Source: Hymenobacter sp. DG25A (GTDB lineage Bacteria > Bacteroidota > Bacteroidia > Cytophagales > Hymenobacteraceae). From it: 64,000 bases of DNA. The stretch is taken from the NCBI RefSeq assembly GCF_001280305.1, contig NZ_CP012623.1, positions 744,001 through 808,000 of the forward strand, read 5' to 3'. Below the pieces are notes generated by a model. That model saw only the letters and a program-made list of their open reading frames with translations, was not told where the DNA came from and did no database searches. Each line of letters begins with the position of its first letter. The stretch's first letter is position 1. Position numbers and translations under genes: made by a program. Of this stretch, positions 1 to 64,000 are shown piece by piece.

Positions 1-42
1 GAAACGCCCCGCAACTTTGTGGAGTATTACGGCGAAGCTTAG
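1..42 (+). CDS. C-terminal end of an upstream gene (5'-truncated)
   Basis: The first 13 codons read ETPRNFVEYYGEA and end at a TAG, in frame from the window edge. The product cannot be identified from so little sequence. In many Bacteroidota the gene before lpxB is surE (a nucleotidase), so that is a reasonable guess from gene order only. The 64-base gap to lpxB carries a short inverted repeat (TTCTGAA / TTCAGAA). Confidence 0.4.
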   Translation, partial: ETPRNFVEYYGEA

Positions 43-106
43 TTCTGAAGTTGAGTAAGCCCGCAGGCTTTGTTCAACCTCCGAATTCATCATTCAGAAG
101 CAACCA

Positions 107-1216
107 ATGAAGTATTACCTGATAGCCGGGGAACGTTCCGGTGACCTGCACGCCGCCAACCTGATGCGTGAGTTGAAGCAGCAAGACCCCCAGGCCGAGT
201 TCCGGGTATGGGGCGGCGACATGATGGCAGCCGAAGGCGCGGAATTGGTGCACCATTACCAGGAAATGGCCATTATGGGCTTTTTGGAAGCAGCTACCAG
301 CATCCTTAAGTTTCGGGGCTTTCTGAAAGAGTGTGAGCGGGATTTGCTGGCCTGGAAACCCGACGTTGTGATTCTGGTAGACTATGCCGGCTTCAACATG
401 CGGGTGGCCAAGTTTGCCAAAGCCGCCGGCCTGAAGGTATTCTACTACATTTCGCCCAAAATATGGGCCTGGAACCAGAGCCGCGGCCACAAAATCAAGC
501 AGCTGGTTGACCGCATGTTCGTGATTCTGCCGTTCGAGGAAGAATTCTACAAGCGCTTCGACTACAAAGTAGACTATATTGGCAACCCCACCTCCGATGT
601 AGTAGCCGACTTCCGGCCTTCCCCCGACTTCTATCAGCGCAATAACCTGGACCCTCAGCGGCCCATTATTGCCGTGCTGCCCGGCTCCCGCAAGCAGGAA
701 ATCGAGGAAATGCTCTTTGAGATGACGGCCATCATCCCGCCGTTCATGGATTATCAGTTCATTGTGGCCGGCGTCGATAACCTCGACGCAACCTACTACG
801 CCAACTTCGAGCGCAACAACGTCCGCATCCTCTTCAACCAGACCTACGATATCCTCAGCCACGCCAAGGCGGCCATGGTAACCAGCGGTACCGCCACCCT
901 GGAAACCGCTCTATTTGATGTGCCACAGGTAGTCTGCTACCGCACCAGCGCCGTGTCCTACGTCATCAGCAAGGCCGTAATTAAGGTGCCTTACATTTCC
1001 TTAGTCAATCTTATTGCTGAAAAGGAAGTGGTAAAAGAGCTGATTCAGGGCGAATTCAACTCCCGCAAACTGGTGCAGGAGTTGAAAAAGATAACGGCCG
1101 ATGAAGCATTTATCGCCAGGCAGAAAGCAGATTATGCAGAACTGCGCGAGAAACTGGGCCGCAATAATTCCGCTAAAAAAGCAGCGGAGTTAATGGTGGG
1201 ATACCTGCAGAATTAG
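107..1216 (+). CDS. lpxB: Lipid-A-disaccharide synthase LpxB
   Basis: A GT19 glycosyltransferase of 369 residues, close to the family norm. It condenses UDP-2,3-diacylglucosamine with lipid X to form the beta-1,6 disaccharide of lipid A at the inner face of the cytoplasmic membrane. Visible family features are the N-terminal AGERSGDLHAANLM segment (about residues 7-20), a GNPTSD motif near residue 155, PGSRKQEIEEM near 192 and GTATLETALF near 260, which together match the nucleotide-sugar-binding region of LpxB. The ATG start is the first plausible one and gives the normal N-terminus. It follows the truncated upstream gene on the same strand by 64 bases and is probably co-transcribed with it. 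It shows that the host makes a lipid A-containing outer membrane. Confidence 0.95.
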   Translation: MKYYLIAGERSGDLHAANLMRELKQQDPQAEFRVWGGDMMAAEGAELVHHYQEMAIMGFLEAATSILKFRGFLKECERDLLAWKPDVVILVDYAGFNMRVAKFAKAAGLKVFYYISPKIWAWNQSRGHKIKQLVDRMFVILPFEEEFYKRFDYKVDYIGNPTSDVVADFRPSPDFYQRNNLDPQRPIIAVLPGSRKQEIEEMLFEMTAIIPPFMDYQFIVAGVDNLDATYYANFERNNVRILFNQTYDILSHAKAAMVTSGTATLETALFDVPQVVCYRTSAVSYVISKAVIKVPYISLVNLIAEKEVVKELIQGEFNSRKLVQELKKITADEAFIARQKADYAELREKLGRNNSAKKAAELMVGYLQN

Positions 1217-1262
1217 GACTGAGAAATAATGTGCTTGTTTTTATAATATCAGGAGTATATCT

Positions 1263-1655
1263 ATGAAATTATTATTTATTTTCTTCGCTTTTAATGCATT
1301 GCTTTTTAACTGCTTATGGTCTAGAAATAATTATGATGAAGCTGTAATCTGTAAAATTGATAATGATTGGGTATTAAAAATTAAGCGTCGTCAATTTTAT
1401 AATGTACACGACCCCCTGTCTCTGCTTCTCAGAGAAAAATATAATGACAGTGTTTTGTTTAAAATACCCGATCCTACAATAAAGCGACTAAATGGTGCTG
1501 AAATAAAGGTGCCTGCTGGGCAATACGGTTACGCTGGTTATATAGATTTAGGCGAAAAAAATGCTAATGTTAATCTGTTATATGTAAATTCAGATGATAA
1601 CAGATTTGATAAAACCGAGTGGAATGGAGCTTATAGGTTGAAGAGAGCGTATTGA
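1263..1655 (+). CDS. AT-rich hypothetical protein with N-terminal hydrophobic segment
   Basis: I do not recognise this 130-residue protein. Residues 1-19 (starting MKLLFIFFAFNALLF) form a hydrophobic signal or anchor. A Cys at 18 is not in a good lipobox because Asn precedes it. The rest is charged and rich in Asn, Asp and Lys. An AGGAG sits 8 bases before the ATG, a clearer Shine-Dalgarno than most genes here have. Codon use is strongly AT-biased (AAT, ATA, TTA), quite unlike lpxB 46 bases upstream, which suggests acquisition from elsewhere. It ends before a strong hairpin terminator. It may be an exported orphan protein; no function can be assigned. Confidence 0.7.
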   Translation: MKLLFIFFAFNALLFNCLWSRNNYDEAVICKIDNDWVLKIKRRQFYNVHDPLSLLLREKYNDSVLFKIPDPTIKRLNGAEIKVPAGQYGYAGYIDLGEKNANVNLLYVNSDDNRFDKTEWNGAYRLKRAY

Positions 1656-1694
1656 TAATAATTTAAGAGCTTTTATTCACTCTATTCTTAACAT

Positions 1695-1739
1695 AAATAA
1701 AAAGACCCGACAGATTTATCTGTCGGGTCTTTTTATTTA
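1695..1739. terminator. Bidirectional intrinsic terminator
   Basis: A long A-tract/GACCCGACAGA stem pairs with TCTGTCGGGTC/T-tract around a TTTA loop (about 1715-1718). It lies between two convergent genes, the AT-rich orphan on the plus strand and the histidine kinase on the minus strand. With A and T runs on both sides it can stop transcription both ways. Confidence 0.85.
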
Positions 1740-1782
1740 CGCTGACTGTAATTATGATGTAATATCTATAAAGATCTTGCCG

Positions 1783-2676
1783 CTACTGCAGCGGCAACCG
1801 CACAACAAAAGCCGAGCCCGGCTCCGACATTACTTCTATAATACCCCGGTGCAGCTGCACCACGCGCTGCACCAGCGCCAAACCCAGACCGTGGCCGCAA
1901 TAAAGGTGTGCATTAGCTCCCATGAAGAAGGGCTCAAAAATGCGCGGCAGCTCGGCGGGCACCACACCAGGGCCATCGTCCGCAAACCGCAGAATGGCGT
2001 GGTGTGTATCTAGGCCCAGGGTGGCCCGTACCTGGTTGTGGGGCGAGAACTTACAGCCGTTTTCCAATAAGTGCAGGCACATCTGTTCCAGCAGTTCTGC
2101 ATCGCCGGGAACGGTGAGCGGGCCGGGCAGCTCCGCCAATTGAGGATCGAACTCAAAGTGTACCTGATAGCCGGGGCGGCGGGCTTTCAGCCGGGCGCTG
2201 GCTTGGTAGAGCACGTCATCCAGGGCTATGGGGTGGGGCGTGAGCCGGGCTGCGCGCAGGTGGGCCAGCGTCAGTAAATCGGCGGAAAGCAGGTTGAGGC
2301 GGGCAATATCCTGCAGCACCGAGCGGCAGGTTTCTTCGTGGTGCGCCACGCTGCGCGGCTTAATCAGCGTTACCTCCAGCTGCCCCCTGATGCTGGTGAG
2401 CGGTGTGCGCAGCTTGTGTGCCGCCTGCACCACAAACCGGCGCTGGTCCTCAAACGCGGCCTGCCGCCGGGCCAGCAGCTGGTTAAGCTGCCGCACGAGC
2501 GGCGCGGTGTCAGCGGCAGGGGTTACAAGGCGCTGCTGATAATCGTCCAAGTCCAGGGCCTCCAGTTGCCGGGTGAGGTGGGCGAGGGCGCTCCGGCTGC
2601 GGCGGCGTTGCCACCAGCCGGCCCCGCCCAGCAGGGCCGCGCCCATCACAAAACCCAGGAGCAGATACCACACCAT
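1783..2676 (-). CDS. Short sensor histidine kinase, HisKA/HATPase
   Basis: A 297-residue membrane histidine kinase. Order: one hydrophobic segment (about 4-21), a linker, HisKA dimerisation domain with the phosphoacceptor region AHKLRTPLTS (His87), and an ATPase domain with N box LLENGCKFSP (Asn206), G1 box FADDGPG (233-236) and G2 box GHGLGLAL (261-268). There is only one membrane segment and no periplasmic sensor, so it is much shorter than typical CusS/QseC-type kinases; it may sense within the membrane or through a partner. The residue after the active His is Lys rather than the usual Glu/Asp. It begins 3 bases after the response regulator stop, so the two are translated from one message and form a two-component pair. 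The stimulus is unknown. Confidence 0.9.
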   Translation of the reverse strand: MVWYLLLGFVMGAALLGGAGWWQRRRSRSALAHLTRQLEALDLDDYQQRLVTPAADTAPLVRQLNQLLARRQAAFEDQRRFVVQAAHKLRTPLTSIRGQLEVTLIKPRSVAHHEETCRSVLQDIARLNLLSADLLTLAHLRAARLTPHPIALDDVLYQASARLKARRPGYQVHFEFDPQLAELPGPLTVPGDAELLEQMCLHLLENGCKFSPHNQVRATLGLDTHHAILRFADDGPGVVPAELPRIFEPFFMGANAHLYCGHGLGLALVQRVVQLHRGIIEVMSEPGSAFVVRLPLQ

Positions 2677-2679
2677 ACG

Positions 2680-3360
2680 CTAGGCCTCGCGCTCCTCCAG
2701 AATGTAGCCGATGCCGTTGAGCGTATGAATCAGCTTAGGTGTGAAATCCTTGTCAATCTTTTTGCGCAGGTAGTTCACGTACACGTCCACCACGTTAGTG
2801 CCCGTATCAAACGATAAATCCCAGACCTTATCCACGATTTCCAGGCGGCTGAGGGCGCGGCCCTGGTTGTGCATGAAGTACTCCAGCAGCGCCAGCTCCC
2901 GCATGGTCAGGTCAATGCGCTTGTCGCCGCGCTTCACCAGCTTGCTCTGGCCATTCAGCTCCAGATCCGCCACTTTTAGCACATTTTCTTCGGTGGTTAC
3001 GGCGTAGCGGCGGTGCAGCGCCCGCAGGCGGGCCAGCAACTCGTTAAACTCATAGGGCTTGACCAGGTAGTCATCGGCCCCGGCATCAAAGCCCAGGAGC
3101 TTATCGTCGGTAGAGCTCATGGCCGTGAGCATCAGCACCGGCAGCTTAGGGAAGCGCTGGCGAATAACGCGACACAGCTCCAGCCCGCTCATCTCGGGCA
3201 GGTTAACATCCAGCACCACGGCGGTGTACTCGGTGGCGGCCAGCAGGCGCTGGGCCGAGGTGGCATCCAGGGCTACGGCCGCCGCCAGCCCGTAGTCTTC
3301 CAGTCCGCTTTTCAGAAAAGTGGCAACTTTCAGCTCATCCTCTACAATCAATATTTTCAT
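2680..3360 (-). CDS. OmpR-family DNA-binding response regulator
   Basis: A 226-residue regulator with a CheY-like receiver (1-115) and a winged-helix DNA-binding domain (about 130-223). The receiver has the acidic pair E7/D8, phosphoacceptor D51 in VVLDVNLPEMSG, T79 and K101 in LVKPYEF. The wing region contains NVVDVYVNYLRKKID and IHTLNGIGYILE, typical of OmpR/PhoB members. The frame is open another 34 codons upstream, but MKILIVEDE is the normal start of the family. It is followed directly by the kinase gene and preceded by the SulP-carbonic anhydrase gene on the same strand (55 bases), so it may respond to bicarbonate, pH or anions; that is inference from position only. Confidence 0.93.
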   Translation of the reverse strand: MKILIVEDELKVATFLKSGLEDYGLAAAVALDATSAQRLLAATEYTAVVLDVNLPEMSGLELCRVIRQRFPKLPVLMLTAMSSTDDKLLGFDAGADDYLVKPYEFNELLARLRALHRRYAVTTEENVLKVADLELNGQSKLVKRGDKRIDLTMRELALLEYFMHNQGRALSRLEIVDKVWDLSFDTGTNVVDVYVNYLRKKIDKDFTPKLIHTLNGIGYILEEREA

Positions 3361-3415
3361 CACAGCTGGGGTTGATTTTCGGGCTTTGGTTTCTGTAACG
3401 GGCGGGGACGAGAGG

Positions 3416-5791
3416 TTACGGCACCCCCAGCGGATTATCGTAGTCGAAGGGGGGAATGGCAATGATGGGGGTACGGCTTTGCCCGGCGCTCATGGAGTAG
3501 ATAGAGGGGGCCTGATACAGCTCGCCGGGCAGGCGCCGCAGTCCTTCCGGGGCCACCTGGTAGCGGAAGATGGCGTCGTACTCGGCGAAGTCGCGGCGCA
3601 CGTCTACCTCCAGGTCGCGGATAATGCCGCCGTGGATGTCGTACACCCAGCCATGCAGGTGCAAGGGAGCCGATTTCTGGTAAGCATTCTGCACGGTAAC
3701 GGTTTGGTGCAGATTGTAAACTTGCTCAATGACGTTTAGTTCAACCAGGCGGCGGTAGCGCTCTTCCTCGGTTTCCAGCTCGCCCAGCTCGTGCTGGTGG
3801 CGGTGCATCACGTCGCGCACGCTGGTCAGCCAGTTACTAACCAGGCCCGCATCTACGCTCTGCATGGCCGCCTGCACGCCCCGGCAGCCGTAGTGCCCGC
3901 ACACAATAATGTGCTGAATCTGCAGCACTTCCACCGCGTACTGCAGCACCGACATCAGGTTCAGATCGGTGCTGACCACCAGGTTGGCCACGTTGCGGTG
4001 CACAAATACCTCGCCCGGGGCTGTGCCCGTCATCTCACTCACGGAAACGTGGTTGTCGGAGCAGCCAATGAACAGGAACTTCGGAATTTGCTGGGCCGCT
4101 GTTTCGAAGAAGCGCGGGTTGCGCCGCAGCTTTTCGGCCACCCAGTTGCGGTTGTTCTGAAAGAGCTTGTAGTAAGCCTCAAAGTCGGCCTCCTTGCTGG
4201 TTACGTGGGGCTGCTTGGCCAGATTCTGGGCGTATTCCTCGCCCTTACGCAGAAACACCAGCTGAATATTGCGCTGCCGGGCGGTTTCGCGGAAATTCTC
4301 AATGGCGCTCAGCACGTCCCGGTCGATGAAGGCGGAATTGGTGCCGTCAATTTCCACCGTGGTATCGGCCGGAATATCCTTGAGCACCGTCATAATGCTG
4401 GCCTTATTCAGAAACGACACATGCTCGCCCAAGCTGATGCGCAGATGATCCTGCCCCTGCACCGAGTAGCTGTGGAAAAAGTGGGCGTTCTTATAGGTTT
4501 CGCGTAGGATGAAGAACATGCCTGCCGCCGCACCTACACCAATGCCAATCAGCAGATCCGTTAGCAGAATGGCCACAATAGTAACAATGAAGGGCAGGAA
4601 TTCCATTATGCCGGCCTGGAAATGCTGGCGGAAGATGCTCACGCGGGCCAGCTTATAGCCTGTCATCAGCAGAATAGCGGCCAGGGCGGCCCAAGGAATC
4701 ATGTTCAGCAGGCGCGGGAACAGCACCACGCTCAGCAGCAGAAAGCTGCCGTGCATCAGGGCGGCCAGCTTGGTGCGCCCGCCGGCGTTAATGCTCACAG
4801 AGCTGCGCACAATAACCGAGGTGAGGGGCAGCCCACCCAGCAGCCCACTGACCAGGTTGCCGGCGCCCTGGGCCTTCAGCTCGCGGTTGGTGGGGGTTTT
4901 GCGTTTCAGCGGGTCCAGCTCGTCGGTGGCCTCTATGGCCAGCAGGGCCTCCAGGCTGGCCACCAGCGCAATGGCGAAGGCGGTGGTATACACCTTGGGG
5001 TTGGTGAGCTGGGAAAAATCGGGCAGGGTAAACAGGCCCGCAAACTCGGCCATGCTGTGCGGAATGGGCAGTTGCACCAGGTGCGTTCCTGCCAGCGCAT
5101 AGGCGGGGTTGAGCAGGTAGGCTAGGGCATTAAGCCCCAGACCCAGCACAATTACCACCAGCGCCGCCGGAATTTTGGCCAGTACCGGGTTGGCGCGGAA
5201 AAAGGGCCGTTCCCAGGCCAGCAGTACCGTCAGGCTGGCCAGCGCAATAACCAGCGCGGTAGGGTTAAACTCCTCTATGGCGTGCGTCAGCAGCGCCCTT
5301 ATGTTGCCGCCCGTCCAGGGAAACAGCGCCAACGACTCCACCGCATCGGCATCATAGCCCAGAATGTGCGGAATCTGTTTTAAAATGAGAATGATGCCGA
5401 TGGCCGCCAGCATTCCTTTAATGACTGAGGAGGGAAAGAAGTTGCTGATGATGCCGGCTCGCAGCAGGCCCAGAATTACCTGCATCACGCCCGCTACGCA
5501 AATAGCCAGCTGCAGCACCTCAAACGAACCCAGCACCTCCAGCCCGCTCAGTACTACCATAATCAGGCCCGCTTCCGGCCCCGATATACTCACCGCCGAC
5601 CGGCTTAAGGCGCCCACTACCAGGCCGCCCACAATACCGGCAATAATGCCGGAAAAAAGGGGCGCGCCCGAGGCTAGTGCTATGCCCAGGCACAGCGGCA
5701 CCGCCACCAGAAACGATACGAGGCCACCCTGGAGGTCACTTTTGAAGTAAGAAAAATCCCAGGTACTGCGTTTTTCAGATGTAGTAGACAT
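3416..5791 (-). CDS. SulP-family anion transporter fused to beta-carbonic anhydrase
   Basis: A 791-residue fusion. Residues 15-430 form a SulP/SLC26-type membrane transporter (GGLVSFLVAVPLCLGIALAS near 22-41, SISGPEAGL at 68-76, many transmembrane helices). Residues 450-520 resemble a STAS-like region (TTVEIDGTNSAFIDRDVL). Residues 570-740 form a beta-carbonic anhydrase with zinc ligands C577, H633 and C636 (CSDNH, CGHYGC). SulP-carbonic anhydrase fusions are known and fit bicarbonate transport coupled to CO2 hydration; the substrate is inferred, since sulfate is also possible. The usual Arg of the CxDxR dyad is His581. The start at MSTTSEK is chosen for homology; in-frame starts at 5809 and 5899 are possible. 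It precedes a two-component pair on the same strand. Confidence 0.9.
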   Translation of the reverse strand: MSTTSEKRSTWDFSYFKSDLQGGLVSFLVAVPLCLGIALASGAPLFSGIIAGIVGGLVVGALSRSAVSISGPEAGLIMVVLSGLEVLGSFEVLQLAICVAGVMQVILGLLRAGIISNFFPSSVIKGMLAAIGIILILKQIPHILGYDADAVESLALFPWTGGNIRALLTHAIEEFNPTALVIALASLTVLLAWERPFFRANPVLAKIPAALVVIVLGLGLNALAYLLNPAYALAGTHLVQLPIPHSMAEFAGLFTLPDFSQLTNPKVYTTAFAIALVASLEALLAIEATDELDPLKRKTPTNRELKAQGAGNLVSGLLGGLPLTSVIVRSSVSINAGGRTKLAALMHGSFLLLSVVLFPRLLNMIPWAALAAILLMTGYKLARVSIFRQHFQAGIMEFLPFIVTIVAILLTDLLIGIGVGAAAGMFFILRETYKNAHFFHSYSVQGQDHLRISLGEHVSFLNKASIMTVLKDIPADTTVEIDGTNSAFIDRDVLSAIENFRETARQRNIQLVFLRKGEEYAQNLAKQPHVTSKEADFEAYYKLFQNNRNWVAEKLRRNPRFFETAAQQIPKFLFIGCSDNHVSVSEMTGTAPGEVFVHRNVANLVVSTDLNLMSVLQYAVEVLQIQHIIVCGHYGCRGVQAAMQSVDAGLVSNWLTSVRDVMHRHQHELGELETEEERYRRLVELNVIEQVYNLHQTVTVQNAYQKSAPLHLHGWVYDIHGGIIRDLEVDVRRDFAEYDAIFRYQVAPEGLRRLPGELYQAPSIYSMSAGQSRTPIIAIPPFDYDNPLGVP

Positions 5792-5969
5792 AGGCTTTGA
5801 AAATGGCATGAGGATTCCGGCGCTGCCAAAAGCAGCGAAGCGAATAAACGGCAGGCAGGAAGAGCAGCCCCGACCAGCGGCATAGCGCCGCCCGTGCATG
5901 AAGCAGAGGCTTCTAGGGCAATTCCGCGGGCAGCAGGTGCTTCGGAATCATGAGGTTATTTTTCTGCTA

Positions 5970-5977
5970 CAAAGGTA
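5970..5977 (-). promoter_or_regulatory. Possible -7 element for the SulP-carbonic anhydrase gene
   Basis: On the minus strand this reads TACCTTTG, an exact match to the Bacteroidota -7 consensus TAnnTTTG. I see no TTG at the usual 19-21 base distance, so the -33 element is weak or absent. Predicted transcription start is near 5963, giving a leader of about 170 bases if translation begins at 5791. Confidence 0.4.
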
Positions 5978-6202
5978 GAGCCCAACCCAATGGCCGGAAT
6001 TAAAGCCAGATTATAAGCTTATTAGATTTTGGTTAAAGAGATATTAGAAAACGATTAGAGCTTAATCTGGCCATAAACATCCCATAGGATGGGCTGTTTA
6101 TGCTTGTTATCGAACTTCGGACGTCATACAGAGTAGTGCGAAACATGACGTGCTTTGGGCTGCTTTTGCACAACGGTCCGCAACCCACTCAGGAAAGACC
6201 AT
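5978..6202. other. Intergenic region with two small palindromes
   Basis: AT-rich stretch without a credible gene. It holds a short dyad CCCATAGGATGGG (about 6079-6091) and a wider inverted repeat ACGTCAT / ATGACGT (about 6120-6151). Either might be an operator for the SulP gene or a remnant of palindromic repeats like those at 38.7 and 42.2 kb. No RNA gene is recognisable. Confidence 0.35.
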
Positions 6203-6250
6203 TAAAAAGGAAAGCCCCGGCAGAATCATCTGCCGGGGCTTTCCTTTTTA
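6203..6250. terminator. Intrinsic terminator after clpX
   Basis: Near-perfect palindrome with A-tract, GGAAAGCCCCGGCAGA, loop ATCA, the complementary arm and a T-tract. It lies 14 bases beyond the clpX stop and has A/T runs on both sides. Confidence 0.85.
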
Positions 6251-6263
6251 ATTCTATAACCAG

Positions 6264-7487
6264 TTACGCTGCGCGCAGCTGCTTTAAGGGAGAACTATCA
6301 AACTTGCTGCGGGCGTATTCCAGATCAATCACCAGCTCTTTCACGCCTTCTTCCGAAGGCATATCGAACATGGCATCGGTCATGATGCTTTCGCAGATGC
6401 TGCGCAGGCCGCGGGCACCCAGGCGGTACTCGTCAGCTTTCACCACAATGTACTCTAGGGCTTCTTCCGAGAAAGAAAGCTCTACGCCTTCCATATCGAA
6501 AAGGCGCTGGTACTGCTTTACAATGGAGTTCTTGGGCTCCGTCAGGATTTTGCGCAGAGTAGCGTGGTCCAGCGGGTTGAGGTGCGTGAGCACGGGCAGG
6601 CGGCCAATCAGCTCCGGAATCAGACCGAAAGCCTTTAGGTCCATGGCCGTTACATAGCGCAGGAAGTTGTCGGTATCAATCTTATCCTCCAGCTGCGTTT
6701 TGGCAAAGCCCATGGGCTTCGTGTTCAGACGGCTCTTAATGATGCGCTCAATGCCTACGAAGGCGCCGCCGCAGATGAAGAGAATGTTCTCGGTGTTCAC
6801 CGTAATCATCTTCTGCTCGGGGTGCTTGCGGCCGCCGTGCGGGGGCACGTTTACGGTGGTGCCTTCCAGCAGCTTCAGCATAGCCTGCTGCACGCCTTCG
6901 CCGCTCACGTCGCGCGTGATGCTGGGGTTGTCGCTCTTGCGGGCAATCTTGTCAATCTCATCTATGTAGACGATGCCGCGCTCAGCCGCTTCCACATTAT
7001 AGTCGGCGGCCTGCAGCAGGCGCGTCAGAATGCTTTCCACATCTTCGCCTACGTAGCCGGCCTCGGTCAGTACCGTAGCATCGGCAATGCAGAAGGGAAC
7101 CTGCAGAATGTTGGCCAGCATGCGCGTGAGGAAGGTTTTACCGGTACCGGTTTCACCTACCATGATGATGTTCGATTTCTCAATCACCACGTCGTCCTTC
7201 TGCGGTTTCTGCATCAGGCGCTTGTAATGGTTGTATACGGCTACGGACATCACCTTTTTGGCTTCGTCCTGACCTACTACATACTGATCAAGGTACTCCT
7301 TCATCTCGCGCGGCTTCACGAGGTTGAACTTCGGCGCTTTCGAGTTCGACCGAATCTTATTCTCCTCGTTCAGGATTTGCTGGGCCTGACCCACACACCG
7401 CTCGCAGATGTGGGCATTGATGCCGGAAATCATGACCGAGACGTCTTTTTTGCTCTTACCGCAGAAGGAGCACGTGATATCTGCCAT
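6264..7487 (-). CDS. clpX: ATP-dependent Clp protease ATPase subunit ClpX
   Basis: A 407-residue AAA+ unfoldase that recognises tagged or misfolded proteins and threads them into ClpP. N-terminal zinc-binding domain with four Cys (C6, C9, C28, C31), Walker A GETGTGKT (111-118), Walker [10 protein letters not shown] (about 178-186), a pore-loop region, and sensor and arginine-finger segments up to the C-terminal small domain. The frame is open 30 codons upstream, but [10 protein letters not shown] is the family's normal beginning. It follows clpP on the same strand, but a hairpin lies between them and a -7 promoter element lies upstream, so it probably has its own promoter and may also be read through from clpP. 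Confidence 0.97.
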
Positions 7488-7545
7488 TGGTTGAAGGACT
7501 CTCAGGATAGGGGGATAGTTTGCTCCGCTTTTCAGGGAGCAGGCC

Positions 7546-7553
7546 CAAAGGTA
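7546..7553 (-). promoter_or_regulatory. Possible clpX promoter -7 element
   Basis: Minus-strand TACCTTTG, an exact TAnnTTTG match, about 60 bases before the clpX ATG. No clear TTG at -33. It sits between the clpP-clpX hairpin and the clpX start, as expected for an independent promoter. Confidence 0.4.
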
Positions 7554-7615
7554 CGAAAACGGAAACGCCCTCTGCACGAAAAAAAGTGCCGACTCAGCAC
7601 CTTTCTACTATAAAG

Positions 7616-7661
7616 AAAAAAAGCCCACCATTGGTTTTCAGGCCAATAGCGGGCTTTTTTT
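7616..7661. terminator. Hairpin terminator between clpP and clpX
   Basis: A 19-base arm (A7 then GCCCACCATTGG) pairs with the second arm with two mismatches, and T-runs follow. It would end clpP transcripts on the minus strand; read-through is possible. Confidence 0.75.
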
Positions 7662-7720
7662 ATATAGTCTGGTTCTGATACAGGAGGCAAAAGCCCCTCG
7701 TCCAGGTGATAAAAATCAAC

Positions 7721-8431
7721 TTACGCAGCCGACTTCTTCTCCAGCACTTCGTCAATCAGGCCGTACTCCTTGGCCTCATCGGCACGCATCCAGTAGTCAC
7801 GGTCGGAGTTGTCGTGAATTTCCTGGTAGGTTTTGCCGGTGTGCTGCGCCAGGATATCGTACAGCTCTTTCTTGAGCTTCAGAATCTCGCGGGCCGTAAT
7901 TTCGATATCCGACGACTGGCCTTGCGCACCACCCGAGGGCTGGTGAATCATGACGCGGGCGTGGGGGAGAGCGGAGCGCTTGTCTTTGGCACCACCCGCC
8001 AGCAGTACGGCACCCATAGATGCCGCCAAACCGGTGCAGATGGTGGCCACATCGGGATTCACATACTGCATGGTATCATAAATACCCAGGCCGGCATATA
8101 CCGAGCCACCGGGGGAGTTGATGTACAGCAGAATGTCCTTCTTGGCATCTACCGACTCCAAAAACAGCAGCTGGGCCGTGATGATGTTGGCAATATAGTC
8201 GTCCACGGCCGTACCCAAGAACACGATGCGGTCCATGATCAGGCGGGAGAAAACGTCAATTTCAGCAAAGCGCGTAGGGCGTTCCTCAATTACGGAGCGG
8301 GTCATGCCGGTAGGCATAATCAGGCCGCCGCGCACCTGGCCTTCCACGTGTTGCAGATATTGGTCAACACCCAGGCCGCTGAGGCCCTGGCCCTTCACGG
8401 CAAACTTGCGGAATTCTTGTTTATTCAGCAT
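7721..8431 (-). CDS. clpP: ATP-dependent Clp protease proteolytic subunit ClpP
   Basis: A 236-residue S14 serine protease that forms the barrel-shaped chamber working with ClpX. The catalytic triad is visible with family spacing: S138 in [11 protein letters not shown]163 in MIHQPSGG and D212 in NSDRDYWM. The oxyanion-hole region SPGGSV is at 106-111. The N-terminus is about 35 residues longer than in E. coli ClpP, like many Bacteroidota ClpPs. MLNKQEF is chosen because upstream codons overlap the tig stop and a terminator. Between trigger factor and clpX on the same strand, the usual tig-clpP-clpX order. Confidence 0.95.
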
Positions 8432-8475
8432 GATAGAAAAGAGGGAAGTAGATGTGTTAAAGCGAAACCGCTGGG

Positions 8476-8515
8476 CAACAAAAAAGCCCATACGGCAAGT
8501 AAGGGCTTTTTTGTT
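8476..8515. terminator. Hairpin terminator between tig and clpP
   Basis: CAACAAAAAAGCCC pairs with GGGCTTTTTTGTTG around a 13-base loop; A and T runs on both sides. It lies between the trigger factor stop and the clpP ATG. Confidence 0.75.
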
Positions 8516-8540
8516 GGTTTGAAAACCGGGCAGTGAGGGA

Positions 8541-9872
8541 TTAGCTCGCTGCCTGATTGCGGAAGTCCTCAGCCGAAATCGGTTTGTCGTTAACAACAAC
8601 TTTGCCGCGGAGGTTTTCAAGTACTTTCTCTGCCAGAATGGCTTCGTACTCGTTTACGTAGTTTTTGCCGTTTTCCTGACGCAGGTAGTTGTCAGCGAAA
8701 CCACGCATCGACTCGCGCATCTCGTCGGTTACCTCGGGCAGGTTAAACTGGCCCATGATTTTCTCCAGGGTACGGTCAATGATTTCGTCGTTTGAAACCT
8801 TCAGGCCCTGTTCCTCAACTACTTTGTTGCGGATCATAGACCACTTCAGCTCGCGCTCATAGTCATTGTAGTGCTCTTCAACCTGCTCGGCGGTCAGCTT
8901 GCCTTCGTTGGCACGCAGCAGCCACTTCTTGAAGAACTCCTTGGGTACTTCAATCGAAACTGAATCAATCAGCTTGTCGATGATCTGGCGGTTAACCAAA
9001 TTGTCAGACTCCCGGTCGTAGTTCTCCTGCACTGTGCCACGCACTTTCGCGTCGAAATCTTCTTTCGAAGTCACCGCGTCTTTGCCGAATACTTTGTCGA
9101 ACAGGTCCTGGTTGTGCTCAGCGTGGGCCGTGCGCGTGATTTTCTCCACGTTCAGCACGTACTCGCCGCTTACTTCCTTGGCCTCATCCTTGGTCATGCC
9201 CGAGAAGTTGGCAATAGCCGAAGCATCGCCTCCGAAAGCATCTTTCAGATCGAAGGTGATAGAGTCGCCGGGCTTCACGCCTACAAACTTGTCAGCACCG
9301 TTGGTTACTTTGTTGATGGGCAGCAGCACGGCGCGGCCTTCGCCTTCCTCATCAGCCTTCTTCAGCTTACCAAACAGGTAGTCGCTGGCTTCGGATGACT
9401 CGGGGTTGGTGGTTTCGCCAAACTGGCGGCCAATCTGGTCGTAGGTTTCCTGCAGGGTGGCCTCGTCGAGGTCTACCTTGTGGCGGTCTACGGAAATAGC
9501 CTGGTCGGCGGGCAGCTCGAAATCGGGCAGCAGGCCCAGCTCGAAGGGAAATTCAAACTCTTTCTGGGAGTCAAAATCCACGTTTGTAGCCACGGGCAGG
9601 GGCTCGCCCAGAATTTTGATATTGTTTTCTTTGATGTAGCTGTCTACCGCTTTGCTCAGCATGGCATTCAGCTCATCGGCCAGAATGCTCTTGCCATACA
9701 TCTTGCGCACCAGCGTAGCCGGTACTTTACCCGGGCGGAAGCCTTTGATCTGCGCCTTTTTGCTGTATTCCTTCAGCTTGCTCTCTACGGCGGGAGCATA
9801 GTCGGCCTCCGTGATTTTTACTGTCAGGATGGCACTCAGCTGGTCGTCGTTCTTGTTAAGGGTAATGTCCAA
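8541..9872 (-). CDS. tig: Trigger factor (ribosome-associated chaperone)
   Basis: A 443-residue chaperone and peptidyl-prolyl isomerase that binds near the ribosomal exit tunnel. The ribosome-docking loop GFRPGK is at residues 44-49. A divergent FKBP-type PPIase region lies at about 150-235 and the helical C-terminal arms follow. The start codon is TTG: the only start giving the family N-terminus MDITLNK, with no upstream ATG in frame. First gene of the tig, clpP, clpX series; a tRNA-Leu with its own terminator is encoded upstream on the same strand. Confidence 0.95.
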
Positions 9873-9957
9873 AACGGTCGTCGGTTAAGGGTAAACGTAA
9901 GAATGCGTAAGCTTCAGCCTGGTCAGACGTCCGTTCCTACGCATGCGGGACGTCCTT

Positions 9958-9990
9958 GAAAAACAAACCCCCAACTGGTTGGGTTGAGGG
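9958..9990 (-). terminator. Terminator of tRNA-Leu
   Basis: On the minus strand CCCAAC and GTTGGG form a stem with a two-base loop, followed by GGTTTGTTTTTC. It is positioned just past the tRNA-Leu 3' end and before trigger factor, so the tRNA is probably a separate short transcript. Confidence 0.6.
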
Positions 9991-10018
9991 TATGAGAGGA
10001 GGGAAGAAAAATACTTTG

Positions 10019-10100
10019 TGCGGATGGAGGGACTCGAACCCACACGCCTTGCGGCACCAGATCCTAAGTCTGGCACGTCTACCAATTTCGCCACATCCGC
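10019..10100 (-). tRNA. tRNA-Leu (anticodon UAG)
   Basis: Minus strand folds as a class II tRNA: acceptor GCGGATG / CATCCGC, D-arm, anticodon stem CCAGA/TCTGG with loop CTTAGGA (anticodon TAG), a long variable arm and TGGGTTCGAGTCCC for the T-arm. The CCA end is not encoded. A consensus promoter lies 27 bases upstream. Confidence 0.95.
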
Positions 10101-10126
10101 TTGCGAAGCCGTTTGCCTCGGGGCCG

Positions 10127-10157
10127 CAAAGCTACGCAAGCTGGTCGGAAATTCAAA
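10127..10157 (-). promoter_or_regulatory. tRNA-Leu promoter
   Basis: On the minus strand TTTG (10157-10154), a 19-base spacer and TAGCTTTG (10134-10127). Both elements and the spacing match the Bacteroidota housekeeping sigma consensus. The start would be about 20 bases before the tRNA 5' end. Confidence 0.75.
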
Positions 10158-10299
10158 CGCTTTCGGTAAATGTGTGCGTAGTATGTACAGATAGCGGCAA
10201 AGGGCCCTATTTCAGCCGGTTGCCGCCCGAAACCCGGCTCCGGATTCGTACTTTCGCATTCCTAGTCTTTCCGCGGTGCCCCGGTACCGCTCCGCATAC

Positions 10300-12507
10300 A
10301 TGGCCACTCACATAGACCCCGAGGTAGAACGCAACGAAATTCTGCGCGCCTACCGCCGCCTGCTTCGCACCGCCAAACCCTATTTGCACGGCAACGATGC
10401 CAAGCTGATCAAAAAGGCCTTCAATACTTCCCTGGAGGCCCACAAGGACATGCGGCGTAAATCCGGGGAGCCGTATATTCTGCACCCGCTGGCCGTGGCG
10501 CAGATTGTGGTAGAGGAAATCGGACTGGGCACCACCAGCATTGTGGCGGCCCTACTGCACGATGTAGTAGAGGATACGCCCTGGGAAATTGCCGACGTAG
10601 AGCGGGAGTTTGGCGGCAAAGTGGCCCGCATTGTAGACGGCCTCACCAAAATTTCGGGCGTTTTCGAGTACGGCACCTCCGAGCAGGCCGAGAACTTCCG
10701 CAAGATGCTGCTCACGCTCTCGGAAGATGTGCGCGTCATCCTCATCAAAATAGCCGACCGTCTGCACAACATGCGCACGCTCGACTCGATGCCGCGCCAC
10801 AAGCAGCTCAAAATTGCTTCCGAAACCATTTACCTCTACGCGCCGCTGGCCCACCGCCTAGGCCTGTACGCCATTAAAAGCGAGCTGGAAGACCTGTATC
10901 TGAAATACACCGATACCGAGGTCTACAACGAGCTGGTGACGAAAGTGCGGCAAAGCCGCAGCGCCCGCAACCGCTTTATTAAGGAGTTTGTGATGCCTAT
11001 TGATGACGAGCTGAAAGCCCAGGGCTTCAGCTACGAAATCAAAGGCCGCCCCAAAAGCATCTATTCCATTCTGAAAAAGATGCGCAAGCAGAACATCACC
11101 TTCGATGAGGTGTATGACCTGTTTGCCATTCGGATTATTCTGGATGTGCCCTTTGAGCAGGAAAAAGCCGCCTGCTGGCAGGTGTATTCTGTGGTAACGG
11201 ATTTCTACCAGCCCAACCCCGACCGCCTCCGCGACTGGGTAAGCACGCCCAAAGCCAACGGCTACGAAAGCCTGCACACAACCGTTATGTCCCGCACGGG
11301 CCAGTGGGTGGAAGTGCAGATCCGCTCGCGCCGCATGGATGATATTGCTGAGAAAGGCTACGCCGCCCACTGGAAATACAAAGACACCGGCTCCATATTG
11401 CCCGAGTCCAGCCTGGAAGCCTGGATAAATAAGGTGCGCGAGATGCTCGAAACCAATAACTCCAGCGCCCTGGAGTTCATGGACGAATTCCGCCAGAACC
11501 TCTTCGTAAAGGAGGTCTACGCCTTTACGCCCAAAGGCAAGCTCATTATCCTGCCGGACAAAGCCACCGCGCTGGATTTTGCCTTCGATATTCACACCCA
11601 CATCGGCCTGCAGTGCCTTGGCGCCAAAGTAAACCAGAAGCTGCAGCCGCTCAGCTACCAGCTCCACAACGGCGACCAGGTAGAAATCCTGACTTCGCAA
11701 AAGCAGCGCCCCACCGAGGAATGGCTTAAATACGTCATCACCTCCAAGGCCCGCTCCAAAATCAAGGATTACCTGCGCGATGACAAGCGCAACAAAGCCG
11801 AGGACGGCCGCTTCCTGGTAGAAAAGCGCCTGGAAATGCTGGGTGTCGAGCCCAATCAGGATAACCTGAACCGGCTGCTGGCCCACTTCAACACCTACAA
11901 CATCCAGGATTTCTACTACCGTCTGGCCATTGGTCAGATAGACGGACGCGAAATCAAAGAAAGCATTTTCGATCCGGCCGTGGAGCTGCCGCGCGTGCCT
12001 TCCATCCTGGAGCCCAAAGCCTTCGACCACGAAGTGCAGAAGATTCGGGGTGTGAATGCCAACCTGCTCGTTATCGGTGAGCAGACCGAGAAGTTCGACT
12101 ACACCATTGCGCCCTGCTGCAACCCCATTCCCGGCGACGACGTGTTCGGCTTTGAAACCGACAAGGGCATTGTAATTCACCGTACTTCTTGCCCCAAAGC
12201 GGTGGAGCTGATGTCGAACTACGGCAACCGTATTGTGCGCGCCAAATGGACGGATCAGTTGGAGCTGGCTTTCCTGGCCGGTATCCGCATCAAAGGTTCC
12301 GATAGGGTAGGGCTGGTAAATGATGTCACCAAAATCATTTCCAACTCCCTTAAAGTGAACATGCGCTCTATCACCATTGATTCAGACGATGGTCTGTTCG
12401 AGGGCCAGATAATGGTTTTCGTGAATGACACCGACCACCTGAACAAGCTAATGCACCGTCTATCGAAGGTAAACGGTGTTTTGCAGGTAGAGCGCTTCGC
12501 CTCTTAG
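10300..12507 (+). CDS. RelA/SpoT homologue, (p)ppGpp synthetase/hydrolase
   Basis: A 735-residue long RSH enzyme controlling the stringent response alarmone. N-terminal HD hydrolase domain with LLHDVVEDT (His87-Asp88) and a first metal His at about 62, then the synthetase domain (about 240-350, with the GRPKSIYSILKKM substrate segment), a TGS domain (about 400-460), a helical/zinc-finger region containing APCCNPIPGD, and a C-terminal ACT domain (about 660-735). The intact HD motif suggests a bifunctional Rel-type enzyme. MATHIDPEVE is preferred over a start eight codons upstream. A -7-like TACTTTCG at 10249 may be its promoter. It is a single gene, divergent from tRNA-Leu. Confidence 0.95.
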   Translation: MATHIDPEVERNEILRAYRRLLRTAKPYLHGNDAKLIKKAFNTSLEAHKDMRRKSGEPYILHPLAVAQIVVEEIGLGTTSIVAALLHDVVEDTPWEIADVEREFGGKVARIVDGLTKISGVFEYGTSEQAENFRKMLLTLSEDVRVILIKIADRLHNMRTLDSMPRHKQLKIASETIYLYAPLAHRLGLYAIKSELEDLYLKYTDTEVYNELVTKVRQSRSARNRFIKEFVMPIDDELKAQGFSYEIKGRPKSIYSILKKMRKQNITFDEVYDLFAIRIILDVPFEQEKAACWQVYSVVTDFYQPNPDRLRDWVSTPKANGYESLHTTVMSRTGQWVEVQIRSRRMDDIAEKGYAAHWKYKDTGSILPESSLEAWINKVREMLETNNSSALEFMDEFRQNLFVKEVYAFTPKGKLIILPDKATALDFAFDIHTHIGLQCLGAKVNQKLQPLSYQLHNGDQVEILTSQKQRPTEEWLKYVITSKARSKIKDYLRDDKRNKAEDGRFLVEKRLEMLGVEPNQDNLNRLLAHFNTYNIQDFYYRLAIGQIDGREIKESIFDPAVELPRVPSILEPKAFDHEVQKIRGVNANLLVIGEQTEKFDYTIAPCCNPIPGDDVFGFETDKGIVIHRTSCPKAVELMSNYGNRIVRAKWTDQLELAFLAGIRIKGSDRVGLVNDVTKIISNSLKVNMRSITIDSDDGLFEGQIMVFVNDTDHLNKLMHRLSKVNGVLQVERFAS

Positions 12508-12613
12508 TATAAAACAGTATTCAGAGTTTAAATGAGTATAAGAGGTATAAGGGTAGAGTAATGCTTGTGGGGCTTTGCTTGGCTGAAGCCGGGCACATCC
12601 GGCACTTACTCCG

Positions 12614-12621
12614 TACTTTTG
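12614..12621 (+). promoter_or_regulatory. Possible -7 element for fur-STAS-purA
   Basis: TACTTTTG matches TAnnTTTG and lies 25 bases before the fur ATG. No TTG is found at normal -33 spacing, so an activator or a different sigma contact may be needed. A CCTTATATATAGG dyad lies immediately downstream, in the position of the transcription start. Confidence 0.4.
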
Positions 12622-12626
12622 TCACT

Positions 12627-12639
12627 CCTTATATATAGG
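12627..12639. repeat. A/T dyad CCTTATATATAGG in the fur leader
   Basis: A CC(A/T)9GG near-palindrome just after the presumed -7 element and 7 bases before the fur ATG. Its reverse complement equals the copies at 14825 and 14957 downstream of purA. Candidate operator; see findings. Confidence 0.5.
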
Positions 12640-12645
12640 TAGCGC

Positions 12646-13119
12646 ATGCTGGATCAGGAGAAGTTTGAAGAAGTGAAGAAAATCTTCACGGCGTACTTAG
12701 AAAACAAAGGCCTGCGGAAGACCTCCGAGCGGTATGCTATTCTGGAGGAAATCTACTCCCGAACCGGGCACTTCGATGTAGAGGAGCTGTTTGCCGGCAT
12801 GAAAACGCAGGGCCTGCAGGTCAGCCGGGCTACCGTATATAATACCCTCGATTTGCTGGTAGAGCACGGCCTGGTGAGCAAGCACCAGTTTGGCCGCAAC
12901 TTGGCGCAGTATGAAAAAAGCTACGGTTACCGCCAGCACGACCACGTCATCTGCACCGAATGCCACAAAGTTGTTGAGTTCTGCGACCCGCGCATCCACG
13001 GCATTCAAACCATGGTAGGCGAGTTACTCAACTTCCATATCTTGCATCACTCTTTAAATCTGTACGGTGTGTGCGGCGACTGCCGAGCGCAAGCCGCCGC
13101 CCGTTCTCAAGCTGAATGA
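12646..13119 (+). CDS. fur: Fur-family metal-responsive transcriptional repressor
   Basis: A 157-residue regulator. The winged helix occupies residues 5-85 with recognition helix VSRATVYNTLDLLVEHGL (59-76). The dimerisation/metal domain has an HDHVICTECHKVVEF segment and a second CxxC (GVCGDC near 142-147), the two Cys pairs of the structural zinc site of Fur/PerR types. Fur versus PerR or Zur cannot be decided from sequence alone. It is the first gene of a tight unit: its TGA overlaps the ATG of the STAS gene, whose TAA overlaps the purA ATG. Confidence 0.9.
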   Translation: MLDQEKFEEVKKIFTAYLENKGLRKTSERYAILEEIYSRTGHFDVEELFAGMKTQGLQVSRATVYNTLDLLVEHGLVSKHQFGRNLAQYEKSYGYRQHDHVICTECHKVVEFCDPRIHGIQTMVGELLNFHILHHSLNLYGVCGDCRAQAAARSQAE

Positions 13120-13463
13120 AAACTGAAGCCACCGTCCAGAACGGCATCCTCTACGTGCGCCTTAGCGGCGACCTGATCGGTTCTCCCGATACCCAGCCTC
13201 TCCTCCAAACCATCAACAACCACCTCGGCGACGACGTTATCCTCTGCGCCGTGGATTTGTCAAACGTACGGTTTATCAACAGCACCGGTATTGGAGTCCT
13301 GGTATCCATCCTCACCAAATTTCGCAATCAAGGCGGCGAGCTGGTCCTGATTAACCCTTCGGAGCACATCCGAAAGTTGTTACTCATTACTAAACTCAAC
13401 GCCATTTTCACCATTGCAGCCTCCGATGCGGAAGCTGCTGAACAATTGAAAGCCGTAAGCTAA
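13116..13463 (+). CDS. STAS-domain protein (anti-anti-sigma factor type)
   Basis: A 115-residue single STAS domain. The conserved segment VDLSNVRFINSTGIGVL (residues 48-64) carries the Ser (in NSTG) that is phosphorylated by an anti-sigma kinase in SpoIIAA/RsbV-type proteins. It overlaps fur by four bases (ATGA) and ends in TAATG shared with purA. No anti-sigma kinase or phosphatase is nearby, so its partner must be elsewhere. It may regulate a sigma factor or bind another STAS-interacting protein; the role is inferred from the family. Confidence 0.88.
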   Translation: MKTEATVQNGILYVRLSGDLIGSPDTQPLLQTINNHLGDDVILCAVDLSNVRFINSTGIGVLVSILTKFRNQGGELVLINPSEHIRKLLLITKLNAIFTIAASDAEAAEQLKAVS

Positions 13464-14734
13464 TGCCAGTTGACGTACTAGTCGGATTACAGTGGGGCGA
13501 CGAAGGGAAAGGTAAAATCGTAGACGTGCTAGCGCCCACCTATGATGTAGTGGCCCGTTTTCAGGGAGGCCCCAACGCCGGCCATACCCTCACCTTCGAT
13601 GGTATTAAGCACGTTCTGCACCAGGTTCCATCGGGTATTTTTCATCCGCACATCCTCAACGTTGTCGGCAACGGTGTAGTGCTGGACCCCGCCGTTTTCC
13701 GGCAGGAGCTACAAAAGCTCACTGATCGGGGCGTTGATTGGAGCCAGAACCTCTACGTTTCCAAAAAAGCCCAGCTTATTCTTCCCTCGCACCGCGCCCT
13801 AGACCGCATCAGCGAAGAAGCGCGTGGCGGCAGCAAAATCGGCTCCACCCTCAAAGGCATCGGTCCCACGTACCAGGATAAAATTGGCCGCACCGGCCTG
13901 CGCGTAGGAGACATCCTGTTGGCTGACTTCCAGGAACGCTACCAGGAAACCGTTGCCCGGCACGCCACGCTGGCTGCTTTCCACGGCAAAGAGCTGGAAA
14001 TTGAAGCGTTTGAAGCAGATTTCTTCTCCGCTGTAGAGTTCCTGCGCACCCTGAAGCTCACCGACACAGAGTACTTATTAAATAAGCTGCTCAGCGAAGG
14101 CAAGAATATTCTGGCTGAAGGCGCGCAGGGCTCCTTGCTGGATATTGATTTCGGCACCTATCCATTCGTTACCTCCTCCAGCACTATCGTCGCCGGCGCC
14201 TGCACCGGCCTGGGTATTGCCCCGCGCCATATAGATAAGGTATATGGTATCAGCAAAGCGTACTGCACTCGCGTAGGCAGCGGCCCTTTTCCAACAGAGT
14301 TGCTGGATGAAGTAGGGGAGGAGATTCGCAAAGCCGGCCGCGAGTTCGGCGCCACCACCGGCCGCCCGCGTCGCTGCGGCTGGATTGATCTGCCCGCCCT
14401 GCGCTATAGCATCATGCTCAACGGCGTCACCGAAATCCACCTGATGAAGGCGGACGTACTCGATGAGTTCGATGAAATCAGGGTTTGCACGCATTACCAA
14501 ACCCCCGATGGCCAGCAAACCGACCGTTTCCCAGACTTTGGCGAGCTGCAATACATGACCCCTGTGTATGTAAGCATGCCCGGTTGGCACACCGTTCTGC
14601 AGGATATAACCGATCCTGCAGCGCTGCCCGCAGAGTTGAAAGCCTATGTACAGTTCTTGGAGCAGCAATTAGATGTTCCCATCCGTATCGTCAGCGTCGG
14701 ACCAGATAGGGTAAGCACCCTGCATCTTAACTAA
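13463..14734 (+). CDS. purA: Adenylosuccinate synthetase PurA
   Basis: A 423-residue enzyme joining IMP and aspartate with GTP to make adenylosuccinate, the first committed step to AMP. The N-terminal GTP-binding loop GDEGKGK (12-18) with its catalytic Asp13 is intact, and the GPNAGHT segment follows near residue 36. The family motif KGIGPTYQDK is near 131. The length is normal. The ATG overlaps the STAS stop by one base, so translation is probably coupled. purB, the next enzyme, is at 27.9 kb in this window. A hairpin terminator follows directly. Confidence 0.97.
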   Translation: MPVDVLVGLQWGDEGKGKIVDVLAPTYDVVARFQGGPNAGHTLTFDGIKHVLHQVPSGIFHPHILNVVGNGVVLDPAVFRQELQKLTDRGVDWSQNLYVSKKAQLILPSHRALDRISEEARGGSKIGSTLKGIGPTYQDKIGRTGLRVGDILLADFQERYQETVARHATLAAFHGKELEIEAFEADFFSAVEFLRTLKLTDTEYLLNKLLSEGKNILAEGAQGSLLDIDFGTYPFVTSSSTIVAGACTGLGIAPRHIDKVYGISKAYCTRVGSGPFPTELLDEVGEEIRKAGREFGATTGRPRRCGWIDLPALRYSIMLNGVTEIHLMKADVLDEFDEIRVCTHYQTPDGQQTDRFPDFGELQYMTPVYVSMPGWHTVLQDITDPAALPAELKAYVQFLEQQLDVPIRIVSVGPDRVSTLHLN

Positions 14735-14743
14735 GACCTTCTG

Positions 14744-14781
14744 AAAGGCGAGTATTTCAAAGCGCGATACTCGCCTTTTTG
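14744..14781 (+). terminator. Terminator after purA
   Basis: AAAGGCGAGTAT pairs with ATACTCGCCTTT around an 11-base loop and is followed by T5. Ends the fur-STAS-purA transcript. Confidence 0.85.
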
Positions 14782-14797
14782 ATTAGCTCCATGTACA

Positions 14798-14969
14798 CTT
14801 TATATATAAGGAGTGCGAAGTGGCCCTATATATAAGGTGTACTCACACATATAAAGTGAAGCGCCTTAATGAGAATAGAGTGCTTTCCTGTTAGCAGGAA
14901 TAGGCAGGTCAAACGGAAATGGAAGTATTCCCTGCTTATCCTCGGTATTAAGCACTCCTATATATAAGG
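14798..14969. repeat. Cluster of CC(A/T)nGG dyads downstream of purA
   Basis: Contains CTTTATATATAAGG (14798-14811), CCTATATATAAGG (14825-14837), a weaker CACATATAAAGTG (about 14847) and another CCTATATATAAGG (14957-14969). The two exact copies are the reverse complement of the dyad in the fur leader. Function is unknown: they may be protein-binding sites or decayed promoters. Confidence 0.55.
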
Positions 14970-15247
14970 GCTGTTTAAAGACCACAAAGCCGTATTAGGA
15001 GCCTCTCCAAGGTTGATAAGTGAAAGGCCTAAGTTTTTTTAGGAAGATGGTGAACTAAAGGAAGTCGTCAAATGGTTAGGCCTCAGTGCGGTAGCAAAAG
15101 CGATAATTGTCCTAGCAACCCAATCTCTAAATTTCTTCAGAAGTGGGTTAGGAAATAGGGGAGAAGAGTCGCACTTTTGCACTCCCAAACCGGAACGCGG
15201 CAGGGCAAGCAGCTGAGAGGCTCCTGGAGAAAGTTTTGAAAAAGAAG
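14970..15247. other. Upstream flank of the rRNA promoter array
   Basis: No gene is evident. At 15172-15179 CACTTTTG is followed by CACTCCCAAACCGGAAC, which resembles the -7 and initiation region of the five promoters downstream but lacks the TA and the -33 TTG. It may be a decayed sixth promoter. Confidence 0.3.
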
Positions 15248-15279
15248 TTGGAAATCTGGGAAAGGTTCTACTATCTTTG
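15248..15279 (+). promoter_or_regulatory. rRNA operon promoter P1
   Basis: TTG (15248-15250), 21-base spacer, TATCTTTG (15272-15279). It is followed by CAGCCCGCTTCAACCGGAAGC, where GCTTC/GAAGC can form a small hairpin at the expected transcript start. Confidence 0.8.
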
Positions 15280-15334
15280 CAGCCCGCTTCAACCGGAAGC
15301 CGGGTACAATCCGAAAAAAAAGTTGTTTTCGGGC

Positions 15335-15366
15335 TTGCAAACGAAGAAAAGAAAAGCGTACCTTTG
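15335..15366 (+). promoter_or_regulatory. rRNA operon promoter P2
   Basis: TTG (15335-15337), 21-base spacer, TACCTTTG (15359-15366), then the same conserved initiation segment CCACCCGCTTCGACCGGAAG. Confidence 0.8.
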
Positions 15367-15433
15367 CCACCCGCTTCGACCGGAAGCCAGCAAGCAGCAC
15401 GGAAAAGTTCAAAAAAGAAATTTCCTACTTCGC

Positions 15434-15463
15434 TTGCGAAACGAAAAAGGTTGCTTACCTTTG
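15434..15463 (+). promoter_or_regulatory. rRNA operon promoter P3
   Basis: TTG (15434-15436), 19-base spacer, TACCTTTG (15456-15463), then CAACCCGCTTCAACCGGAAG. A promoterless partial copy of the initiation segment (AACCCGCTTCG) follows near 15506. Confidence 0.8.
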
Positions 15464-15537
15464 CAACCCGCTTCAACCGGAAGCGCTTGAGAGTGAAACA
15501 AGCCCAACCCGCTTCGAAAAAAACTTCGAAACCGGAT

Positions 15538-15569
15538 TTGGAAAGCAGCAGAAAAGTTACTTACCTTTG
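15538..15569 (+). promoter_or_regulatory. rRNA operon promoter P4
   Basis: TTTG (15537-15540), 21-base spacer, TACCTTTG (15562-15569), then CATCCCGCTTCAAACGGAAG. Confidence 0.8.
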
Positions 15570-15645
15570 CATCCCGCTTCAAACGGAAGGGGAAAACAAG
15601 TAAGGCAGACGAAAACGAAAGCTTCAAAATTATTTCGCTTTTCGC

Positions 15646-15675
15646 TTGTTAAACAGAAAAGGTTGTTTACCTTTG
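15646..15675 (+). promoter_or_regulatory. rRNA operon promoter P5
   Basis: TTG (15646-15648), 19-base spacer, TACCTTTG (15668-15675), then CATCCCGCTTCGAATGGAAG. The last promoter, about 240 bases before mature 16S. Confidence 0.8.
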
Positions 15676-15765
15676 CATCCCGCTTCGAATGGAAGCCCGG
15701 ACAGACTAACTAAAACACCCCGCTAGCCTGGCTAGCACACGGTTCTCGAAACGACGAGAGCACAC

Positions 15766-15775
15766 GTTCTTTGAA
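15766..15775 (+). promoter_or_regulatory. boxA-like element in the 16S leader
   Basis: GTTCTTTGAA resembles the boxA antitermination core (TGCTCTTTAA). A near-identical element precedes 23S at 17837. In other bacteria boxA loads Nus factors to prevent early termination of rRNA transcripts. Confidence 0.55.
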
Positions 15776-15921
15776 TGATTGGAATTGACAAATTTGGTAA
15801 GCGGTTTTCGAGCTTCGGCTTTGAAACCAACCAAGCGTAACAAACGAATAATAGCTCGTTAATACGGGTCGGATCAGCACTCGACATGGCTCTCTTTTCG
15901 AAGAGAGTAGCAAGTAATTTT

Positions 15922-17438
<1,517 letters not shown>

Positions 17439-17543
17439 GGAGCGGTCCGACTCGTGAGTTGTTGCTCGCGTTACCTTTGGACTATCAAATTTGTCATTCC
17501 TTCATTCAAGATATTCACGGATTCGATGCCCTCATCGAAACCC

Positions 17544-17617
17544 GGGCTTGTAGCTCAGGTGGTTAGAGCGCTACACTGATAATGTAGAGGTCCCTGGTTC
17601 GAGTCCAGGCAGGCCCA
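17544..17617 (+). tRNA. tRNA-Ile (anticodon GAU)
   Basis: Spacer tRNA of 74 bases: acceptor GGGCTTG / CAGGCCC, loop CTGATAA with anticodon GAT, T-arm CTGGTTCGAGTCCAG. CCA is not encoded. Normal partner of tRNA-Ala in rRNA spacers. Confidence 0.96.
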
Positions 17618-17654
17618 CTGTTCACAGTTGGGTAGGCCAACGGAACACGAAAAT

Positions 17655-17731
17655 GGGGGATTAGCTCAGCTGGCTAGAGCACCTGCCTTGCACGCAGGGG
17701 GTCAACGGTTCGACTCCGTTATTCTCCACCA
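17655..17731 (+). tRNA. tRNA-Ala (anticodon UGC)
   Basis: Acceptor GGGGGAT / ATTCTCC, anticodon loop CTTGCAC, T-arm ACGGTTCGACTCCGT. CCA is encoded at 17729-17731, unlike the other two tRNAs in this window. Confidence 0.96.
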
Positions 17732-17836
17732 ACACGAGACAGACCATTCGGGTCGTCTTCGGTGAGAATACCAACATATAGTAGTGTTTCTGGTAACAGG
17801 ACAGTACTACGTTGTTTTCCAACTGGGAAAACAAAC

Positions 17837-17846
17837 GTTCTTTGAC
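17837..17846 (+). promoter_or_regulatory. boxA-like element before 23S
   Basis: GTTCTTTGAC, the second copy of the boxA-like motif, in the spacer between tRNA-Ala and 23S. The same relative placement is used by E. coli rRNA operons. Confidence 0.55.
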
Positions 17847-17928
17847 GTAGTGTAACGAGTAAGAAAAAGTAATAAAGAGTGATTAACCTATGGTTAGTCA
17901 CCCGAGCCCTCTCTAGCAATAGAGAGCT

Positions 17929-20833
<2,905 letters not shown>

Positions 20834-20913
20834 GAAATAGCTCAACTCCTTTTTCTTACCCGTTACCTGCGTCAACGATTTGACAGCATACGTTTCACGT
20901 ACTAGCTGACACC

Positions 20914-21027
20914 TTAATGGTGGCTTTAGCACGGGTGTTCACCTCTTCCCATTCCGAACAGAGCAGTTAAGCCCCGTAGCGCCCATGGTACTGCCTTCAC
21001 CGGTGGGAGAGTAGGTCGCCGCCAACC
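20914..21027 (+). rRNA. 5S ribosomal RNA
   Basis: About 114 bases. The terminal stem pairs GGTGGC near 20919 with GCCGCC near the 3' end; the core CCGAACAGAGCAGTTAAGCCC is diagnostic apart from its ends. Boundaries are approximate. Confidence 0.9.
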
Positions 21028-21035
21028 TTTTTGAT

Positions 21036-21080
21036 CAGAAGCCCCCCTCTGCGACCTTGTGCTGCGGAAGGGGGCTTCTG
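21036..21080 (+). terminator. rRNA operon terminator
   Basis: Stem of 11 perfect pairs, CAGAAGCCCCC with GGGGGCTTCTG, around a 23-base loop, shortly after 5S. A T5 run precedes the stem rather than following it, so termination may be only partly intrinsic. Confidence 0.65.
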
Positions 21081-21316
21081 CCGTTTAAAGCGTTATTGCA
21101 GGTTAGACGAGGGCCAAGGGATGCCGGAAACCAAGTGCTGCCCGGTTTCCGCCTGAGCGTGGGGAATGATGGTTTTAACTTGTATTTAAAGGTATATTAT
21201 TATAAATAACCGATGCTTTTATTATTGCTTTGCACCATATAATGCATTTGTTTAGATCAAGAATAACTTAATCTGAGGAGATTTTGTGGCTATCTTTACT
21301 TGAAGATTCGACAAAT

Positions 21317-23383
21317 ATGGCTTTACTCTATCCTTGGTTTTTAATAGGACTGCTTTCCTTAGCTATTCCTATAGTTATACATTTCTTTGAACTGCGTCGG
21401 GTTCAACGCATAGTTTTTACCAATGTTAGCTTCATACGGGAAGTAAAGATTATCTCTGCACGGCAACGTAAGTTGCGGCATCTTTTAGTTCTTATTGCCA
21501 GGCTTTGCTTCTTGTTTTTTCTGGTACTGTTATTTTGCCAACCATTTATTCCCGCGCCTGAAAAGCAAGATATTAATAGCAACTCTATAGGTGTATTAAT
21601 AGATACTTCACCAAGTATGCAGGGGAGCACCCAAGGTGATGTGCTTCTGTTAGACAAAGCAACTGAACTGAGTAATGGTTTGACCTCATTCTTGCCGCCA
21701 ACTACTCAGTTTTATCTTCCTGGCATTAATTCTCAACCACTCGACCTAGCTTCTTTTCGGCAGAGGATTGAGGAATTAACTATTTCGGGGCATAATTTAG
21801 GACTTACGCCTGCTATAAATCAGTCTCGCCGTGGTAATGCATCCTTTAAACAACTATTTCTATTTTCAGACTTTCAGAAGTCTGCATTAGCACCTCAGTT
21901 CCTTTCCTCTTTTGATTCTACTCAGCAGGTATTTCTTGTTCCTCTGCGGCGGCAGGCGGCAGCTAATGTTTATGTAGATAGTGTCATTCTGGATGATGCT
22001 TTTATTCGGACCGGAGTTGATATTCCTATTAAGATCAGGCTGAGGAATGGTGGCAATGAGGCTGCCAATGGTGTTCAGGTGAAAGTGTTTGTAGGCCAGC
22101 AATTGGTTAGTGCCTACCAGGCCGATATACAGGCTGCTGATATAGCCATAACTACTGTTAGGATTCGGCTTTCCTCTCCGGATGTACAGCAGTGCCGAAT
22201 TCAGGTTGAGGATGAGCCAATTGCCTTTGACAATACTTACTACTTCACTCTGCAGCCATCCACCAGGATTCGCATTGTAGACATTGTGGCTGGCCAAACG
22301 CCAACCCAGCAGGTGTATGGCAACGAACCGCTTTTTGATTATTCTGTCTCCCCATCTGATAGATTAAACTATCAGGGTGTTGCCGGTAGTGATTTAACGG
22401 TAGTACAGGAACTGGCGCAAGTTCCCAGTGGACTGGTGGAAGCTCTCAAGCGCCGGGTGTCGCAGGGGGGGAGTGTGTTGATAATTCCGCCGGCAGAAGT
22501 AAATGCCCGTGCGTCTTATACCCTTCTTTTTCGTGAACTAGGCGTTGGACCTATACAGTGGAACTCAGTGGGAGAGGGATCACCCGTACAACGGGAGTTA
22601 GCGGCACCTAATCAGCAGAACCCATTTTTTCGGGAAGTATTTGCCAGGCAAAGCCGGCCGGGCACTATGCCGAAGGCGGCGCCCATAGTACGGTGGGCAC
22701 GTTCCGGGCAGGATATTCTGAAAATGCGGGATGGTGATGGCTACCTGGGGGAGTTCCCTAGTGGAGCCGGCAAGGTATATCTACTTGCCGCCCCCCTGCT
22801 GGGGGCTTATTCTGACTTTAGCACTCATGCCTTATTTGTGCCGGTGATGTATCGGTTGGCTATGCAGAGCTATCAGGCTACCCAACTGCCCGCGTATCGG
22901 CTTACCCAAGAAACGGTGACGCTGCCGGTGCCAACTGCATCAACGAAAAATATTGGCGATAAGGCCGTATTCAAGCTACAGCAGGATAGTAACACTTTTA
23001 TCCCTGCGCAGCGTGTACAAGTGGGGGAAGTGGTTCTGACAGTACCAGTGGGTATGAAGATGCCTGGTTTTTATACCCTCACCCAACAGGGCCGGCCAAT
23101 TACTACGCTGGCATTTAATCAGGATAAGCGCGAATCAGAGTTGGCCAGCTACTCTGTGGAAGAGCTACGTCAGCTAATAGGCACCACCCATCCTAATATT
23201 CATTTATATGATGTGAACGAGGGCCAGTCTGTAGCGGCGCAGTATAAGGCGCAACGGGTTGGTACTCCCTTGTGGCAATATTGCCTAGCAGCGGCATTGA
23301 TTTCGCTGTTACTGGAAGTGCTGCTATTGCGTTTTTGGGGTAAAGCTAAGGCGGCAGCTCCCCAGGTAGTTCCTGTGGCATAA
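21317..23383 (+). CDS. BatA-like vWA-domain membrane protein
   Basis: A 688-residue protein with an N-terminal aerotolerance-regulator (BatA) region: hydrophobic segment 3-23, RRVQRIVFTNVSFIREV, second segment 52-76. Then a von Willebrand A-type domain with the metal site motif DTSPS (96-100), a long beta-rich periplasmic part and a C-terminal transmembrane helix (about 655-676). Proteins of this type are common in Bacteroidota; their molecular role is poorly defined. MALLYPWF is taken as the start; an in-frame TTG lies 33 bases upstream. Its first half uses more AT-rich codons than its neighbours. It probably leads an operon through the glycosyltransferases downstream (gaps of 40-50 bases). 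Confidence 0.85.
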   Translation: MALLYPWFLIGLLSLAIPIVIHFFELRRVQRIVFTNVSFIREVKIISARQRKLRHLLVLIARLCFLFFLVLLFCQPFIPAPEKQDINSNSIGVLIDTSPSMQGSTQGDVLLLDKATELSNGLTSFLPPTTQFYLPGINSQPLDLASFRQRIEELTISGHNLGLTPAINQSRRGNASFKQLFLFSDFQKSALAPQFLSSFDSTQQVFLVPLRRQAAANVYVDSVILDDAFIRTGVDIPIKIRLRNGGNEAANGVQVKVFVGQQLVSAYQADIQAADIAITTVRIRLSSPDVQQCRIQVEDEPIAFDNTYYFTLQPSTRIRIVDIVAGQTPTQQVYGNEPLFDYSVSPSDRLNYQGVAGSDLTVVQELAQVPSGLVEALKRRVSQGGSVLIIPPAEVNARASYTLLFRELGVGPIQWNSVGEGSPVQRELAAPNQQNPFFREVFARQSRPGTMPKAAPIVRWARSGQDILKMRDGDGYLGEFPSGAGKVYLLAAPLLGAYSDFSTHALFVPVMYRLAMQSYQATQLPAYRLTQETVTLPVPTASTKNIGDKAVFKLQQDSNTFIPAQRVQVGEVVLTVPVGMKMPGFYTLTQQGRPITTLAFNQDKRESELASYSVEELRQLIGTTHPNIHLYDVNEGQSVAAQYKAQRVGTPLWQYCLAAALISLLLEVLLLRFWGKAKAAAPQVVPVA

Positions 23384-23433
23384 GAACCGCGTTTGCGGAA
23401 AAGCCTCTATCTTTCCGCTTTCAGTTTTTGCCT

Positions 23434-23967
23434 GTGTCAACTCCGCTTTCTTTTTCTCAGCGCATTCTACGCACCGCCCTGCTTTTTGGCGCGGGGGTAG
23501 GGTTGCTGTCCCTTGTTTGGTTGTTATATCTGTATATGGCCGGGCATAACCCGTACGGTCCTAAACGGCTGATGTCTACGGTGCTATTGCCTTTTGCCGC
23601 GGTGCTATGTCAGTGGTATGTGCGGCGCTATTTTCAGCCTAATGGCCCCGGGTTGGGACGGGCTGTGTTAACAGGCATTCTGACTGTGTTATTTGCCTCG
23701 GCTATTTCCGCGGCCGGGCTGTATGGTTTCGCCCGCGCGGCCGGGCCGGAGCTGATTGAAAAAAATGGGGCTGAAATGCGCGCTATTTTACAAGCCGGCC
23801 GGGATATTTATCTAAAGCAGCGAGATGGCGCCAAGCGCTTTCAGCTAGAAGAAAAAGCGCTGCAGCATAACCCACAGCCAAGTGAGCTGGCGCTGGATGA
23901 GTTCTACAAAAAGTTGATTCTAGGAGTATTATTTGTATTGCCGGGAGCCGTTTTCTTCCGGAAATAA
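23434..23967 (+). CDS. DUF4199-type membrane protein (first of two)
   Basis: A 177-residue protein with four hydrophobic segments (about 15-37, 46-60, 76-100, 155-172 of the product) and a charged loop before the last, the layout of the Bacteroidota DUF4199 family. No enzymatic motif is visible. A GTG start is chosen; an in-frame TTG two codons upstream is equally possible. It is followed after 45 bases by a second protein of similar layout, suggesting a diverged duplication. Function unknown. Confidence 0.75.
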   Translation: MSTPLSFSQRILRTALLFGAGVGLLSLVWLLYLYMAGHNPYGPKRLMSTVLLPFAAVLCQWYVRRYFQPNGPGLGRAVLTGILTVLFASAISAAGLYGFARAAGPELIEKNGAEMRAILQAGRDIYLKQRDGAKRFQLEEKALQHNPQPSELALDEFYKKLILGVLFVLPGAVFFRK

Positions 23968-24012
23968 GTGCGCATTCCTGTTTTTTTCTTTTCTCCCAAT
24001 CCAATTCATCTT

Positions 24013-24540
24013 ATGGAAAACACCGCTACTACTGTTACGCCTGCATCTGTTGGTATTCGCTACGGAGTATTAACGGGCTTAGTGTCCATTATCTACACCT
24101 TTATTCTGCTGGCTACCCGTCAGGAAGGAAACACCCCGCTTGGCCTTCTGGCCTTTGTGATTTGGATAGGTGGTATCTGGATGGCTCATAAGTATTACAA
24201 AGCCAACAATGAAGGCTTTATGTCCTATGGGCAGGGCCTGACCATTGGGATGATCCTCTCGTTGGTATCCGGGGTGATGGGCGCTATCTTCCGCTATGTC
24301 TATATGGAGTTCATTGACCCTGCTGCCGTGCAGCGTGGAGTAGATTTAGCACGAACCAAAATGGAGCAGCAAGGTAATCTGAGCGACGAGCAGATTGATC
24401 AGGCGGTTGCTATGTCGCAGAAATTCAGCGTTGGCCCGGTAGGTTTGGTCATTGCCATTGTATTTGCGGTATTAATCGGGCTGATTCTTTCCCTAATCAT
24501 TTCGGCCATCACTAAAAATACCCGCCCCGAGTTTGAGTAA
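24013..24540 (+). CDS. DUF4199-type membrane protein (second of two)
   Basis: A 175-residue protein with segments at about 13-34, 42-58, 72-95 and 140-165, and a loop rich in Gln, Glu and Asp between the third and fourth. GIRYGVLTGLVSIIYTF and YGQGLTIGMILSLVSGVMG are typical of DUF4199. The ATG at MENTATT is used; an in-frame GTG lies 45 bases upstream. Its stop overlaps the following glycosyltransferase start by eight bases, so the two are likely translationally coupled. In Bacteroidota such genes are often found beside a GT2 gene, as here. Confidence 0.85.
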   Translation: MENTATTVTPASVGIRYGVLTGLVSIIYTFILLATRQEGNTPLGLLAFVIWIGGIWMAHKYYKANNEGFMSYGQGLTIGMILSLVSGVMGAIFRYVYMEFIDPAAVQRGVDLARTKMEQQGNLSDEQIDQAVAMSQKFSVGPVGLVIAIVFAVLIGLILSLIISAITKNTRPEFE

Positions 24541-25519
24541 GCGTTTGCCGCAGCATTTTCCCGTTGAGCTGTCTATTGTTATTCCCCTGCTCAACGAAGC
24601 TGAGTCTTTGCCGGAACTCACGCGGTGGATTCACCGCGTGCTTTCTGCGCATGGGCTCACCTATGAGGTTATTCTGATAGATGATGGCTCTACGGATGCC
24701 TCCTGGGAGGTAATCGAGGATTTGTCGCAGGAGGATATTCATTTGCGGGGCATCCGCTTTAACCGGAATTACGGCAAATCGGCGGCGTTAAACGTGGGCT
24801 TTAAAGCCGCGGTGGGCCGCGTGGTGTGCACCATGGACGCCGACCTGCAGGACTCGCCGGAAGAGCTGCCGGACCTTTACCAGATGATTACCCATGATGG
24901 GTATGACCTGGTAAGCGGCTGGAAGAAAAAGCGCTTTGATCCACTCAGCAAAACCATTCCTACCAAGCTCTTTAACGGCGTGACGCGCTGGATTTCGGGT
25001 ATTCAACTGCACGACTTCAACTGCGGGCTGAAGGCTTATAACCACCGCGTAGTGAAGTCCATTGAAGTGTACGGGGAGATGCACCGCTACATTCCGGTTA
25101 TTGCTAAATGGGCCGGTTTCCGGCGTATTGGCGAGAAGGTAGTGCAGCACCAGGAGCGCAAGTATGGCGTCACCAAGTTCGGCCTGGAGCGGTTCGTATA
25201 CGGCTTTCTGGATTTGCTGAGCATCACCTTTGTGAGCCGCTTCAAGAAGCGCCCTATGCACTTCTTCGGCACGGTGGGCATGCTTTCGTTTTTAACGGGT
25301 ATTTTGATTACGCTGTGGCTGGTGGGAGAAAAGGTGTACCTGGCCTCCCAGAACCTGAAAGCGCGCGACGTTACCGATCAGCCCCTGTTCTTCCTGGCGC
25401 TGGCCGCCGTTATTGTAGGCGTACAAGTGTTTGTGGGCGGTTTTCTGGCCGAAATGGTACAGCTGAACGGCCCCCGGAAGAATCAGTATCTGGTGCGGGA
25501 TAAGCTTAATCTGGAGTAG
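24533..25519 (+). CDS. Family 2 glycosyltransferase with C-terminal membrane helices
   Basis: A 328-residue GT2 enzyme of the DPM1/GtrB type. Nucleotide-sugar motifs: IDDGSTD (D50/D51) and MDADLQDSPE (D102, D104); FNCGLKAY near residue 163 matches the usual acceptor-side motif. Two hydrophobic helices near 240-262 and 283-307 anchor it in the membrane. Such enzymes transfer a sugar to polyprenyl phosphate to feed periplasmic glycosylation; the sugar is unknown. The start is TTG, overlapping the DUF4199 stop; there is no ATG that keeps the first beta strand. Probably co-transcribed with the GT4 downstream. Confidence 0.88.
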   Translation: MSKRLPQHFPVELSIVIPLLNEAESLPELTRWIHRVLSAHGLTYEVILIDDGSTDASWEVIEDLSQEDIHLRGIRFNRNYGKSAALNVGFKAAVGRVVCTMDADLQDSPEELPDLYQMITHDGYDLVSGWKKKRFDPLSKTIPTKLFNGVTRWISGIQLHDFNCGLKAYNHRVVKSIEVYGEMHRYIPVIAKWAGFRRIGEKVVQHQERKYGVTKFGLERFVYGFLDLLSITFVSRFKKRPMHFFGTVGMLSFLTGILITLWLVGEKVYLASQNLKARDVTDQPLFFLALAAVIVGVQVFVGGFLAEMVQLNGPRKNQYLVRDKLNLE

Positions 25520-25559
25520 CTAAAACAGCCGGGGTAAATTATGGGCCCTGGGTATGCTT

Positions 25560-26696
25560 ATGAAAGTCGTTATCATCGGGCCTGCATATCCATTGCGGGG
25601 TGGCTTGGCCACCTACAACGAACGACTGGCGCGGGCCTTCCGCGAAGCCGGCGACGAAGTACGATTGGTGACATTTTCATTGCAGTATCCCGACTTTCTG
25701 TTTCCCGGCCAAACGCAGTTCAGCACCGAGGCTGGCCCCGCAGATCTGGATATTGAAGTCAGTATTAACTCCATAAACCCGCTTTCCTGGCTGCGGGTAG
25801 GGGAGAAGCTGCGTCGGGAAAAGCCGGATCTGGTGATTTTTCGGTTCTGGCTGCCCTTTATGGGGCCCGCGCTGGGGTTTATAGCCCGCCGCATCCGCCG
25901 CAACCGCCACACGCGCATTGTGGCCATTACCGATAATGTAATCCCCCACGAAAAGCGCCCTGGCGACCGGCCCCTTACGCGGTACTTCCTCTCGGCTTGT
26001 CATGGCTTTGTCACCATGTCGCGGGCGGTGCTGGCCGATTTGCGCCTGCTGCATTTCAAGCAGCCCGCCCGCTACCAGCCGCATCCGCTCTATGACAACT
26101 TCGGCCCCCTGAAATCCAAAGCCGAAGCCCTACGGGCGTTGGGGCTGGATGAAAAGTTTGGCTATCTGCTGTTTTTCGGGTTTATCCGGGCTTACAAGGG
26201 GCTGGATATATTGCTGGAAGCTTTTGCCGATGAGCGGCTGGCCCGCCTGCCGGTGAAGCTGATAGTAGCCGGCGAGTATTACGAAGACTCCGCGCCCTAC
26301 GAAGAGCTCATTCAGAAATACAACCTGGGAAGCCGCCTGGTGCGCGCCACCGACTTCATTCCCAATGAGAAGGTGGTAGACTACTTTTGCGCGGCCGATA
26401 TGGTGGTGCAGCCCTACAAAAACGCCACGCAAAGCGGCGTCTCACAGATTGCCTATCATTTTGAGCGGCCCATGCTGGTTACCGATGTCGGCGGCCTAGC
26501 CGAGCTGATTCCCAACGGCGAAGTGGGCTACGTGGTAAAGCCCACCCCCAAAGCCATTGCCGATGCGCTGGTAGATTTCTACGAGCATCAGCGTGAGGCC
26601 GAGTTTACCACGGGAGTTTGGGAGCGAAAAAAACAGTTCTCCTGGAGTGAGATGGTACACGCCCTGAAAGACGTGGCCCAGGAGAAGCAGCCTTAG
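25560..26696 (+). CDS. Family 4 (GT-B) glycosyltransferase
   Basis: A 378-residue cytoplasmic glycosyltransferase. The N-terminal GPAYPLRGGLATYNERLA segment and the C-terminal domain (GFIRAYKGLDILLEAF near 203, VVQPYKNATQSGVSQIAY near 282, then VTDVGGLAEL) are typical of GT4. The Lys/Glu-type donor site has the form KNATQSG. Donor and acceptor are not predictable; the neighbouring GT2 and membrane proteins suggest cell-surface glycan synthesis. MKVVIIGP is used as start; another ATG is two codons upstream. It converges with the GT9 gene, 14 bases apart, without an obvious terminator. Confidence 0.88.
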   Translation: MKVVIIGPAYPLRGGLATYNERLARAFREAGDEVRLVTFSLQYPDFLFPGQTQFSTEAGPADLDIEVSINSINPLSWLRVGEKLRREKPDLVIFRFWLPFMGPALGFIARRIRRNRHTRIVAITDNVIPHEKRPGDRPLTRYFLSACHGFVTMSRAVLADLRLLHFKQPARYQPHPLYDNFGPLKSKAEALRALGLDEKFGYLLFFGFIRAYKGLDILLEAFADERLARLPVKLIVAGEYYEDSAPYEELIQKYNLGSRLVRATDFIPNEKVVDYFCAADMVVQPYKNATQSGVSQIAYHFERPMLVTDVGGLAELIPNGEVGYVVKPTPKAIADALVDFYEHQREAEFTTGVWERKKQFSWSEMVHALKDVAQEKQP

Positions 26697-26710
26697 GGTC
26701 TTTTCTGACC

Positions 26711-27799
26711 TTATAAGCTGGCCTGCACAGCGGCAAATACCTTGTCCGCCGGCAAATCCTCCATGCAGCTGGTGCCCAGCTTGCAAGTGCCCCGGTAGAA
26801 ACACACGCACTGACGGTCGGGCTGCACCAGTTGGCCGCGCCCGTATAGGTCGAATTCGTAGGGGTTGAAGATGTTGTTCATGAGCACCGTGGGCTTCTGC
26901 AGGGCGATGCTGATGTGCATGGCCATGGTTACCTGCGTTACAATGAGGTCCATCTGGTGCATGAGGTTGATGAACTGCTCCAGCGGGAAGGTGCCCAGGT
27001 AGGCCGCACCAGTAACGGCTTGCAAGCGCCGGTTGCGCTCATCCTCGGCGGTGCCACCCAGCAGGACAGGGGCATACCCGGCCTGCTGCAGCTGCGTGAT
27101 CAGCGCCACCCATTTCTCATCTGACCACAGGCGCGTGGTCCACCGGTCGCCGCAGCCGGTATTCAGGCCAATGCGCGGCTTGCCCGTCGGCAGCGCCGAC
27201 CAATCGTAGCCTTTGTCTTGGTGATTGTCGAATACATATTCCTCGCCCCGGAACTCATAGCCGCACAGCTCAAAAATCTCCTGCACGTAGGGCTTCTCAT
27301 TCTGCTGGCTGAGCTCATCGAACACGCCCGTGAGAAACTTGTGGTTAGCCAGCGTATTGCTGGGCCAGGCCACGCCGTTGGGGTGCAGCGTGTAGCCAAA
27401 CTTCTGCGTCGCCCGGATAGAATCATGCAGGGCGCAAGCCTCTTTGTCTTTGTCGAGGTTAAACAGAATATCAAACTCCCGCGCCTGCAAGTGCAGCACC
27501 GAGGCCAGCTCCAGCTTCAGCACCTCATCAATTTCTCCCTGGGGCAGAATGGCCGGCGTGAGCGTGAGCCACGTAATTTTTGCCGCCGGATATTCCAGCC
27601 GCAGCCGACGCAGCAGGGGTGTCGTCCGGATAACATCCCCAATGGCTCCCAGCTTGATAATCAGAATCCGCTGCAGCACGGGCGCGTACACGGGGCAGCC
27701 GCCACACTGATAGCCGTGTTCTTTATTCGGGCGGCAGGGAATATCACCGCGAAAATGGCGGCAGTCGGGATGAACGGTGATGCCGTTAAGCTCGGGCAT
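26711..27799 (-). CDS. Family 9 (heptosyltransferase-like) glycosyltransferase with Cys clusters
   Basis: A 362-residue GT9-type enzyme. The fold begins at RILIIKLGAIGDVIRTTPLL (about 44-63), the classic WaaC/WaaF-like start, and contains GLNTGCGDRWTTRLW and LLGGTAEDERN donor-site segments. Unusual are an N-terminal extension with C13, C22, C32 and C35 (PDCRHFRGDIPC then CGGC) and a C-terminal cluster C331, C333, C339, C345. These look like a metal or iron-sulfur site or disulfide network. It may add a heptose-like sugar to LPS or another glycan. It follows purB by 60 bases on the same strand. Confidence 0.88.
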   Translation of the reverse strand: MPELNGITVHPDCRHFRGDIPCRPNKEHGYQCGGCPVYAPVLQRILIIKLGAIGDVIRTTPLLRRLRLEYPAAKITWLTLTPAILPQGEIDEVLKLELASVLHLQAREFDILFNLDKDKEACALHDSIRATQKFGYTLHPNGVAWPSNTLANHKFLTGVFDELSQQNEKPYVQEIFELCGYEFRGEEYVFDNHQDKGYDWSALPTGKPRIGLNTGCGDRWTTRLWSDEKWVALITQLQQAGYAPVLLGGTAEDERNRRLQAVTGAAYLGTFPLEQFINLMHQMDLIVTQVTMAMHISIALQKPTVLMNNIFNPYEFDLYGRGQLVQPDRQCVCFYRGTCKLGTSCMEDLPADKVFAAVQASL

Positions 27800-27859
27800 T
27801 GGGAGAATATTTTGGGCTGAAAGAAAGCCCTACTTAGTAAAGGGAGGGAAGCCGACTTT

Positions 27860-29224
27860 TTAGATGCCCACGTAGTTCATCGGCGTAATAGCGCGCAGCT
27901 CCGCTTTAACAGCATCACTCACATTCAGCGTGCCGATAAACTCGCTGATGGTTTGCTGCGTGATGGGGCCATGCGTGCGCGTAAGAGCCTTGAGGGCGTT
28001 ATAGGGGTCGGGGTAGTTTTCGCGGCGCAGAATGGTCTGGATGGCCTCGGCCACTACTGGCCAGTTGGCTTCCAGGTCACGGCGGAGGGCTTCCTCGTCC
28101 AGCGCCAGCTTATCCAGGCCGCGCTGCAGCGCCGTAAGGGCAATGAGCGTATGGCCCAGAGGCACGCCTAGGTTGCGGAGCACGGTAGAGTCGGTCAGGT
28201 CGCGCTGCAGGCGGCTGATGGGCAGCTTAGCCGCCAGGTGCTCCAGCACGGCATTGGCCAGGCCCAGGTTGCCTTCGGCATTTTCAAAATCGATGGGGTT
28301 TACCTTGTGCGGCATGGCGGAGGAGCCTACTTCACCCGCTTTAATGGTCTGGCGGAAATACCCCATCGAAATATACTGCCACACGTCGCGGGCCAGATCA
28401 ATAAGAATATTGTTGAGGCGCTTTAGGCCGTCGCAAAGGGCGGCCAGGTGGTCATAGTGCTCAATCTGAGTGGTGGGGAAGGAGCGGTGCAGGCCCAGCC
28501 GGTCGGTCACGAAATGCTGTCCGAACTCGTGCCAGTCGATGTTTGGATAAGCTACGTGGTGGGCGTTGAAGTTGCCGGTAGCGCCGCCAAACTTGGCCGC
28601 AAAGGGCACTTGCGCCAGCAGGTCTACCTGGGCATCGAGGCGGGCCACAAACACCTGAATTTCTTTGCCTAGGCGGGTAGGGGAGGCGGGCTGGCCGTGG
28701 GTACGCGCCAGCATGGGCACCGCGGCCCAGCTGGTAGCCCGGTCGGCCAGGTGGTTGCGCACCGTAGCGTAAGCGGGCAGCAGCACCTTGACTACGGCGT
28801 GCTGCAAGCTCAGCGGAATAGCGGTGTTGTTGATGTCCTGGGAGGTGAGCCCGAAGTGAATAAACTCCACGTATTGCTGTAGCCCCAGCGCCATGAATTT
28901 ATCCCGCAGGAAATATTCCACGGCCTTCACATCGTGGTTGGTTACCCGCTCGTGGGCTTTTACGGCCTCCGCATCTTCCGGTGAAAAATCCAGGTAGATC
29001 TGACGCAGCGCCCCGATAACTTCCTCTGAAACCGTTTCCAGCTGGGGCAGCGGCAGCTGGCGCAGGGCAATAAAGTACTCCACTTCTACCAGCACCCGGT
29101 AGCGAATCAGGGCAAGCTCGGAAAAGAAGGCAGCCAGCGGCGCCGTTTGGCGACGGTAGCGCCCATCCAGCGGCGAAACGGCGGTGAGGGCGGAGAAAGA
29201 AGTCGTATCGGTTGAGGCAGACAT
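27860..29224 (-). CDS. purB: Adenylosuccinate lyase PurB
   Basis: A 454-residue member of the fumarase/aspartase superfamily acting twice in purine synthesis: cleavage of SAICAR and of adenylosuccinate. The signature SSAMPHKVNPIDFENAEG near residue 300 contains the catalytic loop Ser, and the N-terminus SPLDGRYRRQTAPL matches the E. coli-type branch. The frame is open 26 codons further upstream but MSASTDTTSF fits best and lies 28 bases from a -7 promoter element. A GT9 gene follows on the same strand; they may be co-transcribed though functionally unrelated. Confidence 0.96.
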   Translation of the reverse strand: MSASTDTTSFSALTAVSPLDGRYRRQTAPLAAFFSELALIRYRVLVEVEYFIALRQLPLPQLETVSEEVIGALRQIYLDFSPEDAEAVKAHERVTNHDVKAVEYFLRDKFMALGLQQYVEFIHFGLTSQDINNTAIPLSLQHAVVKVLLPAYATVRNHLADRATSWAAVPMLARTHGQPASPTRLGKEIQVFVARLDAQVDLLAQVPFAAKFGGATGNFNAHHVAYPNIDWHEFGQHFVTDRLGLHRSFPTTQIEHYDHLAALCDGLKRLNNILIDLARDVWQYISMGYFRQTIKAGEVGSSAMPHKVNPIDFENAEGNLGLANAVLEHLAAKLPISRLQRDLTDSTVLRNLGVPLGHTLIALTALQRGLDKLALDEEALRRDLEANWPVVAEAIQTILRRENYPDPYNALKALTRTHGPITQQTISEFIGTLNVSDAVKAELRAITPMNYVGI

Positions 29225-29251
29225 GCGTATAGGGAAGTTGGACCGGTGGAC

Positions 29252-29259
29252 CAAAGGTA
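29252..29259 (-). promoter_or_regulatory. purB promoter -7 element
   Basis: Minus-strand TACCTTTG, exact -7 consensus, about 28 bases before the ATG. No good -33 TTG. Paired with a divergent TACCTTTG 43 bases away for the next gene. Confidence 0.5.
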
Positions 29260-29302
29260 AGGAATGCCCGCTCTGCCCGACAGGGCACGCGGTGCTTTTC
29301 AC

Positions 29303-29310
29303 TACCTTTG
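29303..29310 (+). promoter_or_regulatory. Promoter -7 element for the AsmA/GT51 gene
   Basis: TACCTTTG on the plus strand; predicted start near 29317, giving a leader of about 65 bases to the GTG. -33 element not recognisable. Confidence 0.5.
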
Positions 29311-29381
29311 TCTTCCGAGCGGCAATGGGTTCGGCATGAATCTAGCTATGCCCGGCCGCAACTTCTCTCCTCTGTTTGCGC

Positions 29382-31511
29382 GTGACTTCAACTACAAAAA
29401 AAAGAATAGCCATTGCCCTGGGTAGCCTGTTGGTGCTGTTGGCATTGGCATTAGGCATATTTCTTCTCAAGCGCCAGGAGTTGTTGCAGTATGCACTGCG
29501 GCAGGTAAAAGCGAAGGTGGAAGCCAAATATCCGGTAACGCTGGCCTTGGGCCCCGCCCGGTTTGTGGACCTGAATACCGTCCGTATAGATGGCGTAAGC
29601 CTGGTGCCTACCGCCCGCCCCGATACGCTGCTGCAGGCCCGGCGCATCAATGCGTCTATCAGCCTGAAGTCTCTGTTTGCCCGGCGCCCCGTGTTTAGCG
29701 GCCTCCAGATTGACAGCGCCCGCCTCACTGCTCACAAAACGGCCACCACGGACAACTATTCCTTCCTCTTCAAGAAACAGAAGACCACTGTTAAGCGCGA
29801 CACCACCCAGGGAGCCAACTATGGCCTGATGGTGAATCAGCTGCTGGAAACGGTTTTTGACAATATTCCCGGGGAGGCTGATTTCCGCAGCTTCCTGGTC
29901 ACCTACCGTAGCCCGGAGCATAACGCTACCATCACCATGCCGCGCTTCGCTATTGAGGATGGCGACATCCAGGGCCAGCTCACGGCGGATATCGACTCCG
30001 TGGTTAACCGGTTTGGCCTGCAGGGCCACGTAGAGCCCAGTGACTACTCCCTCACGGCCAACGTGTATGGGCTGGATGGGCGCCCTGTGGTGATGCCCTA
30101 CGTGCAGCGCCGCTACGGCGCCCGGGTGCAGTTTGATACCGTGCGGGTGAGCCTGACGGGCAAAGACCTGAACAATGATGAGTTGACGGTGAAAGGCACG
30201 GCCTGGGCGCGCAACTTTGTGGTGCACCACCCCAAGCTGGCCGACCACGATGTGCGCTTCCCCCGCGCCGGCATTGACTATGTAGCCACGTTGGGTAAGG
30301 CCTACGCCGCCCTGGAAAAAGGCACTAAAGTCACCCTGAACCAGATGGAGGTTTTCCCGCAGCTCAGCGTGCGCAAGCTGCCCCGCAACAAGCGGGTAAT
30401 TGGGGAAATCAACGGCGTGAAGTCCCGGGATGAGATGCTGGCCGGCCTGCAGGTGAAAGCCCTGATAGAGTCCGGTGAAACGCCGGCCAACGACTTTTTC
30501 AATGCCTTGCCGGAAGGCATGTTCAGCACCCTGGAAGGCATGCAAGGCGAAGGTACCCTTACCTACCGTCTGAGTGCGGATCTGGACATGAATAAGCTGG
30601 ATAGCCTCAAGTTCAACTCCTCGCTGAAAGGCAAGAATTTCCGGATTACGCGCTTTGGCCGCGAGGACCTGAGCAAGCTGAACACGCCCTTCTATTACAC
30701 TGCCTACAATGATAAAGGCGACTCCATCAAGACCTTCCAGGTCGGACCGCCCAACCCCAAATTCGTGCCTTTCAATCAGGTGTCGCCGTACCTAAAGTAT
30801 GCTATTCTGACGGCGGAAGACCCGCGCTTCTTCACGCACAAAGGCTTTATGGAAAAGGCCTTCGTGAAATCCATTATTCAGAATATTAAGGAGAAGCGCT
30901 TTGCCCGCGGCGGCAGCACGCTTTCTATGCAGCTGGTGAAAAACGTGTTTCTGACCCGTCAGAAAACCGTGACGCGCAAGATAGAAGAGGCGCTGATTGT
31001 CTGGCTGATTGAAAACACGCACATCGCCACTAAAGAGCGGATGATGGAAGTGTACCTGAACATCATTGAATGGGGCCCGAAGATTTACGGAGTAAAAGAG
31101 GCTGCCCAATTCTACTTTGATAAGCAGCCCGCCAACCTGAGCTTATCCGAAAGCCTGTACCTGGCCAGCATTATTCCGCGGCCCAAATACTATAAGAACG
31201 GCTTTAACCAGTACGGGGAGATGATGAGTAGCGCCCGCTACTTCCAACGCCTCATTGCGCAGCTGATGGCCCGCAAAGGCTACATCTCGCAGGGCGAGTA
31301 CGAAAGCCTGGGTTACCACCTGAACTTTAATGGGCCGGCGCGCAAATACATTGTACGGGCCGTACGGGACACGGTACGCACCGTATCACCCGCCGACTCG
31401 GCGCAGTTTGAGCCGCTCAACCTGATTGACCTGCTGGGCGGCGGCCAAGACGAGGGCGTGAATACCAACGTGCCGGAAACTACGGAGCCACCGGCCCCGC
31501 CCAAGCAATAG
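29382..31511 (+). CDS. AsmA-like domain fused to GT51 peptidoglycan glycosyltransferase
   Basis: A 709-residue membrane-anchored protein. Residues 8-31 form a transmembrane anchor. About 35-410 form a long beta-rich region resembling AsmA/YhdP-type proteins (VRIDGVSLVPTARPDTLLQA near 67). About 465-645 form a GT51 transglycosylase: EDPRFFTHKGF with the catalytic Glu (about 479), RGGSTLSMQLVKNVFLT, RKIEEAL and the EVYLNIIEWGPKIYGVKEAA motif. There is no transpeptidase domain, so it would polymerise lipid II glycan strands without cross-linking, as MtgA does. The tail is Pro-rich. The start is GTG; a TTG two codons upstream is possible. It has its own promoter, divergent from purB, and ends at a perfect palindrome. 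Confidence 0.88.
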   Translation: MTSTTKKRIAIALGSLLVLLALALGIFLLKRQELLQYALRQVKAKVEAKYPVTLALGPARFVDLNTVRIDGVSLVPTARPDTLLQARRINASISLKSLFARRPVFSGLQIDSARLTAHKTATTDNYSFLFKKQKTTVKRDTTQGANYGLMVNQLLETVFDNIPGEADFRSFLVTYRSPEHNATITMPRFAIEDGDIQGQLTADIDSVVNRFGLQGHVEPSDYSLTANVYGLDGRPVVMPYVQRRYGARVQFDTVRVSLTGKDLNNDELTVKGTAWARNFVVHHPKLADHDVRFPRAGIDYVATLGKAYAALEKGTKVTLNQMEVFPQLSVRKLPRNKRVIGEINGVKSRDEMLAGLQVKALIESGETPANDFFNALPEGMFSTLEGMQGEGTLTYRLSADLDMNKLDSLKFNSSLKGKNFRITRFGREDLSKLNTPFYYTAYNDKGDSIKTFQVGPPNPKFVPFNQVSPYLKYAILTAEDPRFFTHKGFMEKAFVKSIIQNIKEKRFARGGSTLSMQLVKNVFLTRQKTVTRKIEEALIVWLIENTHIATKERMMEVYLNIIEWGPKIYGVKEAAQFYFDKQPANLSLSESLYLASIIPRPKYYKNGFNQYGEMMSSARYFQRLIAQLMARKGYISQGEYESLGYHLNFNGPARKYIVRAVRDTVRTVSPADSAQFEPLNLIDLLGGGQDEGVNTNVPETTEPPAPPKQ

Positions 31512-31519
31512 CCAGCGTA

Positions 31520-31577
31520 CAGACTTCATAAAAAAGCCCCACCGGCCATGGCCGGTGGGGCTTTTTTATGAAGTCTG
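31520..31577. terminator. Perfect 58-bp palindromic bidirectional terminator
   Basis: The whole segment is an uninterrupted inverted repeat centred on GGCCATGGCC, with A6 and T6 runs inside the arms. It separates the convergent AsmA/GT51 and terC genes. Confidence 0.9.
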
Positions 31578-31584
31578 GTTTGGG

Positions 31585-32553
31585 TTATAGGCTGGAATCA
31601 TCCGCAGAATCATCTGCCGTGGGTAGCTGCAATTCTTCCTTGGCCTTGGGTAGTAACAGCGACAGCACCACCGACATGACCAAAATAAAGCCCACCACCC
31701 CGAGAGAAATGGCCATGGGCAACTCATATAGCTCGGATATGAGCAGCTTCACCCCAATAAAAATCAGGATAAGGGACAGGCCATAGTGCAGATAGTGGAA
31801 CAGGCGCATGAGGCCTTCCAAGGCAAAATAGAGTGCCCGCAAACCCAGCAAAGCAAACACGTTGGAGGTAAACACAATAAACGTGTCGCGCGAGACGGCC
31901 AGAATAGCCGGGATAGAGTCAGCGGCAAAAACCACATCGGTGGTTTCTACCATCACCAGCACCACAAACAGAGGCGTGGCAAACAGCAGCTTCTCTTTCC
32001 GCACGAAGAACTTGCCGCCCTCCAGCTTGCTGGTAATGGGCAGGTGGCGGCTGAGAAATTTCACCACCGGGTTAGCATCGGGGTCAATTTCCGGCTCTCC
32101 GGCCGAGGTGGCCATTTTAACGCCGGTGTAGACCAGAAAAGCCCCCAGCACATACAGCAGAAAGTGAAACTTGGCCAGCAGGGCCGCGCCGGCCAGAATA
32201 AATATGGCCCGCAGCACCAGCGCCCCGATAATACCCCAGAACAGGATTTTATGCTGGTACTCCTGTGGTACCCGGAAGTAGCTGAAAATGAGCAGGAAAA
32301 CGAAAAGATTGTCTACGCTCAGCGACTTCTCAATGAGGTAGCCGGTCAGAAACTCCAGGGCCGGCTGCTTGCCCATGGTGCGCAGCACCAGGTAGTTGAA
32401 CGACAACGACAGCAGGATCCAGAAGGCACTCCAGCCCAGGGCCTCGCGCATTTTTACTACGTGGGCCTTGCGGTTGAACACGAGCAGATCGAGCAAGAGC
32501 ATTGCCAGCACAAAGGTGACAAAGGCAACCCAAAACAGGGGAGTATTTTCCAT
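31585..32553 (-). CDS. TerC/Alx-family membrane protein
   Basis: A 322-residue integral membrane protein with about nine hydrophobic segments. Two family hallmarks are present: EKSLSVDNLFVFLLIF (about 75-90) and VETTDVVFAADSIPAILAVS (about 202-221), whose acidic residues in helices are thought to bind metal. TerC/Alx proteins are implicated in manganese export and in metalation of exported proteins, and are named from tellurite resistance. No yybP-ykoY-like leader RNA is visible: only 56 bases separate it from the upstream gene. Probably the last gene of hemG-mannosyltransferase-terC. Confidence 0.93.
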   Translation of the reverse strand: MENTPLFWVAFVTFVLAMLLLDLLVFNRKAHVVKMREALGWSAFWILLSLSFNYLVLRTMGKQPALEFLTGYLIEKSLSVDNLFVFLLIFSYFRVPQEYQHKILFWGIIGALVLRAIFILAGAALLAKFHFLLYVLGAFLVYTGVKMATSAGEPEIDPDANPVVKFLSRHLPITSKLEGGKFFVRKEKLLFATPLFVVLVMVETTDVVFAADSIPAILAVSRDTFIVFTSNVFALLGLRALYFALEGLMRLFHYLHYGLSLILIFIGVKLLISELYELPMAISLGVVGFILVMSVVLSLLLPKAKEELQLPTADDSADDSSL

Positions 32554-32609
32554 GCAACGGCATCAGGAACCACACAAGAGAGAACCCCTCGCATAAGGGG
32601 GTAAAGCGC

Positions 32610-33401
32610 CTACCGTGTTTCGGGCGCGGAGGTTGCGGCCGTAGCTGAAACCGGGCGGGCGGAAGTGGGGTAACGGTCGAAGCGGCGGAACCAACTGCTC
32701 ACCTTCATTTGCACCACTCCAAAAAAAGCTTCCTTAAAGATACCCTTGCTCATTTTAGATGCGCCCCGGGTCCGGTCGGTGAAGATAATAGGCACCTCCT
32801 TGAGGCGGAAGCCATATTTGTAGGCCAGCCACTTCATCTCAATCTGGAAGGCATAGCCGATAAACCGGATCCGATTGAGCGGAATTACCCGCAGCACCTG
32901 CGCCGTGTAGCACTTGAAGCCGGCCGTCGCATCCATGATAGGCATGCCCGTAATAAAGCGCACGTAGGCCGAGGCAAACCAGGACATAAGCACCCGGTTC
33001 ATGGGCCAGTTAACCACGTTCACGCCGTGAATGTACCGGGAGCCAATGGCCATATCATGGCCTTCCACGGCACAGGCCTCATACAGGCGAATCAGGTCTT
33101 CGGGGTTGTGGGAAAAGTCGGCATCCATCTCAAAGATGTAAGAATAGCCGTGGCTCAATCCCCACTTAAAGCCATGGATATAGGCTGTGCCCAGGCCCTG
33201 CTTGCCGGCCCGCTCCTCCAGAAACAAACGTCCGGGAAACTCGGCCTGCAGGTCGCGCACAATCTGAGCGGTACCATCGGGGGAGCCGTCATCGATGATG
33301 AGCACATCGAATGGCTTGGGCAACGAAAACACTTTGCGAATGATGAGCTCAGCGTTTTCCCGCTCGTTGTAGGTCGGTATGATAACGAGCGAGTCGTTCA
33401 T
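32610..33401 (-). CDS. Polyprenol-phosphate mannosyltransferase-like GT2
   Basis: A 263-residue family 2 glycosyltransferase. LVIIPTYNERENAE at the N-terminus, IDDGSPDGTA near 35-44 and MDADFSHNPEDL near 94-105 are the donor and metal sites of DPM1/Ppm1-type enzymes. There are no C-terminal membrane helices, as in the soluble catalytic DPM1 form. It likely makes a polyprenyl-phosphate sugar (mannose is the usual one) for surface glycan or lipoprotein glycosylation. The start MNDSLVIIP follows hemG by 19 bases, so the two are co-transcribed. The C-terminal 20 residues are Ala/Thr/Ser-rich and low in complexity. Confidence 0.9.
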   Translation of the reverse strand: MNDSLVIIPTYNERENAELIIRKVFSLPKPFDVLIIDDGSPDGTAQIVRDLQAEFPGRLFLEERAGKQGLGTAYIHGFKWGLSHGYSYIFEMDADFSHNPEDLIRLYEACAVEGHDMAIGSRYIHGVNVVNWPMNRVLMSWFASAYVRFITGMPIMDATAGFKCYTAQVLRVIPLNRIRFIGYAFQIEMKWLAYKYGFRLKEVPIIFTDRTRGASKMSKGIFKEAFFGVVQMKVSSWFRRFDRYPTSARPVSATAATSAPETR

Positions 33402-33420
33402 GTTGGTCAAATATAGCAGG

Positions 33421-34758
33421 TCAGCGCGTCTTGCCCGCCGAAATCTTTTCGGCGGTTTGGCGGGCGTAGCGGATGCAGTCGGGCACGGCTACGCCCGCCT
33501 GCCAATTAGACACCACATCTACCCCAAATGTTGCCAGCCGGGCCGCTGCTTCGCGGGCCGGGAGGATGCGCTCATCAAACTGAGGAATGGCCCGCTCCCA
33601 CACAAAGCGACGCTGCCACTGGGGCCGCGCTGCCTTAATGCCGTACAGCCGGCCCATTTCCTGGTGTACTTTCAGCAGCATCTCGGTTTCCGGCTCATGG
33701 GCAGCTTCCTGCGACAGGGCACCACCCACAAACGTGGTGAACAGAACCTCGTCGGCGGGGCAGCGGTCCGGGAACAGGGAACTGCTCCAGATGCTGCCGG
33801 CCGCGTAAGCTCCCTCTACTTTGGGATGCAGCGCGCCGAATCCTTCCAAGGGATGCTGAACATCGGCGCGGCGGTAGGCGGTATGCACGGCACACATGGT
33901 AGGGTAATACACCGGGCGAATGGCGGCTGCCTCCGAGGGGAACAGACCGGCCAGTATATCAGCCGTGGCGGCCGTGGGCAGGGCCACTACCACCCGGTCG
34001 TAGGCGCGGTCGGAGAAGGCACCGCTGGGTGTGTGCACGTGAAAGCGGCCTTCGCCGTTGCGAGTAAGCTCCCGTACGGGCTGGTGCAGGAACAGGTGGC
34101 CAGCCAACTGGGAGGCCAAGGCGTCGGGGAGGGTGTGCAGGCCGTTGCGCAGTGAAATGGTGCGGCGGCGCTGGCCGGTGCCCGACTTGGCCAGGCCGCG
34201 CAGCACGGAGCCATACTGCTGCTCCAGCTCGGCCAGCCTGGGAAAGGTGGCCTGGAGGAGGAGCTGGTCCGGGTCGCCGGCATAGATGCCGGATACAAAC
34301 GGATTAACGGCGTAATCAACAATTTCCTGGTTGAAGCGGCGGCGGAAAAAGGCGGCAATGGTTTCCTTGGGGTTTACGGGGCCGGCCGGCCGGAACAGCT
34401 CCTGCAGAATAGCCAGCCTGGCTTTCAGACTGAAAAACCCGGATAGCAGCAAACCCTGCGGTGAGCCGGGCAGCTTGCGGTAGCGCCCGCCGCGCAGCAC
34501 GTAGCGGTTGGCGCTGGTGGCGGCCGGCTCCTGTATCTGAGCGGTAAGGTTCAGGTCCTGCAGCAGCTCCTCCAGCTCGGTGGAAAGCAGCAATGAGTTG
34601 GGCCCCAGCTCTACCAGATAAGGGCCTTCGCAGCGGGTGCGCATGGTCCCGCCCGGATCATCACCGGCCTCAAACAAATCAAACGAAATGCCTGCCCGGT
34701 GCAGGTAGTAGGCAGTGGTGAGGCCGGTGATACCGCCACCCAGAATGGCAATGCGCAT
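33421..34758 (-). CDS. Protoporphyrinogen oxidase (HemY/PPOX type)
   Basis: A 445-residue FAD-dependent oxidase that converts protoporphyrinogen IX (or coproporphyrinogen III) to the porphyrin in haem synthesis. N-terminal dinucleotide fold AILGGGITGLTTAYYLHRAG (4-23) followed by the FEAGDDPGGTMRT FAD segment; C-terminal FGVDVVSNWQAGVAVPDCI is typical of PPOX. Protoporphyrinogen versus coproporphyrinogen substrate cannot be told from sequence alone. MRIAILGGG is used as the start. It is divergent from the GmhB-like gene (82 bases apart) and leads the three-gene minus-strand unit ending in terC. Confidence 0.9.
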   Translation of the reverse strand: MRIAILGGGITGLTTAYYLHRAGISFDLFEAGDDPGGTMRTRCEGPYLVELGPNSLLLSTELEELLQDLNLTAQIQEPAATSANRYVLRGGRYRKLPGSPQGLLLSGFFSLKARLAILQELFRPAGPVNPKETIAAFFRRRFNQEIVDYAVNPFVSGIYAGDPDQLLLQATFPRLAELEQQYGSVLRGLAKSGTGQRRRTISLRNGLHTLPDALASQLAGHLFLHQPVRELTRNGEGRFHVHTPSGAFSDRAYDRVVVALPTAATADILAGLFPSEAAAIRPVYYPTMCAVHTAYRRADVQHPLEGFGALHPKVEGAYAAGSIWSSSLFPDRCPADEVLFTTFVGGALSQEAAHEPETEMLLKVHQEMGRLYGIKAARPQWQRRFVWERAIPQFDERILPAREAAARLATFGVDVVSNWQAGVAVPDCIRYARQTAEKISAGKTR

Positions 34759-34818
34759 ATTCAGAAAAACAGACTCGGAAGGAAGCCGCAAATTACACCC
34801 ATACCCCGCAGGAATCAG

Positions 34819-34826
34819 TAGTTTTG
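34819..34826 (+). promoter_or_regulatory. Possible -7 element for the GmhB-like gene
   Basis: TAGTTTTG matches TAnnTTTG; predicted start near 34833, so the mRNA would have almost no leader. No -33 TTG. Confidence 0.4.
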
Positions 34827-34840
34827 AACCGATGAATCAG

Positions 34841-35368
34841 ATGAAAACTTCGCCTTCTACCCTTAACAAAGCCGTGTTCCTGGACCGCGACGGGGTACTG
34901 AATGAAGAAATAGGCCACTATGTGTGGCACCCCGAGGAATTTGTGGTGCTGGCAGGCGTGCCCGAGGCCCTGGCGCGGCTGAAAGCGGCGGGCTATTATC
35001 TGGTGGTGGTGACCAACCAGGCTGGCATTGCCAAAGGCCTATATACGGCCACCGATGTACACGCCTGCCATCAAAAGCTGCAGGATGCCTGCGGTAACCT
35101 GATAGACGCGTTTTACTTTGCCTCGGCGCACCCGTCGGTATCAGAGTCATTGATGCGCAAGCCGGATTCTCTGATGCTGGAAAAGGCTATGGCCCGGTTT
35201 AAGCTGGACCCGGATGAGTGCTGGATGGTGGGGGACAGGCTGCGCGACATGGAAGCCGGTGCCCGCGTAGGCGTGCAGGGTATTATGATTGGCAGCACTG
35301 AGCAGGTAGAATACACCCGCTCCGCCCCCAACCTGCTGGCCGCCACTGACCTTATTTTGGCACTATAG
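34841..35368 (+). CDS. GmhB-like HAD-IIIA phosphatase
   Basis: A 175-residue HAD phosphatase. Motif I FLDRDGVLN has the catalytic pair D15/D17, motif II VTNQAGIAKG, and C-terminal CWMVGDRLRDMEAG carries the metal-binding Asp. This matches D-glycero-D-manno-heptose-1,7-bisphosphate 7-phosphatase (GmhB), which feeds LPS heptose synthesis, and would suit the heptosyltransferase-like gene at 26.7 kb. However, the Cys-rich zinc loop of classical GmhB is absent: the region reads SAHPSVSESLMRKP. It could therefore be a histidinol-phosphatase-like or other sugar phosphatase. The predicted start at 34832 (MNQMKT) is nine bases upstream. Confidence 0.82.
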   Translation: MKTSPSTLNKAVFLDRDGVLNEEIGHYVWHPEEFVVLAGVPEALARLKAAGYYLVVVTNQAGIAKGLYTATDVHACHQKLQDACGNLIDAFYFASAHPSVSESLMRKPDSLMLEKAMARFKLDPDECWMVGDRLRDMEAGARVGVQGIMIGSTEQVEYTRSAPNLLAATDLILAL

Positions 35369-35400
35369 AGTTCAAGCCTGAAGAACAGAACACGGTACAA

Positions 35401-35445
35401 AAGAGAAGCCGCCTGCCTGGTTAGGGAAAGGCGGCTTCTCTTTTT
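35401..35445. terminator. Terminator between the phosphatase and lipoprotein genes
   Basis: AAGAGAAGCCGCC pairs with GGCGGCTTCTCTT around a 16-base loop; A and T runs on both sides. Serves the convergent GmhB-like and first lipoprotein genes. Confidence 0.8.
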
Positions 35446-35461
35446 GAGGGGTTGTAAGCGG

Positions 35462-35614
35462 CTATTGCTGCTCAGAGGGGGGAAGCTGGCTGGTAGCGGC
35501 CACGGGCGAGGCTACCTGCGTGGCAGGCTTGGCTTCTGAATACGCAGGGCATTTGGTCTTGCATGACGCCAACCCCGCTAAACCTACCACTGTCAATAGC
35601 AAAACTTTCTTCAT
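35462..35614 (-). CDS. 50-residue lipoprotein, tandem paralogue 1
   Basis: A very short gene encoding 50 residues. The product begins MKKVLLLTVVGLAGLASC, a complete lipoprotein signal with lipobox LASC (Cys18), followed by KTKCPAY and a Pro/Ala/Ser/Thr-rich tail. The mature peptide is only 33 residues. It shares length, lipobox position and the KCPxY motif with the gene 186 bases upstream on the same strand, so they are duplicates. Not a known family to me. Probably an outer-membrane or periplasm-facing lipopeptide of unknown role. Confidence 0.75.
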   Translation of the reverse strand: MKKVLLLTVVGLAGLASCKTKCPAYSEAKPATQVASPVAATSQLPPSEQQ

Positions 35615-35745
35615 GCTTTAGTGCAAAAAATGAATGGATGTATAAATGCTTGATGTGCGGGAAAAGCGCGTCCTAATACAAAGAAACGCAAGATTTTACT
35701 TTCTAGTATGCGGCTGAATCAGTATCTAAAAAAGTCAATAAAAAA

Positions 35746-35775
35746 GCCGGTTTCCTGAATACACAGGAAACCGGC
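35746..35775. terminator. Terminator between the two small lipoprotein genes
   Basis: Twelve perfect pairs GCCGGTTTCCTG / CAGGAAACCGGC around AATACA. Downstream of the second lipoprotein on the minus strand and flanked by A/T runs. Confidence 0.8.
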
Positions 35776-35800
35776 CAAAAATTCCAGCTACAGAAAAAAT

Positions 35801-35953
35801 CTACTGGTGGCTGATGGTGCTAGCGGTGCTGGCCATAATGGGAGACGAAACGCGGTTGGCAGATTTCGTGCTGCTATACGTAGGGCACTTGCTCTTATTG
35901 CAGCTAGCCAGGGCAAACGTGGCTACCGAGGCCAGCAGTAGGAATTTTTTCAT
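35801..35953 (-). CDS. 50-residue lipoprotein, tandem paralogue 2
   Basis: Also exactly 50 residues, starting MKKFLLLASVATFALASC with lipobox LASC (Cys18), then NKSKCPTY and a Ser/Thr-rich tail. Sequence matching to paralogue 1: MKK, LASC at the same position and KCP.Y. A start 15 codons upstream is open but would spoil the signal peptide. A consensus promoter lies 43 bases upstream and a hairpin follows, so it is a one-gene transcript. Strong promoter and terminator suggest an abundant small lipoprotein. Confidence 0.78.
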   Translation of the reverse strand: MKKFLLLASVATFALASCNKSKCPTYSSTKSANRVSSPIMASTASTISHQ

Positions 35954-35995
35954 AACGAAGAGACAGAAGTAGAAAAGTGGAGAAAACGAAGATAT

Positions 35996-36026
35996 CAAAA
36001 GTACAGCTTCGCGGCGGCCGTACCAA
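35996..36026 (-). promoter_or_regulatory. Promoter of small lipoprotein 2
   Basis: Minus strand: TTG (36026-36024), 20-base spacer, TACTTTTG (36003-35996). The upstream part overlaps an inverted repeat GCGGCGGC / GCCGCCGC (about 36012-36034), which may be the end hairpin of the arginine decarboxylase transcript. Confidence 0.7.
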
Positions 36027-36044
36027 CAGCCGCCGCAGAATTCC

Positions 36045-37445
36045 CTACGAGGTATAGCCCAGTATGCGCATCATCGACTCGCCGCTTTGCTCCTCGGCAA
36101 AGACATAGTCGGTGAGGGTACCGTCCTCGGCGCGGTCCAGAATCACCATTTTGGGGGCCGGAATCAGGCAGTGCTTTACGCCGCCGTAGCCGGAAAGGCT
36201 TTCCTGGTAAGCCCCCGTGTGGAAGAAGCCCACATACAGCGGCTTTTGGTCTACGGGCTTGCGCTCGGGCAGGAATACCTGGTAAATGTGCTTTTCCGCG
36301 TTGTAGTAATCCTGGGAGTCGCAGGTGAGGCCGCCCAGCTGAATCTTCTTGTACTTCTTCTCCCAGCCATTCACGGCCAGCATAATAAAACGCTGGTTCA
36401 GGGCCCAGGTATCGGGCAGGTTCGTGATAAACGAGCCGTCAATCATGTACCACAGCTCCTTGTCGTTCTGCAGCTTCTCATCCAGAATGGAGTAAATAAC
36501 CGCCCCGGACTCGCCTACGGTGAAAATGCCAAATTCCGTGAAGATATCCGGCTCCGGCACACCTTCTTCCTGACAGATGCGCTGCACCGTACGCAGCACC
36601 TCTTCAATCATATAAGGATAGTCGTACTCCGGCTGCACCGAGGTCTGGATGGGCAGGCCACCGCCAATATCAATGGTCGTCAGCGTGGGGCACACTTTGC
36701 GCAGCTCCGTGTACTTATGCACAAAGCGGCTCAACTCCGACCAGTAATAGGAGGTATCCTTGATGCCGGTGTTGATGAAGTAGTGCAGCATGGTGAGCTC
36801 AAAGCGCGGGTCGTCTTTGATTTTCTGCTCATACAGCGGAATGGCATCGGCGTAGCGAATACCCAGGCGCGAGGTGTAGAACTGGAAGCGCGGCTCCTCA
36901 TCGGAGGCCAGGCGCATACCCACGTTGCACTTTTCGCGCACGTTATCGTGGTAGTAGTCGGCCTCGTTGGGCGAGTCCAGAATGGGCATGCAGTTCACAA
37001 AACCATCATTGATGAGGTTCGTGATTTCCCGCTTGTATTCTTCCGTCTTGAAGCCGTTGCAGATAATATAGGTGTCCTTCGAGACCTTGCCTTTCTTGTG
37101 CATGGCCCGGATGATGCTGATATCAAACCAGGAAGAGGTTTCGATGTGCACATCATTCTTCAGCGCCTCTTCTACTACAAAGCTGAAGTGCGAGGCCTTG
37201 GTGCAATAAGCATAGGAGTAGCGGCCTTTGTAGCCGGTTTTCTCAATGCCGTCCGCAAACCACTGCTTGGCGCGCTGAATCTGGCTGCTGATTTTGGGCA
37301 GATACGTGAGGCGCAGCGGGGTGCCGTGCTTCTCAATCAGGGCCATCAGGTCAATATCGTGGAAGCGCAGCTCGTTGCTTTCCACATGAAAATCGGGGGT
37401 AGGCCAGTCAAATGTCTGGCTGATGAGGTCTTGATAGGTATCCAT
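36045..37445 (-). CDS. Arginine decarboxylase, fold III PLP enzyme
   Basis: A 466-residue PLP enzyme of the alanine-racemase-fold decarboxylase group, of the compact form found in Bacteroidota rather than the 630-residue SpeA. The PLP Lys is probably K83 in YAYCTKASHF. TIDIGGGLPI near 262 is the glycine-rich phosphate-binding motif, and GLTCDSQDYY near 374 carries the CDS motif that supplies the active-site Cys and Asp of these decarboxylases. It would convert arginine to agmatine, the first step to polyamines. A divergent arginase-family gene starts 304 bases away, so the two compete for arginine or, if that gene were an agmatinase, form one pathway. Confidence 0.85.
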   Translation of the reverse strand: MDTYQDLISQTFDWPTPDFHVESNELRFHDIDLMALIEKHGTPLRLTYLPKISSQIQRAKQWFADGIEKTGYKGRYSYAYCTKASHFSFVVEEALKNDVHIETSSWFDISIIRAMHKKGKVSKDTYIICNGFKTEEYKREITNLINDGFVNCMPILDSPNEADYYHDNVREKCNVGMRLASDEEPRFQFYTSRLGIRYADAIPLYEQKIKDDPRFELTMLHYFINTGIKDTSYYWSELSRFVHKYTELRKVCPTLTTIDIGGGLPIQTSVQPEYDYPYMIEEVLRTVQRICQEEGVPEPDIFTEFGIFTVGESGAVIYSILDEKLQNDKELWYMIDGSFITNLPDTWALNQRFIMLAVNGWEKKYKKIQLGGLTCDSQDYYNAEKHIYQVFLPERKPVDQKPLYVGFFHTGAYQESLSGYGGVKHCLIPAPKMVILDRAEDGTLTDYVFAEEQSGESMMRILGYTS

Positions 37446-37604
37446 TCAGGAACTTGGGTTTTTCTTGGATCAGGATAGTTTTCCGTGGTTGGTAAGCTGG
37501 AAAAGCGGGTGTTGTTTTCAAAATCAGCGCCAAAAGCAGGCTGAAGTGAAAATTGGACCGCGAAAAACCAAAACCGACAACGAAAATCCCGAACTTAGTG
37601 CTCG

Positions 37605-37612
37605 CAAAGATA
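37605..37612 (-). promoter_or_regulatory. Possible arginine decarboxylase promoter -7 element
   Basis: Minus-strand TATCTTTG, exact consensus, about 160 bases before the ATG; a CCCCGCCCGCGGGG palindrome abuts it upstream. -33 not recognised. Confidence 0.4.
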
Positions 37613-37749
37613 CCCCGCCCGCGGGGTTTTGGTTGTGCTTTGTTCGTTGGTTGCGCCGGAAGGTCCGGGTGCGTCAAGCCTGAGTGGCTCGCAGCTGCTC
37701 AATCGGCAAGCATTAAAACCACCTTTAACCTTTTTCCTGCCCATGTAAT

Positions 37750-38724
37750 ATGCGACGCATAAAGCTTCTGGAAGTACGCTCCGAACTCGGAGCCGGTACC
37801 CGTGGCGCCAGCCTGGGGGTAGATGCCCTCAAAGTGGCCTGCCTCAACAAAGGGTCCGATTACTTTCGCCGGTTCAACTCCGTGGCCATCCCGGATCTGA
37901 ACCATGTGCTCTTCGACAAAAATCATTTTCCGAAGGCCAAGCACATTGATTCCATTTACACCGTGCAAAAAGGCATTGCCAACACGGTAGAGCAAACCCT
38001 GCGCTTTGGGGAGTTCCCCTTGGTACTGGCCGGCGACCATAGCAGCGCCGCCGCCACCATTGCGGGTATTAAAGCCGCTTACCCGCACAAAACGCTGGGC
38101 GTAGTTTGGGTTGATGCCCACGCCGACATTCACTCGCCCTACACCACGCCTTCCGGCAACATGCACGGCATGCCGCTGGCCATCAGCCTGGGCGACGACA
38201 ACCTGGAGTGCCAGCGCAATGTCATTGAGCCGGAAACTGAGTTTTTCTGGAAGCGCCTCAAAGACCTGGGCGAGCCCGGCCCCAAAGTCACTGCCGAACA
38301 CCTGGTGTATGTAGTAGTGCGCGATACGGAGCCGGAGGAAAACGCCATTATTGAGCGCCTGGGCATCAAAAACTACAAGCTGGACGAGGTAAAGGCCAAA
38401 GGCACCCGCCGCATAGCCCGCGAAATATATGAGCGCCTGCGCTTCTGCGACCTGGTGTACATCAGCTTCGATGTGGACTCCTTGGACTCCCGCTTCAGCA
38501 AAGGCACCGGCACGCCCGTAGTGGATGGCCTGAACGTGGAAGAAGCCATTAGCCTGTGCCGTGCCCTGCTGGAAAACGACCGGGTGGTGTGCTTTGAAAT
38601 GGTGGAAATTAACCCCACCCTGGACTCCGAAAACACCATGGCCACCAATGCCTTCGATATTCTGGAAGCCGCTACGGATGCCATTCAAAACCGCCTCCGG
38701 ATGGAGGAAGTGACGAGCCGGTAG
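37750..38724 (+). CDS. Arginase-family ureohydrolase, probably arginase
   Basis: A 324-residue binuclear Mn hydrolase. Metal ligands are visible: H97 in AGDHSSA, D122, H124 and D126 in WVDAHADIHSP, and D241 and D243 in SFDVDSLDSRFS. SGNMHGMPLA (135-144) and EMVEINPTLD near the C-terminus are arginase-type rather than agmatinase-type, suggesting hydrolysis of arginine to ornithine and urea. Agmatinase cannot be excluded because an arginine decarboxylase is divergent next door. The usual DPxxxPG in motif III is replaced by DSRFSKGTGTP. Followed by the palindromic repeat that also precedes the argS region. Confidence 0.85.
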   Translation: MRRIKLLEVRSELGAGTRGASLGVDALKVACLNKGSDYFRRFNSVAIPDLNHVLFDKNHFPKAKHIDSIYTVQKGIANTVEQTLRFGEFPLVLAGDHSSAAATIAGIKAAYPHKTLGVVWVDAHADIHSPYTTPSGNMHGMPLAISLGDDNLECQRNVIEPETEFFWKRLKDLGEPGPKVTAEHLVYVVVRDTEPEENAIIERLGIKNYKLDEVKAKGTRRIAREIYERLRFCDLVYISFDVDSLDSRFSKGTGTPVVDGLNVEEAISLCRALLENDRVVCFEMVEINPTLDSENTMATNAFDILEAATDAIQNRLRMEEVTSR

Positions 38725-38732
38725 CTGTAAAA

Positions 38733-38839
38733 GCCAGTCATGTCGAGCGCAGCCGAGACATCTCGCGTGCTGATGTTGTGGTGCTAATCACTATTCACCA
38801 CACTAGCGAGATGTCTCGGCTGCGCTCGACATGACTGGC
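38733..38839. repeat. Palindromic repeat element, copy 1
   Basis: Two perfect 34-base inverted arms (38733-38766 and 38806-38839) around a 39-base centre that begins GTGCTGATGTTGTGGTGCTA. The same centre and arm layout occurs at 42159-42262. It sits 9 bases after the arginase stop and before argS. It resembles a MITE or REP-type element; no coding capacity. Confidence 0.8.
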
Positions 38840-38894
38840 GTTAGTGGTTGCAAGCCGCAAAACGGCTTCAAACGGCTGTTCATTGCCCAGCTTG

Positions 38895-38925
38895 TTGGTC
38901 CCCGGCGTGGGTTCCGCTACTTTTG
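38895..38925 (+). promoter_or_regulatory. argS promoter
   Basis: TTG (38895-38897), 20-base spacer, TACTTTTG (38918-38925). The start near 38932 gives a leader of about 56 bases to the GTG. Confidence 0.65.
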
Positions 38926-38987
38926 TTGCTTCATACTTACGCTGTCCACTCCGGAGCCGATGGGTCGGTTCCTTTATTCCGCACCCC

Positions 38988-40781
38988 GTGCAACAACTCG
39001 AACAGTCGATTAAAGCCGCCCTCAGCACCGCCATTCAGCAAGCTTTTGGGGCTTCCGTAGCTCCGGATCAACTTACCATTCAGCCTACCCGCAAGGAATT
39101 TGCCGGCTCGTTCACGCTGGTCACCTTTTCGCTGACCAAAATGCTGGGCAAAGGCCCCGAGCAGATTGGGCAGGCACTGGGCGAGTGGCTGGTAGCCAAT
39201 GAGCCCAAAGTGAAAGGCTTTAACGTGGTGAAAGGCTTCCTGAACCTGGAAATTGCCGATGCCCAGTGGCTGGCCCTGTTCGAGCAGCTCCGCCAGCAGC
39301 CCGATGGCGCACCAGTACCCACTGGCGGCCCGCAGGATGTGGTGGTGGAGTATTCCTCGCCCAACACCAACAAGCCCCTGCACCTGGGCCACCTGCGTAA
39401 CAACTTCCTGGGCTACTCCGTGGCCGAGATTCTGAAGGCTACCGGCGCTACCGTTACCAAGGCCAACCTGGTCAACGACCGGGGCATTCATATTTGCAAG
39501 TCGATGCTGGCGTACCAGCGCTTCGGGCACGGCGAAACCCCGCAATCGGCCGGTATTAAGGGCGACCATCTGGCGGGCAAGTACTACGTGCTGTTCGAGA
39601 AGCACTACCGCGAGGAGATAAAGCAGCTGGAAGCCGAAGGTGTAGCTACTGATGTGGCCAAGAAGCAGGCTCCGCTGATGCTGGCGGCGCAAACCATGCT
39701 GCAGCAGTGGGAGCAGGGCGACGAAGAAGTTATCAGCCTCTGGAAGCAGATGAACGGTTGGGTGTACGAGGGCTTCGACGAAACCTACAGGAACATCGGC
39801 GTTGATTTCGACCAGTATTACTACGAGTCCGAAACCTACCTGCTGGGCAAGGAGCGGGTGGAGGAAGGCCTGCAGAAAGGCGTGTTCTTCAAGAAGGAAA
39901 ATGGCTCCGTGTGGGTGGATCTGAAAGAAGAAGGCCTCGACGAAAAGCTCCTGCTCCGCGCCGATGGCACCTCGGTGTACATCACCCAGGACCTGGGCAC
40001 CGCCGAGCTGAAGTACCAGGACTACCACTACGACCTCTCGGTGTACGTTATTGCCGACGAGCAGAACTACCACATGCAGGTGCTGAAGGCTGTGCTGCAC
40101 AAGCTGGGCAAGCCCTACGCCGAGGCCATCCATCACCTCAGCTACGGCATGGTGGATCTGCCCTCGGGCAAGATGAAGAGCCGCGAAGGCACCGTGGTAG
40201 ACGCCGACGAGCTGGTGCGCGAAGTAGTGGAAGCCGCCAAAGCCGCGACGCTGGAAAAAGGCAAGACCGAAGGCCTGACCGAAGAGAAGGCTGAACAGCT
40301 CTACCACATGCTGGGCCTGGGTGCCCTGAAGTACTACCTGCTGAAGGTGGACCCCAAGAAGCGCATGCTCTTCAACCCCGAGGAGTCCGTGAGCCTGGAA
40401 GGGCACACGGGACCGTTCATTCAGTATTCGCACGCCCGTATTTCGGCCATCCGCCGCAAGGCCCTGGAGCAGGGCGTTTCGGAAGATACTGATTTGAGCA
40501 CCCTCACCAGCCTGCACGAAACCGAGCAGGAGCTGGTGCAGGAGCTGGGTCGCTACGCGGCCGTGGTGGCCGAGGCCGCCCGCAACTTCTCCCCGGCCGT
40601 GGTGGCGCAATACGCCTACGACATTGCCAAGGCCTACAACCGCTTCTACACCGAGGTACCCATTTTTGTGGAGTCAGACCCAGTGAAGAAAGCTTTCCGC
40701 GTGGCGTTGTCGGCGCAAACGGCCCGCACCATTAAGGCCAGTATGGGCCTGCTGGGCATTGCGGTGCCCGAGCGGATGTAA
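38988..40781 (+). CDS. argS: Arginyl-tRNA synthetase
   Basis: A 597-residue class I synthetase charging tRNA-Arg. The HIGH-type motif HLGHLR is at 131-136 after SSPNTNKPL, and the KMSK-type motif reads KMKSREGTVV (about 394-403). The C-terminal DALR domain (about 480-597) ends ASMGLLGIAVPERM, the normal family ending. The start is taken as GTG (QQLEQSIKAAL): it gives a normal length and lies downstream of a good promoter, while the frame is open 48 codons further up across that promoter. Its setting next to arginine-consuming genes may be chance. Confidence 0.95.
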   Translation: MQQLEQSIKAALSTAIQQAFGASVAPDQLTIQPTRKEFAGSFTLVTFSLTKMLGKGPEQIGQALGEWLVANEPKVKGFNVVKGFLNLEIADAQWLALFEQLRQQPDGAPVPTGGPQDVVVEYSSPNTNKPLHLGHLRNNFLGYSVAEILKATGATVTKANLVNDRGIHICKSMLAYQRFGHGETPQSAGIKGDHLAGKYYVLFEKHYREEIKQLEAEGVATDVAKKQAPLMLAAQTMLQQWEQGDEEVISLWKQMNGWVYEGFDETYRNIGVDFDQYYYESETYLLGKERVEEGLQKGVFFKKENGSVWVDLKEEGLDEKLLLRADGTSVYITQDLGTAELKYQDYHYDLSVYVIADEQNYHMQVLKAVLHKLGKPYAEAIHHLSYGMVDLPSGKMKSREGTVVDADELVREVVEAAKAATLEKGKTEGLTEEKAEQLYHMLGLGALKYYLLKVDPKKRMLFNPEESVSLEGHTGPFIQYSHARISAIRRKALEQGVSEDTDLSTLTSLHETEQELVQELGRYAAVVAEAARNFSPAVVAQYAYDIAKAYNRFYTEVPIFVESDPVKKAFRVALSAQTARTIKASMGLLGIAVPERM

Positions 40782-40787
40782 AAATAA

Positions 40788-40825
40788 AAAAACTCCTCTT
40801 CTAACCAGCAGGGGAGTTTTTCTTT
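40788..40825 (+). terminator. Terminator after argS
   Basis: AAAAACTCC / GGAGTTTTT stem with a 16-base loop and following T-rich tract. Confidence 0.75.
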
Positions 40826-40850
40826 CCTCTATTCTTCAAAAACGATTGAT

Positions 40851-41432
40851 ATGAAAAGCGTTGCCGTGTACTGTGGGGCAAGCTCCGGGTTCAATGAAAT
40901 TTACCGCCAGCAAGCCGACCTTATGGGCCAGGAGCTGGTACGGCGGGGCCTCACGCTGGTGTACGGCGGCGGCCGGGTAGGCCTGATGGGCGCCGTAGCC
41001 GATAGTGTAATCCGGAATGGCGGCAAGTCCATTGGGGTTATTCCCGACTTTTTGGCCGATAAGGAGCTGGCGCATATGGGCCTCACGGAGCTGCACGTAG
41101 TGAAAAGCATGCACGAGCGGAAGCTGCTGATGGCCGACCTGGCCGAAGGCTTTATTGCCATGCCGGGCGGTTTCGGCACGCTGGAAGAGCTGTTTGAAGT
41201 GCTGACCTGGGGCCAGCTGGGCCTGCACCAGAAGCCCAGCGGTGTTTTCAACGTGAATGGCTTCTACAACCACCAACTGCAATTCCTGGATAAGATGGTG
41301 GACGAAGGCTTTCTGCGCCCCGAAAACCGCGCCCAGCTGCAGCAGGACGATACGCCCGCCGGCCTGATTGATAAGATGCTGGCCTACCAGCCCACCAACC
41401 TGGAGAAATGGCTGACGGTGCCCCGTACCTAA
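40851..41432 (+). CDS. LOG-family protein (TIGR00730)
   Basis: A 193-residue Rossmann-type protein. YGGGRVGLMG (about 41-50) and the PGGFGTLEELFE motif (about 105-116) identify the LOG family, whose members hydrolyse cytokinin- or nucleotide-5'-monophosphates to the base and ribose 5-phosphate. In bacteria without plant hormones the substrate is likely AMP or a related nucleotide. It stands alone between argS and a peroxidase gene, with terminators or gaps on both sides. Confidence 0.93.
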   Translation: MKSVAVYCGASSGFNEIYRQQADLMGQELVRRGLTLVYGGGRVGLMGAVADSVIRNGGKSIGVIPDFLADKELAHMGLTELHVVKSMHERKLLMADLAEGFIAMPGGFGTLEELFEVLTWGQLGLHQKPSGVFNVNGFYNHQLQFLDKMVDEGFLRPENRAQLQQDDTPAGLIDKMLAYQPTNLEKWLTVPRT

Positions 41433-41551
41433 GGGCTTAAACGCCGGCGCAAACCCTGTTCTTTCCCTGGAAAAAACAATATCTTGCTGTTGCTGGTTGG
41501 CCGGAAGAACAATTCAAATTCACGTAGACCTGTACCGAACTCCCTATTCGT

Positions 41552-42142
41552 ATGAAAGCTTTTTTCTTAGTTGCGCTGGGCGGTATGGCCGCCTGCGGTT
41601 TTTCTTCTTCTACTGCGTCTAAAACCGCCACTACTGCTCCTGCTACCATGACCGAAGCTACCGCACAAGGCACCGTGTATGATTACACCGTGAAGGATAT
41701 TAATGGCAAAGATGTCAGCCTCGGCCAGTATAAAGGCAAGAAGCTGCTCATCGTAAATACGGCCTCGGAGTGCGGTTACACGCCTCAGTACAAGGAGCTG
41801 GAAGAGCTGAATAAGAAGTACGGCGACCGGGTAACCGTGCTAGGCTTCCCCGCCAACAATTTCGGGGGCCAGGAGCCCGGCTCCAACCAGGAAATTGCCA
41901 CCTTCTGCGAGAAGAACTACGGCGTTACTTTCCCGCTGTTCTCCAAGGTTTCCGTGAAGGGTGATGACACCGAGCCGCTGTTCAAGTATCTCTCCGATAA
42001 GTCGAAAAACGGCGCAGTAGGGGAGGCCCCTTCCTGGAATTTCTGCAAATACCTGGTAGATGAGCAGGGCCACGTCCTCAAATTCTACCCTTCTAAAGTA
42101 AAGCCCATGAGCGAAGAGCTGGTGGCCGATATTCTGAAGTAG
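41552..42142 (+). CDS. Glutathione peroxidase-like lipoprotein
   Basis: A 196-residue thiol peroxidase. Residues 1-15 form a lipoprotein signal ending in GMAAC (Cys15), followed by a Thr/Ser/Ala-rich linker. The peroxidase domain starts near 42 and has NTASECGYT (peroxidatic Cys74), FPANNFGGQEPG (catalytic Gln) and SWNFCKYLVD (catalytic Trp/Asn). It reduces hydroperoxides, probably using thioredoxin-like partners, and is outer- or inner-membrane anchored in the periplasm. The palindromic repeat copy 2 follows 16 bases after its stop. Confidence 0.92.
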   Translation: MKAFFLVALGGMAACGFSSSTASKTATTAPATMTEATAQGTVYDYTVKDINGKDVSLGQYKGKKLLIVNTASECGYTPQYKELEELNKKYGDRVTVLGFPANNFGGQEPGSNQEIATFCEKNYGVTFPLFSKVSVKGDDTEPLFKYLSDKSKNGAVGEAPSWNFCKYLVDEQGHVLKFYPSKVKPMSEELVADILK

Positions 42143-42158
42143 ACCTTCGATTTATTTC

Positions 42159-42262
42159 GAACGTCATGCTGAGCGAAGTCGAAGCATTTCGCGTGCTAAT
42201 GTTGTGGTGCTAATTTATTGCCACTCTAGCGAGATGCTCCGACTTCGCTCAGCATGACGTTC
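42159..42262. repeat. Palindromic repeat element, copy 2
   Basis: Arms of 34 bases (42159-42192, 42229-42262) matching at 32 positions. The 36-base centre begins GTGCTAATGTTGTGGTGCTA and closely matches copy 1. Its right end is 11 bases from the menA ATG. Confidence 0.8.
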
Positions 42263-42273
42263 TTTTGTTTGGT

Positions 42274-43197
42274 ATGAATACCTCTTCTGCTTCCATCAAC
42301 CCGGCCCAGGCCTGGGTTTCCGCTTTCCGGCCGCGCACGTTGCCGCTGGCGCTGGCCAGCATTTTCATGGGCAGCTTTCTGGCCAGGTCGGTCGGCTCGT
42401 TTAGCTGGCTGGTGCTGGCGCTGGCAGCCCTCACCACCATTCTCCTCCAGATACTAAGCAACCTGGCCAACGATTACGGCGACTCCCAGAACGGCGCCGA
42501 CAGCGTGCACCGCGAAGGGCCGCAGCGGGCCGTGCAGAGCGGGGCCATTACGCCGCAGCAAATGAAGCACGGCATGGCCGTATTTGGCGTAGCCTCCTTG
42601 ATTTCGGGGGTGGCGCTGCTGTGGGTGGCGCTGGGTACCGCCGGCGCCTGGGTGTTCCTGGCCTTTTTTATAATGGGCCTGTCGGCTATCTGGGCGGCCG
42701 TTAACTACACGGCTGGCTCCAAGCCCTACGGCTACGCCGGCCTCGGCGACTTATCCGTGTTTATCTTCTTTGGGCTGGTGGGCGTGTGTGGCACCTATTA
42801 CCTGCATACGCGCACCTTACCTTTAGCCGTACTGCTGCCCGCCGCCGCGCTGGGCTGCTTTGCCACGGCAGTGCTAAACGTCAACAACATCCGCGACATC
42901 CGCTCCGATGAGCTGGCCGGTAAAATTACTGTGCCCGTGCGGTTGGGCCCGGTGCGGGCGCGCCGCTACCACTGGCTGCTGCTGGTGTTGGGTTTTAGCT
43001 GCGCGGTGCTGTTTGTGGCTTTCACGTATCACTCGCCCTGGCAGTGGCTGTTTTTGCTTTCCCTGCCGCTGTTCTTCTTCAATGCCCGCCAGGTGTGGCT
43101 GCGGCAGGAGTCTATGCAGCTCGACCCCTTATTAAAGCAAATGGCCATGAGCACCCTGGCCTTTACGCTGCTGTTTGGACTAGGCCAGATACTATAG
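42274..43197 (+). CDS. menA: 1,4-dihydroxy-2-naphthoate polyprenyltransferase MenA
   Basis: A 307-residue UbiA-superfamily membrane enzyme that prenylates DHNA to demethylmenaquinone. The first aspartate motif NDYGDSQNGAD (about 65-75) and the second, DIRSDELAGK (about 209-218), bracket eight to nine membrane helices; AFRPRTLPLA near the N-terminus is typical of MenA. So the respiratory quinone is menaquinone. The ATG at MNTSSAS is chosen; a TTG three codons earlier lies within 3 bases of the repeat. Because the repeat ends 11 bases before the start, the promoter must be inside or beyond it. Confidence 0.93.
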   Translation: MNTSSASINPAQAWVSAFRPRTLPLALASIFMGSFLARSVGSFSWLVLALAALTTILLQILSNLANDYGDSQNGADSVHREGPQRAVQSGAITPQQMKHGMAVFGVASLISGVALLWVALGTAGAWVFLAFFIMGLSAIWAAVNYTAGSKPYGYAGLGDLSVFIFFGLVGVCGTYYLHTRTLPLAVLLPAAALGCFATAVLNVNNIRDIRSDELAGKITVPVRLGPVRARRYHWLLLVLGFSCAVLFVAFTYHSPWQWLFLLSLPLFFFNARQVWLRQESMQLDPLLKQMAMSTLAFTLLFGLGQIL

Positions 43198-43217
43198 CTG
43201 ACAGAAGTTTACATCTC

Positions 43218-43257
43218 AAAAAACAATGCCGCGCCCACCAGCGCGGCATTGTTTTTT
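43218..43257 (+). terminator. Terminator after menA
   Basis: A6CAATGCCGCG pairs with CGCGGCATTGT6 around an 8-base loop. Confidence 0.85.
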
Positions 43258-43620
43258 ATCGGCCCAATTCCGGAATGCAGTCAAGCAAAAAAAGCGGCAT
43301 TAGAGACTGAAAAGGACGGTGCAGATTGTGGCGTAAGTGTATTAAATGGAATGGTGATGTAAGTGCAAAGCCCTTCCTGATATTGCTTTGGCTGATTTTT
43401 GCTTGTATTTCCCACACACAGAGTGTTAAATTTGACTGCTGCCCTTACCAGGTGGCTGCCTGGCTTTTACTCCTTGGATAGTACCAATGGAAAGAGCCAG
43501 TGGCAGCAGCTTACCCGGTAGCGGAACTCCCCTTATTTCCAATCTCTCCTTTGCTGCGGGTGCTTTTTCAGCCTCTGCCCGGGATAGGTTTGCCGTTGCT
43601 AGGTAAAGCACAGTACCGAT
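43258..43620. other. Intergenic region before the polysaccharide locus
   Basis: No convincing gene. A 61-codon open frame on the minus strand (43426-43611) lacks homology, signal peptide or promoter. At 43585-43592 is a TAGGTTTG -7 match, listed separately. The rest shows no strong structure. Confidence 0.4.
43585..43592 (+). promoter_or_regulatory. Possible promoter of the GH5 gene
   Basis: TAGGTTTG fits TAnnTTTG; start predicted near 43599, 22 bases before the ATG. The -33 position lacks TTG, which suits a regulated promoter needing an activator. Confidence 0.4.
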
Positions 43621-45486
43621 ATGGCCTTCCGCTATTGTTTATCTGAAGTTTCATCCAGCTTTCGCCGACGAATAGGTAGTCTTATTGGAGCCTGGCTCCT
43701 GAGCCTGCTGATAGGAAATGCTACCGCCCAGCAATTTCTGCGGGCGCAAGGTCCTGATCTGGTGAATGCCTCCGGCCAGAAAGTAGTGCTGCGGGGCGTA
43801 AACGTGGGCGGCTGGCTGCTGCAGGAAAGCTATATTCTGGGTACTGATACTCTGAATTCACAGGGCCGCATTCAGGCCGCGCTGCTGCGGACCATGTCGC
43901 CTAAGCAAGTGGAGAAATTCTACCACCGCTACCGGGCCCGCTTTGTTTCCAAGGCGGATATTGATTTTCTGGCTGATCAGGGTTTCAATTGTGTGCGCCT
44001 GCCGCTGCACTATGATTTATTCCTGACCCCCAAGCAGCGCCTCACCCGGTTCCGGGCGCTGCAAAACCCCGCTGCCGTTGCTGCCTACGCCGATTCTCTG
44101 GCTGCCTGGAACGACCGCGGCCAACTGTTTACGGCCCGCCAGCTGGATGGCTACCGCTATATAGATGATGTGCTGCGCTGGTGCGGGGCCCGTGGCCTGT
44201 ATGTGGTGCTGGACCTGCACGCAGCCCCCGGCGGCCAGGGCACCGACCGCAACATCAACGATAATATGGTGCCGCTAGACCTCTGGAAGCGCCAGGATGC
44301 CCGCGGCCGCCTGGTGTATCAGGATGCCATTGTGCGCCTATGGGAGCAGCTGGCGGCCCGCTACCGTACCGATGCCCGCGTGGCCATGTATGACCTTATC
44401 AATGAGCCGCATAACCTGAATGCGGCGAATGGCCTGAGTAATGATAACCAGGAGTTGCGGACCCTGTATGTACGGCTGCTGCAAGCCGTGCGGGGCCAGC
44501 AGGACAACCACCTGGTGCTGCTGGAAGGCAACGGCTACGGCAACGAGTACACCAACCTTACGCCTGATAAACTGCCCACCGAGCTGCGCCCCAACCTCGT
44601 GTATAATGCCCACCGCTATTGGTGCTCCAACAGCCCCGATGCCACCGATCCTAATCCCAATCAAATCAACCTGATCCATAACCTAGCGGCTTTCCGCGAC
44701 CAGCACCAGGTGCCCGTTTGGGTGGGCGAAACCGGCGAAAACTCCAACGACTGGTTTGCCACCGCCGTGCAGGGTCTGAACGACCAGAACATCGGCTGGT
44801 GCCACTGGAACCTGAAACGGGTGGATGCCACCAGCAGCCTGTTGCGGGCAAAGCCCTACGGCAGCATTCTAACGGCCGGTGGCCGGAGTAAGCTTTTGCA
44901 GCAGGTAGCATTCCACCATTGCCAAGTAAATAAAGATGTGGTGACGGCTCTTACCCGGCCGGCCGATGCCCGGACCCCCTTTATGGCCCTTCGTATACCG
45001 GGCACCATTCACGCGGTAGATTATGATATGGGCCGCGCCGGCATTGCCTATCAGGATACCTACGCAGCCCGGATAGATTACCGCAATACCGCCCCCGTGA
45101 ACCAGGGAGATGCCTACCGCAACGATGGAGTGGATATTGAACGCACCTCTGATCAGCCATCCAACGGCTATGCGGTGAGTAGCCTGGAACCAGGAGAGTG
45201 GCTGCGCTATACGGTGGAGGTTGCCACGGCCGGGACATATACCCTGCAGGTGGGGCTTAAGCCCGCCGCCACGCCGGGCAGGCTTACTTTCCGGCTGGGT
45301 GATGCCGTAATAGCCACAGCCATGGTGCCGCCGGCCAACGGCGTCCCCACCTGGACTACCATAGCACTGAGCACTTCCCCGCTCCCGGCAGGGCAGCATA
45401 CAGTACAGCTGATGGTAGACCAGCCGGTAGAACAAATAAGCTGGTTGCGGTTCATAGAAGGCAGCTCAACCCCGGCAGTGGAATAA
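43621..45486 (+). CDS. GH5 glycoside hydrolase with C-terminal CBM6-like domain
   Basis: A 621-residue secreted enzyme. Signal peptide about 1-37 (ending ATAQQ), GH5 catalytic domain about 40-430, CBM6-like beta-sandwich about 456-613 (IPGTIHAVDYDMG, then GEWLRYTVEV). The acid/base is E262 in YDLINEPH and the nucleophile E370 in VWVGETGE. The LRGVNVGGWLLQES start of the catalytic domain resembles exo-1,3-beta-glucanases, while CBM6 domains bind beta-glucans or xylan. It is first in the locus and 33 bases before the sensor gene, so probably co-transcribed with it. Cell-surface or secreted action on the polysaccharide is inferred. Confidence 0.9.
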   Translation: MAFRYCLSEVSSSFRRRIGSLIGAWLLSLLIGNATAQQFLRAQGPDLVNASGQKVVLRGVNVGGWLLQESYILGTDTLNSQGRIQAALLRTMSPKQVEKFYHRYRARFVSKADIDFLADQGFNCVRLPLHYDLFLTPKQRLTRFRALQNPAAVAAYADSLAAWNDRGQLFTARQLDGYRYIDDVLRWCGARGLYVVLDLHAAPGGQGTDRNINDNMVPLDLWKRQDARGRLVYQDAIVRLWEQLAARYRTDARVAMYDLINEPHNLNAANGLSNDNQELRTLYVRLLQAVRGQQDNHLVLLEGNGYGNEYTNLTPDKLPTELRPNLVYNAHRYWCSNSPDATDPNPNQINLIHNLAAFRDQHQVPVWVGETGENSNDWFATAVQGLNDQNIGWCHWNLKRVDATSSLLRAKPYGSILTAGGRSKLLQQVAFHHCQVNKDVVTALTRPADARTPFMALRIPGTIHAVDYDMGRAGIAYQDTYAARIDYRNTAPVNQGDAYRNDGVDIERTSDQPSNGYAVSSLEPGEWLRYTVEVATAGTYTLQVGLKPAATPGRLTFRLGDAVIATAMVPPANGVPTWTTIALSTSPLPAGQHTVQLMVDQPVEQISWLRFIEGSSTPAVE

Positions 45487-45519
45487 GCTGAACAGGCATT
45501 TTTGTATCTTGGAAGTCCC

Positions 45520-47496
45520 ATGCACAGCTTTCACCACTTCCTTTCTTCATTCTCGGGGCGCTGGCTTTCCGGTGGCTGGCTGAGCCTGCTGCTTCTGCTG
45601 GTATTAACTCTGGAAAATCCGGTGGCAGCCCAGATAAATCCCCTGCGGGTGCGCACCGGTCTGGAAGAGCTTTATGTGGAACCGGCGTGTTATGGTGTGC
45701 TGGAAGACCCCACTGGTGAGCTTACGCTGGCCCAGGTGCAGCAGCCGGCCAATGCCCGGCGGTTTGTGCGCGGCGATAAAATAGCCACCAACATAGAGCA
45801 TACCAACTCTGCCTATTGGTTGCGGGTGCAGGTGCAGGCGGAGGGGGCAGTGCGCCGGCATTGGTACCTTGAATTGTTTGATTCTCACATCAATGAGGTG
45901 GCCTTCTTCCCGGCCGCCGACCCCACGCTGGTGGTCTATACCGGCGCCGACCTGCCGCTGACGACCCGCAAGCTGCCCTACAAAAACTTCCTGTTTTTTC
46001 TGCCGCTGCAGGCTAATGAAACCCAAACCTATTATCTGCGGCTGAAGTCAACGTCCAAAACCAGCTTCCTGAGTCGGCTCCGCACAGAGCAGTCCTTAGC
46101 CGATCATTTTCAGGCCGAATACGGTCTGTTGGGCGCTTTCTATGGGGTGCTACTGATTATGGTCATCTATAATCTGTGCATTTACCTGTTCATTGGCGAG
46201 CAGACCTACCTGCGCTACGTGCTCTATGTGGGAAGCTGCAGCTTGCTATTTCTGTCTGAAGACGGGTTAGGCTTTCAGTACCTCTGGCCTAATCAGCCCG
46301 AGCTGAACCAAGTGGTTATTCTGGGCTCGCCCATCCTGTTGCTGCTCACTTTCAGCTACTATGCCCGGCAGTTTCTGGATGCCCCGCAGCGACTGCCCCG
46401 CTACGATAAGTGGCTGCGCATTGTGGTGCTGGTAAGTGTGTTCGTCCTTCTGCTGGATGCCGTCTGGCTGCACTTGGGGTGGGGCTTCTGGCTTTACCTG
46501 CTTCCCTATGGCATGTTGTACTATGCCGCTTTCCGGGTATGGCGGATGGGGATGCGGGCCGCCCGCTTTTTCCTGCTAGCGCATGCGCTGGTGGCCCTTA
46601 GTGTGGGCTTCCTGATTTTGCGCAAGCTAGGTATTAACACCTTTACTAATACCATCACGGTGTACAGCATGAATGCGGCCTTCGTGATAGAAGTAGTAGT
46701 GCTATCCTATGCCCTGGGTGAAAAGATCAAGGCCATTAAGGATGCCACCATTCGGGCGCAGGCCAAGCTGGTAAAGCAGCTGCACAAAAAGCATCAGGCC
46801 CAAAACCGGCTGGTAGAGCAGCTGAGGCAGAATCAGGAACTGAAAGACCAGTTGAACACCGAGCTGGAAGGGGAGGTGGCCCGCCGCACCGAGGAACTGC
46901 GCCGGCAGAGTGATACCATCAGTGCGCAAAACCGCGAGTTGCTGCAGGCCAATGGGCTACTGGCCTTGCAGTCAGCTGCCATTGAGAAGCTGAACACCGA
47001 CCTGCAGCGCGACCTGCACCAAAGCCAGACGGCCCGGGTGCTTTCCAAAGAAGTGGATTTTGGGGAGTTCAGCCGCATTTACCCCGATAAGGATGCCTGC
47101 CTGGTGTACTTAGCCGATTTGAAATGGGCGCGGGGCTACCACTGCCGCAAATGTGGGCACGAGAAGTTCTGCGACGGTCGAGAGCCTTATTCGCGCCGTT
47201 GCACGCGGTGCCGCTATGTAGAGTCAGCCACTGCCTACACACTGTTTCAGAAGTGCAAGTTCTCCATTGTGAAGGCCTTGTATGCGGTGTTTCTGATTCA
47301 TACCCATAAAGGCAACTATTCATCGCAGGAATTGTCGCGGGTGCTGGACCTGCGGCAGGCTACCTGCTGGAGCTTTCAGCAGAAAGTATTGGAAGCTATG
47401 CAGCGGCGGCGGCAGGTTCCGGATTATGATGTGAACGAAGGCTGGACCCACGTTCTGCTGGATGACTCCGTGCCGGTAGAGGAGGAGCAGGGATGA
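45520..47496 (+). CDS. 7TMR-DISM membrane sensor fused to an IS1595-transposase-like zinc ribbon
   Basis: A 658-residue chimera. Signal peptide about 1-37. Residues 45-190 form an extracytoplasmic 7TMR-DISM-type sensory domain (NTNSAYWLRVQV-like region, then LELFDSHINEVAFF). About 203-400 carry seven membrane helices. About 405-505 form a long coiled coil. Residues 515-630 match the N-terminal part of IS1595-family transposases: YPDKDACLVYLADLKWARGY, a zinc ribbon C542xxC545 ... C561xxC564, and a helical segment with KGNYSSQELSRVLDLRQATC. No DDE nuclease follows; the protein ends in an acidic tail. I infer a membrane-bound DNA-binding regulator of the flanking glucan genes. M at 45520 is used; a TTG six codons up is possible. 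The gene is in normal codon usage, with no transposon ends around the fusion. Confidence 0.85.
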   Translation: MHSFHHFLSSFSGRWLSGGWLSLLLLLVLTLENPVAAQINPLRVRTGLEELYVEPACYGVLEDPTGELTLAQVQQPANARRFVRGDKIATNIEHTNSAYWLRVQVQAEGAVRRHWYLELFDSHINEVAFFPAADPTLVVYTGADLPLTTRKLPYKNFLFFLPLQANETQTYYLRLKSTSKTSFLSRLRTEQSLADHFQAEYGLLGAFYGVLLIMVIYNLCIYLFIGEQTYLRYVLYVGSCSLLFLSEDGLGFQYLWPNQPELNQVVILGSPILLLLTFSYYARQFLDAPQRLPRYDKWLRIVVLVSVFVLLLDAVWLHLGWGFWLYLLPYGMLYYAAFRVWRMGMRAARFFLLAHALVALSVGFLILRKLGINTFTNTITVYSMNAAFVIEVVVLSYALGEKIKAIKDATIRAQAKLVKQLHKKHQAQNRLVEQLRQNQELKDQLNTELEGEVARRTEELRRQSDTISAQNRELLQANGLLALQSAAIEKLNTDLQRDLHQSQTARVLSKEVDFGEFSRIYPDKDACLVYLADLKWARGYHCRKCGHEKFCDGREPYSRRCTRCRYVESATAYTLFQKCKFSIVKALYAVFLIHTHKGNYSSQELSRVLDLRQATCWSFQQKVLEAMQRRRQVPDYDVNEGWTHVLLDDSVPVEEEQG

Positions 47497-47556
47497 AAAA
47501 GCAGGAAAAGCATACTGCTTAGGATAGTACAGGAAAAAAAAGTAAAAAAATTGGGT

Positions 47557-47576
47557 AAAGGCCGCCTTTTTTTTAT
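47557..47576 (+). terminator. Weak hairpin-plus-T-tract after the sensor gene
   Basis: AAAGG/CCTTT stem with CCG loop followed by eight T. Weak, but followed by an AT-rich, promoter-bearing gap of about 200 bases. Confidence 0.4.
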
Positions 47577-47730
47577 TGTTTTTTAGCCGTGCTACCCACA
47601 GCCAGAAAACGCACCTGGCAAGCCAATTAAAGGAAATAATGGGTAAGTAAGCGTGTGCTATAAGCGTAACGATTTTTTGTGATGTAAACTAAAAAACGCC
47701 GTTTCTGGCTTGATTAAGAGGTTTTAAGGC

Positions 47731-47762
47731 TTGCATTTGCCATACAAGCTCTGGTATATTTG
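47731..47762 (+). promoter_or_regulatory. Promoter of the GH3-SusCD unit
   Basis: TTG (47731-47733), 21-base spacer, TATATTTG (47755-47762); start near 47769, only about 11 bases before the GH3 ATG. The upstream 47577-47730 is AT-rich without a gene and is where a regulator could bind. Confidence 0.7.
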
Positions 47763-47779
47763 GTTGTCCTCACCTACCT

Positions 47780-50260
47780 ATGAAGCCTTCCTTGACTCCC
47801 CACAAGTCAGTGCTTTGGAGTGGTCGCCGGCTTTTGTCGGGCTCCCGCTTCCGCTTGCACACATCTTCCCGGCATCTTGTCGCACTGGCTCTTTGCACTG
47901 GTGGGTTGGAGGCATGCCAGCGGCCAGCCCTTCCGGTTGCTACTACTATTACCGCCAATTCTACTACAACTCCCGTGGCCGCTCCGGCTGCTGCTCCTCA
48001 ATGGAGCCCCCGCGTGCAGCAACTGCTGAGCCAGATGACGCTGGAGGAGAAAATCGGGCAAATGACTCAGCTCGCCAACACCGTTATTAATACAACCGGT
48101 GTACAGCGGGATGTGGTGCTGGATTCCGCCAAGGTAACGGCGCTTATCCGGCAGTTTCATATTGGCTCTTTCCTGAACGGGGAGGCAGTGCCTGCCCGGC
48201 AGTGGCTGGCATATTCTATGGCATTGCAGCGCATTGCCATGCGGGAGTCGCGCCTGCACATCCCTATTATCTACGGCATCGACCATATGCACGGGGCCAG
48301 CTACGTAGCCGGTACCGCCATTTTTCCGCATAACCTCAACCTGGGTGCCTCCTTCAACCCGGAGCTGGCCCGGCAAACGGCCCGCGCCACGGTACTGGAG
48401 TCCGCCGATTTGGGGCACCACTGGGTGTTTGCCCCGGTGCTGGACTTGGGCGTGAATGCCTACTGGCCACGCCTGTACGAAACCTACGGCGAAGACCCCT
48501 TGGTAGCCTCTGCCATGGGCGTAGCCTTTGTGCGGGAGCTGCAGGAAAACAAAGATATCCTTCCTTATAAAGTAGCCGCCTGCGGCAAGCACTTCCTGGG
48601 CTACTCCGACCCACGCAACGGCTGGGACCGGACTAATGCCATGATTTCGGACCAGCGCCTGCAGGAGTTTTTCCGCCCCTCTTTTCAGGCAGCAATGGAT
48701 GCCGGGCTGAAAACCATCATGATCAACTCCGGCGAAATTAACGGCGAGCCGGTGCATGCTTCCAAAGCCATTCTCACGGATTTGCTGCGCACGCAAATGG
48801 GGTTCAAGGGCGTAGCCGTTACCGACTGGGAAGACATCATTCGCCTGGTGCGGGTGCAGAAGGTAGCCGCCGATGAGAAGGAGGCCACCTTTATGGCCGT
48901 GGATGCAGGTGTGGATATGGCCATGACACCCTACACCACCGACTTCTGCCGCCTGGTAAAAGAGCTGGTGCAGGAAGGCCGCCTGACTGAGGAGCGCATC
49001 AACCTTTCCGCAGGCCGCGTGCTGCAGCTGAAGGACGATCTGGGCTTGTTTGAAAACCCCATGCCCCGCGCCGACCGGCTCAACCGCATCGGCGACCCCG
49101 CCCTCAAGCAACAGGCAGTGGCTGCTGCTACGGAAACGTTTGTGTTGCTCAAAAACGAGCAGAACACGCTGCCCTTAAGCAAGGCAAAAGTAAAGCGCCT
49201 GCTGGTTGTAGGGCCTTCGGCTGATTCCCGCGCCAACCTGGCCGGGGGCTGGACGCTGGCCTGGCAGGGCCGCCCTGAAAATGAATACCCGCGCGAGGTG
49301 CAAACGATTGTGGGCGCCCTGCAGCGTGAATATCCGAGTGCAAAGGTGGAAATGGTACCGTACCGCAATGCCAAAGGTCAGCTGCAACTGGCCGGCATTG
49401 CGGCCGCGGCCCGCCGCGCCGATGCCATAGTAGTAGCCATTGGCGAGAAGCCATACACCGAGGGCCTGGGCAACACCAGCGACCTGACGCTGCCCGAAGA
49501 CCAAGTGCAGCTGGTGCAAACCACCCAGGCCAGCGGCCGCCCCACCATACTGGTCGTTATTGGTGGCCGGCCCAGCATCATCCGGGGGGTGGCTGAAAAG
49601 TCGGCGGCCATTATATGGGGCGGGCTGCCGGGCTTTGGTGGGGGAGAGGCCCTGGCTGCGCTGCTGAGTGGCCGGGCCAATTTCAGCGGCAAGCTGCCGT
49701 TCACGTATCCGCAGTTTGCCGGCCACATCTCCAACTACCACCACGACAACAACGAGAATAGCCTGGAGCTGAGTGATTTTGGCGCCGGCTTCGAAAACCG
49801 GGGGGCTAAATTTAAGCCTGCCATGCTCACAGAGTTTGGCCAGGGCCTGAGCTATACTACCTACCAGTACAGTAATCTGCTGCTCTCTGATTCGGTAATC
49901 AGCAGCGCTGGTACGGTACGCGCTACGGTGCGCGTAACCAATACCGGCCAGCAGGCGGGTAAAGAGGCCGTGCTCTGGTTTCTGACGGATGAGGTGGGCC
50001 GCATTGCCCGCCCGGTGCGCTTGCTGAAACATTTTGACAAGCAGGTGTTTACACCTGGACAGAGTCGGGAAATGACTTTTATCATCAACCCCAGACAGCA
50101 CCTGAGTTACCCCGATGCTCAGAGCCGCCCCCAGTTGGAAAATGGCTACTTCACTTTACGCGTAGGCGACCAGACCGCTCGCTTTCGCTACGCGGACCCA
50201 GCGGCCCGCGCTTCTGCTCCGGCTGACCCCACTCCCCGGGCCGGCTCCACTGCCAACTAG
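47780..50260 (+). CDS. GH3 beta-glucosidase
   Basis: An 826-residue GH3 enzyme. N-terminal export signal to about residue 46, with Cys46 in GGLEAC as a possible lipid site (Glu at -2 is unusual). The catalytic TIM barrel (about 75-400) has MTLEEKIGQM and nucleophile D349 in GVAVTDWEDI; the second sandwich domain (about 420-680) and a C-terminal fibronectin-like domain (about 720-800) follow. It releases glucose from the non-reducing ends of beta-1,3- or beta-1,4-glucan oligosaccharides, most likely in the periplasm. It heads the unit that continues with SusC (72 bases downstream). Close to BglX-type beta-glucosidases. Confidence 0.93.
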   Translation: MKPSLTPHKSVLWSGRRLLSGSRFRLHTSSRHLVALALCTGGLEACQRPALPVATTITANSTTTPVAAPAAAPQWSPRVQQLLSQMTLEEKIGQMTQLANTVINTTGVQRDVVLDSAKVTALIRQFHIGSFLNGEAVPARQWLAYSMALQRIAMRESRLHIPIIYGIDHMHGASYVAGTAIFPHNLNLGASFNPELARQTARATVLESADLGHHWVFAPVLDLGVNAYWPRLYETYGEDPLVASAMGVAFVRELQENKDILPYKVAACGKHFLGYSDPRNGWDRTNAMISDQRLQEFFRPSFQAAMDAGLKTIMINSGEINGEPVHASKAILTDLLRTQMGFKGVAVTDWEDIIRLVRVQKVAADEKEATFMAVDAGVDMAMTPYTTDFCRLVKELVQEGRLTEERINLSAGRVLQLKDDLGLFENPMPRADRLNRIGDPALKQQAVAAATETFVLLKNEQNTLPLSKAKVKRLLVVGPSADSRANLAGGWTLAWQGRPENEYPREVQTIVGALQREYPSAKVEMVPYRNAKGQLQLAGIAAAARRADAIVVAIGEKPYTEGLGNTSDLTLPEDQVQLVQTTQASGRPTILVVIGGRPSIIRGVAEKSAAIIWGGLPGFGGGEALAALLSGRANFSGKLPFTYPQFAGHISNYHHDNNENSLELSDFGAGFENRGAKFKPAMLTEFGQGLSYTTYQYSNLLLSDSVISSAGTVRATVRVTNTGQQAGKEAVLWFLTDEVGRIARPVRLLKHFDKQVFTPGQSREMTFIINPRQHLSYPDAQSRPQLENGYFTLRVGDQTARFRYADPAARASAPADPTPRAGSTAN

Positions 50261-50265
50261 CACGC

Positions 50266-50297
50266 TTGGTGCTGCCCGGCCCCGACGGGTATACTTT
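50266..50297 (+). promoter_or_regulatory. Possible additional promoter before SusC
   Basis: TTG (50266-50268), 21-base spacer, TATACTTT (50290-50297). The last base of the -7 is T not G. Start near 50304, 29 bases before the susC-like ATG. Confidence 0.45.
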
Positions 50298-50332
50298 TTT
50301 TGATTTCCCTTACCAATCCCAATCCCACGTAA

Positions 50333-53300
50333 ATGTCCCAACCCTCTACTTCTTATCTGCTGCTCCGGCGAGCCGCTCTGGTGGCCGCCTGCGGGTGGCC
50401 CACCCTGGTAGTGCCGGCTCAGGCAGCGCTACCTGCCAGCCTAAGCCCTGCGGCGCTGGTGCAGGCATCGGCGGCCGATGTGACCGTGTCCGGACGCGTA
50501 ACCCAGCCAAATGGTGACGGGTTGCCCGGCGTAACGATTGTGGTAAAAGGTACCACCCGTGGTACCTCTACCAACTCTAACGGCAACTTCACAATTGTGG
50601 CGCCGGAAGGCAGCACCCTTATTTTCAGCTACGTAGGCTATCAGCGCCAGGAGGTGCCTATTACGGGCGCTAACGCCAGCTTGAACGTGACGCTTCTAGA
50701 AGACCTCCAGGCGCTGAACGAAGTAGTAGTAGTGGGTTACGGTACGCAGGAGCGTACTTCGGTAACCGGTGCCGTGTCTTCGATTTCCGGAAAAGATATT
50801 GCCTCGCAGCCAGTAGCTGATCCTACGCAGGCCTTGCAGGGCCGCGCTGCCGGTGTTACGGTAACGCAAAACTCCGGGGCACCCGGGGGAGCCGGCGGTA
50901 CGTCGGTTCGGGTACGTGGTATCACCTCTGCCGGCAATAACTCGCCGCTGTATGTAATTGATGGCTATCCGCTGCCTTCCAGCGACGCCAACGGCAACAG
51001 CATCGAGAACCAGCTGAACGCCATCAACCCCAATGATATTGAGAGCATTGATGTGCTGAAGGATGCTTCGGCCACGGCTATCTATGGTCTGCGGGCCGCC
51101 AACGGTGTGGTAATCATCACCACCAAGCGCGGTAAGGCCGGTACTTCCAATGTAAACCTGGACGTGTACCGTGGGGTGCAGGAAGTTTGGCGCAAGCTGG
51201 ATTTGCTGAACGCCGAAGAGTATGCCGTCATCAACAACGAAAGCCGCCTAGCCAAAGGCGACGCCACACTGCCGGCCCTGCGCAACCCGCAGGCCCTGGG
51301 CGAAGGCACCGATTGGCAGGACCAGGTATTCCGTAAGGCTGCTATTCAGAGCTACAACCTGTCGGCTTCGGGCGGCAGCGAGAAAGCGCGCTACTCGGTA
51401 TCGGGGGGCTATTTCAAGCAGGATGGTACGCTGAACGGCTCCCACTTCGACCGGTTTACGCTGCGCGTGAACGGGGATGTGCAGCTGAACCGGGTACTGA
51501 AAGTAGGCAACAGCCTGTCCTTAACGCACCTCACTGACCGGCAGGTAGACACCGGCGGCAGCGAGTTTGGCGTGCTCAGCAACGTGTTGCAGGCCCCGCC
51601 TACCATTCCGGTATACAACGAGAATGGCTCCTGGTATGAGCCCACGGCCACGGCCGACAACTATGTGGAGCCTAACCCGGTGATGCAGTCCCTGATTACC
51701 AAGTCGAAGTTTGTGCGCAACCGCGCCCTTACTACGTTCTTTGCTGAGCTGGAGCCGCTGAAAGGCCTGCGCTTCCGCACCAACATTGGCGCCGACCTGG
51801 TTTTCGACAACTACAACGCCTTCACGCCTTCTGCCGGTGCTAACTCACCGCGCTACTCGGTGGCAGGTGCTGCGGCCTACAACAACTACAACCCCAGCTA
51901 CCTGATTGAAAACACGCTGACCTATGATCGGCTGTTTGCTGACAAGCACCAGGTAACGGTGCTGGTGGGCCAGTCGGCGCAGGAGTTCAACTACAGCACG
52001 CTGTCGGCGGGCCGTTCCGGCTACCTCAACAACGATCTGCAGCAAATCAATAACGGCCCCATTAATGCGGCCCTCGGCAACGGCGGCACCAGCAGCCAGA
52101 ACCGTCTGGCCAGCTACTTTGGCCGCGTTAACTACGATTACGCCGGCAAGTATCTGCTCTCGGCCACCCTGCGCCGCGATGGCAGTTCAGCCTTTGCGCT
52201 GGGTGAGAAATTCGGTTGGTTCCCCGGCGTTTCGGCCGGCTGGAGACTTTCGGAAGAGAATTTCGTGAAAGATATCAGCGCCATCAGCAACCTGAAGCTG
52301 CGCGCAGGCTGGGGCCGGGTAGGTAACCCCCTGAACGCTGGTCAGTTTGCTTATCTGGCGGGTATAAACTCGGGCATTACCTATGTATTTGGTCCCGATG
52401 GAACCGTAGTGGCCGGTGCTGCTCCTACGCGTCAGCAGAACACGCAGCTGAAGTGGGAAAACAACGAGCAGACCAACTTGGGCGTTGACCTGGGCTTGTG
52501 GGGTAACCGCTTGGAGACCAGCATTGACGTATACAGCCGCAAGTCGCCGAATCTGATCAGCTCCGTACCGCCTTCCCTGGTGTCCGGTACTTATGAGTCA
52601 GTGCCGACCAACGCCATTTCGGCCGTGAACAAGGGTCTGGACGTGTCTATTACCACCCGTAACTACGTTGGCGGCGAATCCGGCTTTAACTGGACCAGCT
52701 CCCTGATTTTCTCTACGTACAAGAGCAACATTGAAAACCTGGGCACGGCCGTTCCTTTCAATGGCCTCAATAACCGCCTGGGCTCACCCATTGTGCGCTA
52801 CGACCAAGGCCAGCCCTTCGGCGCCTTCTACGGCTACGTAGCCGATGGCCTGTTCCAGACCCAAGAAGAAGTAACCAGCCACGCTACCCAGCAAACAGGT
52901 ACGGCTCCCGGCGACATCCGCTTCAAGGATATTAACAACGACGGCGTTATCAACGATGCCGACCGTACCTTCATCGGCAACCCGAACCCGGACTTCACCT
53001 ACGGCCTGAACAACACGCTGACCTGGAAGGGTTTTGATCTAAACCTGTTCATTCAGGGCTCGCAGGGCAATGATATCTACAACCTGAACCGTTTCTACAC
53101 GGAAGGTGGCCTGTATAGCAACGGTAACTCCAGCACCCGCGTGCTGGGCCGCTGGACCGGTGCCGGTACCAGCAACGATGTGCCGCGTGCCATTGCCGGC
53201 GACCCCAACCAGAACCTGCGCGTAAGCAGCTACTTCATCGAAGACGGCTCTTACCTGCGCATCAAAACGCTGACGCTGGGCTACAACCTGCCCAAAACGG

Positions 53301-53470
53301 TACTCAGCCGCCTGGCTTCCCAGCAAATGCGGGTGTACGTGTCGGCGCAGAACCTGCTGACGCTGACCAAGTACACGGGCTTCGACCCGGAACTGGGACA
53401 GGGCGGCGTAGACCGGGGTATCTATCCTCAGTCGCGCGTGCTGCTGGCCGGTCTGAACATCGGTTTCTAA
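50333..53470 (+). CDS. SusC/RagA-type TonB-dependent outer membrane transporter
   Basis: A 1045-residue TonB-linked receptor. Signal peptide about 1-32, carboxypeptidase-regulatory-like beta-sandwich about 50-125 (VSGRVTQPNGDGLPGVTI), the SusC signature LNEVVVVGYGTQ near 128-138 and plug (about 140-260), then a 22-strand barrel ending VLLAGLNIGF. It imports oligosaccharides across the outer membrane under TonB power together with the SusD lipoprotein encoded 60 bases downstream. An N-terminal sigma-factor-interaction (STN) domain is absent, so it is not of the transducing type. Confidence 0.95.
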   Translation: MSQPSTSYLLLRRAALVAACGWPTLVVPAQAALPASLSPAALVQASAADVTVSGRVTQPNGDGLPGVTIVVKGTTRGTSTNSNGNFTIVAPEGSTLIFSYVGYQRQEVPITGANASLNVTLLEDLQALNEVVVVGYGTQERTSVTGAVSSISGKDIASQPVADPTQALQGRAAGVTVTQNSGAPGGAGGTSVRVRGITSAGNNSPLYVIDGYPLPSSDANGNSIENQLNAINPNDIESIDVLKDASATAIYGLRAANGVVIITTKRGKAGTSNVNLDVYRGVQEVWRKLDLLNAEEYAVINNESRLAKGDATLPALRNPQALGEGTDWQDQVFRKAAIQSYNLSASGGSEKARYSVSGGYFKQDGTLNGSHFDRFTLRVNGDVQLNRVLKVGNSLSLTHLTDRQVDTGGSEFGVLSNVLQAPPTIPVYNENGSWYEPTATADNYVEPNPVMQSLITKSKFVRNRALTTFFAELEPLKGLRFRTNIGADLVFDNYNAFTPSAGANSPRYSVAGAAAYNNYNPSYLIENTLTYDRLFADKHQVTVLVGQSAQEFNYSTLSAGRSGYLNNDLQQINNGPINAALGNGGTSSQNRLASYFGRVNYDYAGKYLLSATLRRDGSSAFALGEKFGWFPGVSAGWRLSEENFVKDISAISNLKLRAGWGRVGNPLNAGQFAYLAGINSGITYVFGPDGTVVAGAAPTRQQNTQLKWENNEQTNLGVDLGLWGNRLETSIDVYSRKSPNLISSVPPSLVSGTYESVPTNAISAVNKGLDVSITTRNYVGGESGFNWTSSLIFSTYKSNIENLGTAVPFNGLNNRLGSPIVRYDQGQPFGAFYGYVADGLFQTQEEVTSHATQQTGTAPGDIRFKDINNDGVINDADRTFIGNPNPDFTYGLNNTLTWKGFDLNLFIQGSQGNDIYNLNRFYTEGGLYSNGNSSTRVLGRWTGAGTSNDVPRAIAGDPNQNLRVSSYFIEDGSYLRIKTLTLGYNLPKTVLSRLASQQMRVYVSAQNLLTLTKYTGFDPELGQGGVDRGIYPQSRVLLAGLNIGF

Positions 53471-53530
53471 CCCTTTTCCACCTGCGCGCTTGCCTGGGCA
53501 AGAGGCGCACTCCCCTCAAAAATTACACTA

Positions 53531-55024
53531 ATGAATACTTCCAAAAATGTACTTGTCGCGATGTTGCTGGCAGGAATGCTGGCAGGCTGCGGCGAGAGCT
53601 TCCTGGATGAGTCGCCGCGCGACTCTGTAACCACCGAAAACTTTTACAAAACAGAAACCGACGCCATTCTGGCCGTAAATGCCGCGTATGCTGAGCTAAG
53701 CCGGGGTGGCCAGTACAACTACGCCCTGTGGGGTATCGGCGACATCATGTCGGACAACTCCTTCACCGGTGGTGGGGGCGGTGGCGACGGCGCCGAGCAG
53801 CAGCAGCTCGACAACTTCAACATCCCCACCAGCAACCCGCTGACAACCCGCCTGTGGGGTGGCTGCTACGTGGGCATTGGGCGCGCCAACCTAGTGCTGC
53901 AGAAAGTGCCCGGCATTGCCAACATGAACGAAGGCATCCGGAAGCGCTGCCTGGGCGAAGCCCAGTTCCTGCGGGCCAAGTATTACTTTGACCTGGTGCG
54001 TGCCTACGGCGACGTGCCGCTGGTAACCGTACCGCCTACCAGCCCCGCCGACGTGGCCATTCCACGCACCCCGGCTGAGCAGGTATACGCGCAGATTGAA
54101 AAGGATCTGACGGATGCCATCGGCAACCTGCCGGAGAGCTATAGCGGTGTTGATCTGGGCCGTGCTACCAAGTGGGCCGCCACCGGCCTGCTGGCTAAAG
54201 TGCACATCACGCGCGGCAACAAAGCGGCGGCTGCCCAACGGGCACTGGAAGTCATTAATGGCAGCGGCAAAAGCCTGTGGGCCAACTATGGCGACAACTT
54301 CAAAGTAGCCAACGAGAACGGCAAAGAGTCCATTTTCGAGGTGCAGTACATCAATGGTAAGAATGAGTATACCTTCGATGGTCTGGGCTTTGTAGGCAAT
54401 GAGTTCTTTGGGCCCCGCGGTATGGGCCTGGTGCCCCAGGGCGGCTACGGCTTCAACATTCCGGAGAAAGAGTTTGTAGACGGCTACGAGGATGGCGACA
54501 AGCGCCGCGACGTAACCATCTGGAAGCCCGGCGACGCGTATCCGGCCGGTAGTGCCGTTGCTGCGCAGCCCGCGCAGCTGGTAGGCTCGCCCTTCGGCTT
54601 CAACGTGAAGAAATGGTTTGTAGGCAAGGTGAACACCAACGTGTGGGATTCGCCGCTCAACATTCCGGTTCTGCGCCTGGCCGAAGTGTACCTGATTTAT
54701 GCTGAAGCCGTGGGCCCTACGGCCGATGGCTTCAAGTACCTGAACATGGTGCGCCGCCGCGCTTTCGGTGAGGCTATTGATGCGCCTTCTTCCCACGACC
54801 TGACGGCCGCCAACACCTCCAATTTCACGGATGCCGTGATACGGGAGCGTCGGTATGAGTTGGCTTTCGAAGACGACCGTTGGTTTGACCTCAAGCGTAC
54901 CGGCAAGCTGCTGACTTTGCCCGCACTGCAGGCCAAAGGCGTAAAAGCCTTCAACGTGCTGCTGCCCATTCCGCAGTCCGAGCGTGATGCCAATCCTAAC
55001 CTTACTCAAAACCCCGGCTACTAA
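53531..55024 (+). CDS. SusD/RagB-type surface glycan-binding lipoprotein
   Basis: A 497-residue lipoprotein, lipobox LAGC with Cys20. The N-terminal half contains tetratricopeptide-like helices (ENFYKTETDAILAVNAAYAE), the C-terminal half the RagB/SusD region ending FDLKRTGKLLT and the terminal LPIPQSERDANPNLTQNPGY, the family ending. It caps the SusC transporter and binds the glycan at the cell surface. Between SusC and a PKD lipoprotein, 16 bases from the latter. Confidence 0.95.
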   Translation: MNTSKNVLVAMLLAGMLAGCGESFLDESPRDSVTTENFYKTETDAILAVNAAYAELSRGGQYNYALWGIGDIMSDNSFTGGGGGGDGAEQQQLDNFNIPTSNPLTTRLWGGCYVGIGRANLVLQKVPGIANMNEGIRKRCLGEAQFLRAKYYFDLVRAYGDVPLVTVPPTSPADVAIPRTPAEQVYAQIEKDLTDAIGNLPESYSGVDLGRATKWAATGLLAKVHITRGNKAAAAQRALEVINGSGKSLWANYGDNFKVANENGKESIFEVQYINGKNEYTFDGLGFVGNEFFGPRGMGLVPQGGYGFNIPEKEFVDGYEDGDKRRDVTIWKPGDAYPAGSAVAAQPAQLVGSPFGFNVKKWFVGKVNTNVWDSPLNIPVLRLAEVYLIYAEAVGPTADGFKYLNMVRRRAFGEAIDAPSSHDLTAANTSNFTDAVIRERRYELAFEDDRWFDLKRTGKLLTLPALQAKGVKAFNVLLPIPQSERDANPNLTQNPGY

Positions 55025-55040
55025 GCCGTATTCGCTATAA

Positions 55041-56312
55041 ATGATGACTCAGACATTTCACCATATCACGGGGCGGCGACTATTGGCGCTGCTCGTGGCG
55101 GCTCCTCTGCTGCTGGCTTCCTGCGAAAAGGAAGACTATAAGCTGGAAGGCCCCGTACCTACCGCCGATTTTTCGGCCCAGGTAAACACCACTGAATACC
55201 CTTCGGTGGTAACCTTCACCAACAACAGCAAAGACGCTTTCCTGTACCAGTGGGACTTCGGCGACGGTTCGCCGCTGGCCTCAGGCCAGAACGTGACGCA
55301 CACCTACAAGCGCCCCGGCACCTTTAAGGTGCAGCTGATTACGGCAGGTAGGGGCGGTACGGGTGTATCGCAGCAGAAAGACGTCGTTATTCCTTCTGCT
55401 TCCGATAATACGGCCTTCGTGGGCCTCACCAACAGCACCACCACCGGCAACCGCGCCTGGGTGCTCACAAATAAGGCCGGCGCCATTACCAAGCTGGCGG
55501 CCAACGGCACCACGGTATTATCATCGTCGGCGGCGGGCAGCCTGCCCGATTGCCAGGCAGATGATGAAGTGACGTTTACCAGCACCTTCACCTACAGCTA
55601 CAATGCCGGCGACGGCACGTACGTGAACGGCGCCTGCGGCACGGCTAAAACCACCACGTCGGACTTCATTTTCCGCCCAACCGGCACCACCGGCGGGCAG
55701 ATTGTGCTGAAGCGCAACGGTGCCTTTATTGGCGTGGCTGATTCCGTGAAGAACAAGACCTACGACATCCTGGAAGCGTCTGCTACCACGCTGAAGCTGC
55801 GGGGCGAAAACCCGGACGGCACCTTCACGGTGCTCACCTACATGCCCCAGCTTTCTGCTCTGGACCGCGTGAAGCAGCTCCTGACCGGTGGCAGCTCCAA
55901 AACCTGGTTGCTGCAGAATGATGTGGATGCCCCCATTATTGTAGGCACCGAGGGCAACCCCGGTCAGTACTTCCCAGGCGTGAAAGCCGGTGAGCTGCCT
56001 ACCTGCCAGTCAGATGATGAGTACACCTTCTCCGATGCCAACGTATTCACCTACAACGCCAAGGATCAAACCTTCGTGGCCGGTGACTACACCTGCCAGG
56101 CGCCGCGTTCCGGCACTTCCAGCTTCAGCTTCGGCCCTGCCGACGGCGCCGGTCTGGCCCAGTTTGAGTTCAGCAAGCCCGGTACCTTCATTGGCGTAAC
56201 CGATGCCCCGGACCTGACCTACCGGATTATCTCCATTGATGAAACCCATATGGTGCTGCGGGCTGGCAAGCCTAGCGGTACGGTGTTCCAGATGAAGCTG
56301 GTGGCGAAATAA
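55041..56312 (+). CDS. PKD-domain surface glycan-binding lipoprotein with duplicated module
   Basis: A 423-residue lipoprotein, lipobox LASC with Cys28. One PKD domain (about 40-115) with the diagnostic YQWDFGDGSP and HTYKRPGTF. Residues about 134-275 and 284-423 are two copies of one module, each having a W.L.N start, a C..DDE.TF segment, YNA.D.T, a second Cys, FIGV.D and a closing LR....GT. The second Cys in each may form a disulfide. Placement after SusCD is where SusE/SusF-type or PKD-laminarin-binding proteins sit, so it most likely helps bind the glycan at the surface. Not homologous, as far as I can see, to SusE. Confidence 0.85.
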   Translation: MMTQTFHHITGRRLLALLVAAPLLLASCEKEDYKLEGPVPTADFSAQVNTTEYPSVVTFTNNSKDAFLYQWDFGDGSPLASGQNVTHTYKRPGTFKVQLITAGRGGTGVSQQKDVVIPSASDNTAFVGLTNSTTTGNRAWVLTNKAGAITKLAANGTTVLSSSAAGSLPDCQADDEVTFTSTFTYSYNAGDGTYVNGACGTAKTTTSDFIFRPTGTTGGQIVLKRNGAFIGVADSVKNKTYDILEASATTLKLRGENPDGTFTVLTYMPQLSALDRVKQLLTGGSSKTWLLQNDVDAPIIVGTEGNPGQYFPGVKAGELPTCQSDDEYTFSDANVFTYNAKDQTFVAGDYTCQAPRSGTSSFSFGPADGAGLAQFEFSKPGTFIGVTDAPDLTYRIISIDETHMVLRAGKPSGTVFQMKLVAK

Positions 56313-56340
56313 CCTGCCGCAAATCTTCTCTAAACTAACT

Positions 56341-57216
56341 ATGACAGTACCATTCAATATTACCCTGCGGGGACTATGGATTGGGGCCAGCGTTTCGCTG
56401 GCCCTGACTACCCTGGCCTGCACGGAAGAGAAAGCCAAAGTGGTTCCTAAGCCCACGCCCAAACCCACCGAGGTAAATGCCGAAGCCCGCGACTACGCTC
56501 AGTACACGGAGCTGAAGTGGAGCGACGAGTTTGACGCCGGCGCGCTGGACCAAACCAAGTGGACGTATGAGCTGGGCGGCGGCGGCTGGGGTAACAACGA
56601 GCTGCAGGCCTACACCAATTCCAACGAAAATACCTTCCTCACGGGCGGTAATCTGGTTATTGAAGCCAAACAGCAACAAAGCGGCTCCAACCCGTACACC
56701 TCGGCCCGCCTAATCACCAAAGGCAAGCAGAGCTTTACGTTCGGCCGCATTGATGTGCGCGCCAAGCTGCCGAAAGGCAAAGGCGTGTGGCCCGCCATCT
56801 GGATGATGGGCTCCAATATTGACCAGGTAAGCTGGCCGGCCTGCGGGGAAATTGACATTATGGAGCTGCGCGGCAGTCAGCCCAGCAAGGTGCTGTCTAC
56901 CATGCACTTTGGCAATACCCCCTCTGACCACCGCTATAAATCTGGTCCGGAGCAGGTGCTGGCTTCCGGCACTTATGCTGATGACTTTCACATCTACAGC
57001 GTAGTGCGCAGCCAGGATCAGATTCGGGTGTTTCTGGATGGCAAGCAGTTCTTCACCTTCACGCCCTCGGATGCCTCGCCGTACCCGTTCAACAATCCGT
57101 TCTTCATGATTCTGAACGTGGCTGTTGGGGGAAACTTTGATGGCAACCCCGATGCCAGCACGCAGTTTCCGCAGCGGATGACCGTGGATTACGTTCGTTT
57201 TTATCAATACAAATAA
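56341..57216 (+). CDS. GH16 endo-beta-glucanase lipoprotein (first)
   Basis: A 291-residue lipoprotein (lipobox-like TLAC, Cys27). The GH16 jelly-roll domain (about 52-291) contains the catalytic EIDIME motif with E170 (nucleophile), D172 and E175 (acid/base), and the flanking WPAIWMMG strand. The extra Met in EIDIME (rather than EIDVE-type) is typical of laminarinases and agarase-like GH16 members. It likely cuts internal beta-1,3(-1,4) bonds at the cell surface. Thirteen bases before the CBM9-like gene, so one transcript. Confidence 0.92.
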   Translation: MTVPFNITLRGLWIGASVSLALTTLACTEEKAKVVPKPTPKPTEVNAEARDYAQYTELKWSDEFDAGALDQTKWTYELGGGGWGNNELQAYTNSNENTFLTGGNLVIEAKQQQSGSNPYTSARLITKGKQSFTFGRIDVRAKLPKGKGVWPAIWMMGSNIDQVSWPACGEIDIMELRGSQPSKVLSTMHFGNTPSDHRYKSGPEQVLASGTYADDFHIYSVVRSQDQIRVFLDGKQFFTFTPSDASPYPFNNPFFMILNVAVGGNFDGNPDASTQFPQRMTVDYVRFYQYK

Positions 57217-57229
57217 ACCAACCGAAGTA

Positions 57230-58048
57230 GTGAGCGACCGTAACCGGCTGGGAGAAGGACCAAGCGTAGAGGAAAAGCATGGCGGCTTCACCCGACTGGC
57301 CTGGTTACTGGCCATAGCTTTGTTGGGCACAGGAGCCTATATGCTGCTTCGGCAGCCGCCCCGCCCGGAGTATCGGGCGCCGCTGGCGGCCCAGGCCCCA
57401 GTCATTGACGGGCAGTCCACCGACGCCTGCTGGGCGGCGGCGCCCTGGCGCCCGCTGGACCAGCGCTGGGTAGGTGCGGCCACCAGCCCCACCGATTTTT
57501 CAGGCCGCTACAAAGTGGTCTGGACGCCGGAGCGCCTGTATGTGCTGGCTGAAATCACCGATGACGTAGTGCGTGATACGCACCCCGACCCGCTGGTAAC
57601 CTGGTGGGATGATGACTGCCTGGAAATTTTTGTGGATCCGGACCAATCCGGCGGCGACCATCAGTACAACTACAATGCCTGGGCCTATCACGTGGCCCTT
57701 AATGGCCATGTAGTAGATATGGGTACCGATCAGAAAGGCCATCTGTATGATGACCACGTGCAAAGCAGCCACACCCAGCGCGGCAACATCACCACCTGGG
57801 AAACGTCGGTGGCTTTGTACCCCGATACCTACGACGAAAAGAACCCGGCCGCTAACCAGCCGCAGACTATCCGCGCCAATACGCCCATCGGCTTTGCCCT
57901 GGCTTATTGCGACAACGATGCCAGCGTGGAGCGGGAAAACTTCTTCGGGAGTGTGCCCGTGGCCGGCGCCGATAAAAACCGGGGCTGGATTGATGCATCC
58001 ATTTTTGGAACGCTGCTGCCGGTTGAGTCGGCAGCGCCTAAGCCATAA
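57230..58048 (+). CDS. CBM9-like carbohydrate-binding protein with membrane anchor
   Basis: A 272-residue protein beginning with GTG. Residues 22-40 form a hydrophobic anchor or uncleaved signal; there is no lipobox Cys. Residues about 50-265 resemble the CBM9-like sugar-binding fold: APVIDGQSTDACWAAAPW, then VVWTPERLYVLAEITD and DDDCLEIFVDPDQSGGDH. Such proteins bind oligosaccharide ends and occur in Bacteroidota glucan loci. It is tightly packed between two GH16 genes (13 and 8 bases). Binding to the products of those enzymes is inferred. Confidence 0.82.
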   Translation: MSDRNRLGEGPSVEEKHGGFTRLAWLLAIALLGTGAYMLLRQPPRPEYRAPLAAQAPVIDGQSTDACWAAAPWRPLDQRWVGAATSPTDFSGRYKVVWTPERLYVLAEITDDVVRDTHPDPLVTWWDDDCLEIFVDPDQSGGDHQYNYNAWAYHVALNGHVVDMGTDQKGHLYDDHVQSSHTQRGNITTWETSVALYPDTYDEKNPAANQPQTIRANTPIGFALAYCDNDASVERENFFGSVPVAGADKNRGWIDASIFGTLLPVESAAPKP

Positions 58049-58056
58049 GCTATTGT

Positions 58057-58953
58057 ATGACTCCTTCTCCGCTTTCTGACTGGCTTTCGCGCTCCGCGAT
58101 ACTGGCTGCCGGCCTCCTGCTGGGGGCCTGCAACTCGGCCCGCCCCCCGCAAACCACCGCCGATGCCTCTGCTGCGGCTACCTCTGCCAAGCCACGCTAC
58201 AGCTTTAAGGAGCTGGCCTGGCAGGATGAGTTCAACAAGCCCGGCCTGCCTGATTCCACCAAATGGACTTACGATGTAGGCGGCAAGGGCTGGGGTAACC
58301 ACGAGCTGCAGTACTATACCAAAGCCCGCCTGGAAAACGCCCGCGTAGAAAACGGCAACCTCATTATTGAGGCCCGGCGCGAGCAGCTCTTTCCCGGCAA
58401 CCCGTACACCTCCACGCGGCTGGTGTCGCGCGGTGGCCCGGGCAAGGGGGGAAGCCAGACGTATGGCCGCTTTGAGATACGTGCCCAGCTGCCCGCTGCG
58501 CGCGGCACCTGGCCCGCCATCTGGATGCTGCCCGACGACTGGAAGTACGGCGACAAAAGCTGGCCCGATAACGGCGAGATTGACATTATGGAGTACGTAG
58601 GCTACCGCCCCGGCGTGGTGCAGGCCTCTACGCACTGCCACAAATACTACTTCCGCACCAATAACCAGAAAACCGATTCCGTTCGGGTGGAAGATGCTAC
58701 TACGGCCTTTCACGTGTACGCCCTGGAGTGGACGCCCGAAACCATCACGGCTTTCGTGGATGACAAGCCCTACTTCACCAGCACCAACGAGCACACGGGC
58801 TGGGAAGCCTGGCCCTGGGACCACCCGTTCCATTTGCTGCTGAATGTGGCCGTGGGCGGCGACTGGGGTGGCAAGATGGGGGTGGATGAAACCGCCTTTC
58901 CCCAGCGGATGCTGGTGGATTATGTTCGGTTTTATCGGCTGAAAGCCAATTAA
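58057..58953 (+). CDS. GH16 endo-beta-glucanase lipoprotein (second)
   Basis: A 298-residue lipoprotein (lipobox LGAC, Cys25). The catalytic motif EIDIME gives E174, D176 and E179. About half identical in layout to the first GH16 but with a longer mid-region (GGSQTYGRFEIRAQLPAARG, WMLPDDWKYG), so a diverged duplicate or separate recruit. Together the two probably differ in substrate length or linkage preference. It ends the tight cluster: the next gene starts 181 bases later, after a stretch that may hold a promoter. Confidence 0.92.
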   Translation: MTPSPLSDWLSRSAILAAGLLLGACNSARPPQTTADASAAATSAKPRYSFKELAWQDEFNKPGLPDSTKWTYDVGGKGWGNHELQYYTKARLENARVENGNLIIEARREQLFPGNPYTSTRLVSRGGPGKGGSQTYGRFEIRAQLPAARGTWPAIWMLPDDWKYGDKSWPDNGEIDIMEYVGYRPGVVQASTHCHKYYFRTNNQKTDSVRVEDATTAFHVYALEWTPETITAFVDDKPYFTSTNEHTGWEAWPWDHPFHLLLNVAVGGDWGGKMGVDETAFPQRMLVDYVRFYRLKAN

Positions 58954-58994
58954 TTTTTCTGCGGGAAAAAGGCCATTTCTGGGCTTATTTCCTG

Positions 58995-59104
58995 ATTTAG
59001 TACTCGTTACGGTCCTGCCTGGCACGGCCGCTACGGTTCCGGGGGCCGGCCCAGTTTGTAAGGGGAGTGGGTCGGCCCTGCTGGAAATTTAGTACTTAGT
59101 AACG
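58995..59104. repeat. Direct repeat ATTTAGTACT..GT(T/A)ACG upstream of the T9SS protein
   Basis: ATTTAGTACTCGTTACG (58995-59011) recurs as ATTTAGTACTTAGTAACG (59087-59104), about 92 bases apart. The core AGTACT is self-complementary. The position fits operator sites for the next gene. Confidence 0.45.
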
Positions 59105-59134
59105 TTTATCTATTTACTCACTTAACCCGCTTGT

Positions 59135-60580
59135 ATGATGAAAACTTCTACGCGAATTCTCCTGACAACCGGCCTGCTGGGTCTGCTGGGCCACGCCGCC
59201 GCCGCCCAAACGCTGTATGATGATTTTGAGCAGGTGCGGCTGGTAGCTTATCCCAATGTACAGGGCATGCTGACGCAGGATGCGGCTAACCCCGCTAAGA
59301 ACACTGTGAATGGCAGCACTACGGTAGCCAAATTTGAACGGGCCGCCGCGGAGCAATATGCCACCATCAGCATTGCACTGGCCGATGCCTCGCGCCGACT
59401 CCAGGATGTAACGCCCTATACCACCGGGACCAAGAAAATCAGCCTAAGCTTTTATAGCCCGATGGCCGGGGTGCCGGTGCAGCTGGTGCTGCAGAACAAG
59501 GCCAAGGCGGCGGCCACGCCTTATGTGTACCCCCAGGGCAACTACGCGGGCACCTTCAACGCCACCACTACGGTAGCCAATGCCTGGGAAACCCTCACGT
59601 TCACCTTCACGCCGGGGCCGGGTAGCAGCGACGCCAGCGTGACGGCCACGGACATCGACCAGCTGGCCCTGCTCATTAACCTGGGCAATAAGGATGGCAG
59701 CACCTACTATTTCGACGACCTGAAAGGCCCGGAGCTGACCAACGGCACGCCCGTTGACCCCAAAGTGCCCTTCCTGTACGATAATTTCGAAGACACCCGG
59801 CTGGTGCTGTACCCCGCCGTAGAAGGCGACTTTGAGCAGGGAGCCGCCAACCCGGCCAGCGGCAACGGTAACAACAGCCCCAAAGTGGGTAAATACACCC
59901 GGGCTGCCGGGGCGCAGTATGCCGTTATTACCATGGCTCCCAATGGCCCCAAACGGTTTGCCGACGTGAGCAGCTACCTGGCCGGCACTTCCAAAATTTC
60001 GATGAAATTCTACAGCCCGAAGGCCGATGTTCCGGTACAGCTGGTGCTGCAGGACAAAACCAAAGCGGCTACCGGCTACCCCAATGGTAATCTGGGCGGC
60101 ACTTTCGATGCCAAAACCACTGTGGCTAATGCCTGGCAAACCCTCACGTTCCAATATAACCCCGGCGCCAACGACCCCACGGTTCTGCCCACCGACGTTG
60201 ACATGCTGGTGATGCTGATTGCCCCCGGCACGAACAATGGCGATACGTACTATTTCGACGACCTGACGGGGCCTGCCTTCGCGGTAGTGCAGAGCTCCAA
60301 AGCTTCCCGGGCTTCCGTAGGGGCATTGGCTCCGCTGTGGCCCAACCCGGCCAACACCCAAAGCCACTTAGAGTTTCAGCTCGTGAAAGCCGGGGCCGTA
60401 ACCGTTTCCGTTTTTGATTTGCAGGGCCGGCGCATAGCCACCATCCTGCAGCACGCCCATCGGGTTGCCGGCCGCAACCTAGTATATATCCCCACGGCCC
60501 AGCTGGCGCCCGGTCTATACCAGGTAAGGCTGGAAATGGCCGGACAAACGGTTAGCCGTCCCTTCAGCGTGCAACACTAG
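59135..60580 (+). CDS. Secreted two-module protein with T9SS C-terminal sorting domain
   Basis: A 481-residue protein. Signal peptide about 1-24. Two homologous modules, about 26-200 and 212-378, each starting (L/F)YD(D/N)FE and containing GTTKISLSFYSP / GTSKISMKFYSP, VPVQLVLQ(N/D)K and TYYFDDL; this is the layout of a jelly-roll carbohydrate-binding-like domain. The C-terminal 80 residues (from LWPNPANTQS) with VSVFDLQGRRI and GLYQVRLEMAGQTVSRPF form a typical Por/type-A T9SS sorting domain, so it is secreted or surface-attached. Likely a secreted glucan-binding protein; no catalytic motif seen. Either of two adjacent Met codons may be the start. Confidence 0.82.
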   Translation: MMKTSTRILLTTGLLGLLGHAAAAQTLYDDFEQVRLVAYPNVQGMLTQDAANPAKNTVNGSTTVAKFERAAAEQYATISIALADASRRLQDVTPYTTGTKKISLSFYSPMAGVPVQLVLQNKAKAAATPYVYPQGNYAGTFNATTTVANAWETLTFTFTPGPGSSDASVTATDIDQLALLINLGNKDGSTYYFDDLKGPELTNGTPVDPKVPFLYDNFEDTRLVLYPAVEGDFEQGAANPASGNGNNSPKVGKYTRAAGAQYAVITMAPNGPKRFADVSSYLAGTSKISMKFYSPKADVPVQLVLQDKTKAATGYPNGNLGGTFDAKTTVANAWQTLTFQYNPGANDPTVLPTDVDMLVMLIAPGTNNGDTYYFDDLTGPAFAVVQSSKASRASVGALAPLWPNPANTQSHLEFQLVKAGAVTVSVFDLQGRRIATILQHAHRVAGRNLVYIPTAQLAPGLYQVRLEMAGQTVSRPFSVQH

Positions 60581-60596
60581 TAGAAAAAACCAGGAG

Positions 60597-60656
60597 AGGA
60601 GTTACATTAGCTCAGCCAAACTGCCAGCCAGTAGTTAGGCGGCTTCTGTAACTCCT
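60597..60656 (+). promoter_or_regulatory. Inverted repeat before the MFS gene
   Basis: AGGAGTTACA (60597-60606) and TGTAACTCCT (60647-60656) are perfectly complementary, 40 bases apart, 42 bases before the MFS ATG. Could be an attenuator stem, an operator or the end of the previous transcript. Confidence 0.4.
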
Positions 60657-60698
60657 TGGTTGTTTCTACTCATTTTCTGCTTCTTTTTCCCGTTCCGA

Positions 60699-61961
60699 AT
60701 GGCCTTTTCCTCCGCACCCTCTGTTTCTCCTCCAGGCTTAGCCGATGCCCCTGGCGAGCAGCCGCGCTACACCTCGGCGCTGGCCTCGCTGACGGTATTA
60801 TTCTTTATGATGGGCTTTATCACGTGTCTGAACGACATTCTGATTCCCTATCTGAAGGCTATTTTCCAGCTCAGCTACACGCAGGCTAACCTGATTAACC
60901 TCTGCTTTTTTGGTGCCTACTTCGTGATGGGTATTCCGGCCGGCAAAGTGGTGCAGCGCATCGGCTATAAAGGCGGCATGCTGCTGGGCTTTCTAGTAGC
61001 GGCGCTGGGTTGCTTCCTGTTTTACCCCGCCGCCGACAGCCGCTCTTATGGCTTGTTTCTGGGTGCCCTGTTCGTGCTGGCCACGGGCGTAGTGCTGCTG
61101 CAGGTAGCCGGCAACCCCTACGTAGCTATTCTGGGCCCGGCTAAGTCGGCCCCGGCCCGCCTCACGCTCACGCAGGCGTTCAACTCGCTGGGTACCACGG
61201 TGGCTCCGCTGCTGGGCGCGGCCCTGATTCTGTCTAACCTGCCGGATCTGGATACTGCCGCTTCCGCCGCCGCTATTGATGTAAGGGCCGTACAAGTGCC
61301 TTACCTAGTTATCGGTGGGGTTCTTATCGTTATCAGTGTGTTACTGGGTATGCTGAAGCTACCACGTATTGAGCATGCTCCTGATACCGATACCACCCGT
61401 TCCAAGCCATGGCACTACCGCCACCTGGTGCTGGGTATGGTGGGCATCTTTGTATACGTAGGCGGCGAAGTGGCCATTGGCTCACACATTGTTTCTTACC
61501 TGCACCTGCCCGATGTAATGAATCTGGCGCCTAAAGCGGCTGGTTCTATGGTGGCCTATTACTGGGGAGGAGCTATGGTAGGCCGCTTCTTAGGCGCTTA
61601 CCTGCTCAATAAAGTAAACCCCGGTCGTCTCTTGGCCTTCAATGCGCTGGGCGCTGTAGTGCTGGTGCTGATTTCCATGAACACGCATGGCGAAATTGCC
61701 ATGTGGAGCCTGCTGGCCGTGGGCCTGATGAACTCCATCATGTTCGCCACTATTTTCACGCTGGCCGTAGCCGGTTTGGGCCGCCATACCGAAGAAGCCT
61801 CCGGGCTGCTGAACGTGGCCATTGTGGGTGGTGCTCTGGTGCCTATGCTCTTCGGGGCCGTGGCCGATGCCAGCACCCTGCGCATGGCTTTGATTCTGCC
61901 GGTGCTCTGCTACCTCTACATTTTGTGGTACGGCCTGAAAGGGCACGTGCGCACCGTGTAG
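60699..61961 (+). CDS. Sugar MFS transporter, FHS family (fucose/glucose:H+ symporter-like)
   Basis: A 420-residue protein with twelve hydrophobic segments, of the FucP/GluP type: FFMMGFITCLNDILIPYLK in helix 1 (the FHS hallmark), FFGAYFVMGIPAGKVVQRIG in helix 2, GNPYVAILGP (about 140-149) in the fifth, and ASGLLNVAIVGGALVPMLFG near the end. It would import a monosaccharide, probably glucose liberated by the GH3 enzyme, across the inner membrane with protons. MAFSSAPS is chosen as start; a TTG 13 codons up is open. It closes the polysaccharide locus and ends at a perfect palindrome. Confidence 0.92.
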   Translation: MAFSSAPSVSPPGLADAPGEQPRYTSALASLTVLFFMMGFITCLNDILIPYLKAIFQLSYTQANLINLCFFGAYFVMGIPAGKVVQRIGYKGGMLLGFLVAALGCFLFYPAADSRSYGLFLGALFVLATGVVLLQVAGNPYVAILGPAKSAPARLTLTQAFNSLGTTVAPLLGAALILSNLPDLDTAASAAAIDVRAVQVPYLVIGGVLIVISVLLGMLKLPRIEHAPDTDTTRSKPWHYRHLVLGMVGIFVYVGGEVAIGSHIVSYLHLPDVMNLAPKAAGSMVAYYWGGAMVGRFLGAYLLNKVNPGRLLAFNALGAVVLVLISMNTHGEIAMWSLLAVGLMNSIMFATIFTLAVAGLGRHTEEASGLLNVAIVGGALVPMLFGAVADASTLRMALILPVLCYLYILWYGLKGHVRTV

Positions 61962-61974
61962 AGATTCGATAAAA

Positions 61975-62028
61975 AGTAAAAAGAGAAGCCCTCCGCTGCA
62001 GCTGCAGCGGAGGGCTTCTCTTTTTACT
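61975..62028. terminator. Perfect 54-bp palindromic bidirectional terminator
   Basis: Uninterrupted inverted repeat centred on CTGCAGCTGCAG, with AGTAAAAAGAGAAGCC and its complement at the ends. Lies between the convergent MFS and helicase genes. Shares the AAGAGAAGCC outer stem with the terminator at 35401. Confidence 0.9.
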
Positions 62029-62035
62029 GGGGTTC

Positions 62036-63685
62036 TTACTCGGCGCTCGGAGCTACCGGTGTGGTTTGCGGAGCTTCAGCGCCGGAGCCTTCCGGGCGGT
62101 TGCTACGGTTCCGGTTGCGGCCGCCGCGGTTACGCCGACCCTGGCCTTCGCCTTTGTCACCTTCGGCGCGGGGCGCGCGGGCCTGGCTTACGCCGTCCTT
62201 CGCTTCTCCTTCCGGCCGGGGTTCCCGCGGCGCGCGGGGCGGACGGGCTTCCCCCTCGGGGCGCGGCTCACGCGGTGGGCGCTGGTAGGGCTGGGCTGGG
62301 GCGTGGCCGGCATCCAGGGCGGCCAGGGCGGCGTTGGCCTTGGCTATGCGCTCTATGTGCTTGGGGTCTTTGGGGTCGTGGGCGTCGCGGCGGTTGACGT
62401 CGCGGCCCCCGCTGCCTTCGGTACGCGGGCCCCGGTCGCGGCCTCCGCCGCCACCCGAGCGGCTGCCACCGCCGGACCGGCCACCCCGCTCAGGGCGGCC
62501 ACCAATCTTACCGTGCAGGCCGGCAAAACGCTTGGGGTCAAACTCGGGCGCTTCGCCCAGGCCCAACTCCTCGGTAATGTTCTTTTTCTCCAGCTCGCGC
62601 TCAATCAGCTTCTCAATCTTCACCACCCGGTCCTGGTCCTGGTCGGAAATGAAGGTGATGGCCGTGCCTTTGGTGGCGGCGCGGGCCGTGCGGCCAATGC
62701 GGTGCACGTAATCCTCGGCGGCGCGGGGAATATCGTAGTTCACCACGTGGCTCAGCGAGTCGATATCAATACCGCGGCTCAAAACATCGGTAGCTACCAG
62801 AATAGGAAACGCCTTGTTTTTGAAGTCGCGCATGATCTGCTCCCGCTCTTCCTGAGTGCGGTCGGAGCTGATGCCCTGCGCCACGTAGCCCAGCTTGTTG
62901 ATGGAGCGCACAATGCCGCTCACGGCCGCTTTCTGCGAGGTGAACAGCACCATACTCAGCACGTTCTGGGTTTTCAGAATGTGCTCCAGAATGTAGATTT
63001 TCTGGCGGTCGAAGGCCATATACAGCTGCTGGTCGATGCCGGCGGCGGGCTTGGATACGGCCAGGCGGATTTCCTCAGGCTCGTTAAGAATCTGCTTGGA
63101 GAAGTCCCGGATTTTGTTGGGCATGGTAGCCGAGAACAGCAGCGTCTGCCGCTTCTTGGGCAACTGGCGCACAATGTTCAGGATATCATCGGAAAAGCCC
63201 ATGTCCATCATCTTGTCGGCCTCATCCAGCACCAGGTACTTGAGGTCCTCGAACTTTACATAGCCCATTTGCATGTGGGCAATGAGGCGGCCGGGGGTGG
63301 CAATGATGATGTCGGCGCCGGAGGTGAGGGCACGCTTCTGCTGCTCCCAGCCCTCGCTTTTGCCACCGCCATAAATGGCAATGGAGCTGGCTTCTACAAA
63401 GTAGCCGAAGCCGGTTACCTGCTCATCAATCTGGGTAGCCAGCTCGCGCGTGGGCACCAGAATGAGGGTGGAGGTAGTGCCGTGCTTGGCGTGCGAAATC
63501 CGGTCGAGGAGGGGAATGAGGTAGGCGGCAGTTTTGCCGGTGCCCGTCTGGGCGCAGGCAATCAGGTCTTTCCCTTCGATGATTTTGGGGATGGCCTGCT
63601 CCTGAATAGGGGTGGCCTGGAGGTAGTTCATGGCATCCACGCCGGCCAGCAGGTCGTCGTGGAGGTTAAATTCGTGAAACGTCAA
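62036..63685 (-). CDS. DEAD-box ATP-dependent RNA helicase
   Basis: A 549-residue helicase of the RhlE/DeaD group. Q-motif region with QATPIQEQAIP, Walker A AQTGTGKT (45-52), PTRELA, TPGR, DEAD in LVLDEADKMMD, SAT, and HRIGRTARA of motif VI. The C-terminal 170 residues (from about 380) are a disordered Arg/Gly/Pro/Glu-rich tail with GGRSGGGSR and PREPRPEGEA-type repeats, a typical RNA-binding tail of cold-adaptation helicases. Start codon is TTG (MTFHEFNL). It unwinds RNA structures in ribosome assembly or mRNA decay; partner enzymes are not in the window. A weak -7-like TATCTTTA lies at 63761-63754. Confidence 0.95.
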   Translation of the reverse strand: MTFHEFNLHDDLLAGVDAMNYLQATPIQEQAIPKIIEGKDLIACAQTGTGKTAAYLIPLLDRISHAKHGTTSTLILVPTRELATQIDEQVTGFGYFVEASSIAIYGGGKSEGWEQQKRALTSGADIIIATPGRLIAHMQMGYVKFEDLKYLVLDEADKMMDMGFSDDILNIVRQLPKKRQTLLFSATMPNKIRDFSKQILNEPEEIRLAVSKPAAGIDQQLYMAFDRQKIYILEHILKTQNVLSMVLFTSQKAAVSGIVRSINKLGYVAQGISSDRTQEEREQIMRDFKNKAFPILVATDVLSRGIDIDSLSHVVNYDIPRAAEDYVHRIGRTARAATKGTAITFISDQDQDRVVKIEKLIERELEKKNITEELGLGEAPEFDPKRFAGLHGKIGGRPERGGRSGGGSRSGGGGGRDRGPRTEGSGGRDVNRRDAHDPKDPKHIERIAKANAALAALDAGHAPAQPYQRPPREPRPEGEARPPRAPREPRPEGEAKDGVSQARAPRAEGDKGEGQGRRNRGGRNRNRSNRPEGSGAEAPQTTPVAPSAE

Positions 63686-63887
63686 GGTTCAGCGAGTTAA
63701 AATGATACATGGCTGACCTCGGTTTCCTGGTCAGCAAAACGGCTGTGTTGAGGTAAAGATACGGCATTTTAGCCGGGTCCGGCATTTTGCATTGCCGGCC
63801 GGCGCCGAGCACGGCACCCGAGGCAGTCCGCGGATAACCTCAACCGCAGGAATGCATAAGCCGCCCATTATTTCTTTCTTTACGGCT

Positions 63888-64000
63888 ATGCCCATACTCG
63901 ACCGGTTTTCCACCCAGGCGGCGCTATACGCCCACTTCCGCATCGACTACCCCGCGGCGCTTTATGAGTGGCTGCTGGCCCGCGTGCCCGGCCGCCACCG
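63888..64000 (+). CDS. N-terminus of a probable class I SAM-dependent methyltransferase (truncated)
   Basis: The frame is open to the window edge. The first residues MPILDRFSTQAALYAHF then RIDYPAALYEWLL match the start of a group of class I methyltransferases, in which an FS.QA..Y..FR..YP..L segment precedes the glycine-rich SAM motif. That motif lies beyond the window, so identity is tentative. An in-frame ATG 36 bases upstream (63852) is also possible. Divergent from the helicase. Confidence 0.55.
   Translation, partial: MPILDRFSTQAALYAHFRIDYPAALYEWLLARVPGRH

Follow-up and report, generated by a model that had tools for sequence, protein, structure and literature searches.

The window, a 64,000-nucleotide stretch of the genome of Hymenobacter sp. 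DG25A, encodes a 658-residue 7TMR-DISM receptor whose output module is a zinc ribbon–helix-turn-helix head of the IS1595 transposase type (gene at 45520–47496, plus strand). The receptor is very probably a one-component transcription regulator anchored in the membrane, which would control the surrounding beta-glucan utilisation locus, probably as an activator, by way of a candidate operator, element B1. The evidence, all of it read from sequence, comprises the domain architecture, the homology of the head to a transposase, the absence of a nuclease, the linkage to SusC and SusD, the joint loss of the head and the locus, and a promoter element conserved in sequence and spacing. The linkage, the co-loss, and the promoter element support the original prediction of a locus regulator; DNA binding, the ligand, activation, and autoregulation are inferred.

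The receptor gene is a single open frame with an ATG at 45520 and a stop at 47496. A frame error joining two genes is ruled out, because the same fusion occurs in 52 of the 61 genomes of the genus. The periplasmic 7TMR-DISMED2 sensor domain (45697–46068, residues 60–183, Pfam E 1.5e-27), which contains strands in the structure model, precedes the seven-helix membrane domain 7TMR-DISM_7TM (PF07695; 46120–46722, residues 201–401, E 1.5e-41), and an intracellular module (residues 510–632) follows, as in other 7TMR-DISM proteins. The membrane domain is connected to this module by a long signalling helix or coiled coil (46723–47034, residues ~402–505), which agrees with the coiled coil of about 100 residues expected there; the predicted structure has helices at residues 378–474 and 479–504, the second partly with a pLDDT below 50. 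The receptor is the sole 7TMR-DISM_7TM match in the 3.78-Mb genome (E ≤ 0.001), and its nearest named proteins are from Hymenobacter, order Cytophagales. Its sequence matches among solved chains are to three sensor kinases, one of which is RetS. A Foldseek search of the PDB gave no match at E ≤ 0.001, which counts against the regulator reading.

The head is homologous to the N-terminus of the intact IS1595 transposase P0160, with 65 of 119 residues (55%) identical over residues 510–628 (47047–47403). The zinc ribbon (Zn_ribbon_IS1595, PF12760; 47086–47217, residues 523–566) scored 22.8 bits (E 9.2e-5) in the scan of the window, under the cut-off of 25.4, and 27.6 bits in the scan of the genome, where PF12760 has four matches and the receptor alone exceeds the cut-off. 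Its cysteines are located at the predicted positions, C542, C545, C561, and C564, and are invariant in all 22 sequences of alignment A2, the window included, and all 27 of alignment A1. The helix-turn-helix (47266–47415, residues 583–632) is supported by a structure model of the last 157 residues, with a mean pLDDT of 87.4, and by the NCBIfam family transpos_IS1595, positions 2–57 of 215 of which match residues 579–633 (E 1.7e-7; 31.3 bits against a cut-off of 75 set for the whole transposase). Pfam, NCBIfam, and the identity to P0160 thus bear out the claim of a receptor carrying a transposase-derived zinc ribbon followed by an IS1595-like helical segment. Since the helices after the ribbon are also derived from IS1595, the transposase-derived part comprises about 120 residues and is more than the ribbon. 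Past the helix-turn-helix, a C-terminal tail with a tryptophan is kept in alignment A2 (window residues 636–648; for example GWTHVLLD or GWEELIL). P0160 has no counterpart of this tail, and in the receptor of locus L077 (genome G005) the tail diverges from that of the family in a frameshift-like manner.

P0160 retains its nuclease, as indicated by PF12762 and the sequence VDE/TDKW, and its homology to the receptor ends ahead of this domain. The receptor has no Pfam match to the DDE nuclease PF12762 at E ≤ 1, as had been noted from the sequence. Terminal inverted repeats are likewise absent: of the seven short, imperfect inverted repeats in 45200–48000, six have arms within genes, the seventh is an A-run/T-run pair 3′ of the receptor gene, and none looks like an IS end. 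The IS end of relatives has two weak matches in the window, both away from the receptor gene. In a tree of 119 heads, one branch with support of 100/97 separates 83 long head proteins, three of them with a Reg_prop/Y_Y_Y sensor, and three solo proteins from 16 transposases, 15 degenerate proteins of genome G446, and two other short proteins. That every long protein with the head falls on the same side of this branch fits a single capture with later spread and loss. The 119-residue identity and this branch support the proposal, based on sequence comparison, that the head derives from the captured DNA-binding domain of an IS1595-family transposase. The solo proteins that group with the receptors consist of a zinc ribbon and a helix-turn-helix (137–141 residues; L172, positions 1194–1607, P0184, and P0186). 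The G446 proteins are 15 paralogues of 294–332 residues from loci L156–L170. They have the same head as the receptors, and their body resembles that of IS1595 transposases, except that other residues, for example CEL and TTGW, replace the VDE and TDxW of intact relatives; the two that were tested both match PF12762, one of them under the cut-off. They are apparently nuclease-dead, domesticated transposases and may form a second, independent set of transposase-derived regulators.

The receptor gene lies, as noted from the sequence, between GH5 and GH3–SusC–SusD genes. By Pfam, a GH5 protein with a CBM6/CBM35-type module (43621–45486) ends 33 bp 5′ of the gene, which is followed by GH3 (47780–50260), a SusC-like TonB receptor (50333–53470), SusD (53531–55024), a PKD-domain protein (55041–56312), a first GH16 (56341–57216), a CBM9-like protein (57230–58048), a second GH16 (58057–58953), and a Por_Secre_tail protein with a weak CBM4_9 match (59135–60580), all on the plus strand. 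The enzymes point to a beta-glucan as the substrate. Elsewhere in the window, an rRNA operon (15922–21027) contains 16S, two tRNAs, 23S, and 5S.

Receptor matches are found in 52 genus genomes besides this one, and the loci of 40 of them were examined. SusC and then SusD, in some loci with GH3 ahead of SusC, follow the receptor gene on the same strand in 39 of the 40, and the genes farther upstream vary, which indicates that the receptor–PUL unit holds together in changing surroundings. In the fortieth, locus L076 of genome G003, a deletion extends from the long helix of the receptor into GH16, so that the head, GH3, SusC, and SusD are gone. A SusD match at E ≤ 1e-60 is present in all 52 genus genomes with the head and in two of the nine without it, G036 and G037, where it is weaker (596 and 546 bits); the hypergeometric probability of this co-occurrence is 8e-8 without correction for kinship. 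The expectation that homologues would be found near glycan loci holds within the genus but only for a part of the loci in other families, where SusC is one of the next three genes on the receptor's strand in 21 of 73 loci (a raw share). The remaining 52 loci, without SusC in the next three genes, count against the regulator reading. Among their 66 immediate neighbours (closed frames of 200–1299 residues) are five GH3, three GH9, and two GH10 proteins, and many neighbours outside the genus, such as PriA, efflux proteins, DUF2339, and PEPC, are unrelated to glycans. Because of this share of SusC adjacency, the description as a PUL regulator does not fit every member of the family.

The candidate operator was identified by aligning 38 promoters (37 loci and the window), which gave the B1 consensus CGTGTGNNNTAAGYGTA. 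In the window, B1 is CGTGTGCTATAAGCGTA at 47652–47668, and the plus strand also contains a weaker repeat of it, B2, 24 bp downstream (47676–47692), a −33 type element in a block of conserved columns (TTGCATTTGCC, 47731–47741), and a −7 type element 103 bp past the start of B1 (TATATTTG, 47755–47762). We take the −33 and −7 elements to form a Bacteroidota-type promoter. All 39 intergenic regions between regulator and PUL contain B1 on the coding strand with at most two mismatches (none, one, and two mismatches in 16, 15, and 8 regions), and in each of them its start lies 101–103 bp upstream of a match to TANN[AT]TTG, the −7 element; these counts are in-sample. The unit downstream begins with GH3 or SusC. 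Mean ungapped identity between loci is 45% over the 80 bp after B1 and 34% over the 65 bp before it, so that B1 stands out from drifted sequence. The offset of 24 bp to B2 ranks first in 40 main promoters (4.78 of 9, against a mean of 2.58 with standard deviation 0.69) and sixth in 16 GH5-side promoters. Upstream of B1 lies element A (TTGTTTTTTA, 47576–47585, plus strand), a 10-mer that may be the T-run of a terminator. Read on the opposite strand as TAAAAAACAA, it is present in 35 of the 39 intergenic regions, 73–77 bp upstream of B1, against a shuffle mean of 0.2; across 20 shuffle sets, no 10-mer had a count above 5. The copy of element A before GH5 (43249–43258, plus strand) is the T-run of a hairpin.

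Across the 3.78-Mb genome, the 16-base core of B1 is matched exactly only upstream of the PUL, and four further copies differ from it by a single mismatch. One of the four, at window position 43326, belongs to the B1 element before GH5 (43325–43341, plus strand; two mismatches to the 17-mer and one to the core), which lies 102 bp, start to start, ahead of a −7 type element (TAAATTTG, 43427–43434, plus strand). Both regions originally proposed for binding, 47.58–47.78 and 43.3–43.6 kb, thus contain the candidate element. Weak sites elsewhere in the genome are attributable to chance, since matches with at most two mismatches number 65, against 57 for a reversed control. B1 is found within 900 bp 5′ of GH5 in 14 of 20 GH5 loci, with eight other matches in 757 kb on both strands; four of the six remaining loci have a site farther upstream, and L056 and L076 have none. 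Of 15 GH5-side sites, eight have a −7 match at 102–104 bp, three at 91 bp, which is about one helical turn shorter, and four none at the tested distance. The headless locus L076 has no coding-strand B1 at up to three mismatches in 18 kb and a single three-mismatch match on the opposite strand; before GH5 it keeps, in our reading, at most a decayed remnant of B1.

A TAAGYG core recurs beside relatives in other families. The 21 other-family regions with SusC downstream contain 16 coding-strand copies in ten regions (shuffle mean 2.6, largest 7, in 300 shuffles) and ten opposite-strand copies in eight, although several of these loci are close kin and most of the sequences had been viewed before counting. 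The density is 2.54 per kb in the 21 regions and 0.28 per kb in 61 other promoter regions. The right end of P0160-type insertion sequences is AAATGCCTAAGTCAA in seven Snuella sedimenti copies (L217), AAATGCCTAAGTTAA in L215, and, in four UBA10427 copies, AAATGCCTAAGT with CAG or AAG after it; the one left end seen, in L215 at a contig start, is TTGACTTAGGCATTT. The seven copies that make up a fourth group have AAATGCCTAATTCAA, and the more distant element of L178 has quite different ends. The related insertion sequences and B1 have only the short TAAGT core in common, and one of the four groups lacks it, so that the link from transposon ends to B1 is suggestive only.

Whole-protein matches at E ≤ 1e-20 are present in 79 of 99 relatives, the genome itself counted, and many of those outside the genus cover the sensor part only. 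Within the genus, 53 of 61 genomes match the receptor and eight do not; 52 keep the head, and in G003 the match ends at residue 497, ahead of it. The head profile matches in 99 of 241 genomes of the order, with up to 16 matches in one genome, and in 36 of 247 genomes of the phylum. Genome G172 has at least ten head matches in frames of 615–655 residues. Outside the order, many frames among the matches listed are transposase-sized (~300–345 residues), and a 650-residue frame in G423 is a receptor with DISMED2, 7TM, and PF12760. In L109, L135, and L136 (997–1068 residues), the same head follows a Reg_prop and Y_Y_Y sensor, a type known from HTCS proteins; the head of L136 was assigned by profile match, with PF12760 absent among the matches listed for it. 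The L109 gene is directly 5′ of SusC–SusD, and this sensor exchange supports the reading of the receptor as a membrane regulator. We tentatively propose, at somewhat less than even confidence, that an IS1595 head, captured once, gave rise in Cytophagales to a large and portable class of one-component membrane regulators that combine it with two or more types of sensor. The head would have kept part of its recognition of transposon ends, in the form of the TAAG core, promoters would have evolved operators resembling those ends, and the head would replace two-component signalling at glycan loci.

In the mechanism that we propose, the signal would be a sugar-loaded protein or a sugar itself (probably an oligosaccharide of beta-1,3-glucan), sensed by the periplasmic DISMED2 domain. 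The change would pass through the 7TM domain and along the long helix in the cytoplasm to the zinc ribbon–helix-turn-helix head, which would bind B1 and perhaps also the weaker repeat 24 bp downstream. The bound head may then contact RNA polymerase and promote transcription from the GH3/SusC unit and from GH5. Where GH5 ends 33 bp 5′ of the regulator gene, as in the window, autoregulation would follow, with the protein increasing its own synthesis.

Architecture and B1 conservation leave the sign of this control unfixed, and the same protein could be a repressor that keeps hold of B1 at the membrane until sugar comes. The position of B1 makes this unlikely: in most promoters it lies 101–104 bp 5′ of the −7 box, and in three GH5 promoters the distance is 91 bp. 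Activators commonly use such upstream, helically phased sites, whereas repressors that act by blocking do not usually do so; the regulator is probably an activator. It is slightly less likely still that B1 belongs to another DNA-binding protein, such as a global or two-component regulator, with the 7TMR-DISM protein acting indirectly. More than one factor could use elements A, B1, and B2, and the binding of B1 by the head is itself deduced, but the genome contains a single exact copy of the core, the TAAGYG core recurs next to relatives in other families, B1 is absent where the head was lost (L076), and Pfam identifies no other transcription regulator in the 19 frames scanned in 36.0–63.7 kb. 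That the zinc ribbon–helix-turn-helix is the fossil of an IS insertion, now a passenger or a protein-interaction module that plays no part at DNA, is very improbable: the head did originate from an IS-type gene, but its cysteines are invariant across deep divergence, it has spread widely in many copies, and it has been swapped onto another sensor type.

The module after the seven-helix domain of 7TMR-DISM receptors is usually a histidine kinase, GGDEF, or similar domain. The receptor shares DISMED2, the membrane domain, and the cytoplasmic helix with these proteins (PF07695/PF07696), whereas its 7TM domain is followed by a transposase-derived DNA-binding head. The zinc ribbon and helix-turn-helix are shared with IS1595-family transposases (PF12760 and PF12762, NF033547), from which the receptor differs by the absence of the DDE nuclease and terminal repeats and by its single copy in the genome. 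The L109 protein resembles the HTCS of Bacteroidota in its sensor and its place beside SusC–SusD, but has an IS1595-type head where the kinase, receiver, and AraC domains stand, none of which is among the matches listed. In the window receptor, Pfam detects no histidine kinase, receiver, or AraC helix-turn-helix, so it does not have the composition of an HTCS. CadC/ToxR-type regulators are membrane-anchored one-component DNA binders with the reverse domain order and unrelated DNA-binding and sensor domains. According to the paper on ChiS (PMC8092284), that protein is a sensor in the membrane whose C-terminal domain binds DNA, and the legend of Fig. 5 names 7TMR-DISM among the domains occurring with this DNA-binding domain. 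The receptor would resemble ChiS as a direct membrane regulator with a C-terminal DNA-binding domain; the ChiS domain is a cryptic helix-turn-helix, proteobacterial and not derived from a transposase, whereas the head here is assigned to IS1595.

Databases already hold the domain combination, for example as '7TM diverse intracellular signaling domain-containing protein'. Among the open-licence full texts that the searches listed, none describes, as judged by title and start of abstract, this architecture or an IS1595-derived regulator. The new element of this analysis is the candidate operator B1, deduced from promoter alignment. As the head and the operator are small, the main claim can be tested by one binding assay. 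To our knowledge, glycan-locus regulators in Cytophagales are little described, and the receptors offer a candidate family of such regulators whose operator can be put to the test. They would also be a bacterial example of a signalling receptor that has taken a transposase head as its output module, and one where sequence lets the capture, the exchange of sensors, and the evolution of the operator be traced.
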